In this document: positions 1 through 64,000 of the stretch, one piece after another
How positions within the stretch are numbered: position 1 is the first letter of the stretch
Layout of the letters: every line of letters starts with the position of its first letter
From: Ptychodera flava
Taxonomy: Eukaryota > Hemichordata > Enteropneusta > Ptychoderidae
Reading direction: 5' to 3'
NCBI RefSeq assembly: GCF_041260155.1
Contig: NW_027248277.1
Location: 25,060,322 to 25,124,321 of the forward strand
Length of the DNA: 64,000 nucleotides
The notes under the pieces: generated by a model
Databases searched by the model: none
Told to the model about the DNA's origin: nothing
What the model saw: only the letters and a program-made list of their open reading frames with translations
Translations under genes and position numbers: made by a program

Positions 1-287
1 CTTGTCAGCAACCATTTTGAGCATTTTAATTGTTCATAATTGACGATGTCTGGTTCCAAATTTCAATGTTGACGATAGCAATGTGTCAGAAACGTACTTT
101 GATAGTACAAGCAAAATTATCATTAGTGGAAAGTCTTATTTGTTAAATCTGGATATCGGAGCTGATAATTTTGGAAAGCTGTCTCACGGTAATATATAGT
201 ACCTCCTTTGATAAGTAATTTCTTGCACACTGTATACCTAATATTTGACTCCTCTGTTTATTGCACTTTCAATGCGGGGACAACCAG

Positions 288-2184
288 ATTACCAAGGTCC
301 AGTTAGCAATGGTCAGCACAGCAGCACAGAACAGATACAAGACTCAGAAAGCAAAATAAATGGATATCTGAATGACATGGAAGATCATCGTTCATTAATT
401 ATTGGCGTTGGTGTATTTCTTGTCCTACTGGTAATCGTAAATGTCATAATCTATGTAGTGTGTCATCGAAGAGGAAAAATAACAGTAAATAAGAGGTTGG
501 TTTTCAGATAGTTTGTTCTTATTATTCATGTTGACAGATAGATCAGTGACTTGATGTGTAGCGCAATAAATGACATTAATTCTTACTCCAAGAATATAAA
601 AGTCATCTATATGCAACAAAATTATTGTCTTTTCATTTAACTGGTATCACCTAGATGTGTTGGTCGCCGCCTAGTTCACACAACAATATCAAGTTCACTA
701 TTTACGTCATACTCTGTATGCAGTAAAGAAATCTCACGGTGTTCATTGGAGTTAAATATCCTAATTAGCTTGTTTATAACATTTTCCTCACTAGACAACG
801 AGATGGACTGGTCTATAGACAAAGAAACGGGGTAAACATTTCCTGTTTGCTAAATTTGCTGTTCCCATAACAAAACCCATGAAATTGTCGAGTTTGCCTA
901 GCCATTTCTTATCTGTTTATTTTTTGTCTGTTATTTACTTATTCATTTACTCATTTACTTATTTTTATTTATTTACTGGGACATTAGAGTCGCATAGTCT
1001 ATTTCATCCTTTTGTTTGTATTTTTTAGGAATGTTAACTATGAGAATGCTGATGAAGCTGAAGAAAGAACTGACACTTCGGCAATGTTTGGTAAGATAAC
1101 TTAGACTTTATAAGTAAAAGTACGAGCTAAGTGAAAAGTACTCTAACATAGGATTTACTTGATATGTCGTTTTCCAGAGCTATTACTTCATTGATGCAGA
1201 ATCACATAGGAGCATATTAAACGTAAAACACATCGAATACTCTGTATATGAATTGGTTTCAAACATTAAGGCGGTCTTCAGAAAATGGTTTTCAGGTTTT
1301 CTATATAAACAACCTAACCCTAACCCTAAATTTGTCGGTGTCATTTTGGTAACAGAATGGTCAGAAGTTTATCAGGCTTTACCACGGCAGCGTAAAATAG
1401 TTTCGTAAAAATCACAATGTATGCACTCCAACAATAGCATCATGTCCGCCTGCCAGTATGAGTCTGCTAATATGCTTTGAGTTTGCCCAAATATATATTG
1501 GGCGGTGCTTCAATTGCAACACACATAATGCTACTCTGAACCGATGAATAACCTTGCTTTCTTTGTTACTAAATGATTGTTTATTTTTTTCTAGGCTCTC
1601 CAAGTGACTCTGAGATGGCTGATGTAGGATTAAGGGTGACTACTGATAAAACAAATAAGAGATGTCAAACAAACTTGAAGAATTTTGATGATGAAAGTAA
1701 CGGAGATGAGGGCAACAGAAATAGACATGCTCCAGAATATGCACAGGTTTACAAGACAAGAAAGAAGAAAAAGAAGACAATTCTTCCTCTATACTCCGAC
1801 GTAACTGGAAATGGTGAGACTTCGACTAATCAATCCCACAATGCACCTGGAGAGGATTCTCATTACTACACACTCGAGGAAGTTGAGGACAACGAAACAC
1901 GCTTTACAAGGGCGCAAGGATTATCGGGAGTAATGCATAATAGTAAAGCGGTTTCAGGTGGTGATGAATGGGCAGATGAGGAGGCAGATTACAATGTTGT
2001 CGATAGGACTGGGAAATCGTATAAATTCCCATTCGGTGATAGTGAGCCTGTTAATTATGAGAAAATCGAAATGGGAAAGGAGGATGTTCCTACCTATGAG
2101 GACACGCATTACAACACGTTGAACTTTGGTCCCCAACGGCTTGCTTCCAGCAAAGTATCACACTATATCTCTCAAGAACATTAG
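288..2184 (+). CDS. Receptor A: CED-1/Draper/MEGF10-like EGF-repeat receptor, 3' part only
   Basis: Only the last three coding exons are in the window: 288-495 (membrane exon, entered in phase 1), 1029-1090 and 1595-2184 (tail to the TAG stop). Phases join exactly (1, 2, 1). The first exon encodes a short acidic stalk, a membrane helix (LIIGVGVFLVLLVIVNVIIY) and a basic stop-transfer CHRRGK. The second encodes the NYENA motif. The last encodes a tail with tyrosines in EYAQV, PLYSDV, HYYTLEEV, DYNVV, NYEKI, TYED and HYNTL, plus HYIS near an extended C-terminus that receptor B lacks. The EGF ectodomain exons must lie upstream of the window. Family members act at the plasma membrane in engulfment; ligand and role here are inferred. 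Receptor B is its close duplicate. Confidence 0.8.
795..831 (+). other. Candidate 37-nt cassette exon of receptor A
   Basis: The 37-nt segment has an AG acceptor after a pyrimidine-rich stretch (TTTTCCTCACTAG) and a GTAAAC donor. Joined after AAGAG of the membrane exon it reads QRDGLVYRQRNG. Its length is not a multiple of three, so the next exon would be read out of frame and stop within three codons. Skipping it joins the membrane exon to NYENA in frame. It is identical to 50308-50344 in receptor B. No counterpart was seen in receptor C. Use of this exon is inference. Confidence 0.4.
1312..1329. repeat. Short interstitial telomeric repeat
   Basis: Three near-perfect CCCTAA units sit inside the last intron of receptor A, within an extra segment of about 30 bp (1306-1336) that is missing at the matching place in copy 2 (about 50815). 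TTAGGG is the usual animal telomere repeat. A small insertion like this is typical of break repair or telomerase-primed filler. Confidence 0.65.
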
Positions 2185-2729
2185 TTTCTGTACAATGGAA
2201 TTCCGGTACATGTCTACTTGTGTAAAGATTTGTCAAAAGCGGATATCTTTTTCCACCAATACATATATATACCATTGGAGTCACAGGGACAAAATGTGCA
2301 GAAAAAAAGCGATTAGATAATTCTCAGGATAACTCATAGATTTTGAACATAGGTCATCTATGTTTAGAGGTTAACTACTGCCAGTAATCCATGATTTGGC
2401 TCTTTGATCCTCTGTGCATCCTATGGAACAGTTTCTATATCCTATAATAGTAATTATATGAGATATTGTACAGATGGATATGAACATTGTCACATGTGGA
2501 TCAAATCATCTTGTAGAAAACCTTTTCAATTCTAAACTTTGATATTTGTACTCCCATGACAATCACAGATGTTGCTCAGTGTTGATATTCCATATGCGTT
2601 CTTCTCTCTGTTATAAATATCTTGGTAGTCCTATTAAACAGTTTTTTTGTCCTTTGACAGTAATGCATGGTTTCCATAGGCTTTTAGCATAATCATATAG
2701 GGATTCTATTATCTTTAGGAATTTGTACA

Positions 2730-2821
2730 AAAATAGATCCCAAAGTAACTAAACTGCATTCAGGATTGACATTTTAAAATGTCAAACCTGAATGCAGTTT
2801 AGTAATTGTGGGATCTATTTT
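2730..2821. repeat. Near-perfect 92-bp palindrome downstream of receptor A
   Basis: Two arms of about 45 nt, from ATAGATCCCA to TGGGATCTAT, meet at ATTTTAAAAT. The same palindrome is present in copy 2 at 52217-52305, so it predates the duplication. It lies about 550 nt past the receptor stop and may be transcribed as part of the 3' UTR. It could be a small palindromic MITE or a structured RNA element. Confidence 0.7.
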
Positions 2822-3536
2822 ATCCATATAATTATATGGGCTGAAAAGCTATGTACAGTTAACACTTAATCTATTTTAAAGCCATGCAACCTTGCAATGT
2901 AAAGATATATACTTGGACCAAGTTAAACATCAAAATTACTAGTCAATAGTGTAGAAAAGGCATGTCTTTGTCACCCAAAAGGCAACAAGTATTTTCTTTT
3001 ACATGAAGTTGCTTTTGATAAACATGTTTATGTTATTGTGAAAGTAGGATTGTTGAGTGTTGTTAATAAACCACTCAGCTGAACGCCTCGATAGCAATAT
3101 GCTTATTGCTACATTCTACGTGTTTGGTCATCACTCCTCATCAAGTTTTCATTTTCACTTCCTCGATATTACGTCATTCAAGCAATATATGTTAGCTTAC
3201 ACAGGACTGGCAAACAATGGATTTAGATTTGTTCACTTCTGCATTTGACGAACACTCTTCAATGAAATATTCAGTTTGCTATGGTTTAACATTGACAGTA
3301 CCAAATGAAGAGAAATGATATTTGTAAAGTAATAACAGTGGATAGTTTAACTAATGTCGTTTTTTATTGGTAAATGTTAGTTTGTCTTTTCGACCCTCTA
3401 TATATTTCCTTTGACGTTTTTGGCTCTTGGTGCTTGAGATAATCAAACTTGTTTTTTCAGTAATGTCTTTCTGCAATGCTTAATTTTTACATTACCGGTA
3501 TGTTATTAAAATGCATCTTTTTGAATCAATGTTCAA

Positions 3537-3542
3537 AATAAA
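3537..3542 (+). terminator. Candidate poly(A) signal AATAAA for receptor A
   Basis: AATAAA lies about 1.35 kb after the stop codon and is conserved at 53022 in copy 2. An ATTAAA near 2633 is an alternative. No transcript evidence is available. Confidence 0.3.
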
Positions 3543-5964
3543 GCCATCACAAGTGTGAATAAACAACATGTATATTTATACAGGATCGTGTAACGTTTTT
3601 CAAGAAGAAAATGTATTAAACATTCTACCTTCCTTGTTTATTATATTTGTTAACGCTTTCACAAAAAAAGTTTTTTTTTTCCGATTCCGTTGTTTTCTGT
3701 GTTAAAATTTGACCTCTGCATGTGGAAAAGGGAGGAAAGATTTTCTAGCATCTGTAGGGAGATCTGTAAGTCTACCTGAACTAGCGTGAAATAAATATTA
3801 ATTTGAAAAGGTCACAGGTGTATTGTTGGTATGGTAGATACAATACAAGTCTGTTTCATTGTCTTTATTGAATGTTACGCACTTATTTTTAAATGGAATT
3901 TACAAAAAATGAATGTTTTTTTCGTTGTGACTACATTGTCACAATTGCTTGCTGCGGAAATAAAATATGAATGTAGAATAAGGAATGATTTGAGCATTCT
4001 ACTTCAAAACACTCCACTCCGTCATGCCCCTCATTACAGAGTCGTGTAGTGTCGGCAGTAGGGAAACTCTACATGCTGTCTAAATTGAGGTTTTGCCTAC
4101 ATTGTCGGGTGTAACAATTGGCGAATGGTTATAATCTGTAACAAGTAAGTTATTTGTCGGAAAGTTGAAAGATTGTCTGGAAAGAGCTCAGATGAAGTGG
4201 CAACAAAACCGTACACCCCAAAACATCCCATTGACTGTCAAGAGTTTATCATTTGCAAGTTTATGTGTGCGGATCTGTTGATGTTCTTTGATTTCGTCTG
4301 ACCTTTTTCAAGACAATATTGCAAATTTCGCAGAGTCGATTTCTTTTATTATTGACTTATGACCCAGGTTGGCTTGTGTTTCTCAGTACTTATGCGAGTA
4401 ATATGTCCGAAAGTGTTTCAGTCTGTCGATATATACTCAGTCCTTCAGGGACTGTGTTATAAATATACCAGTTCGCATTTATAAACTCGCACTCAATGTT
4501 GAGATATCTCCGACTATTTCGTATGGTAAAGTGATTTTTCTATTCCTTCAATGCTTTACATCAGGCAATCAAAACATGGGTTGCTTAACGCCTGTGGACT
4601 TATACAGTTTATACCACTCATGGTCACGTGACACATTGTTCTTACCGTACGTTATTATAGCAACACCAATTGTTCTTATGCAAATAGGCAAACCGTTACG
4701 GTTCATTGATATAAAAATTAGTAAACCGTACAGTTATTGAACAGACTACAAACGTAATATTTCTTTCTTTTTGTATCAATGCACGCGTAAGGGTTTACTT
4801 ACCTAGATACGAACGAAAATCAAACATCTGGCAGATTGTACACGTGGGAACTTTTGATGATCCAGAAAAATTACATTTCAATGACAACTCATCATCGTGT
4901 TTATCTTAAGTGGAAATATGGCCTGATGAACTTTTATGCGAGGTTGCGAAACGTAGCGGTATCTATTGAGCTACAGTGAGACAGTAACTCTTCAACGTTT
5001 ACATCAACCTTTGTAACAGGTTGTGGGGCCTGTAAAGTGTTAGACAGATTGTTGATCTGGAAATTGCTGATATGCTAGTACGTGCGGAATCCTTCGTCAG
5101 GACGATGGCCAGTGCATTCGTTAATTAGTTTTTTATCGAATCCCTTATTCATACAAAGAAGTTGCTGCTGCAACCTGAATTTAATGAAAATAATATTGAA
5201 AAATATTGCCGTCAAAAAGGAATGGCATTTTAGGGAAATGTAATAAAATCCATCACTTCAAATTCCGTTCAAATGTTAAAACCCAGCGAGTGGGGTAGAC
5301 CCACTGCGTCGAGTGTTTCAAAGATTATCATGTCACATTAAACTGGCCTTTAAAAACCACGATTGAAGAAATAATAATGGTAACAGTTATGCCGGAAAAA
5401 TGTAAGAAAATAATTGAAACTAACCTGCCAGAATGGCCTGTATGATATCCCGATACTCCACATATTCACAAATGTGGTAGGATCTTGAATATTTTGCTGC
5501 TTTTTAACTTCAGTTATGTTAAGTTTCTGGCTTCCGATCCGACCCCGTGCATATAGCACAGACACGCCTGACCTGGTGTACTTGTATGTATTTTGACGTA
5601 CTCGAGATTCTTGTATTTCAGTCAATTGTGCACTGTTCATGGGAGCAGGAAATCTATCACGTTCATGTTTTGCGTTAGTTTGAAAATCTTGCTGTCATCT
5701 AGTAGTATAGCTGCAAAATTGTAGCGCTAAGGCGAGGCATTAAGTGAGTTTTGGTTTTTTCGACCTCGCTCACAAGTAGCGCTACAATGCCAATGGCCCT
5801 GTAGAGTTCAAAATAAGCGCGTCGCACAGGTCGCGGCGTGTTAATGTGAAATCGTACATATATATTGCATTTGGTCGTGCCGATTTTTCACTGCCGAAGA
5901 CTAAACACTATACTACACCAACTTTGTCGTTGATCGCGTTCCGAAAAACAGGAGCGTGTTTCTG

Positions 5965-6001
5965 GGAGCCGCCATTACCGGAAGATGGTAATGGCGGCTC
6001 C
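5965..6001. repeat. Perfect 15-bp-stem hairpin
   Basis: GGAGCCGCCATTACC pairs exactly with GGTAATGGCGGCTCC across a 7-nt loop. It lies in a segment of copy 1 (about 5920-6100) that is replaced in copy 2 by an (AC)n(TA)n microsatellite. Confidence 0.7.
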
Positions 6002-6895
6002 AAGAAATTATATTTCTATATTAGAAATGTATAATTTTATTTTATTTTTCGCCGTTGAGTTTACTCAGGGATTGTGGCCATTTTGAATGTATATATATTC
6101 AACGATCTGTTACACTAGAATCAAGATTTACACGGTGACCCATGATTTTTTATTCGTCATTTTGAAGGATTCCTTGAAGAGAGTTTGAGCATAAGTTTAT
6201 ATATTTCACCTTCGAGTCCCATATTACCTCATTGGTACTATAATCAGTATTTATAGAAATATTTTGGTCTTTCATCAAGCCCATGTAACTTAAGAGATCT
6301 GATGTGATCTTTCATTCATGCTGGTTTTACATCCTCAAAGTTTTATATCATAGGCTCGCATATCGTCTCTGTTGACGATTTTATAGTGGCAGATTTTATT
6401 TTTCAAACCAGTATGTTGTATTCAACATTGCATTTTTTAATTATTTCTCGGGCAATTGAAGTTTCCCTGTGACGTGTTCTGAAAAAAAGCGATATTACAC
6501 ATAACTGTCAGTTTTCCTAAACCCGTATTTGCGAGTTGTCTCTTTTTGTAGATAGCCAATTTATTTATCGTCTTATTCATCGATAAACGTACACGTAGGA
6601 TGACTGTGAATTTGTAATTACGAGTGCACTGTAAGTAAACAGCAATGGTGTTCAAGTGACAGTCAATTCCAGTTCTGTTCGTTAACTTGCATTTTGTGAC
6701 TGGATGCCTGACGACGTGAATTCAAATGTGATAAATGTGATAGAAGATTTATTAGGTTGCCAGTGTTTCTTTATATTTATGAAACTAAGATAACTTAAAT
6801 ATGGTTTAAACTGTGAGCACTTCTCCTGTGCTGTATTGTCAAAGTAGATAAGTGTTTGTTTAATGTTTGTCGTACAAGTGACATGCACTGTGTCA

Positions 6896-6950
6896 ATGGC
6901 TGCCTATGGCAATGCTATAGATTATTGCAAAGTGGACGCTAAAAAGAAAG
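6896..6950 (+). CDS. Candidate first coding exon of an unidentified gene
   Basis: An ATG opens 18 codons (MAAYGNAIDYCKVDAKKK) and ends at an AAAG/GTACAA donor in phase 1. Copy 2 has the same exon at 56760-56817 with one extra in-frame codon, several substitutions, and the same start and donor. Frame-preserving change on this scale suggests coding sequence. No later exon was found, and no function is assigned. Confidence 0.35.
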
Positions 6951-7802
6951 GTACAACATTTCAGATTTGTCATTTTTTATTTGTTGGATCTATCACCTTT
7001 TTACGTTTTTGTTAACTGATTCTCCGTGTACTTGACATTATGATATTGAAACGATAAATGAAATGTTAAGAAATTTTTAGCTGTACTTATTCTTGTGTGG
7101 TCTGCATTCTCAAATGTGTGAATGGATCCGAGTGCCAAGTATCTAACATTAAAACATTCAGGACTCTCTTTTGCTAAAAAATCGTCAAAGTGTTGCTCAG
7201 TTGTTGGCCATCAAAGTTCCTAGCCAGAAAATGCTACATACAAACTATTCTTATACGGTCATCCAACAAGGGATAAGCTGATTATCCTTACTGAAGACAA
7301 GTTTAAATTATTCTTCTTGCCAGAGAAAGTCAAATTTTTGATTTCCATGTAACTGTGTTTATATCATTCACAGAATACACTGATATTATTGTTAATATGT
7401 TTTTATTCACCATACGTTTCTAAATGGTTGTTTTGAACATTATATATGGAAAAACATCGTGCGTCTTCCATATTTCAAAACACCCTAACAAGTGAAGTAT
7501 TTGGAATGAGATCGAAAGCGGAATATGTCACTTGTCAAAATTCCGTGTCTATCCGGCTTTGACTTATAACAGTGATTCGTATTATGTATCACTTCATACA
7601 ATATTAGACAATTTTGGGACCAATCCTGACGGGTGTAGCATGCTAGCAGGGTACGCTTACCCATTCCGGACACCTGGTATCACCACTAAATATCAGTGGT
7701 TCAGGATGGTCCTACTTAAATTTGTAAATCTCAAATGTCCCATGGACCTGGTAATGTATTACCTTAAATGAAAATGATTATTGGACAGTTTAATGTCATA
7801 TT

Positions 7803-8881
7803 TAGACTTGGTTCAAGTCGGTGAATTAAAAAAAAATAAAATCATTTATAATAGTTTCTCTTGTGTCTCTCCTATTTCGTACAAACCTATCCGGAATTTG
7901 GCAGCTCACGCCAGGTTTTCCAAGCTATTGAATGCGTCGAGTTTGAGTCTGCGCAGTAGTGAGTTAGTTTCTGCCGGATTCACCGACTTGGACTTCTTGC
8001 AAGTACAGGCGGTGAGACGGACTGTGTACACAGTGACGTAGAGCAAATACAAAATGATTGACAGCCCCGCCGTTATTCTGGCCAATAAGAAGAACGCATG
8101 CTCTGCATGCATTCAAAAGTTTGTTGTCATCTCAGTGCAAAGCTAGACATCGAGTACGTTTTATATCTGGGCGAATAATGGCATCAAGTTCGTACATCAA
8201 CTGCGTTTTACAACTGATCGGTCGACCATCGCTAATCATGCGAGATTACCAAAGAAAGCTTGTTGAGAGTTACATTGAGGGAAAAGATGTGTTCGTCTGC
8301 GCACCAACCGGCAGCGGAAAATCACTGACATACGAAGTCGCCCCACATTGTTTTGATTTCCATCGCTTTGGGCACGTAAGAGAACAGGCTACAACTGTAA
8401 GGACGGTGTCTTTTTTCATCCTTGAATAACCGGCAACGATTTTCGCATTTTGCAACATGGGCCCCACACACAACACAGATATTTTCACGCGTTTTCGGTG
8501 ATACAACAGAGGTCGTGCTGACTTTTGTGGGAGTGATCGCACTCGACATTTTGTCAACAACGCCATGTGAGTTTTATGCACGTCTCGTTTGGGTCAATTG
8601 GTAACTCCTCCCAATGTGTAAAATTTAGTGATGTCATCTTATGAATAATATATGAGTAAAGAAAACGTCATCTCATGAATAATTTATATCAACGCAGATC
8701 GTGCAAGAAAGCCAAGTCTGTGATTCCGGGTGAAACTCCGCTGCACAGCGTTCACTCCACTTATCGCGTTCACCCTACTCATCGCGTCCACTCACGCGCG
8801 CGTTTCACATGAAAGCAGAATACAAATCATTGCGTTCACTCCACTCAAACATTCACAAATCACAGACTTGAACCAAGTCTA
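7803..8881. mobile_element. Non-autonomous Mutator-like DNA transposon carrying a helicase gene fragment
   Basis: The 1079-bp element has terminal inverted repeats starting TAGACTTGGTTCAAGTC (24 bp counting mismatches). A perfect 9-bp direct repeat, TGTCATATT, flanks it at 7794-7802 and 8882-8890. Nine-base target duplications are usual for Mutator-like elements and possible for Merlin. A second, inner inverted repeat lies near 7974-8004 and 8700-8720. The interior carries a RecQ-like helicase first exon (8178-8375) and no transposase. Copy 2 lacks the element, so it inserted into copy 1 after the duplication or was lost from copy 2. Confidence 0.75.
8178..8375 (+). pseudogene. Captured first exon of a RecQ-family DNA helicase
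   Basis: From ATG in the context AATAATGG, 66 codons read without a stop and end exactly at CAC/GTAAGA, a good splice donor in phase 0. The protein has the N-terminal helicase layout: MRDYQRKLVESYIEGKDVFV, then Walker A APTGSGKS at about residues 43-50, then LTYEVAPHCFD. RecQ helicases normally run several hundred residues, and nothing after motif I is present. The exon lies wholly inside a 1.1-kb transposon, so it is best read as a captured fragment, perhaps with its promoter. It may still be transcribed. Confidence 0.7.
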
Positions 8882-9150
8882 TGTCATATTGTGTACATGT
8901 ACATAAAGTGATAGACACGGAATTGGTCACGTTATAGACATGGACTGTGTCGCATGACTCATTGAGAACTTATCCGTTAATCCTCTTTGGGCTAATATTT
9001 CCTTTATAAAGGCAACAGAAAGAAATTTTTAAAATTAAAAAAAATATTTCTTGTTATATAAAATGAAAATATTGATATATTATTCTGAAATGGGAAATAT
9101 TCAATATATATTTGTAAAGTCACTGGACAAAATGCTTGTATATTATAAAA

Positions 9151-9302
9151 ATAACGGGCGACGCGCTGACCATAAACGTTTATTTGTGGGCAAGGGCGAG
9201 AGGAAAGCCAAAAATTAACGGGCGAGGCTTGCCGAGACCGTTAATTTGGCTTTCCTCGAGCCCGCCCACAAATAACGTAATGGTCAAAGCGGAGTCTGTT
9301 AT
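9151..9302. repeat. Foldback palindrome about 150 bp long
   Basis: Arms of roughly 70 nt running from ATAACGGGCG to the complementary CTGTTAT end pair through TTTGTGGGC, GAAAGCC and AATTAACGG. It sits near the left edge of the 2.9-kb stretch (9122-12013) found only in copy 1. It looks like the hairpin end of a small transposon. Confidence 0.65.
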
Positions 9303-9749
9303 TTCCATTATATTATCAGCGAACACAAGAAAACCGTTCAAAATTTCCGAAAATTTCAGAGAGCGAACGACAACTGGGCCCCGAAACTGTGCAATACCGA
9401 CGTACTGTCACGCGCGCTGTAAAAAATTGGCAAATCCGGAGATGTTTTCAGAAAAAGTATCTCAACTTGACCTACAAGTGCTCCATTTTATTTTGTGATT
9501 GATTATGATTGACTTTTGAGCTGTAAAGTTACGATACTTTGAGTTGTTAATCTTAATATTCATATTCACGGGCCTGTAAACAAACCATTACTGTGTATTG
9601 TGGTCAGTCACATGGTTCAGCTCGACCAAACAAAATGCGACAGACAGGGCATGGTAATATAATGACTTACATGGAACACAATATAATTTGCCATACGTAA
9701 AATATATATTTGTATATTGAACATTTTAATACGTTGATATGCGTAGCTT

Positions 9750-11855
9750 ATATAGGCCCGGGCTAGAGGGGGTCTACGCGCACCCCCCCCCCATCCCACA
9801 GGATAACAAACCTGTATTTTTCAGAATCATTGGGATCCCTAGAATGCGAAATGAATTTTAACAGAAAACATATAGGGATGCAATGGCTGTTACAGTCATG
9901 TTTTAAAGGGTACCGCAAATCACGATTTTGCAATCCACATGCATTTGTGTCAAATCTGTCTTCTTGTAAGTCATCTGCTGAGCTTACTTTTTAATATAAC
10001 CTCACTTTTTGATATCATTAGAAAGGCAATATCATTTTCTTGAAGATGACATATTGTACTATGCAATATTTTCTACAGTTATGTGAAGGATGACCAAAAC
10101 TTACCCAATACCCCAAATTTAACATCGCAAATTACAGTAAATCTCAAATTCTACTTAATATTTAGCTAGATATAATACAATATGCAATACTTTGTATCAA
10201 ATCTGTTTTATTTGGTACAAGAACATGTAAGAAATATGAAATAGACTTTTAACAGGAAAAATATTGGGACTCTACAGCTGTAACAGTCATATTTTGAAGG
10301 GTACTGCAAAATCACAGTGTTGCCAACTTGCATGCATTTTTGTTAAACCCGTCACCTGCTGAGCTTGTTTTTGAATATAACCTAACTTGTTAGGTATCAT
10401 CAGAAAGATGATTTACTAATCTTTAAAAAACATATTGTAACATGCAATATTTTGTATAGTTTTCATGAAATATGACCAAAACATTCCCCATACCCCAAAG
10501 TTTACATAGAAAATTGCAATCATAGCTAAAATCAAATTCTACCAATTCTTTAACTAGACATATAAAATCTGGCTTTTATGGTATGAAATCTATTTCATTC
10601 GGTAATGGGTCATGTCAAAAAAATAAATAGACTTTAAAAAAAAAATACTGGAATTCTGTTGTTGTAACAGTGAGATTTTGAAAAGTACGTCAACTCTCAG
10701 TATTACTAACTCGCATGCATTTTTGTTGAATCTGTCTTCTTTAAGTCATCTGCTGAGCTTGTTATTGAATATAATGTTAGTTGTTAGGTATCATTAAAAA
10801 GGTAATTTATTAGTCTTAAAAATGACACATTGTAACATGCAATATCTTATATATATATAGTTTTTATTAAATATGACCAAAACGTACCCCATACCCAAAA
10901 GTTAACATCAAAAACTACTGTCACAGCTAATGTCAAATTCTACCAATTTTGTAGGTGACATAAAAAATTGGGCAATGTTTTGTATTAAATCTGTTTTATT
11001 TTGTACTGGGTCATATCAAAAATATGAAGTGGGCTTTTTACGAAAAAAATATTCGAATTGTATAGCTGTAACAGTCGTAATCTGATGGGTATCGTAAAAT
11101 CTCAGTATTCCTGACTCGCATGCGTTTTGTTAAATATGTTTTCTTATAAGTCATCTGCTGAGCTTGTTATAAAATATCACATGGCTTTTCAGGTATTATT
11201 AGAAAGGTAATATACTATTGTTATATGCAATATCGTCTTTAGGTTTCATGAAATATGACCAAAACGTACCCCATACCCCAAAGTTTACATTGAACATTAC
11301 TGTCATAGCTAATTCGAATTCTACAAATTTTTCACCTAGACATAAAGAATTGGGCAATTTTTTGTATGAAATCTGTCTTATGAATCTGTTCCAATAAAAC
11401 AGATTTCATACAAAGCATTGCATTTTTTATGCCCAGCTAAAAATTGTTAGAATTTAAGATTTACTGTAATTTGCAATGTTAAACTTTTGGGTATTGGGTA
11501 AGTTTTGGTCATATTTCACAAAAAAACTGTAGAAAATATTGCATAGTACAATATGTCACCTAAATAAAAATGAAATTGCCTTTCTGATGATATCAAACAA
11601 GTGAGGTTATATTAAATAATAAGCTCAGCAGATGACTTACAAGAAGACAGATTTGATGAAAATGCATGTGGGTTGCAGAATCGTGATTTTGCGGTACCCT
11701 TTAAAACATGACCATAACAACTATTGCATCCCCATATTTTTCTGTTTAAATTCCATTTGGTATTCTAGGGATCCCAAGCGTTCTGAAAATACGGGTTTGT
11801 TATTCTGTGGGGGTGCATGTAGACCCCCTCTGTCCCACGGACTAATATCTATGCA
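9750..11855. mobile_element. Foldback-type element with long inverted repeats and internal tandem units
   Basis: Inverted arms of about 440 bp (9750-10210 and 11395-11855) both begin near AGAGGGGGTCTAC and hold the same run of landmarks: GGGATCCCTAGAAT, TTAAAGGGTACCGCAAA, GTCATCTGCTGAGCTT. The left arm is the first of four direct units spaced about 380-405 bp, marked by CTGCTGAGCTT at about 9975, 10350, 10750 and 11150. The fifth unit is the inverted right arm. No transposase ORF is visible. Long arms made of tandem units recall foldback and Galileo-like elements; the superfamily is not established. It is absent from copy 2. Confidence 0.7.
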
Positions 11856-12451
11856 GACCAAGAGTATATGTAATGCAGATCTTTGCACACCAAGTGTACA
11901 CTATACGTATGCATTTTATGTGTATACGTACGTGTATACTTAACGTATTTGACGCATGCACAGAGTCAGTATATGTGTATATATTGTTGCATATCAAGCA
12001 TTTTGCCAAGTGGGTGAAGCTAGAATATTTGTGAATGATTTACAATTAGTTGAAAGAACTAGTTTTCCTGTTAATTCTGCCTGTTATTGGTGCATATACT
12101 AAAATTGAGTGTATAAAATTATGTGTTGATGAATACTCTGTAAGCCTAGATTTAATTTATTTGTCCGACAATCAATTGCCATAGTATGTTAAGTTTTTGT
12201 AAGTTTTATATATGTTCAGAAACAATGAATGTTTGGCAGCATTACATTTTTTTTGTACTGTCGAAAGTACAAAAAATGCCCTGTATTGAAAACAAATATT
12301 TTTGGAATCATGAAAAGTATGACAACACATATATCATTAAATAATTTAGAAATATTGTCTGCGTTTATATTTGAAGAAAAGACTTGTCATCGAAAATTTT
12401 TATGTTAAATGAATGATCTATGGTTAGTTGATAACTCACTCGAACGCTCAT

Positions 12452-13052
12452 TAGCCTTGTACCAACTTTGAATAAAATCGGTTGAGACGTGCCTGAGTTA
12501 TGGCTAAGGAAATGAAAAATCGTAACAAAATGACCGACATGCGGCCATATTGGATCATATCGTGAAACAAGTTGACGTGCATATGTATGACATAGGACAA
12601 TGTTCTTGTACCAACTTTGAATAGAATCGGTTGAGATATATATGCCTGAGTGATGGCTCCGTACATGAAATATAAATTTTACTATAACCCAAACGGGATT
12701 CGAACCCCCACACACTCACGGCAACATCCCCTAGCTGCTAGGCCTCACACAAAACATAACAAAATGGCCGAAGAGTGGCCAACTTTGAATAAAATCGGTT
12801 GAAACATGTCTGAGTCATAGCTCTGTACATGAAAAAGTCGTAACAAAATGGCCACACGGTGGCCATATTGGATCGTATCACAAAAATTTATGTGCATATG
12901 TATGACATATGAAGTAATCATTGTACCAAGTTTGAATGAAATCACTCCAGGCATCTCTGAGATACTGCGTGAACGGACAAACGGGCGGACGCACGGACGG
13001 GCGCAAATGGCAAAACCTATAAGTCCCTCCGCACGTTGTCAGTGGGGACTAA
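12452..13052 (+). repeat. Interspersed repeat cluster with terminal hairpin and CTAA end
   Basis: About three units of roughly 170 bp share CCAACTTTGAATAAAATCGG, CGTAACAAAATGGCC, GGCCATATTGGATC and GTGCATATGTATGACATA. A GACGCACGGACGG linker follows, then a hairpin (AGTCCC...GGGACT) ending CTAA before T. It interrupts copy 1 after ACTCGAACGCTCATTAG, where copy 2 has unrelated sequence. A tRNA-like piece is embedded at 12685-12750. The end resembles a Helitron 3' end, but no TC start was identified. Confidence 0.55.
12685..12750 (-). repeat. tRNA-derived sequence (SINE head or tRNA pseudogene)
   Basis: On the minus strand GGTTCGAATCCC is a perfect internal B box with a T-stem, and CCTAGCAGCTAGGGG upstream resembles an A box. 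The outer ends (GTGTGAG and GTTTGGG) do not pair, so it is not an intact tRNA. Confidence 0.5.
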
Positions 13053-14873
13053 TAAAAAGTATACTTTCCACAGCTTAACATAGGTTTGCCAGATTTCACA
13101 TGCTTTATTTCTGAACTTAAAAAAAAAACACACAAAATTTATACAAAAAGAAATTACTTGTCTCACATGGACATTGATCTTTGCTTTGGCTGCGCTATGG
13201 ATTATAATTTTTTTATTCTCAATAGTGGTATCTAGAGTGCTTAGAGTATGAAATCTTGCTACGAAATACAAGTCTTGGGAAAAATATTGTGTAATAAGTA
13301 CCGTCTTGTGTCAAAGATAAACTATGTGGACGAGACACACGTGTTTATTCCAGTGCTCTTGTTGTTGACATTTAAAACTGACCATACAAGTGGTATTGAT
13401 TGGGATTTTGCACGATACTCGTGTCATGCGACCTTGAAGTGTATAAACTATGTTCTGTTCAACAATTCAAGTTTGTCAATGTCCAGATTAGTAAAATAAT
13501 GAGTATAGAGAAGTTATACCACAAAGTTCATAAGAAGCAAGTCAAAGTTTAAGATGTTTTGCTATCTGATTTGGCGATACAAATTACATGTTGCCCGTAG
13601 GGAAATTTTAGCTAAATATATAATGAATGTAATGTATTTTCTGCTGAATCTTGGTTGAATTTTTCTGTGTATCTTGTTTGTCTGGTTGTGTTTTATTTTT
13701 CTCTATTGGTATGATTATATCACTTAAATGTTTTGAAAATTGCTAGTAAATGCAATGAAATGGACTTTGAACGTGAATAGACTCGGTCTGACTAATAAAT
13801 GCTAAAATATAATTCAGGTATAAAAAATCAGTAAATTAATGTTTCACTTCTTTTTAAACTCTACTTATACTAAGAGCTGTGGTTTGTAAACTTTCCAACC
13901 CTAATTTACCGCACTTCCTTCTCTTTCAGTCCAGTGAATGGACAAACATCTAAAGTAATGTGGAAAATATAAAAGTTCAATGCTCCTCACAACAAATGCC
14001 TCGAAAGTGGATTTTTACAATATTCTATTCACTTAATATTGCTATAGACTCACGCTGACGTTCGTTGTGCAAAGTTAGATTTTATCGTCATTTTTTCTAA
14101 CACTTTGTTTTTTATTTTTCCCCATACCGTCAAAAACTAGCAAAGGCAACGTTGAATACTCATTGTGGTTAATTCTCTCTCCATTACCACAATTAGCATG
14201 CTGACGTCTGATACGTACTCTGAAATTCTACGGTCTGAATCTTCTGGAAAATTTGAGGAAAACTTTGAAAGAAAATTTCAGTTCAAAGGTGACTGATAGC
14301 TTTCGTTATCGCATGAGTTGTCATATTTTTGTGAATACGGTTACGTGTTACCAATTATATTAAAATACACACAAATACCGGTAAATTTGAAACAGTTAGC
14401 TAGGGTAAATGAGCATAGAAATGTACCTAATGTTTTCTCAATATATGACAAGCACTAAATAGACAGTAACTTTTATCACTGCTTTACCAATTCTAAGTAT
14501 TCTTTATACTTCCACGAGCATGTCAAAATATAACCTCTTTAGCCGTCAACAAGACAATTTACATTTAAGCTGCACTATCACTGTTACATGTGAATTCAGC
14601 TCAGAGCTGAATTAACTTTTTACCCACAACAATACAGTCTTCGCATATATCAGCAGAGTTGCCTACCTGAAAAGTTTGTATTCAAATATGATTTCACAGT
14701 AGGAGAAGAAACTGAATTGGGTATTAAAATAAATAGGTGTGAATGCTCTTTGAAAGTTACAGTTTCTGAGCTTTAAGAAATAAGAAAATACATTAGTAAA
14801 TAAGGTGTTGTGAATAAGAAAATTTTCTGTATCCTTTAAAAAACGTGTACAAAAATAATGTTAAACTTAAGAT

Positions 14874-16052
14874 ATCAGTCTATGTTAAAATTGTTTTAAA
14901 AGTACATGCCTCCTAAAGTAGTCCGGAAGCCTACTAAGTAAGTAAAATATCTTTACACAACGAATATTATTCGACATAGGTTGAGCAAAGTTGAACAACA
15001 TACGCCAATCTTTGCCTAGCTCTGGAGACTACTTACACTGAAAAAACTAAATCTGCACAATACCCGGTCTGTAAAGTTCACAGTACGCACAATAATACGT
15101 TTAGGTATAGATAAAGCAATGGTCTGATAGAAATTTGTAGAATATCTGTCATTTTTTGTGTGCGGCTGTTTCAAACGTCCGCCTTATTGGTTAATACCTT
15201 TCGCTTTTGCAACAGTATAGGTCAGTATAGGTCAGGATCACCGCAAAGCTCTCAGCCTAATTTTGTTTTAAAAATATCTTATACGTAGCAATTCCATTTC
15301 CTATATAAGGTAAGTTCCAGACCAAACTGTAAATAATGATACAAAATAACATGTTCTATGCACAAAATACACTGGTTTACTTTGACTTTTACGTGCAACT
15401 CTATAGAAAGTACCATATAATTCTATGAAGTATTTTAAGGTGAACAGCAACTTGGTATGCACCATTGTGAATCGTTCTTTCAAGCTACAGTAGCAGTAAC
15501 TGAAGTTTTGAACTACTTTCTAACATTTGTTTTATTTCAGTTTTAGTTTGCTTACGAAATCCCATGACAACATCTCACAATAGGCTTTACAACAGAACCC
15601 ACAAAGGCGTTACATCCAGTGTTATTTCTAAGGACTGAAATTCTTTTCTCCCCAAACATGTTTGTCAAAATACTATTACAAAAACGTTTCGCGTACTATG
15701 TAACAATTTTTCTTTGAAAATTGAGTGTCACAGGCTTAACGGGAAGTAACTGGTAATGCATTCAACAAGCAGCTGACATAAAAACAAACATAGTGAAGAT
15801 AATCATAAACAGTTAGAGCTACCAGCCTTTTACGAAGAAAGGAGGAAAAATAACAAATAAAATATAAAAGAGCAAATAAAGTACATAATCATTCGAAACA
15901 TCTAGTTATCGGTCACTACAATATATATCACCATAATCAGAAATACAAATACAATAATCTTTCCTTATCTGGTAAAACGCAAAAGTTAGTTTCAATTCAA
16001 TGCAAAGTCTGAAAGAATCTTCGAAATGCATTAATGATGCGTGTTATAACTA
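14874..16052. other. Unique AT-rich spacer with no gene seen
   Basis: This stretch starts where the duplication ends and runs to the Tc1-like MITE. No exon-like ORF, repeat structure or RNA gene was recognised. Confidence 0.5.
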
Positions 16053-16736
16053 ACACGATTGGAACTAAATTGGATAATTGGATGAGAGTAATTTTATGAA
16101 AGTTTTGATGAAATCGAAATTTTACAGCTTAAATTTTACAAAATGATAGAATACTGTATAAAGTAAAATATGTTTCATCGAACAAAATAACAAAATCACG
16201 TCAATTATTGTATATCCATTAAACCGTATTCATTTCTATGAAAAGGCGGTATTTTTGTGTAAATGTCATAAAAAAACGAGACAAGATGCATAAAATTTCT
16301 CTAATTAATGATTTTGAGTCGGGGCACTTTTAAAATGTCCCTTACTTTTTCGTCAATTTGGGGCTTAATAAATACTAAATGTAGTCAGGGCACTTTTGAA
16401 AAGACCCTGACTAACTAAACCGTAAATCGATCGAAAAACGTGATTTTGGTTGGGGAAAAGTAACAAATCGAGATTAAATCTAGTATTTCAGTACCTAAGA
16501 AAGCATAGACAAGTTCGCATATTTTCATTCAAATATAAATATTGTTCATAAGTATTGAACAATATTGCATTAGATGCAGTCACGCAATGATTCTTACTCA
16601 TAACATGAGCACAACATCGCAAATTTTGAATAAAATTTTAAAGTTGGTTGGTATATATGGTGTAATATTTAACAAATTCCTTAAATTTTTGAGAAATTGT
16701 GCCAATCCAATTATCCCAAATTAATTCCAATCGTGT
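16053..16736. mobile_element. Tc1/mariner-type MITE, 684 bp
   Basis: Terminal inverted repeats of about 27 bp begin ACACGATTGGAACTAA and end in the complementary TTCCAATCGTGT. TA lies on both sides, as expected for Tc1/mariner insertion. There is no transposase. A shorter relative sits inside intron 3 of receptor B at 49017-49226. Confidence 0.65.
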
Positions 16737-17168
16737 TAACTTTTGTCCCATCTTCTGACTACAATTTTAAACCTTCTCACCTCTAAGGTTTGTTTGGATA
16801 AAATTCTGTACTTCATATCATTCCAATTAATTTCTGTGACGGAATCAAACCGGATTAGGATGTAAGAGTGCTTAAGCATATGTCGTGAGGCTCTTATGTC
16901 TACGTGAACGGGCATATAATAAAATTTGAAAAATAACAAAAAGATACAGCTTCGTCGGAGTATCAGATGCAATTAAAGTCTATTCCCCTGCTTTTATCAG
17001 TAGCATCAATAAAACGGATGTTTTGTTGTTTTTTTCTCTAACGGACTGCAACACATTTTGGATTGAACAATACTTCACTCTTTAAATGGGAAATTCAATC
17101 TATATGAGAAGAACTCTCATTTAATTTTGAATTCAGCTGTAGTCTGATTTTGGATGGAATGAAGGCGT

Positions 17169-22079
<4,911 letters not shown>

Positions 22080-25000
22080 ATTGTTTTCCTTGCGTCAATA
22101 GCGGTATTGCTGTAACAACGAAATCACTTTTTTGTCCTTTAAGACTGAAGTCGAATAATTCGCGCTTGCAATGTGTTACCAATTTAGCAGACACCTAATT
22201 GGAAATATTATCGCTATATTGTGAAGTGTTTTTGTAGATGTACTGTCCTTTGCCGACTGCGGTTGTCTCTTCACCAGAATGTGCTGTTAGAGCGGATGCA
22301 ACTGGTACTGGACTGTAAAAAACGTTGCTATTCATAGCAAAACACGTCATCGCGAAGCCGGTTTTCATGACGAAAAACGTCCTGTGTACTTTCGTTTCCT
22401 CTCGAGGGTCTATTTCCGAGCATGGCATCAATAACTTGCAACGTAGTACGGTAACATCCCCGGAAGATTTTATTTTCTGACATTTTGTTCCTGCATACCC
22501 AGTGCTTTTTAACAACTTAAACATCTGTCTGGTATCGATGTCATTGGGCACGGTTTATTCAACGTTTTGACTTCAGCGTCGGTTACGCCATGGCAGATTA
22601 TTTGCAACACGCGTGGAGTGTTGACAAGCGATGAAGCGAACGAATGTCCTACTGTTCACCATATCCTTGCCCCGAAAACAACTACTAGGCAGATTATATT
22701 AATTTTTCAATTTTCCATGGGATTACGAGAAAGTGGATGTAATCAGATAATTTTCTGGAACTACCAGGCTATGATCACATGATCCAATCATTAGCCGTTT
22801 TCCGAACGATCACTTGATATTATGTAGTGTGTCATGATTAAATTAAGTTTCACTTTATTACAATGCTGAACTTCTTTCGATAAACTTAGAAATAAAGATC
22901 GATTATTTTTATCATGTGTACACGTCAACGAGATGCTGTTGTTTAGCAGGAGCGGAGATTAAACCCAGTTGGTCATGAATACCTTCTAATCTGAATTAAA
23001 CGTTGTGTATCTGCAGAACGGCAGTGTTTCACACATAGTAGATCGTCTTTGCCTCGAGACTAGACGAACTGGAAGTTGAACGGGCAATTCATTTCGCTTT
23101 CCAGTTTCTTCCACTGATTGTCATTCCAAGTGTTTTTTTGGGTTTTTTTTCACAAAGGAACAAGCTATAAAACCTCTCAACCAGTATTTTACATTTGCAT
23201 GAATAACAGACAGACAAATAAATAGATATATAATGTAGGTAGATAAATAGATTCTCTGTGTGACAGCATGGACGTATGGTGACAGCGATTGTGTATGGAG
23301 ATACAGACAGAGAAAATACATGTAGAGGGACAAAGAAACGAAGAGAAACAGGGAGAAAGGAAGGAATCATTGTTCGCCGCGTTCGTTCAGTGAAATTTAA
23401 AATCGACGGAGGCTAGGCCACACAAACAGGACTAAAATGCCAACATTAATGTGGAAATGGAAATTCAAACTTCATGGTCACTGTTTTGGCCATAAAGTGA
23501 CATATATGCCTTTAAAAAATTAAGCGATGATAACAAAACTGTTTCAGCTGAGTCACTTTGAAGGCATGTCTGCAGTTACATAGGATTGAGATTACGATAT
23601 TGGCGTTGGTTGCCTTTCAACGACAACTCGCAGTGAGATATATCCTTGTTTTCGTGAAAATTGTCTTCCTTCAGTGACTGTCATTCTCATTGTGTTTTTA
23701 GCTTAGGGGGACTTTTCAAAAATAACGTGTACCACCGGTAAATTGCAGTTTTTAAGCTATGTTGAAATAAAGAACGCAGTCCTCGCTTCTAGCGTTCATG
23801 CAGGTTATGCTGGAATAAACATGTTTATCTTATTTGAATAGAAAGGGCTAACAACATAAAAGAGAGTCCTGTAAAAAGCATGCGAATCGCTACTAAAGGA
23901 ATAATTTAGTGAATCCATCATGAATGTCCATCAAATGTTGTTTTAACAAATTTTGCAATGTTTTGATGCATTATTTAGACAAAACATGACCTAACCTTTC
24001 GCCAAGGGCATTTTGCGAGAGATAAGCAGCATTGACAACGTGATCCTGTGCCGTCCGCAGATAGGATTCAAAATTATGGTGAAGTCACCATGGTTTAATA
24101 ACCAGTTAGTAAATACCGTAGTCATGAGCGTTCGTCTTAAACTTAACGCCCTTTGGTGCAGCAACTACTGAGTCCGAATCACCACAAATTCAAGTAAATC
24201 AAAGCCCTAATCAAAAACCTTTATCTACGACTGAAACTGAACATCATTCCATTCGAGGCCCGCGGCCCCCTAATTATCACCTGCGTAAAAAAATCGGCAT
24301 TATCAAGGGACTTTCAATTTTATTTTTATATTTTTTGATTCGGATGTAGCTTTATCTACACTTTGGGTATTTAAAAATTGATTTCGTTATCCACTGCTTG
24401 ATGTAAATGTTCTGCTGGGAGTGTTTGAAGACTGTTAGACAATCACAATTATCGCCTTATTGTTTGCTAAATTAGCAACCTCAAGAATTGTACAAATTTT
24501 CATTACGATTTTCTTCTGACGGAAGTCATTGTCTTCTTCAAAACTTTGATAAAACGATTGTGACTGGCGAGGCTACATCAGGATGAAATGCACTCGAGTT
24601 GAATACACAGACAATGTCTCTGTTTTTCTTGTGGGGTGGGATGAGGTAAGGTATACAGCTGCCGCTATGTCATAAGTACGGGCAGAAAAAAAGTAGAAGT
24701 TGTACTTATAAAATATGAATTTTAATAGCAGTCAATAGTACAAGCTATAGAAGTCGAGCGAAGTCTGTACGCCACGATCATTCAACTCGTTTTTGTGGAG
24801 TGACCGTGCTTACGTCGTTCGACCATTTTCAGCTTTTGTGCCACGTGTTGGTACAACGAAGCGTCTTTTAGTTCTATTGTACCGATGTCGCATCGCAATT
24901 GCCAAGTGGCGTCAGAATTCGAAAATACCACGAAACCATGGTCCCTCGTGGAGGGACTGTGATGAAAACAATATTCAATAATACGTCACAGGAGAAATAG

Positions 25001-25239
25001 TCGCCGTTTCTATACATTGCCTTGCAGGCAAATGCTGTTTGAGTCGTTTGATTTTGGTGTTAATCGACAATTACGTGATTCACACCTTCCGACCGGCTTA
25101 GCATATTAACTTACCCCGAAATTTCGGGGTTACATACATGGCTAGTTAGCATCGGCGAAATTGTAATGATGTTTTCAACTGTATGTCTCGAAAGCGATGC
25201 TCAATGTAAATTTTCGACCCTTATCCAAGTCAAAGCTAT
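22080..25239. other. Gene-poor upstream flank of receptor C
   Basis: The first 100-200 bp should hold the receptor C promoter, though no clear TATA box or initiator was identified. A minus-strand ORF of 118 codons (22551-22195) has no recognisable domain and could be chance. No other gene-like structure was seen. Confidence 0.4.
25113..25130. repeat. Perfect 18-bp palindrome
   Basis: ACCCCGAAATTTCGGGGT is its own reverse complement. It could be a dimeric protein-binding site or chance; nothing nearby decides. Confidence 0.5.
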
Positions 25240-25246
25240 ATGTATG

Positions 25247-25280
<34 letters not shown>

Positions 25281-25460
25281 TGTATGTATGTATGTATGTA
25301 TGTATGTATGTATGTATGTATGTATGTATGTATGTATGTATGTATGTATGTATGTATGTATGTATGTATGTATGTATGTATGTATGCGTGTGTGTGTGTG
25401 TATGTATGTATGTATGTATGTATGTATGTATGTATGTATGTATGTATGTATGTATGTGGT
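25240..25460. repeat. (TGTA)n microsatellite
   Basis: More than 200 bp of TGTA repeats, interrupted once near 25386 by a GTGTGTGTGTG run. The long ORFs across it are products of the repeat. Confidence 0.95.
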
Positions 25461-25639
25461 ATGTATGAATGTATGTATTCATTCTACATGTATGAATGAA
25501 TACACTATATGCGTGCGAGTATGATTATGCGTATATATGTATTCATACATATGTATGGCCAGTGTATATGTGCCTCTGAGTTTTTGGGCAGCCTCTTGCG
25601 TAATATAAGAGGCGTTCACTGTTGGCACTATGCTTCGCT

Positions 25640-25781
25640 CATGGTACGTATTGCCGTTAGAGCACTCTGGTGAGTCCATATTTTCAATCCTCAACAATGT
25701 GTAACCATACCCTATGTGCCCTAGTTCAGAGGTTGCCATAAATCCATTATGGTGATAACCGTGAGGGCATATTGTATACAT
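25640..25781 (-). pseudogene. Possible relic of a receptor EGF-repeat exon
   Basis: The minus strand reads [11 protein letters not shown] then GHIGYGYTL, resembling YTVCPVGYHGRN and GHYGYNC in the third exon of receptor C at matching spacing. The DNA also matches in TATACA-TATG-CCT and GGTTA-CA. Most cysteines are lost. It may be a remnant of a fourth receptor gene. The match is short, so confidence is low. Confidence 0.3.
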
Positions 25782-25783
25782 TT

Positions 25784-25964
<181 letters not shown>

Positions 25965-26029
25965 GAAGTATACAGATGTTCTCGTGGGAAATTACAGTGC
26001 TCAATGCAAAAGCAGAGCGTTATAATTAA

Positions 26030-28352
26030 GCAGATTACTTCAAGTACAAAGTAATGAAATCTATTACTTAATTTCATGCATCTTGCAATCCCTCAGATAG
26101 AGTGAAAGGATTACTAGCTCGACACTCTTACATATATGATTGGGACGAACCATTCTATTTGTAGGTGTGTTTAAAATTCGATAAATAATATTTGTTTTGG
26201 TAGCGACATTTTGAAACCAACTCAGAGCGTTTGTTTAACAGTGTAGCTTTCTCAGCATTGATAGTATGCAGCTTTTCTGATATACAAAGATTACATCGCT
26301 TGTTCATGTTAGAGTAGCTCAATGCTTTATCAATGATTGACCATGAAATGTCAAAGTCTTTTCCATTATTTCTTAAGTTCCATACATATTTTGATAACTC
26401 GGTGTCGCTTTTGTATCTCTCGTTGCGGAACGATTTATGTGATTAGTGTAGCGCGTCTTGAGGGTGTTATCAGTGAAGCCGATATAAACCCTCTCTCCGT
26501 TGTCCTCCGTTTATACGTTTGCCTTGTACACCACACTTTGACTTGACAGTTACCCTTCAAGGGACATGCCGACTTAACCCTGCAATTGCAATCAGCTGGT
26601 TGGTCCTTACGCTGTTCTCCGGAAATTACCCTCTTATTGTGCGATTTGATTATACTTGCCATATTCCTCATACAGCTATAACTCACTTTAATTGTGTTTC
26701 TGTTGAAGATCTTGTGAAGTTTAGACCCCTTTGGAAAATATTTATCGACAAGTTGGAGAAATTTCCTGCCGATGTTAGTTTCCACGTTCTTGCTGAAAGG
26801 GGGTTGAACACCGTGATGTGACGCTTCCTGTTATTGCTTCTCCTCGCTGATTGGTTGGTCTTGGTGAATTCAATTAGCTCGGTGTAACCGCTTGCCTTTA
26901 GCGCTGTATTGTATCGCCCTTTATATTTATCAAAGATGCCCTTATCACTAGATATTGTTGAGATACGTTTGCTTATTGCGTCAGGTATTGATTAATAATG
27001 GTCGGCGGGTGATTAGACTGCTTATGGACATACATTGTTTGGTCGTTTGGTTTACGATACGGGTAGAACTTGCCGTCGTTCAGATTATATGTCACATCCA
27101 AGAAGTTTGTAATCTTCTGGTTTGTCTCGATCGTGATTTTCAGGCCAATGTCACGAAATATCTTTGTGATTTCCTGTCTCATCTTATCCGCCTTGCTGGC
27201 CGTGATATTTTTGAGTACACCAAGCCCATCATCCCGGTATAAGCCGATATGATTCTTATCATACTTTTTGGTGAGTGTATTAAGTATGTACAGACCACCA
27301 GTTCGCATATTTCAGCACCGTCGAAGCTGCCCATCGTCACATCGAATAAATCCTTATCTCTCTTTTAATCCAGGGTGTTATGTCGTCAAAAAGGAGGGTC
27401 TTCCTCGAGTGTATTATGATATCAATCACTTCATCAGAAATTGAAGTATATTCTCTCGCAAAATCAATTGATTTACACAAGAGATCTTCTGAGATAGATG
27501 GATAGAAGTTGACAATGTCAAATGTAATGAATCTACATTTTGATTTACCTCGTATCCCATTGAACCAGTCAATGACAGCTGATGAATTCCTCCATTGGTT
27601 CACATACGTACGTAATCTAATATCATTGTTGATAGTGTCAAGTAATTGTTTACTTACTTTGCCCATCTCGCTTTTGGTCGGGTTAATAAGTCTACATGTT
27701 GGATTGTTCATGAAGTTGTCTTTGTGATCTTTAATGTAATGAAGGCCTGGCGCTTAGCGAGTGTGTCCATTCTTTCTGCAATATTGAGTTCACTTGCTAT
27801 TTCCTTCGCCTTACCATTGATTCGTTGTAAACGCTGTTGCAAAGGCGGGGTGTACAAGGCCAACGTATCAACGGAGGACAACGGAGAGAGTATTTATATC
27901 GTCCTCACTGATAACACCTTCAAGACGCGCTACACTAATCACATAAAATCGTTCCGCAACGAGAGTATACAAAAACGACACCGAGTTATCAAAATATGTA
28001 TGGAACTTAAGAAATAAGGGACAAGACTTTGACATTTCATGGTCAATCATTGATAAAGCATTGAGCTACTCTTATATGAACAAGCGATGTAATCTTTGTA
28101 TATCAGAAAAGCTGCATACTATCAATGCTGACAAATCTACACTGTTAAACAAACGCTCTGAGTTGGTTTCAAAATGTCGCCACCAAAACAAATATTATTT
28201 ATCGAATTTTAACACTACCTACAAATAGAATGGTTCGTCCCAATCATATATGTAAGAGTGTCGAGCTAGTAATCCTTTCACTCTATCTGAGGATTGCAAG
28301 ATGCATGAAACTTAAGTAATAGATTTCATTACTTTGTACTTGAAGTAATCTG

Positions 28353-28355
<3 letters not shown>
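26030..28355 (-). mobile_element. Penelope-like retroelement with inverted arms, degenerate
   Basis: The minus strand encodes reverse-transcriptase segments in order: 27711-27337 (FDIVNFYPSI, RKTLLF), 27308-26973 (YRDDGLGVL, FLDVTYNL, PYRKPNDQ) and 26785-26435, with a Cys-rich CNC...CPLKGNC linker before a GIY-YIG-like region. This layout is typical of Penelope-like elements with a C-terminal GIY-YIG endonuclease. The end of the coding region plus the 3' flank is repeated in inverse orientation, giving arms 26030-26540 and 27843-28355 of about 510 bp and over 90% alike by eye. The coding region is fragmented, so the copy looks inactive. Confidence 0.7.

Positions 28356-28446
<91 letters not shown>
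28356..28446. repeat. (TA)n microsatellite right of the Penelope-like element
   Basis: About 90 bp of pure TA directly abuts the right arm of the retroelement. Confidence 0.95.
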
Positions 28447-28450
<4 letters not shown>

Positions 28451-31400
28451 AATTACCCTGAATGCATTGCGACACGCTTGTTACGTCAACGCTCAGCTCG
28501 GACGCGTTTTACGGACATTTCTTGTTTGTTTGTTTATTATGTTTTATTTTGTATTGCACAACTATGATATTGCGTTCAGCTACTAATAATTCTAGCTTTC
28601 TTTCGCTTTGTTTTTTGTTGCTTTTTGCTTTTTATTTTTCTCTAAATGCTCGCCGTACGTGGCGCTATACTGTTATGTCATGCGCCTTCCATATGGTTTA
28701 CACCGCTGATTTTCGCCGGAGTGCTCATGGGTTGAATGAGATTATCATGGCGGTGGATACGAACGCTTCCCTCGCATAGAGAGAGAAAAGTAGGCTTTGC
28801 GTAAGTTTACAAGCGCAGCTGGGTACATCGTGTACCTAGGCGAGGTGGGTGTGCTCGAAAACGAAGATCAATGCAAAATTTGGATTCAAAATCGGCTGTT
28901 TCAGCGGAGAAACTGCCCGCCGTATTTCTGAGGAGCCACCAGCGGTTTTTTCTATATCAGTCTGTAGGGCTGTGGTGGGAGGCCGTTTAACGCCGGTAAC
29001 ACACAGCCCTGCCATGCAGAGCTAGGCATTCATAGTGAACTGTCTGTCACCACACCGGCATGCGTTGGCTGCACGTAAAAGCAACTCAACTTTCCAAGAT
29101 CAAACGGTCAGTATCTTGTGAAAACACCGACATAGCAATGAAAATTGTTTTAGTCAGTGCTTTTAATCAAATGAAAATGCATGTGGCCTCGGTTTTCAAG
29201 TTCAACCGTGACGGCCTAGGTCCGATGTCTCCTCTCGTCTGATATACATTTCCGTGCGTTGTCGTCCCCGTATGTATCTGTTGCGTTTTTACCGTACATG
29301 TAGGCATTTGTAATCTGTGTACTGTAATTCCCCGGACTGCCTTGCTTTTAGTTGTATTCTGTTGTTACTGCTATCAGCCCTAACTATAGGTACGTGCTTG
29401 CATATTAAAATCCCAAGCACTCTTTCATTCTGCACCTATCTTCGTCACACATTCTCTTGTTTCTTCCGCTGCTCTGGTCTCTGGAACTTCGCTTTTGCTT
29501 GCAAATGCTTTCTAGTTTGTCCCTATTTTCAGTTCAAACTAATGGACAGCCAATTCGTGAGGTACTGAGACAAACAATGGACAACAACACCATTATGAGA
29601 CCACTTTCCAATTCCGTGGCACATATCTATCAGCCAGGTGAGGGAATCTGACCAGCAACGAGACAATGGTGATTACGATGCAGATTATGCATAGACAGAA
29701 ATACCTTAGAGTGTTGGTGCCGATGAATGCTAAGTTGCCGCCAAACGTAGTTTAGCACTAAGGCAAGCTGAAATAAAAGGGAAATGTAAAGCCTGATATA
29801 TCATCGTTCTTCATCACCGGTCCCAGCTGTCAATCTTTACGTCAGGATGTGCTTCGCCACGCTAAAGTGGATGTATTCAATATATGTTCAACAAAACGGA
29901 CAGTCAATCAAAAGCAATAATATTAAACGAGAGAGGCACAGTGCAGACAATATGCGATACACAAAGACTTTGTTTTCAGAGGGAACTGTATTAGTTTCAC
30001 GCCCCTTTGCATATCAAAGTAGGAACATGAATATTTGGTATAATGTCCTCAGCTCTTTCAGCCTTCATATTATCGACTTTATTCACCATTTGTTGTTAAG
30101 GTATGCTTTTCAGTGGCACATTATAATCATATAAACTTTCTGACCAATAAGCAATTTCGTATCATTCAACCGTAGGGATTTTATAGTGAACGATATCGTA
30201 TCCTTTTTCAAATGCCTTTGACTTTCTCAAATACAGACTTAGTATGACCCATGACTGGAAAAGTACTCGCGTGACTCTGCGATAGATAAATCATGACGAT
30301 GACTACAGTCTATCGTTGATCAAGTGACAGCTTTGCCTTTGTCCTCTATGATCGTTTTTTATCTTCTCGTCAACACACACGTGATTCCTACTGAAGTGTG
30401 CTTTGAATAACAAAATCAAAACTTTGTCGTGCCAAGTGACTTACTGACATAAAAGGGACAGATGCCGCCTTCCACTGCCAGTGCCCTCCCACCACCGCAC
30501 CAACTGGGAACATATTTTGTATGAATACCTTAATCTCCCCCTGCCGTATTGGCGACCGGCCGCTCCATTGTACGAGACATGCCAACCGTACTCACGCAGT
30601 ACCAAAGTTATGTTTTTGAGTTGAAATGTCCATTAAACAGTTGTAATAAACATAACATTCACAATGAATTGACAGTTTTTTTGTTTTATTTTGTTTTGTT
30701 TTTGTTTGTTTTGTTTTGTTTTGTTTTTTTTGGGGGGCTAAGGTTTTCATATCGGTAGTTCAACTGACTTTTCTTTGTAAAAGCAATAAGATTCCATATG
30801 TAAGATAAATTTGAAATTCTAAGAAATTTACCTTTATAATTTTATAAATATCAACGTTGTCATATCGAACAAATCTGCTAGATAATTGAAAATTTTCCAA
30901 AATGATTTACATATTTTACAATAGTGAAATAGCATCATTTAATAATAAGAATACAAATTACACGCATATTGTCCTATTTTCTTGAACATTTAATTAACAT
31001 TTTATTGCTGCCTGATGATCAAATATATATCTAACATGATGTTTATTGCTGCAGGAACCACAGAAACTACACATAGTTTACAAATCTCCGTATGTGTTTT
31101 GCAGTGATATGATAGCGTTTGTTACGTCTCACTACTAGGGTATAACGAGAGAATAAAAGTGCAAGTGTTTCAGTATTTATAAACAAAACAATATAAAATG
31201 TCAGACTGTGTATTGACTCTATGGCTTAGAATTAAGACTAGACAGGTGTAGGTGAGATGAGATTTTGCGTTCTAGATGTTTTCAAATTACGATATTGTCG
31301 ACACCAAATGTTCAAAGATCAGCATCAGTAAGTAGACTAATTCCTTGACCTTCAGTGATGCTGGCTTATCAAACATTAAGTCGATTTGTTCTTTAAAACA

Positions 31401-33984
31401 AACAGAAAAAACGTTTCATTTAATTTAAGGCTGTCACAATAGTTGTTACCTATCACGAAATATTGATTCCCTATCAGTAATAAAACAAAGGCAAACTGAT
31501 ATGGCTGTTTCTGGTGTAATTTTTGATAAATACAATGAGAATCTGATGAAAATTCAAACACAACACTACTCTTAACATTTGTGGAGATTCAATGCAGGGT
31601 TGATGTGCTGGAAATTTTACGAGAGAGGGCGCTCTAAAATTGTGTAAATTATTCAGGCAATTCAACCTCAGCCATGAATACTGAGGGCGCACTAAAGTCA
31701 CATTAAAAAAGAGCAGTCGTCGGACAGAGAAAGGAACGTTAAAACCAGATGTAAATTAGAGGCACATGACCAACGTCAATTCAAAACAACCTCATAAGCC
31801 TGAATGTATATTTCACAACCTTTGACACACCAGCATGATAGTCAAGATGTCGCTGTCATTTCTGACGCCCACACATTGACGGTCAAAGTTTAGTGTAAAC
31901 AAGGACAAGCTGAAGTCTATGATAACAGAGAAGAAGAATCTATTGTGCACTAATGTATATACTATAGTCTGTGTTTTCATTTGATAGCCGATAAAGTACG
32001 TAAAAGAAATGTTTTCTGTCTTATTTAGTCCCTACGTTATGCACGAAGTAAAACCATTAGAGTTCCCTTACTTCTCTGAGAAATTTAGCTACAATTTTTA
32101 CACCATCTACAATTTCTACTGCCACAGTGAGTGACAAAATGGCAATAGCACTCATGATAAAATGCACATTATACCGGAGAAGTCAGTGAAAAACTCTTAA
32201 TAAGAATCTGTAGGAAGGTACATGTGGCAGACATACAACCGACTATGATAAATCCACCGAAACACTTTCGAAAATCGTCATTCACTTAATTAGTATCCTT
32301 ATCTATTGATACACAGACTCTAAGCTTGCGCATGTTGCCCCAAGTTAATGTATCTTTAAGTATTATATGAAGTCGGAAATGCCGGACTAGGAAATGTCTT
32401 GAATATCACACTTATTAGTGGAAAATCTCAACGAACTCTTTCGATTCTGATTTCTTCCTACACAAAGAGTAGACAGTCAAGTTACAAGTGAGCACGAGTC
32501 TCACTCATGGTACAGGGAAATGTACTTTTACCAGTTATGTTCCTATTACGTGATTCATATTGTGACTTCCAGTTCAACCTGTTTCATTTCAGTCTCAGTA
32601 ACACGATTGTCCCCTTTGAAAATATTCATGTGGACACAGACATCGTCTTTCTCTCGTCACCTTTTTTTAAGATTTCAAACACATTTCGTCAAGATTGGTC
32701 TAGCTTAATGGTTTTTTTTAAATCATCGTTTCAAAGTCAATGTCACGTTACCATTAGATGCACAACTTTTCCATGTCGTTGGTACACTCTCTGTGAACTT
32801 TGACCCGGAAAAAAACAACGATACCTTTTTGTATGCCAATTTGTAGAATCCCTGTTGTAGCGTTCTTGTTAAGTCGCATCTATACTACGCTAAAACGGAC
32901 AATGAGGTTTTTTGAAAACTTGAAAAAATAATTAAAAAATAATTAAGATTTATCGAAATGTTCGTGACGAAAGCAATAAATAGGGAAACATTGTTTCTGT
33001 TATAGCAGATAAAGTAGAAGTGAAGGTAGACGAACCTTTTTAAAACCAAGATAAAGAAAACAGAACGAAAAACAGTTCCCACTTTACGAAAAGTTGAGGT
33101 GAAATGAGTTTTTTCTTAAAAATCATGGAATCAATTTTTTTCTTTTCAAATTTCAAAAAAAAGTGCTTGAAAATCCTAACACAAATTAATGTGGTTTCAT
33201 TTTTCTATTTTTCTATGAAAAAAGAGAGTCCATCTTGATACAAATATGGCTATGTAACATTTTCTGATGAAAAATGTGACCCGAGAAATTACTGCACATG
33301 AAATTTATTTTTTTCCAAGGAAAAGTCCACAAAACACATACATGATTAGCAGTACTTGCCTTATATTATAAAAAATTTCAATTTCAGAGTAAGGTGATTC
33401 AGTTTGTCAACCATTGTCGAAAAATTGCAACATTTATACTCTGTTCAAATCTCAACTTTAGTTGACAACACTTCAAAGTCAAATAATCTGATTAAACACT
33501 ACTTATATAGTCAGTTCCAAATCTGAACAATTGTTGACGATACTTCACATGGTGAACTCGTCTGTTCTAATGCTATTGGCCATACTCAGTTATGACTGTT
33601 TAGACATTTCCTTAATTGAATCACCATCACTAGAGGACAATATGTGTAAATATAGAATGTGTGCACAGATAAAGGTAATAGTGAAATTCTTTGTGGAAAA
33701 AATGAAAGTGACAGGCATAAATTACATTCAATTACAATTCACAACATCATTTATTGACATATATATAAAGAATTTAACATTTCAATGAGTACATGTAGTA
33801 GTAATATACATTACAAAATATATTCACAAATACATTGTACATTATGTTAAGAGAGCATCTGATTGAAAGAAAAGTCAATGTTTGTGTTACATCAGGTACA
33901 AATATATTCAAACAAAATATATCTCAAAATTACAGTTATAATTTGCCATACTTAGATTGAATGCTTTTCTACACTGAGCCATTA
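28447..33984. other. Gene-poor region
   Basis: No convincing exon was found. It includes a GC-richer patch at 28840-29060, a T/G-rich low-complexity tract at about 30672-30736, and AT-rich DNA otherwise. Confidence 0.4.
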
Positions 33985-34713
33985 GGCTGCATTGACAAAC
34001 AGCTCTGGAGGGGGGATTCCCAAATAAGTTCATTCAGATTTTTTCAAATACCCCCTAACAAATTTTAAATTAAAATTACAATGTGTTCAAACCCCCTCCC
34101 CTCCCTTCTGACTTGCTATAATTTTTAGTCACTCCCAAAGGAAGGCAAAATGTGGCCAATATAATGCTTTGTCTGAAAATATCAAATCATAATGCATGCG
34201 AGGCTATTGGGCAAATTATTCAATTTGTTCCCATAAAAACAAGCTATACCTTTACATTTATATGTGTGTGATAATTCATTTAAATGTACTTTGCTTGAAT
34301 TGGCAGGCAAAAACTGCATATGTGTACAAGAAATGTTGATCCCTATACATTGGAGTCTATGGCAAAACTGTGAATATTTTTTCCTAATTTAAAACTGCAA
34401 TATTGGTGCATTTATGGACCTGAATAATTGACATAATTATTAGAAGATGGTAATTACAATGTATATGTGCTTGTGAGTACATGAAATTTCATGTACTCAT
34501 AAGTACATATAACTATGTCACGCCGCAAATGGAAATGGCTGGAAATGAAAGTGCCAGAAGGTATTTTGAAAGGAATTTGATATTCAATAAATTTTCAAGT
34601 CTCCCATCCTTTGCAATGTCAATTTTTTATGATGCCCCGGCATGTTTAAATTTTTTCAAGTCTTCCCTGAAATCTCCTGCCCTTCACCTCCAGAGGTGTT
34701 TATGAATGCAGCC
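33985..34713. mobile_element. PIF/Harbinger-type MITE, 729 bp
   Basis: Inverted ends start GGCTGCATT and share CTCTGGAGG about 18 nt further in. TTA flanks both sides (33982-33984 and 34714-34716), the 3-bp target duplication usual for PIF/Harbinger. There is no transposase. A perfect 26-bp palindrome lies inside at 34474-34499. Confidence 0.6.
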
Positions 34714-35730
34714 TTAAGTTTAAATTTCAACCCTTCCACCTTACAATTAACATATCATTATTTTTGCAATGTTACAACAATTTAGCAATATCTAGTAGTA
34801 ATGCTTTCAACAAATTCTCAACAGATAATACATTGTATATACATGCTACTGCAATGTAATTGACTGGTAAAAAGCAGATGATATACAATATACATAGTTC
34901 TTAGCAAATGAATGCAAATTCTTGGTGTCTTTGAATTATCATTGTAAGTTGATGGTCCTGATACATGATGATGAACCATACACTGGGTGGCCACAAAGTT
35001 AAGTGTAGCACTGGAGACCTACTATACTATTTTCAAATTGAAAGACAGAGTTTTACATCATACTACAAGTGACCTTGCAGCCAGCGTACGGTGTATATAG
35101 CCCTACACAGAAGTGTCAGAGAAAAATGAAAACCTAATCATGTAAGAACAAATCTGATACAGAATAAAATGTAATCATGTTGATTGATATGAAGGGGCTT
35201 AATCATTACATACAGATACATGTATATGTAGCATCACACTTAAATAAAAAATAATATGGTAACTAATGAATGTGGATTGTGAAAAGTTATAATAATTTTG
35301 GAAGGAAATTTGATGAACAAGTCTTTGAACACATACCCCTCTTGTTAAACTGATAAAAATTTCAAAGGGTTTTAAAAGATGAGGAAAATGAACAGTTGTG
35401 AATGACAACAAAATGGACTGCAGAGTGCCCTGTGTGGAGTTTCCATAAACAATTAAATTTTCAATTCTGTTTATTAGTCCCTACATGTATGGAAATACAT
35501 GTTGTGTGCTAAAAAATTTATGTGACTTTGTAGCTGCCACAGAGACCTATGAAGTCACTGAGGTGAAAAAGAATGTGATTGTTAGAGTTTCACTGTTGTC
35601 CAAATTGTTGCTTCAGTACTACTAATGTTGAATTCAGGTCAGCACAGATAGCTATTTTTGACCCCTAACCGTATTGAGAAAGTGTTAGATTAAATTATTC
35701 TTCAAGCATTTAATACTTAAATTGCTGTCA

Positions 35731-35794
35731 ACAAGAAGAACACATTGTCTACAAGAGAGAACACATTGTCTACAAGAGAGAACACATTGTCTCC
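35731..35794. repeat. Three-copy 21-bp tandem repeat
   Basis: The unit ACAAGAGAGAACACATTGTC plus T is repeated three times with one variant in the first copy. Confidence 0.8.
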
Positions 35795-37083
35795 AATCTA
35801 CCGTCAAAATATCCTTGCCATGTTACAACAATTAAAAACATCCACTACACTTGGCTCCTTCAGTTCTAGCCTGAGAAAAACAATAGCCATCTAACGAAGC
35901 AAATACCGCAAGTGATCTGTTGAAATATTGTGACTGCTTAAGGATTGATGTAAAAAGTGTTATGTTAACCCTTTTCGTGCCAGACAGTATCACTTCCCCA
36001 TCAGCTAAGTCAGTAAAAAGCGGTATTGAGCCAAAACATGACGTATTTTCACCCACTTGGCTTGATAAAAAAATCAAGTTTATAGAATTTATGTTTTCAA
36101 CAGCCTTCAAATGTACAGTATTATGTTAAAATACATAATATGGAATATGTTGTGTTTCATTATTTTAACCATCTTGACCTGGTGGTGAAATATGACTTGG
36201 CAGGAAAAGGGTTAATGTAAGTAATATCAATTTTCAGAATTGAATAATTTCTGCATGTTTATCATGGCACATTTGCAAATGTTGAAGATTCAAGCAATGG
36301 CCTTTTCTATTTAAATTTTATTTTTTTTATAAAAGTATATCAATGCTCTCTTTTGACAGTAAGCATACATGTATCAAAGTAAACATGATTTCATCTTTTG
36401 TTTTGGTTTACAGAGTTGAAATAATTCAATCATATGTGAGTTGTACATGTACATATACATGTATGGGTCCTATCTCAGCCACCAGCAATTAATCAGATTG
36501 TGAAGAAAATATTGCACATTAGTACTCTGCCATAGAACAGTGTATAGAATTGAATGAAATCATTTTCTAAATGTGTAACACAATCTTGACAAGCTAAAAA
36601 CCCACAAAAACTAGACTGAATTGAAAAGTCTGAAACTGTACGTAATCAGTATTGCCAAACAAATTCCTGTATAACTGCTACATTCTTTTATAATTATGCA
36701 AAATACACATCACATAAAAAGCTACATGTATTTAACTACATGTATACAAGTATGAGCTAAAGACACCCCTTAGAGTCCTTGTTTCAATATTCAAAGCAAC
36801 TGAACCAGTATTTTGTCAGGGGAATTTCTCGTATCTTTGACCATGACTTCAATCTTACTGTACATGTATCAAAAGATGTCAATTTGAATTTTGTTCGCTA
36901 CATGTATCCATTCTAAAACCAAATTGGAGGAAGGAAAAGGAAAACTCTGTGACAATGTTCTTAAATCAACGAAGTTGAAAGCTTCAAACATTTTTGAGTA
37001 TTTGTAGAATCTACCTAAACTATAGTCCCTTGATTTTCTTTGACATATGATGTAGCTTTTCCATCAAGGGTTTGACTACTTAC

Positions 37084-37245
37084 TCCTCAATATGGTCTTG
37101 AAGTCTTGGCAAGTATTCTGGGTCCCATCCGTTTTGTTTCCGTCATCAATGTCTATCAACTCTACACACAATGAAGTACTGTTCATGTGCCCATGTAATT
37201 CTTCAGCCTCTATTGTGTTGTTGGTGTCCTTCTCATGGCAATGAT
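37084..37245 (-). CDS. Internal exon of an unidentified secreted or membrane protein
   Basis: A 162-nt open segment lies between a clear acceptor (TTTGATTGTAG) and a strong donor (GGA/GTAAGT), entering and leaving in phase 1. It encodes about 54 residues with three cysteines (HCHEK, SLCVEL, NTCQDF) and three N-glycosylation sequons (NNT, NST, NKT), so it is probably extracellular. Two upstream signal-peptide-like segments (45483-45444 and one ending at 39518) also end in phase 1 with G, and either would join in frame. No family was recognised. Confidence 0.4.
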
Positions 37246-39517
37246 CTACAATCAAAGATAATAAAACACACATATAATATTATTAGTTGAGCCATACAAA
37301 CCAAACAGCATACAAAATATGTATTGACATGTAATTGAAAGAAAAAACAAAAATATTTAAATTCACTATGTACCATGTGTATGATTACTCTCATTTTCAG
37401 TACTGTACACCAGAACATCGTCAGCTCAATTCTGGCTGTCTTCACATTTATGACCATTTCATAGATTTATATCATGACCCCTATGTGACTATGCTTCTAT
37501 TTTTTGTTTTTGGTGAGGGGTCCAAGGGAAAGTAGATCCAGCAGTTTAGTCAAGGTGTAATAAGCTGTTTGTCTCAAAGCAACTGACACTGGCATTTCAG
37601 TACAGTATTATAATTATAGCTGGCTGTCACATGTACCTGTACAGTGTAGTTTTCACTTACTCTTTCATTTAAAACTCCAGAATTACCTTTGCAATTAAAA
37701 TACCAGAGTATGAAAGACCTACTTATTGCAAGTGTTCAGCATCAAATGTATGTTGACTGGTACACAACTGTACATGTACTATTTAAGTCTCTTTATATTT
37801 GTCAGTTCACATTTAATTCATTTTTCTCTAATCATTTAAATATAACGGAGAGCTCTTTTGTTAGTGTTAAATGAATTTACAAAACATAAAATTTGTATAT
37901 TGTGAAAGATAATGTGGTACTTTTGGTGAAAATACAGGCAATTATTCAGAGTGCAATCAGTTCAACAAACTTGTGGTAGGGAACATGTAAGAGAAGTGTT
38001 AGTTATCAAATGCTTCATTGCACCATGATTGGATTTGTTTAAATGGCAAAGTTCTTGTCAGTTTTCTCAGGAAATTGCAAACTGTACACTACTTTTACAT
38101 TGACAGTTTGCATCAACATGGCCTAATTAAATTTGAGGTTTAAAAGATACAAATTTTGTGCATGTCTCTGAAAAACCACTGAACTTAGTAAAATTATATG
38201 TACTTATAGGTTTTCCTAACACAAGGCTAGACGACCTTCAGTGCTGGCAAAATTCTGGTGCCACAATGAATGGCTCTGACTCTGTGAGCTGGAAAATTTC
38301 AGTGAAATCCTAATATATTTTATATTTCAATACAAGATATTGGCAATGGGAGAAGTGGGCCTGAGAAACGCACATGCATGTACTGTAGAAGCAGAGGTGC
38401 AATGTTAAAAGAAAATGTACCTTGGTAATTTGCAATATTATACCGTGTATGTCTGTATAATTACACAATGGAGTATAAAAAGACCTGAAGGGCGATGCTG
38501 AATGTAATTGAAATGTAAATGTCTACAGTTGAATGTCTGTTGATCAAATGGACATGCCTAAAATTTACAAAGTGTCCCTTGGCATAATACATGTACATTT
38601 CAAAGTAACAACCCCCTCCCCCTCGCCCAAGGACTCCTCCCTTGCTATTTGAAGATTGAGCTTTACTGGTCAATGTTTGTTTGATTTGAACCAAAAGGGT
38701 GTTTGGATAAAGATTACAAAGTTGACATACCTTTGTATAGGCATGGAAGAGTGTGTGAATGAGATACCTCCACTACACTACATTCCTGGCCGGCCGCAAC
38801 AGTGAACCGAAGTGGTCAAATTCCTGAGATGAACAAGTATGTCGGTTATACATACACGCTGTTTAAAGTCACGATTCGACTGTGGTCAAAAGTACATGTT
38901 GTGTAAGGTGCTTGAGTCTAAAGCCGGCTGTTTTTTCTGCAACTGCACGCCATTATCCATGACCTGGATAAGCAGGTCTGAGCGACGATCCACTGCATAA
39001 TTGTTACATCACGCACAGTTCACTGCATAAGCTGTCGCCTTGAAGACTGGTCGAATAAATGTTGAATTGTGCGAATCTTTGACGATGGTATGATACGCAG
39101 CATGGTCCCTCCACAAAATCGTGCACGCAGCCACTGTGCATGACCACGGTCCCTCCACAAAAACCGTGACATGACTTATGCGTTCCGCCGGTTTCTGTCT
39201 GTGTGTCGAGATTCAGTTCATATTTACCTTTTACCTTAGTGAAGGTCAAGGGTCGGGTAGTCCATTGTAAAAAGGGAAGGACAGTAGGGAACAGATCTTG
39301 TACTGCCTTTTAAGTGTAAGGTGTGCATTTCTCTCTTGAGTATAATTCTATTGTATATCACTTACAATCACTACTGTGTTTTCGTCCTGTGATATAGTTT
39401 CAGCTTTAAGATTGCAATATTTTTTCTGGCGGCATGGCACAAGGAACTGACCCCTACCTATTTTAATAGTATATACTCGTATATACAGTTACGTCACAAC
39501 ACACCCAGCTTACATAC

Positions 39518-39610
39518 CAAAGCAGTGCACAGCTGCACTCAAGGACAAAGAAAAAGCCGCTGCGAAGATTATTTTGACCGTGAGACTAGAAGCGAGATGT
39601 CTCAATGCGA
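39518..39610 (-). other. Signal-peptide-like segment with splice donor, no ATG
   Basis: The minus strand reads LASSLTVKIIFAAAFSLSLS then AAVHCF, and ends TTTG/GTATGT in phase 1. This matches the phase of the exon at 37245-37084. The frame has no ATG before an upstream stop, so it may be a missed upstream exon, a sequence error or chance. Confidence 0.25.
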
Positions 39611-40855
39611 TGTTTGACTTCGTTTGCTACCTCCATCGTTTGACTCGGGTCACTGATCGTTACTGCACCGGCACACGGCAGGTACTTTTTCCCTTCAATG
39701 GAGGTAATCCCCGGAGGTAATCCGAGCGCTTTGGACGATCTGCCTCAAATCATATGAACGTTGTACTTATCGCGGCTAATAACAGCAGCAGCTTTACAAA
39801 GGAATGCAATGCAACATTCTGCAATTGAGACGAGAAGGAATACCCGACAAGCTGTAAACAAAACATCGGATGAAACAGTTGAAGGTACAGGCCTAGGTCA
39901 TCTATTTTGAAGTTAACAAGGGGTCAAACATTTAAACATGCATATTGCATACCTATGGTGCAAGGAGAAACTCATCATTACACGGGGGGGGGGGGGAGGT
40001 GCGGTTTGAGGTGTACCCATCCAAGTTGAGCTTGAAGTTTCCAAAATGTTGAGTAAAAAGGGGGTACCTTTAAGAAACTTCACTAATAATATTATAAGCA
40101 ACATATGCTCACTTTAGCAATTTTGCATTTTACTTTTATGAACCATGTGTCAGTGACATCCAAAAACATTAAGGGACACTGTTGCATGAATATTCTAATG
40201 CCATAAAATTGTAGGTAAAATAATTTACTCCTTGTCAAGGCTTTGAACAAATTAAGATGAACACTTTCAGGCCAATGTATGTTATGTGCTGCATATAATT
40301 TATTCTATTTCAAACTCACAACAGCTTGGTAATTTTACTCCAGTGATATGAACAATGGTGGTTGTCATTACAATCGATATGTTACAATGCTTGTCATGAA
40401 TTTAGTGGAAATTCTGACCCATTGTCATAGCAAGCATACTAAAATATTTGTAACTGCATTGGTGTTAATTGAAACACGAGGCCTCAAATGGAAAATAATA
40501 AGTTAACACACTGGAAAACGTTTTTACAGGTGTACAGGGAAACAACATGGGTTGAGATGGACGTGCATTATTTATGTCTTTACATTGCAACAGGCATGAA
40601 CGTGCATACATATGCACATCATAGTCCCTGTATGTACTGTACTACTACATATGTACATATATGTATATTCACATATATATACCGTGCAAATGTGTGAATA
40701 GACATGTAGTACAGACAGACAATGAGAAGACAATGATAGAGTGACTGTGTACAGGCATACAGTGTAGCTCTGAAAAATTGTGCAAATTTTTCTGTGCAGC
40801 ACACTTGCATACATAGACATACTATATACGCGCACCTACACACATACACACACAA

Positions 40856-40992
<137 letters not shown>

Positions 40993-42605
40993 GTGTGTGA
41001 TTCCTTAAAACATCTCCTTTGGGAGAATAGCCAGTGTAAAATCTGAGGTCTTTTTCTCGGAAGAAAAAAGGCAAACAGGACAGCACATGTCAAACCAACT
41101 TTAACCGAATTCGGGGAACGTGGGTTCAAGTCCTACACGGTAATTTTTCAAGGCCCCCTAAAAAATTTACAGTGTAGAGACACTCAGATGTAGTTGTGTG
41201 ACTTTTCTCATTACATGAAATTTCCTCACTACACAACACTGGGAAACTGCCATATTACAAAACACCTTCACTTTCATGCAGTACAGAAAGACAAACTGAT
41301 GACAATGATGGGAGGGAGTTTGTACAGGCATACATTTACAAGTAGCTCTGAGAAATCTTGCAGATTTCTGTGTAATTAACAGAGGACACACAAGCTGATA
41401 TACAAACACATGCATATAGACTGTACATTACCAAAACTGGGGAAACTGTTTAACTTGAATTCTAGTCCGGACCAGAATTCATTTGTCAACAATGGCAATG
41501 CAGTTTACACATGTACAAGCTGAATTGACAGGCTTAAAACCCTGCACGCAAACGTACTCATGGGAGTAAGACAAGACAATCTGGCTGAAATTTGGTAAAA
41601 GTCATAAACATTTAGCATTTCTTGGCCTTTAATGTTTACATTTGAATTCTAGTCTGCACCAGAATTCACTCATCAATAATACACTTTTCACATGTACATT
41701 TTCAGTTAAACATGCGTGTTCAGGCTGAAGTGACAGGCTGAATACTGTGTATCTTTAATACCTTAGGAATAGAACATTGCAATAAAAAAGAAGAATAGTA
41801 AAAAACCATCACAATTTACAGTTTCTGTACTTGAAATTTATCTTCTATGAATATGAAAACACCTGGTGATCAAAAGATAGAAGTTTCAAATACTGATATA
41901 TTATTGGATGGCACTGTATATATGTAGATTTATTCATGTTTGTAAAGAATTTAAGAGGATGTAATTACATATTTTGTAACATTCTTTGAAACCACTTTTG
42001 TGACAGTTTTTCAAACTTTTTCCTTTATATTCTTTGATATCACTTTCCATTCAGGTGTGGACAAATATATAATTGTTCAAAGGTCAAATGAGAAAGTCTG
42101 TGTCAAATCAGACATTATTATCATTAGACTTTGACACACAGAGGATAGATTACTGCTTTAGCACATGATAATTGGGAGGGTGGAACTTTGTCATGCAAAA
42201 ACACTTGAAGGGTCACGCTTTTGTGTAGCATCACTTTGAAAAGATTTGCCATCCATAGTAATTTCAGTCCAGTCTTTACAAAGATACAAATGTATGTTGT
42301 TAATATTTTCTATGTATTTCCAATGATTTTCTATAAATGTATGCAGCCCTGTAAATTTGCATAAATCTTAATGGTCCCATGTGTTTGTAGTTTGTATGAT
42401 CTTATTTCTGTCAATTTTAATTAAAAAATACATTTATTTTAACTAGAAATGCATTATCTCTCCTGTTATATGTATTCAATAGTGTAAGCACTATTTTTAT
42501 TTTAAAGTTATTTATGCACTGCTACACATGGTAAAACCACAACACTCACCAGTAAATTTTGTGTCACTTGAAAGTGAACAGATGACATTAGCTTAAGTTC
42601 AACTC

Positions 42606-43602
42606 CACGCCGCCCTGGAAGATATCCCATAATGCATTGCTGTAAGTCCAACGCTTAAACCGGAAATCGGCTCATTTGGCGTCAAGACACCAAGGCGAGC
42701 GGGTCGGCTTCTCTCATCCAGTCTTGCCGCATATGACAAGCAATTGCGATAATGACGAATGCCTTATTCCGAAAATCAGTAAATGACATGCTGTAATCCA
42801 TCCCCACTTCAGTGACACACATTCCCTAGTCAGTAAATGACAATGGGGCTGCTGGGGTACACCAGGCCTCCCACAAGTATCACGCGGCGTACACAAGTAT
42901 CTGGTTGTTGTAGCGAATTCGAAGCAAGCAGCTTTTCTCACAGAAACAAGTTTCATAATGTACTCAGTAAAACGTTGTCAGGTACATGTAACATGAAAAG
43001 TGACTGAAGGTCGAAGTGACCAAGGCACCGGGATTGATCTGACCACAAACAACAACAAGAGGGTGTGAATACTTGGGTCGAAATGGACAGGGGTCGAGGT
43101 TACCTGCTGCCCCGGCCCCAAGCTGCAGCCCTGGCTATGTTTACATAAGGCGTCCACATTTTAGAAAATCACTAAAAGTGGGCAGAAATAAAGCCCCCTT
43201 ACGTCAAAATGCTAGGGGTCGATAGGGGTCGGCTGACAGTTTGACACATTTCGTACCATTAAGAGTCGAATGATATTACATTGGGTTGACCATACAAATT
43301 TTATCGAAAAACGTCCTTGGAAAAGTGAATGCGTGGGATGTTTGACCAAACTTTACAAAGCATCAATTTTTCGATCAAAAAATTCATGCGTAGAACTAAT
43401 GGAAATTTGTAAAAAATACCACTACCTTGTACATCAGGCAATAAAACACCGATGGTGTGAAAATGAGTTTACTAGAAATTACATAGTGGCTCTGAAAATT
43501 AGTTTGAAAATTTAGCGTATTTACCGCTATATCGCTAGATGGCCGTCATTTGTGAAGGGAAGATGAAGTGGTGAATTCTGGGATATCTTCCAGGGTGGCA
43601 TG
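42606..43602. mobile_element. Non-autonomous DNA transposon, 997 bp, 9-bp target duplication
   Basis: Inverted ends CACGCCGCCCTGGAAGATAT and CATGCCACCCTGGAAGATAT (outermost 20 nt) match at 18 of 20 positions and continue to ATCCCA. Flanks GTTCAACTC (42597-42605) and GTCCAACTC (43603-43611) agree at 8 of 9 positions. The 9-bp duplication suggests a Mutator-like element. An 81-codon ORF at 43270-43515 has no recognised domain. Confidence 0.6.
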
Positions 43603-43649
43603 GTCCAACTCAGAGCGAACAATAGCATAGGCATGGTGAGCTTCAAAAT

Positions 43650-43850
43650 GTCAACTAATGTTGAACTTGAACTTGAACTTCAAAGTGAACAAAAGTTGAG
43701 TTACCTTCGGCACGGTTGGATTCCAAATGTCAACAAAAGTTGAACTTGAACTTCAAAGTGAACAAAAGTTGAGTTACCTTAGGCACGGTTGGATTCCAAA
43801 TATCAACAAAAGTTGAACTTGAACTTCAAAGTGAACAAAAGTTGAGATGG
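43650..43850. repeat. About 2.7 copies of a 73-bp tandem repeat
   Basis: Units contain GTTGAACTTGAACTTCAAAG, GTTGAGTTACCTT and GGCACGGTTGGATTCCAAAT. They lie just right of the 997-bp transposon. Confidence 0.8.
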
Positions 43851-44958
43851 CTAGGGTAATTGTACCATGGGCTTTCTAAATGTACACTTTTGTCAGCTGA
43901 CAAGCTTATTGGACAGAAATTTTGTAAAAAATGCACAAAATAGAGGAGTTGCTTCATTTAACATCCAGTCTTCGCAAATTATAATGAAAAATGAGAGAAA
44001 ATAATTGTAGTCAATTGTATAAGAGGATTTTTCTTTAAAAATCTGCAAACTACCTTGAGCAATTTGATGCATGCAAGTTTTCTTTGCAAAAATGTAAGTA
44101 CAGGTGGGTTTCATTATTAAAAAAAAATTATTTCAGAGAAAATTAATGAGGTGTGTTGGTATCTAAAATGTGCAAATTCATTGGTCAGTTTTTTCCTTCA
44201 TTTTCATGCCATTCACAAGAGGTAAATTTATGTACATCACCAAAATTATTTTTTTCTCTGTGAAAATGGAAATTGTATCTTGTGTCAAAATATGGCAATC
44301 TTGTCAAATGCAAAGAAAAATTAAAGTTATTTAACACAAGTTTTAGAATTCGCAATTTTGGAGATAAATTATCCAAAACAAGCAATCAAATGCCGCTACT
44401 TTTCCATTTTTCACATGAAAATTGAGAAAACCTGACTTTTTCGTAAAGTGGGAACTCTTTTTCGTTCTGTTAGAAATACTAGTGTCAAATGTATTGTACT
44501 GATAAAAAGCGATAATTTGTTGTTAGGTCTTTCTGTTGTTCGGATATGAAACTTACAATGTTCAACCATAACATATAAATAGTAAATTATCACCAACACT
44601 GTGTTCCGTTAGTAATGTAACTTTAGATCATGCAAATATTGACCGCGAAAGAATAATTCCTGATGACGCAGATTGCCTCCTTTGGTGATTTGTGGTACAC
44701 GTTGCGCAATTTCATCTATCTTGTGAGATGTGATAACAATCTTCCAAGTACAGAAATCTTATCAATTAAGAGTAATTTGTAGTAATTGCAATATATAGAT
44801 AAATTTGTCATTCAAAAGAAAGGAAAACTGCATATTTACTCTCAAGAAAGGCGCAAGAAACAACTGCAAGCCGTCGGTAAAACAATCGTTCTTTGTAAGT
44901 CGAATCGCCCGTCATGCATTTGAGTGTAATGCAGCGTGGTGGATTTGATTTACCTTAA

Positions 44959-45143
44959 AGGTATACAATCACCTGTAATCTAAATATGGCCATTTATGGT
45001 CAAAGGGGCGTTCCTTGTATTCAAAATGCCCATGTGAGGGCGCTGTTTTAAAAATGGGGGCCATCCGTTTAAAATCTGTGATTGGTAAGATTTTCTCTTT
45101 CCATGGTAACTGTGGCAAAATTGGAACAGGTGACAGTATACCT
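44959..45143. mobile_element. TTAA-flanked MITE, 185 bp
   Basis: Ends AGGTATACAATCACCTG and the inverse of AGGTATACTGTCACCTG form 17-bp inverted repeats with two mismatches. TTAA lies on both sides, as for piggyBac or Kolobok insertion. There is no coding capacity. Confidence 0.7.
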
Positions 45144-45443
45144 TTAATCGTTCTGTTCGTATTTTGTTCGTGTTGGTCGTTACCGCGCAGAAATTTTCCC
45201 AGTCCTGGCTATTAACGATACTCTCCCCTCGGTCTATTGACACAGCCGTTTGTAGTTTTTGATATACGATATATATGCATATAGAAATAGTAAAGTCTGC
45301 AAAACATGTTTAACGAGGGGAATTGAAATTGATGGCATAGCTGATATTATTCGTTTTCTTATCAGGTTCAAATAAAAATGAACACAAGAACATCTAATGA
45401 ATCATAAGAATAATATACATTTGAAACCAAGCCAAGGCAATAC

Positions 45444-45483
45444 CTTTAACAAGTAGAAGAGTGTACAAAGCTAATCGGGCCAT
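45444..45483 (-). CDS. Candidate signal-peptide first exon of a minus-strand gene
   Basis: An ATG in the context AAACATGG opens 13 codons, MARLALYTLLLVK, followed by G/GTATTG, a donor in phase 1. This would make the start of a signal peptide. The 37245-37084 exon is entered in phase 1, so the two could be joined across an 8.2-kb intron. The start lies 382 bp from the start of receptor B on the other strand. Confidence 0.35.
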
Positions 45484-45865
45484 GTTTCTCATTTCAAGAT
45501 AAGCGCGCTCTCTCGACGCACACCTTGAAAAGAAGGAAGCCCAAAACAAATGAGTCGTCATTAAAATGTGCATTACAGTGCCATGTCTGGCAACAAATAG
45601 CAATGTATTCACCACATTTGTCTGCTCTTAAAACGCACATGGCCTTAGAGGCAAACTCCGACATCAAGCGACACTATCCCGCAGAGGCAATAAATCGTAG
45701 TGTCTCGCGAATTTCCTCCCGAAGCATATTCTGACCAACTGACCGTACTTTGTGTATACAGACGACTAGCACTGATGGATATTTTATTTTTATATATCAC
45801 GACATACACACGTCATGTGATATTAGATGATAAATGAATATTGCTCGTGAAGGGAGGGGGACAAT
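45484..45865. promoter_or_regulatory. Possible divergent promoter of receptor B and a minus-strand gene
   Basis: This short interval separates two outward-facing ATG codons. It holds an AT-rich ATTTTTATATATCAC stretch near 45784. Transcription start sites cannot be placed from sequence. Confidence 0.3.
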
Positions 45866-48800
45866 ATGATGAACGTTACAATGTTGTCAGCTTTGATCGT
45901 CTTTCAGTCGTTCTGTTTTCAAACTTATGGTGCATTACGTCGAGAAATTGGACCTGTTGATCGAGACGTTCAGTATGCATGTCCATGGTACAATATATCA
46001 GAGTAAGTAGAATTCATTTGGGTGTCCCTTGGGAGACGTATCCGGAAAACCACAGCCTTGCCATACAAAGCCATTACTCAGACCATTCACCAGTTCTGTA
46101 CCTTTCACTAGATTACGCTTCACTTTTAACCAAACGACAGTGTAAGTTCTGCTGTACTGTCTAAGGTGTATCACAGGCAGAATGATATGATATTGTTGTA
46201 AGGTTTGAGAGATGGACATAGTGGGACGTTTTCCCTTAAAAAAAATTAAGGTGAGTACTGTTGATTAATGTTTGGATTTCTCGTCATGTTGTGATAACCA
46301 AGATGGGAATATGCAGCGGTGCAACGGTGTTTTATCATCGCCGCAGAACCAGAGGATGATGACCCCGGAACCTGGTCGCGATCGATACCCCACAGCTTGC
46401 AGCACTGCTGCGTCTTCACAGCCAGTGATAACCATGCTATAGATGTCGTGTCAGATTTTTAAGTTTCGTTTGCCAATGCTGCTGCATGAGCTCTGTCAAG
46501 TGCCAAGTAGTCATAGACAGCTTCAATGGTGGCTTTTCCCTTTGCTTGTAATCAATTTTAATCTCAAAAATGCTTAAGCGTGTAGGTCTGATTATGTATT
46601 TATAATTTTTTTTTCGTCACAGAGGTGGAACAGTATATCGATGTTGTTCTGGATATTTTTTAGAAAATCGCAAATGCATAGGTATGTATCACTTGAAGCT
46701 GGCATAATATATCCATAAGAATATTTAGATTGTATCTGTAATTGTAACAGTGACCTGTAAGCCAGGCAGCAACCAATTCATTTTAACAATAGAATTAGAT
46801 ATTAATACGTTGACAAAGTAAACTGATAAGATATCAAACTTTAAAACTGATTTCGCACATAAAGGTCATTTATCATATACATAATTGTGATTTCCAAGAA
46901 AAGGTTTTCTTTTACAATTTTAATCACATATTAAAAATAGCAATACAAATACTAAACCCAGAGAAAGAAATTCCCCTTAGTTGCAAGGCAGGGAACTTTC
47001 ACTAGGCAAAATTTTTGACTTCAAAACAATAAATAAACAAAATTCTGTACATTTGTCAAATATGTTAAGTGTACGCTCACATATACTGATAAAATACATA
47101 AGTGTACACTTGTTGTGCAGAGATCTGCATAGTATATACTCTTTTTCTGCATAGATATATGCTACGTATATCAATGTATTTAAATGTTCCTTATACAAAG
47201 ATATACGTTACGTATTCATTAAATTTTTGTTCCATATAAGTCAAGTTACTGACCGTATATCAACCATTTGCCCAGAGTTTTCATTCTCAATTTCCAAGTG
47301 CTATGCGAAAAAGGCAAACGCAATTTAATAGTATTTAAACTTGAAGGTCTAATTTCCTCCAAAAGACAATATAACAAAATTTTCTACATCGATGATATAT
47401 GTATAATACACGTTAGAATGTCAATATTATACAAAATAAGACAGCAACTTTTTACTTTATTCAGGTCAGCTGCCTTACATTAATCGAGTTCATCTTCTTT
47501 TTCTATTTTGTCTAGTAATATTTTAATCTTTAAAACAATATCCATGTGGGAGTTTTTAATAATGATTCACGTTTAATTAGTCAAGGAGTTAATTTGAACA
47601 CTTTCAAGTTAGTACGTCAAGTTAACTCAGGTACCATTTTTTATAAATTAATCCAAAAATATAATGAATATTATCACATTTCGTAAACATTTCCTTGCGT
47701 ACGGTAACCAGTCATCATATTGATTTCAGTCAAAAGTATCATTCTATAGTGCATATTCCTCGGAAGAGCCCTCCCCTGGCAATTCATCTATGCCTTCCTA
47801 TGTCAGCTCCTTGTATCGTTTGCATCCGATTCGTTCCACTTTTATTTTCTTCACTTGTTCAATACCTGGAATATCCTTTAGAAAGAGTAAAATATGAATG
47901 ATGACAATGTTATCAGTGACGTATGGATTTCAAAGAAAATACATATTTACTGAAATTTGAATGTTTGTCAGCATGTTTTCAATCAGTGTGTTACATTATT
48001 TAATTTTGTTCTTTTTATTTTTGCTCATATGTTTATTAAGCTTGTCCAAAAGGCTCATATGGATATCGTTGTGCACGAGAATGTAAGTGTAAAAGTCATG
48101 AACGATGTGATCCCATTTATGGATGTAAGTGTAAACCCAGTAAATGGGGATATCATTGTGAGAAATGGTGTAGTCCATCATGCAATGATATTGAAGAATG
48201 TGATAAAATTAATGGAAAATGTAGGTGTCCTCCGGGAAAGTGGGGAGAGAGATGTGAACATCATTGTCAATGTTACACACATGCAACGTGTGATAGACAA
48301 ACTGGTAAGTGTCAGTGTGAACCAGGCTGGATTGGAGACAAATGCACAGACTGTGATGAAAGCAAGGTTTATAACACAGGCAAGAAGTTTTGCACTGACA
48401 GATGTCTACACTGTTTCAGTAGTGAATCTTGCAGTGTTACTGATCCTGCTAGCTGTGACTGTACGCCTGGATGGACAGGAAGTAAATGTGATATATCAAT
48501 TCCTGAAACATGTGACTCTCGTTTCAATAGTGATATTTGTAGAAACCATAATGACTGTGATGACTTTCACGGCTGTAATGTGAAAACCTGTAAATGTTAT
48601 GGATGTATTAAAGGTTACCGAGGGATATACTGTAATCTGCCATGTGGGCATGGCAAGTATGGATATGGTTGTGAAAATACATGTTCTGATGACTGTAAAT
48701 CGGAAAAATGTCACCACATAACTGGGAATTGTACAGCATGTGCTGTTGGTTACCATGGTGAAAACTGTGAAGAAGAATGCCCAGATGGTTACTATGGTCA

Positions 48801-51619
48801 TAACTGCCTAAAGAAATGTCAGTGCAATGACAAGATGTGTAATCACAAATCAGGATGTCCATGTGGAGAGGATTGCACAACAATGCCAAGTAAGTAATAG
48901 GTTCAATAGGAAGCGTGTGACTTTTACTGCTATATAGATGTTTGAACTTGAACACATCTGGCCCTCCATACTCTTAGTTACATAAATTTGCAATATCAAA
49001 AGTCGATTTAGTGAAAACACGATTGGAACTAATTTTGGATAATTGGATTTTCTTAATTTTCAAATTTCTCAAAAGTGTTTGGTGCCCTATAGCTGAATAT
49101 TGCAATATTACAAATTACTCATAAAACAAGTGTGTAACTTAAAAAGAAAAGCAGAAGAGGTTAAATTTGCAGATTTTATCGACATTACTTTACCATCCAA
49201 TTATCCCAAATTAGTTCCAATCGTTTTCGAATTAATTTATGTAACTTTCAATTTGTTTCAGTCAGTAAACATGATACATAGAAAATAAATTCATGGCAGA
49301 GCTATATTTGTGTTGTGATTGAGTGTGGAATTTTATGGGAAAAGTGAAACATCTGCTCTTTTTTTCTGTTCACCATTACAGGAAGATTTATACGAACATT
49401 TTGTAAATTGAAAAATGGTTAAATTTACAGTATGTGCTACAGCCTGCAGATATTTTTAAAGCAATTCGAATTTAAATGGCTTGAACACTACTTAGCTTTT
49501 CAGCAACCATTTTGAGCATTTTTATTGTTTATAATTGACGATGTCTGGTTCAACATTTTCAAGATGACAATAACAGTGCGTAAGAAACGTGCTCTGATTC
49601 TACAAGCAAAATTATCATTGGTGGAAAGTCTTATTTGTTATAACAGTATATCTAAGCTGATAATTTTGTAAAGATGTCTTATCAGCAATATATAGTGCCT
49701 CCTTTGATAAATAATGTCTTGCACACTGTAAACTTAATAAATAACTCCTCTGTTAATTGCACTTGCAATGCGGGGACAACTAGATAAACAGGATCCAGTT
49801 AGCAATGGTCAGCACAGCAGCACAGAACAGATACAAGACTCAGAAAGCAAAATAAATGGGGATCTGGATGACATGGAAGATCACCTCCAATTAATCATTG
49901 GCGTTTGTGTATTTCTTGTCCTACTGATACTCGTAAATGTTATAATCTGTGTAGTGTGTCATCGAAGGGGAAACATAACGGTAAATAAGAGGTTGGTTTC
50001 CAGATAGTTTGTTCTGATTATTAATGTTGACAATAGATCAATAACGTGATGTGTAGCGCAATTAATGAGATTAATTTTTACTCTAAGAATATAAAAGTCA
50101 TCTATATGCAACAAAATTTATAGTTTATGACCATTATTGTCTTTTCATTTTAACTGGTATCACCTAGATGTGTTGGTCGCCGCCTAGTTCACACAACAAT
50201 ATCAAGTTCACTATTTACGTCATACTCTCTATGCAGTAAAGAAGTTTCCCGGTATTAATTGGCATTCAATATCATATTTAGCTTGTTTATAACATTTTCC
50301 TCACTAGACAACGAGATGGACTGGTCTATAGACAAAGAAACGGGGTAAACATTTCCTGTTTGCTAAATTTGCTGTTCCCATAACAAAACCCATGAAATTG
50401 TCGAGTTTGCCTAGCCATTTCTTATCTGTTTATTTTTTGTCTGTTATTTACTTATTCATTTACTCATTTACTTATTTTTATTTATTTACTGGGACATTAG
50501 AGTCGCATAGTCTATTTCATCCTTTGTTTGTATTTTTAGGAATGTTCACTATGAGAATGCTGATGTAGCTGAAGCAAGAACTGACACTTTGGCAATGTTT
50601 GGTAAGATAACTTAGACTTTAAAGTTAAAGTATGAGCTAAGTGAAAAGTACTCTAACATAGGATTCACTTGATATATCGTTTTCCAGAGCTATTACTTCA
50701 GTGATGCAGAATCACATAGGAGCATCATAAACATAAAAGACATCGAATACTCTGTATATTAACCAGGTTTCAAACAATAAGGCGATCTTCAGAAAAAGGT
50801 TTTCACGTTTCCTATATGGTGTCATTTTGGTAACAGGATGGTCAGAAGTTTATGAGGCTTTACCACGGCAGCGTAAAATAATTTTGTAAGAATCACAGTG
50901 TATGCACTCCAACAAAAGCATCATGTATCGCCTGCCAGTATGCTTTGAGTTTGCCCAATATATATTGGGCGGTGCAACACACATAATTCTACTCTGAACC
51001 GATAGATAGCCTTGCTTTCTTTGTTACTAAATGCTTGTTTATCATTTTTATAGGCTCTCCAAGTGACTCTGAGATGGCTGATGTAGGATCAAGGGTGACT
51101 ACTGATAAAACAAATAAGAGATGTCAAACTAACTTGAAAAATTTCGATGATGAAAGCAATGGAGATGAGGGCAACAGACACATACATACTCCAGAATATG
51201 CACAGGTTAACAAGACAAGAACGAAGAGAAAGAAGGCAATTCTCCCTCTATACTCCGACGTAACTGGAAATGGTGAGATTTCGACTAATCAATCCCACAA
51301 TGAACCTGGAGAGGATTCTCATTACTACACACTCGAGGAAGTTGAGGACAACGAAACACGCTTTACAAGGGCGCAAGGATTATCGGGAGTAATGCATAAT
51401 AGTAAAGCGGTTTCAGGTGGTGATGAATGGGCAGATGAGGAGGCAGATTACAATGTTGTCGATAGGACTGGGAAATCATATAAATTCCCATTGGGTGATA
51501 GTGAGCCTGTCAATTATGAGAAAATCGGAATGGGAAAGGAGGATGTTCCTACCTATGAAGACACGGATTACAACACATTGAACTTTGGTCCCAAACGGCT
51601 TGCTTTCAGCAAAGAATAA
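45866..51619 (+). CDS. Receptor B: CED-1/Draper/MEGF10-like EGF-repeat transmembrane receptor, 626 aa
   Basis: Six exons join without a stop into 1881 nt: 45866-46002, 46623-46681, 48041-48889, 49784-49991, 50540-50601 and 51054-51619, with GT/AG at every junction. Residues 1-22 are a signal peptide. Residues 46-65 hold a CCxGY module like the end of an EMI domain. Residues 66-348 are a run of EGF/laminin-EGF-like repeats (CPKGSYGYRC, CPPGKWGERC, CEPGWIGDKC, CTPGWTGSKC). Residues 383-407 span the membrane. The tail has tyrosines at 422 (YENA), 487 (YAQV), 505 (YSDV), 529 (YYTL), 571 (YNVV), 593 (YEKI), 606 and 611 (YNTL). YEKI and YNTL form an ITAM-like pair with 14 residues between, wider than the usual 6-12. 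Family members sit on phagocytes or glia and signal through Src/Syk-type kinases; that role here is inferred. Vertebrate MEGF10 and Draper are longer, with more repeats. Confidence 0.85.
49017..49226. mobile_element. Short Tc1/mariner-type MITE in intron 3 of receptor B
   Basis: About 210 bp with inverted ends ACGATTGGAACTAATTTTGG and the complementary TTAGTTCCAATCGT. The ends match the 684-bp element at 16053-16736. A flanking TA duplication is not evident here, so the outermost bases have probably changed. Confidence 0.6.
50308..50344 (+). other. Candidate 37-nt cassette exon of receptor B
   Basis: Identical in sequence and splice signals to 795-831 in receptor A. Included, it adds QRDGLVYRQRNG after residue 418. 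It then shifts the next exon so that translation ends after four more codons (ECSL), removing every tail tyrosine motif listed for the full-length form. Skipped, the full tail is read. Confidence 0.4.
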
Positions 51620-52216
51620 GACTACATCTCTCAAGAACATTAGTTTCTGTACAATGGAATTCTGGTACATGTCTACTTGTGTAAAGATTTGTCAAAAGCG
51701 GATATCTTTTTCCAACAAAAAAATATTTAACCGATTCATACACATATATTCCATTGGAGTCAAAGGGACAACATTTGCAGAAAAAAAGCGATTGGATAAT
51801 TCCCAGGATAACTCAGAGATTTTTAACATAGGTCATCCATGTTTAGAGGTTAACTACTGCCAGTAATCAATGATTTGGCTCATTGATACTCTGTGCATCC
51901 TATGGGACAGTTTCTATATTCTATAATAGTAATTATATGAGATATTGTACAGTTGGATATGAACATTGTCACACGTGGATCATATCATCTTGTAGAAAAC
52001 CTTTGTAATTCTAAACTTTGATATTTGTACTCCAATGACAATCACATAGTATGACTAGATGTTGCTCCATGTTGATATTCAATATGCGTTCTCCTGTCTG
52101 TAAGAAATATCTTGGTATTCATATTAAACAGTTTTTGTCCTTTGACAGTAATGCATGGTTTCCATAGGCTTTAGCATAATCATATCGAGATTCTAATATC
52201 TTTAGGAATTTGTACA

Positions 52217-52305
52217 AAAATAGATCCCACAGTAACTAATCTGCATTCACTTTTGACATTTTAAAATGTCAAATCTGAATGCAGTTTATGATTGTGGGAT
52301 CTATG
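52217..52305. repeat. Palindrome downstream of receptor B
   Basis: The counterpart of 2730-2821, about 600 nt after the stop. The arms have drifted slightly from copy 1 but still pair around ATTTTAAAAT. Confidence 0.65.
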
Positions 52306-53021
52306 TTAACCATATAATTTTATGGGCTGAAACCTATGTACAGTTAACACACTTAATGTATATTAAAGCCATGTAACCTTGCAATGTTAAGACATATACT
52401 CGGACCAAGTTATACATCATGACTACTAGCCAATAGTGTAGAAAACGCATGTCATTGTCACAAAAATGCAACAAGTATTTTTTTTACATGAAGTAGCTTT
52501 TGATAAACATTTGTATGTTATTGTGAAGTAGGATTTCTGAGTGTCGTTAATGAACTACTCAGCTGAACGCCTCGATAGCAATATGCGTAACTGCCACAGT
52601 CTATTGTTTGGTCATCAATCCTCATCAGATTTTCATTTTCACTTCCTCGATATTACGTCATTCAATCAATATATGTTACTTTACACAGAACCGGCAAACA
52701 ATAGATTTCGATTTGTTCACTTCCGCCTTTGACGAACACTCTACAATGAAATATTCAGTTTGCTATGGTTTAACATTTACAGTACCAAATGAAGAGAAAT
52801 GATATTTGTAAAGTAATAACAGTGGATAGTTTAACTATTGTCGTTTATTATTGGTAAAATTTTAGTTTGTCTTTTCGACTCTCTATATATTTCCTTTGAA
52901 ATGTTTGGCTCTTGGTGCTTGAGATAATTAAACTTCTTTTTTCAGTAATGTCTTTCTGCAATGCTTAATGTTTACATTACCGGTATGTTATTGAAATGGA
53001 TCTTTTTGAATCAATGTTCAA

Positions 53022-53027
53022 AATAAA
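53022..53027 (+). terminator. Candidate poly(A) signal AATAAA for receptor B
   Basis: The position matches the AATAAA at 3537 in copy 1, about 1.4 kb after the stop. Confidence 0.3.
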
Positions 53028-55274
53028 GCAATCACAAGTGTGAATTAGGAGCATGTATATTTATACAGAATCGTGTAATGTTTGTCAAGAAAAAAGGTAT
53101 CGAAAAATCTACCTTTTCTTGATTATTATGTTTGTCAACGCTTTCACAACAACAATTTCTTGCGATTCAGTTGTTTTCTATGGTAAAATTTGACCTCTGC
53201 ATGTGGAAAAGGGAGAAACGATTCTCTAGCATCTGTAGGGAGCTCTGAGGTCTGTAAGTCTACCTGACCTAGCGTAATACAAATATTAATTTGAAGAGGT
53301 CACAGCTGTATTGGTATGGCAGATACAATACAAGTCTGTTTCATTGTCTTTATTGAATCTTACTGTCTTATTTTCAAATGGAATTTACAAGCAAGAATGT
53401 TTTGTTTTTTTGTGATGACATTGTCACAATATCTTGTAAATGAGTAAGTGAATAAGTAAATAAAATATGAATAAAGGAAGTATTTGAGCATTCTACTTCA
53501 AAAGATTCCGCCCCTTCATACCCCTTATTACAGAATCGTGTAGTGGACTGTCGGCAATACGGAAATTATACATGTTGTCTAAATTGAGGCTTTACCTACA
53601 CGGTCAGGTGTGAATTTTTTAAATGGTTATACTCTTTAACAAGTAAATAATTTGTTGGAAAACTGATAGATTGTCTTGAAAGAGCTCAGATGTAGCCATA
53701 CATTAGCCATACACTCCAAACCATACACCCCAAAACATCCCATTGACTGTTCTGAGTTTGTCATTTGCAAGTTTATGTGTGCAGATCTGTTGATGTTCTT
53801 TGATTTCGTCTGAGCTTCTTCCGGACATATATCACTCGCACTCACTGTTGAGATATCTCCGACTATTTCGTATTGTAAAGTGATTTTTCTATTACTTCAA
53901 TGCTTAACGTCAGGCAATCAAAACATGGGTCGCTTAAAGTCTGTGGACTTGTTCAGTTTATACCACTCATGGTCGTGTGACACATTGGTCTTATCTTTCG
54001 TTTATTATCGTAACACCAATTGTTCTTATGCAAATAAGTAAACCGTTACGGTTCATTGGTATGGAAATTAATAAAAATTACAGTTTATTGAACAGACTTC
54101 ATAATCATATGAATACAAACGTAATATATGGTTAACTACTTTCCATATCTATGCACGCGTAACGATTTACTCACCTACATACGAGTGAAAATCAATCATC
54201 TGGCAGATTGTACGTACACGTGGCAACTTTTAATGATCTTGCGAAATTACATGTCAATGACAAATCATCGTGTTTATTTTAAGGGGAAATATGGCCTGAT
54301 GAACTTTCATGCGAGGTTGACAATCTACAGAGGGACTATCACTTTTCGACGTTTACATCAACATTTGTCACAGGTTGTTGGGGCTGTACATTGTTCTGCT
54401 GGAAATTGCTGATACGCTTGTACGTGCGGAATCCTTCGTCAGGACGATGGCCACTGCATTCGTTAGCTAGTTGTTCGTCGAAGCCCTTATTCATACAAAG
54501 AAGTTGCTGCAGCAACTTGAATTTAATGAAAATAATCAATAATTGAAAAATATTGCCTTCGAAAAAGAATGACATTTTAGCGAAATGTAATGGAAGCCCA
54601 CACTTCAAATTCAATTCAAATGACAAAACTCAGCGAGTTGGGTAGATCAACTGCATTGAGTGTTTCGAAGATTATCATGCCACATTATACTGGCCTTTCA
54701 AAACCATGATGGAAGAAATAGTAACGATAATAGTTACGCCGGGAAAATGTAAGAAAATAATTGAAACAAACCTGTCAGAGTGGCCTGTATGATATCCCGA
54801 TATTCTACATATTCAAACAATTAATTTGGTAGGATCTCGAATATTTCGCTGCTTTTGAACTTCAGTTGTGTTAAGTTTCTCGCTTCGGATCCGTCCCCAT
54901 GCATACCGCATGGACAAGCCTGACCTGGTAGACTTGAGTGTATTTTGAAGTACGCGAGATTCTTGTATTTCAGTCAATTGTGCACTGTTCACGGGAGCAG
55001 GAAATCGTTAACGTTCCTGTTTTGCCGTTAGTTTGAAATCCTGTCTGTCATCTAGTAGTATAGCTTCAAAATTGTAGCACTACGGCGAGGCGGTCAGAGA
55101 GTTTGGTTTTTGCGACTTCTTTCACCAGTAGCGCTACAGTGACAATGGCCCTCTAGAGTTCCAAATAAGTGCGTTGCACAGGGCAAGGCGTGTTGATGTG
55201 AAATCTTACATATTTACTGCATTTTGTCGTACAGGTTTATCACTACCCAAGGCTAAACACTATACTTCACTAAC

Positions 55275-55382
<108 letters not shown>

Positions 55383-55521
55383 AACGATCTGTTACACTAA
55401 GACCAAGATTTGCATGGTGACTATGATTTTTATTTGTCATTTTGAAGGATTCCTTGAAGAAAGTTTGAGCAAAAGTTTATACATTGCACCTTTAAGTCCC
55501 ATACTACCTCATATGTACTGT

Positions 55522-56112
55522 AATATAAGGTTTTTCACAAAATACCGGGACTTATGTCCGAGTTATTTTTGCGGCAGATGTGTTGTCCGAGACGCGTAGC
55601 GTCGAGGACAATACATCCGCTGCACGATGTACTCGGACATAAATCCCGGTATTTTGTGAATAACCTTATTATTATACACATTCTTAGTCCAACTTTACCT
55701 GAAAAAAGTTGAAATTTAGGGGTTTTTGGATGCTTCTCGCGCACTGCACCGAGCGATCGCGAGTAGACTGGGAACGCGTTCACCGCGTCCTCTAAGCGCA
55801 CAGAACAAAATTTCAACCCACATGGCGCAGTGCATGTGGAAGAAATTTTACGTCAGCACCATAATTTCACTCAAAATCACTGGTTTTGGACTGACCATGA
55901 GTTAGTTTGTAAAGTACTTAATCTTAAGAAGTTTATATTTTAGTAAAAAATTAAAATATTCTCTTCTTTTTCCTTGTGTTTAAGTAAAGTTGTTTTGAGG
56001 TCAAAGGTCAAATAGCGTCCAATAACACCGAAAGTTATTTTACTCTGCGTCCTCTGATACCGAAACTTACTGCACGACGAAACTCCATAGGTTAGAGACG
56101 CAAGTGTATAAT
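55522..56112. mobile_element. Hairpin-headed insertion specific to copy 2
   Basis: Relative to copy 1, about 590 bp is inserted between TGTAC and TATAATCAG. Its left quarter (55524-55672) is a palindrome with arms of about 70 nt sharing TTCACAAAATACCGGGA and TATGTCCGAGT. ATTATTATACAC beside the hairpin is inverted at the far end as GTGTATAATAAT. There is no coding capacity, and the superfamily is unknown. Confidence 0.6.
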
Positions 56113-56759
56113 AATCAGTATCTATAGAAACATTTTGGTCTTTCATCAAACCAATGTAACTTAAGAGATCTGATCGCTTTTCATGCTGGTTTTACGTCCT
56201 CAAAGTTTTATATCATAGGCTAACATATCGTTTTCTGTTGATAATTTTATAGTGACAGATTTTATTGTTCAAACCAGTATGCTGTATTTAACCTTGCCTT
56301 TTTGAAACTATTGTCACGGGCAATTGAAGTTTCCCCTGGATGTTTTCTTCAATAAAGCGATATCACATATATTTGTCAGTTTACCTAAACTCGTGCTTGC
56401 GAGTTGTCTCTTTTTTTATATAGCCAATTTATTTATCGTCTTATTCATTTATATACTTATACGTAGGGTGACTGTGAAATTGTAATTATGAGTGCACTGT
56501 AAGAAAACAGCAATGGTGTTTAAGTGACAGTCAATTCCCATTCTGTTCGCTAACGTGCATTTTGTGATTGCATGCCTGACGTTGTGAGGTCAAATGTAAT
56601 AGAAAATTTATTATTTATGAAACTAAGATTGTTAAAATCTGGTGTATTTATTTGAGATAAACCGTGAGCAATTCTCCTGTGCTGTATTGTCAGAGTAGAT
56701 AAGTGTTAGTTTAATGTTCGTCCTACAAGTAACATGCACTGTGTCAAAGGTCGTTTAAA

Positions 56760-56817
56760 ATGGCTGCCTATGCCAGTACTGCTATAGATTTCTGCGAAGT
56801 GGACGCTAAAAAGAGAG
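56760..56817 (+). CDS. Candidate first coding exon, copy 2 of 6896-6950
   Basis: The ATG opens MAAYASTAIDFCEVDAKKR and ends at a G/GTACAA donor in phase 1. Against copy 1 it has one extra codon and several replacements but keeps frame, start and donor. Later exons were not found. Confidence 0.35.
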
Positions 56818-57196
56818 GTACAACATTTCAGATTTGTCATTTTGTATTTGTCGAATCAATCACCTGTTTACGCGATTTTTTATCAATTCTTGATGTACTT
56901 GACATATTGATGTTGAAACGATAAATGACACTTTAAGAAAATTTGTATTTATTCTTGTGTGGTTTGCATTTTTAAATGTGTGAATGGATCAGAGTTCCAA
57001 GTATCTAACACTAAAACATTCATGACTCTCTTTTGCTAAGTTGCTAAAGTGTTTCTCTATTGTTGGTTTATGCAATCAAAGTTCCTAGCTCGAAAATTCT
57101 ACATTCAAAAGATTTTTATACATTCATCCAAAAAGGGACAAGCTAATTATACTTACTGCTGACAAGTTTAAATAATTCTTCTCCCCAAAGTTTTTT

Positions 57197-57469
57197 GTGA
57201 TACATGTATATGGAAAATACAGTTGGAAGGGCTTTCTTTCATATCAACACATAAATTCAAGGAGTGACAGAGAAGAGGCAAATTTTCTGAAAAAATCAAT
57301 ATTAAATACTTATTACTGTAGTTTTGAAGACTTTAATACAGGTCAGACTTTTACCGTTCCATATGCGTTTCATGCCTTAGTTAATCGGACTTGCCATGCT
57401 CTTAAAATACAGGAGCAGTCAAAAATATTAATTACGAGCAACCGTGAGTTTGTCGAAGTTTCGTCTTAA
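57197..57469 (+). CDS. 90-codon ORF in a segment unique to copy 2
   Basis: The ORF begins MIHVYGKYSWKGFLSYQH, includes FNTGQTFTVPYAFHALVNRT, and ends FVEVSS at TAA directly followed by TAAACC. It fills a segment of about 300 bp (57190-57490) missing at 7320 in copy 1. Its composition looks protein-like but no family was recognised. It could be a retrocopied fragment, a last exon, or chance. Confidence 0.25.
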   Translation: MIHVYGKYSWKGFLSYQHINSRSDREEANFLKKSILNTYYCSFEDFNTGQTFTVPYAFHALVNRTCHALKIQEQSKILITSNREFVEVSS

Positions 57470-60400
57470 TAAACCAAAACTGAGATTCCAGGAAAAGTCA
57501 AATATTTGATGTCCATGTCACTGTGTTTCTATCAGTCACACAATACACTGATGTTACAGTTAATTTGTTTTTTTTTCAACATAAGTTTTTAATGCTTTTT
57601 AAAAAATGTTATATATGAAAATAATTGCAGTGCGTCTTACATATTTCAAAACACCCTAAAAAGTAAAGTATGTAGAAAGAGATCCAAAGTGGAATATGCC
57701 ACTTGTCAAACGTGTACATGGATATTAAGTGAGAGACATGGAATTGGTCACGTTAAAGACATGGAACATATCACATGCATGACTCATTGATGGCTTATCT
57801 GTTAATCATCTTTGGGCTAATTCTTCCTTTGCAAAGGCCACAATTCTTAAGAATACAAAATGTATTTCTTGTGAAATGTTTTATTAATTAAATTATATAA
57901 AGTGAAAATAATTACATACGATTCTGAAATGGAAAATATTGAATTCATCTTTGTAATATGAAGCTAGAATATTTGAATTTGTGAATGATTAACACTTACT
58001 TGAGAGAACAAAGTGTTCTTGTTGATTCTATGTCTTCTCAACTCATAAAACAAAGTTGAGTATATAAAGTTACAATCCTGAAATCCCGTAAGTAAATACA
58101 ACGGTTTTTGTCAGACAGTCAATTGTCATTGTATGTAAATTGTGTGTAGGTTTGTATTTATGTGCAGAAACAATGGATGTTTCAGTCTAGCGACTATAAG
58201 ATAAACTATGAAAGGGTCCTTTTTATGATTTAACCATTGTGTCGTAGCAGATAAGTTCTTGTCGATATTTGACCGTAAAATAATATAGGAGATTAAAGGT
58301 CATTTTGGCCGCCTTATCAACCCTTGTTTGGCATCATGCAAGTTAGTAGCTAAAACCATTGTCATAACATTTATTTTTTTTTCTTTATTTTCGAAACTAC
58401 AATTGTTACATCGTGCCCTGTTTTGAAAAAAAACATATTTTTGAAATAATAAAAAGTGTGACGACATATATATCATTAAAATAGAAAGACACATTGCCTA
58501 CAGTCATATTTAAAGAAAAAACATGTCATCGAAAATTGTAATATTAAATGAATATTGTATTGTTTGTTAAATACTCACTCGAACGCTCACTAGTTTGAAG
58601 TGTTTAACATTGATTTTTTTTTAAATTCAAGCACTGCTAGGTATACAGAATAGAATGTTTACATTAGACTGAAGAGTGAGAGCTAATTTTGCCTGCCGAT
58701 GTTAACATTCACACAATAAAACTATTTCTATACAGAGGCTCTCCTAATCTCTTGAAATAAAACCCTTTCATCAAGTCTCCACCGGTTAACACGATGAAAA
58801 ATTTGCTATATTAGTGACAGGATTAACTCATCTCTCATAACAAGCACAAACGATCCGGGTATATTGTAAAAAGTACTTATGCGGGTAAACTAAAGCTTAC
58901 TTGATTCAAGTGTGTTTGTTTTCAAGCGAACTGCAACGCTTCTGTCTATGTATATTCACTTCATTGGAAAGGTGGCATCGTCAGGGATGGGTAATTTTGT
59001 TCGTTGACGTAAGCTCTATCCTTATAGTCCAATGCAGACTTTCTATTCTGTAAACTCGATATTGATAAAATGTTCAGCAATCAAAATTAACCTTTTCGCT
59101 CGAGTGGGCATACAGAGCATAAACTGATCATTAAAATGATGTCATTTATTTAACATCACTGTTTCTTTCATATCGGTGATGTATTCCTCCAATTAGAAGT
59201 TTAGCAAAAATTCTCCATTTCTCTGTATTTCTTTGTTTTTCTCCTTGATTGTATTGTTTCATCATTCTTTTCATGAGTGTAGGAAAGTTATGTATTTAAA
59301 GGGAAAAGGTTGTAGGATCAAAAATTTAAAAAGTACAATTTTTAAAAACAATGCCGCAGAAGTTGGCTTCCTAAGTTTCATCATACCGAAACATTTTTGA
59401 TGAGGGAGCTATAAATAAATTTTACCCATCAGTGTTTTATTTTATGTTTAGGTCACAATGTAAACAAGTACATTAACTTATCTGTTTACACAATAAAGCA
59501 GTGAGAGAGTAAAAAAAAATGTTTACTATCCTAAGCTTATCTTAGATTTGCCAGATTTCAACATCCTTTATTTCTGAACCTATAAAAACCCACACAAAAC
59601 TAACATACAATGAAAATTACTTGTCTCACTTACAAATTGATATTTGCTTTGAATGCACTATGGATTATTTATTTTTTTTATTCTCAGTTGTGGTATCTAG
59701 AGTGTTGAGAGTATAAAAATCGTTATACGAAATACCAGTCTAGAGGTAAAATATTGAGTGATAATAATAAGTACTGTCTTGTGTCAAAGATAAACTACGT
59801 GGACGAGACACACATGTTTATTCCAGCTGCTCTTGTTGTTGACATTTCAAACTGACCATACAAGTTGTTTTAATTGTTATTTTGTATAATACTCGTGTCT
59901 TGCGACCTTCGGTATATAAACTGTGATCTGTTCAACAATTCAAGTTTGTAAATTTTCAGATTAGTAAAAATCATGAGTATACAAAGTTATACTAGAATGT
60001 TCATAAGGACCAAGTCAAAGTTGAAGATTTTTGATATCCGCTTTGGCGATACTAATAACATGCTGCTCGTAGGTAATTTTAGATAAAAATATAATATGAA
60101 TGTAATATATTTTTTACTTGATCTTGGTTGAAATTTTCTGCGTTTTCTGTGTGTCTGGTTGTGTTGTCTTAATTTCGTACGATTAAAATATTTTTAAAAT
60201 TGCTAGTAAATGCAATACAATGGACTTTAAACATGAATAGACTCTGCTGGACTAATAAACGCTTCACTTGTTATAGTGTAATTCAGGTATAAAAAATCAG
60301 TAAATAAATGTTTTACTTCTTTTTAAGCTCTACTTATACAAAGAGCTGTGGTTTTAAACTTTTAAACCCTCATTAGCGTCCTTCCCTTTGTTTCAGTTCA

Positions 60401-61143
60401 GTAAATGGACAAATATATAAAGTATTAGGGAAAAATAAAAATCTCTATGCTCCTCGCCACGAGTGCCTCGAAAGTGAATTTTTACGATATCCTATCTTTT
60501 CATATTGCTATAGACCAATTCTGACGTTCGTTGTGTAGAGTGAAATTTTCTCGTCAGTTATTTTTTCTAACAATTGTTTTTTGTTTTTCCCCATACCGTC
60601 AAATTTGGCAAAGGCGACGTTGAGTATTGTTTGTGATTAATTATCTGTCCATTACTACAATTTGTCTGCTGACGTCTGATACTTACTCTGAACTATACAA
60701 TTTTACGTCTGAATTTTACCTCCGGAAAGTTTGAGCAAAACTTTGAGAGAAAAGTTCAGTTCATAGGTGACTTCTAGCTTTTGTTATAGCATGAAGTGTC
60801 ATGTTTTGGTGACTACACTTACTTTTTACCAATTATATTAAAATACGCACAAATACCGGTAAATTTGAAACTCTTAGCTAGGGTACATTGGCAAAAAATG
60901 CTCTTAATGTTTTTTTCGTTATATGACAAGTACTAAATAGATAGTACCTGTGATTTTTTATCACTGCTTTACCAATTGTGGTTTACATATCAATTCCAAG
61001 TAATACTTATACTTCCAAAAGCATGTTACAGTCGGTGACCCTTAAGAAATAAGGAAAATACATTAAGCTAAATTAGGCATTGTGAATAAGACAACTCTCT
61101 GTATCCTTTCAAAACGTGAACAAAATAATGTTAAACTTAAGAT

Positions 61144-62470
61144 GCGACTCAGGTTCAAAGGTCAATTTTAGCTATTTTTTTTATTTCAAATTTCGAACCA
61201 GTGACACGTGGCCTTTCTTTTGGGGAAAGGTGTTGGGTCACATCGTACCGGGAAATTCCTGAAATATTACTAAAATGGCAAACTATCAGCTACACCGCGT
61301 GCCATTATTTCCCTTTTGTCTTAACGGTCGCGGATTACCGACCACGATATCTTTGATAAACACGCAGAGATTATGTATAGGCTTGGCGGTATAGTGCGCA
61401 TGCGCTATCTTCAACGTTATGCTGAGCGTTTGGACTCCGCATGTATCGGTACGGCAAACACGTCGAGCAGACCATGAGCAGACCAAAGCCGGCGCTCGCG
61501 CTCAGTACCGTCAAACAAGCAAGCGAGGGCCACAAAAGCGGACCTGAAAAAGACGGCAACGTGCGCAAAGGTCGACTTTAAATGTAAAACAGTCCGACTT
61601 TGGCTCATACTCCCTGCATAACGATCAAGAATGCAGTGAAGAGTCAGATTTGGCCGAGGACGCAGACGTTAACGGAGACGTGCTCAGTTCAACAACTATG
61701 AAAGTATTTGACACGCTGCTTTTCGAACATATTAGGCTATGCTGATTACATACCCGAGTCCAAAAATTAGCCTGAGCGAGATGAAACTTCTGTTAGTTGC
61801 GATAATTTTATCACTCTTGCTGTACATGCTTGGTGTTAGTATCGTGTTCTTTTATATTTTTAAACTCGAAGTTTCATCTTTCTATCGTGCAGCCTTTTCG
61901 TGTCTGCTGAGAAACCTTGAACAACACCGTACCCGACAACACGCGACATTTATGTCAAGGAGTTTCCCAAGCAAGTGCAGGAGTTCATACACACATGATG
62001 CAGATTCACAAGAGCAAGTTCACCGATCTGCTAATTTTTCGAAACGAAATGCAAATATTTTTTTATTTCATGCCTTTTCTTTCTTTAAATATAACCCAAA
62101 AATTAAATTACGTCAAACGTGGATTGCGAGGTTCACAAATGATTCTTGTGTGCGTGTTGTCTAAACTTATCTATTACCCGCAGACTCCACAGCTGCTAGC
62201 TGGACCTCAACACTGAACGTAAAACAAACCCGGCTAGAAGTGCTGAAACTAGCAATTTTTGCTATATGAGGTATGTCCTCAAAAGTTTGATTAAAAGTAC
62301 AAATCTCCGAAACAATTATTTGTGCGCTGGTATTGCGCAAGTCGAGTGACTCCACTGTAGACTAGTCGATACTCTGTCTCTCGGAACACGCTGTCGATGA
62401 CAGCCTGCACTGTTCTACGCTACGGCGTGATATTATTAGTTTGATAAATTGGTACAAGAACACATATAAA
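61144..62470. other. Unique CpG-richer region after the duplication
   Basis: Positions 61300-61720 are clearly richer in CG than the surroundings, including GCGCATGCGC-like and CGCTCGCGCTC patches, which may mark a promoter. An open plus-strand frame ends in MKVFDTLLFEHIRLC at about 61736, and a hydrophobic ORF follows. Confidence 0.35.
61739..62164 (+). CDS. Hypothetical 141-codon ORF with an N-terminal membrane helix
   Basis: The second methionine (61781) is followed by KLLLVAIILSLLLYMLGVSI and VFFYIF, a strong membrane or signal-anchor segment. The rest is basic and without motifs. It follows a CpG-rich stretch. Coding status is uncertain and no homologue was recognised. Confidence 0.2.
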   Translation: MLITYPSPKISLSEMKLLLVAIILSLLLYMLGVSIVFFYIFKLEVSSFYRAAFSCLLRNLEQHRTRQHATFMSRSFPSKCRSSYTHDADSQEQVHRSANFSKRNANIFLFHAFSFFKYNPKIKLRQTWIARFTNDSCVRVV

Positions 62471-63927
62471 TTAAAGCTGCAAGCAGCGTTGGCGGGCGCC
62501 CAAGCGGTGAACATGGTTGAAAAATCTTGCAATAATGATATTATGTGCAAAATTCGAGCTTGAAAAAGTTGGATTTGAACATCATCTAATAGTTACTGTA
62601 CGTTTCACTTGGAATTTAATATTTTACGGAAAATCCAATATGGCGGCCAACCACGAGACTGATCAAAACCTATTTCACAAACTTGAAACACATCACTTTA
62701 AAGATGGTATATGCAAAATTCAGTCAATTCGATGTTTGTTCGGGAGAAGAAGATTTTTAAAGATTAAATCACGATTTTCGAAAAATCCAATATGGCGGCA
62801 AAACCACGTGACCGATCAAACGCCTTTCTCAAACTTGAAAGAGATCACACTAAAGATGTTACATGTCAAATTTCAATCGAATCTGTGTATTGGTTCTGGA
62901 GTAGAAGATTTTTAAAGATTAAATCACGATTTTCGCAAAATCCAATATGGCGGCCAAACCATGTGACCGATCAAAACGCCTTTCGCAAACTCGAAAGAGA
63001 TTACACTTAAGATGTTACATGTCAAATTTCAGTCGAATCGGTGTGTTCGTTCTGGAGAAGAAGATTTTCAACAATTTAATCAGATTTTTCGCAAAATCCA
63101 ATATGGCGGCCAGACCAAGTGACCGATCAAAACGCGTTTCGCAAACTTGAAAGAGATCACACTTAAGATGTTATATGTCAAATTTCGTCGAATCGGTGTG
63201 TTGGTTCTGGAGAAGAAGATTTTTAAAGATTAAATCACGATTTTCGCAAAAATCCAATATGGCGGCCAGACCACGTGACCGATCAAAACGCCTTTCGCAA
63301 ACTTGAAAGAGATCACACGTAAGATGCTACATGTCAAATTTCAGTTGAATCGGTGCGTTTGTTCTGGAGAAGAAGATTTTTGAAGATTAAATCACGATTT
63401 TTGCAAAATCCAATATGGCGGCCAAACCACGTGACCGATCAAAACGCCTTTCGCAAACTTGAAAGAGATCACACTTAAGATGTTACATGTGAAATTTCAG
63501 TCAAATCGGTGTTTTGGTTCTGGAGAAGAAGATTTTTAAAGATTAAATCACGATTTTCGCAAAATCCAATATGGCGGCCAAGGTCACGTGACCGCATGCG
63601 ATTTTATTGGCAAATTTTAAGACCTTAGGCCATGCTTGCTATACAAAAAATTTCAAATCGACTAGACCCCTGGGTCTCTGGAGAAGCATTTTTAGGTTTT
63701 TGGAAAATCCAATATGGCCGCCAGGTCACGTGACCAATCGAAATTTGTATACCCAGGTGCACGAGATCTCATAGGTACCTATTAGCCCTGCAAGTTTCAG
63801 AAGTTTGCGGTAAGCGGTGGTTGAGTTCTAGGTCGACAAAAAAAGAGCGGAAGAAGAAGAAGTAGAAGAAGAAAGTTGAATTCCTACGAAACCAATAGGG
63901 GCCCAGCCGGTAGGCTTGGGCCCCTAA
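62471..63927 (+). mobile_element. Non-autonomous element with eight 155-bp tandem units and a 3' hairpin ending CTAA
   Basis: The left end has a GCTGCAAGCAGC hairpin. CCAATATGG then recurs eight times at about 62633, 62787, 62941, 63097, 63254, 63409, 63566 and 63709, each followed by a CACGTGAC-like motif and usually GATCAAAACG. A GAAGAA-rich stretch leads to a hairpin (GGGGCCCAGCC...GGCTTGGGCCCC) ending CTAA before T. This resembles Helitron-derived repeats, but no TC 5' end was identified. ORFs in the array follow the repeat. Confidence 0.6.
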
Positions 63928-64000
63928 TAAAGTTTGAAAAAATTAACACGAGTCAATCTCTCCCGTCGTAACGAATGGCGACAAGTTTGCAGTGCGGTGT

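Follow-up and report, generated by a model that had tools for sequence, protein, structure and literature searches.

Interlocus gene conversion between paralogues has been described for CEACAM paired receptors (PMC2832619) and for the duplicated sodium channels of newts (PMC8476164). A mosaic of identical and diverged stretches in tandem receptor genes is a routine sign of gene conversion, and spotting it stops identical intron sequence from being taken for a conserved splice switch. Short intervals that bring in an early stop are known as well: poison exons occur in splicing factors. Alternative splicing of a receptor tail has been described for Drosophila Draper-II (PMC8092387). Here, we analysed a stretch of 64,000 nucleotides, referred to below as the window, for which the original prediction had proposed a 37-nt cassette exon inside an almost identical tract shared by two receptor gene copies, arising either from recent gene conversion or from selection on a splicing switch. 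Our analysis suggests, with a probability of roughly 80%, that the intron tract was left behind by recent non-allelic (interlocus) gene conversion, with same-strand tandem receptor copies as the partners, and that the 37-nt interval is a probable chance pseudo-exon.

The window has a GC content of ∼36%, followed in sixteen 4-kb steps, and contains genes with introns, in both respects resembling DNA of an animal. Comparison of the window with itself, from which nine aligned blocks were chosen, revealed a segmental duplication within 1-14492 and 49496-60977, with order and orientation kept and 80–92% identity. The first block holds the end of the receptor gene, with its transmembrane exon and a 62-nt exon, and the long tail exon falls in the next block. 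As parts of this larger duplication, copy 1 (1-2.4 kb) and copy 2 (49.5-51.9 kb) lie on one strand ∼49.5 kb apart, and the gap-free columns of their alignment agree at 92.9%. The window leaves out the extracellular part of copy 1 and includes the preceding EGF-like exon of copy 2. With dN at 0.048 and dS at 0.114 between the two copies (272 codons), the coding sequence in view seems to be under mild constraint. The window also holds a diverged third copy, in which the 62-nt tail exon is readable as it is in copy 2. Read by eye, copy 3 has one frame break in its extracellular part and two in its tail, and it looks like a pseudogene. Neither copy 3 nor the second identical tract described below figured in the original prediction. 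Elsewhere, the window carries a tandem array (62621-63594; 6.3 copies of a 156-base unit) and an inverted repeat of ∼515 bases with 95.6% identity (26021-26532 versus 28364-27849), and the translations of open frames between its arms (26021-28364) gave the impression of reverse transcriptase-like proteins.

Coordinates of the receptor gene copies, the identical tracts and the putative cassette exon in the window
Feature	Start	End	Strand	Remarks
Copy 1 transmembrane exon	303	495	+	Open frame SNGQHSS...IIGVGVFLVLLVIVNVIIYVVCHRRGKITVNKR; acceptor before 303; donor GAG/GTTGGT at 496; helix judged by eye
Putative 37-nt cassette exon, copy 1	795	831	+	AG before 795, GT at 832; acceptor 2.95, donor 1.36
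Tract 1, copy 1	765	1009	.	245 bases, equal to 50278-50522; intronic, after the transmembrane exon and before the 62-nt exon
Copy 1 62-nt tail exon	1029	1090	+	NVNYENADEAEERTDTSAMFG; in frame with the transmembrane exon if the cassette is skipped
Copy 1 main tail exon	1595	2184	+	Tyrosine motifs YYTL, YEKI, YNTL
Tract 2, copy 1	1845	2018	+	174 coding bases, equal to 51304-51477; in the main tail exon
Copy 3	17150	20452	-	Diverged, frame-broken relative; exon order as in copies 1 and 2; matching 542-nt intron at 18891-18350
Copy 2 EGF-like-repeat extracellular exon	48041	48889	+	Pfam EGF_laminin E 9.1e-6; SCARF1 PDB chain E 7.2e-15; borders by eye
Copy 2 transmembrane exon	49799	49991	+	
Putative 37-nt cassette exon, copy 2	50308	50344	+	Identical to 795-831
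Tract 1, copy 2	50278	50522	.	Identical to 765-1009
Copy 2 62-nt tail exon	50540	50601	+	
Copy 2 main tail exon	51054	51619	+	
Tract 2, copy 2	51304	51477	+	Identical to 1845-2018

The predicted translations suggest that the gene encodes an EGF-repeat, tyrosine-tailed receptor. Among six solved relatives, SCARF1 was the best match by sequence to the extracellular exon of copy 2, which carries EGF-like repeats. As in Megf10, Draper, CED-1 and SCARF1, EGF-like repeats (seen in copy 2 only) would be combined with one putative membrane helix and a tail with three YxxL/I motifs, and both tails keep YYTL, YEKI and YNTL. Unlike in these receptors, neither tail contains NPxY or a strict ITAM (YxxL/I, 6–12 residues, YxxL/I), the gap between YEKI and YNTL being 14 residues, and an ITIM-like pattern matches twice in each tail (SHYYTL and VNYEKI). 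Upstream of copy 2, a cysteine-rich readable piece, GGTVYRCCSGYFLENRKCIG, lies at ∼46624-46683 and is perhaps part of an EMI-like exon. A 30-base pattern had no exact match in viral or prokaryote collections, as expected for an animal gene, and none of the 13 stretches in viral contigs that matched a protein pattern of the tail was confirmed.

Copies 1 and 2 share 245 identical intron bases (tract 1), and from there to the next exon they differ only by two one-base length differences in T runs, which bears out the near-unchanged ∼260 bp of the original prediction. The 37-nt interval is likewise identical in both copies, as had been stated, and occurs nowhere else in the window within 3 mismatches. 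In gap-free columns, differences were counted at 0 of 245 positions in tract 1 and at 21 of 268 in the first part of the same intron (496-764), where divergence had been noted; the next intron had 37 of 448 and the tail coding exon 30 of 591. At three exons, the feature borders used for these counts are misplaced by 1 to 3 bases, without effect on the picture. Tract 1 is the longest identical run among the nine aligned blocks, and the next longest, of 174 bases, lies in the same gene. When the differences were shuffled 20,000 times, no shuffle gave a run of at least 245 (mean longest run 71, maximum 190), and when blocks of 25 columns were shuffled, which keeps some of the clustering, 1 of 20,000 did. 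At the divergence of the flanking intron ∼20 differences would be expected in tract 1 and none was seen (P ∼1e-9 under even rates), although such even-rate P values are too small because rates vary along the region.

If tract 1 was homogenised, the event would be no older than ∼15% of the divergence now seen in the intron (95% bound). An imperfect TTTAYT-rich stretch inside tract 1, shared unchanged by both copies, would be expected to change quickly and thus to vary if the tract were old. Searching the window with the intron returned, beyond the intron itself and copy 2, one 28-base match of the TTTAYT-rich part (53463-53436) and four more matches of 17–34 bases (E 0.028 to 0.34). As these short matches are all that the window holds besides copy 2, we rejected tract 1 as a repeat or mobile element. 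We also considered a divergent patch upstream of the tract (716-764, 11 substitutions) and discarded it as an oddity, as the densest 49 columns (start ∼57) hold 15 differences; the mean maximum in shuffles was 9.3.

The second identical run (tract 2), ∼835 bases from tract 1 in the same gene pair, is coding, and a run of at least 174 arose in 4 of 20,000 shuffles of the differences. The earlier statement that the tail exons differ is therefore right for the tail coding exon as a whole but not for these 174 bases. None of the 57 codons in tract 2 differs between copies 1 and 2, silent sites included, and 44 of the 214 codons outside it do (15 synonymous and 29 non-synonymous differences); one codon at the tract border, with a synonymous difference, is in neither set. 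Comparison of copy 3 with copy 1, in contrast, showed differences at 59 of the 174 tract 2 sites (33.9%), against 87 of 234 before the tract (37.2%) and 42 of 134 after it (31.3%). Counted by codon, 38 of 57 differ inside (11 synonymous, 27 non-synonymous), 55 of 76 before (14 and 41) and 30 of 42 after (10 and 20). Because copy 3 differs inside tract 2 about as much as in the flanks, its identity in copies 1 and 2 points to homogenisation rather than constraint, and copy 3 speaks against constraint as a general cause of identity as far as tract 2 is concerned. This outgroup test is weakened, as the frame-broken copy 3 may evolve freely and so mask some constraint in the other copies. For tract 1, the case against constraint is weaker than for tract 2, because the copy 3 intron is not alignable there: the opening stretch of the intron in copy 1 (496-764) has weak similarity to it, matched in score by 2 of 300 shuffles, whereas tract 1 has none (209 of 300 shuffles score as high), nor does the 37-nt interval with 20 bases on each side (300 of 300).

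Most simply, tract 1 is explained by homogenisation, as for tract 2. We infer that one copy served as the template for repair of a break in the other and that the repair overwrote ∼250 intron bases; ∼170 bases of the tail exon would have been overwritten in the same event or in another. The 37-nt AG...GT interval would then sit in the overwritten part, most likely as an ordinary chance pseudo-exon, and its skipping would give a tail in open frame. Recent gene conversion, one of the two alternatives originally put forward, is well supported by the identical runs, their excess over shuffles, the silent-site identity of tract 2 and the comparison with copy 3. Identical runs in copies that differ at ∼8% of intron sites would also be left by mis-mapped reads, and the tracts could be an artefact of assembly or polishing in which both copies were built from the reads of one. 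We consider this unlikely, as the patchwork (0 of 245 beside 21 of 268) and the presence of two separate tracts are usual for conversion. Perfect identity over 245 intron bases might instead mark constraint on another kind of element, for example a structured RNA or an enhancer, a reading that we regard as highly improbable. A search of Rfam with 480-1100 gave no match up to E 1, folding of the tract 1 region was not unusual (z-scores of −0.61 for one strand and +1.48 for the other), so that an RNA element was rejected, and the other identical tract is coding and does not look constrained.

The remaining explanation takes the 37-nt interval for a genuine cassette exon under selection, with inclusion leading to a membrane-anchored receptor without the tyrosine motifs or to transcript decay. 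In its favour, the interval has AG and GT borders, and its acceptor score resembles that of the real 62-nt exon (2.80 in copies 1 and 2; two other acceptors read as real score lower, at 0.75 and −3.67). In the real intron no other pair reaches its scores, and the Draper-II tail offers a precedent for alternative splicing. The donor of the interval (GGG/GTAAAC), in contrast, scores below all seven donors taken to be real, which range from 2.58 to 5.0. When the intron was shuffled, 14.4% of 500 mononucleotide and 193 of 1000 dinucleotide versions contained one or more pairs as good, and the window holds 32 and 44 comparable pairs on its two strands, two of them being the 37-nt interval itself. 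As equally good pairs are common both in shuffled introns and in the window, the borders are compatible both with an exon and with its absence. Its presence in two copies counts as one observation, because it lies inside an identical tract that was probably copied between the genes. In addition, no recognisable cassette was found in the matching intron of copy 3, although that copy is frame-broken and far diverged.

Inclusion of the interval would, as predicted, shift the frame and bring a stop in the next exon of both copies, the translations ending in ...NKRQRDGLVYRQRNGEC and a stop for copy 1 and in ...NGECSL and a stop for copy 2. However, when the two 62-nt exons were shuffled 2000 times each, a stop in the shifted frame also appeared in 1639 and 1594 cases (∼80%). 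The usual threshold for nonsense-mediated decay is a stop over 50–55 nt before the last junction. As the predicted stop precedes it by only 53 nt in copy 1 and by 47 nt in copy 2, at or below this threshold, decay is borderline and not clearly predicted. Use of the exon would lead more directly to a tail-less membrane protein than to decay; a decoy receptor is possible but unsupported. The idea of selection on a splicing switch fared poorly, as the identity spans the whole tract instead of focusing on the exon and its borders and as shuffled introns so often match the splice pair. Overall, a real cassette exon under selection is doubtful. It is more doubtful still that a real exon was passed by conversion between the tandem receptor genes, giving them a common splice switch that would convert a scavenger-type receptor with tyrosine signalling into a decoy without a tail. 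A real exon would mean that a family of likely clearance receptors had an additional step in which decoys are made.

With its short frame-shifting interval and early stop, this locus resembles poison exons and the splice-switched tail of Draper-II. It differs from both in that the splice borders are not clearly above chance and in that the exon is a putative one, read from the DNA of this window. Gene conversion, which we favour, has closer counterparts: as in the CEACAM and newt sodium-channel paralogues, the stretches of highest identity lie within otherwise diverged copies, and in the CEACAM case high identity extends into introns, as it does here. The tracts of the present gene pair differ in being placed in a tail intron and a tail exon, not around the ligand-binding part, and, like the interval, they were read from the DNA.
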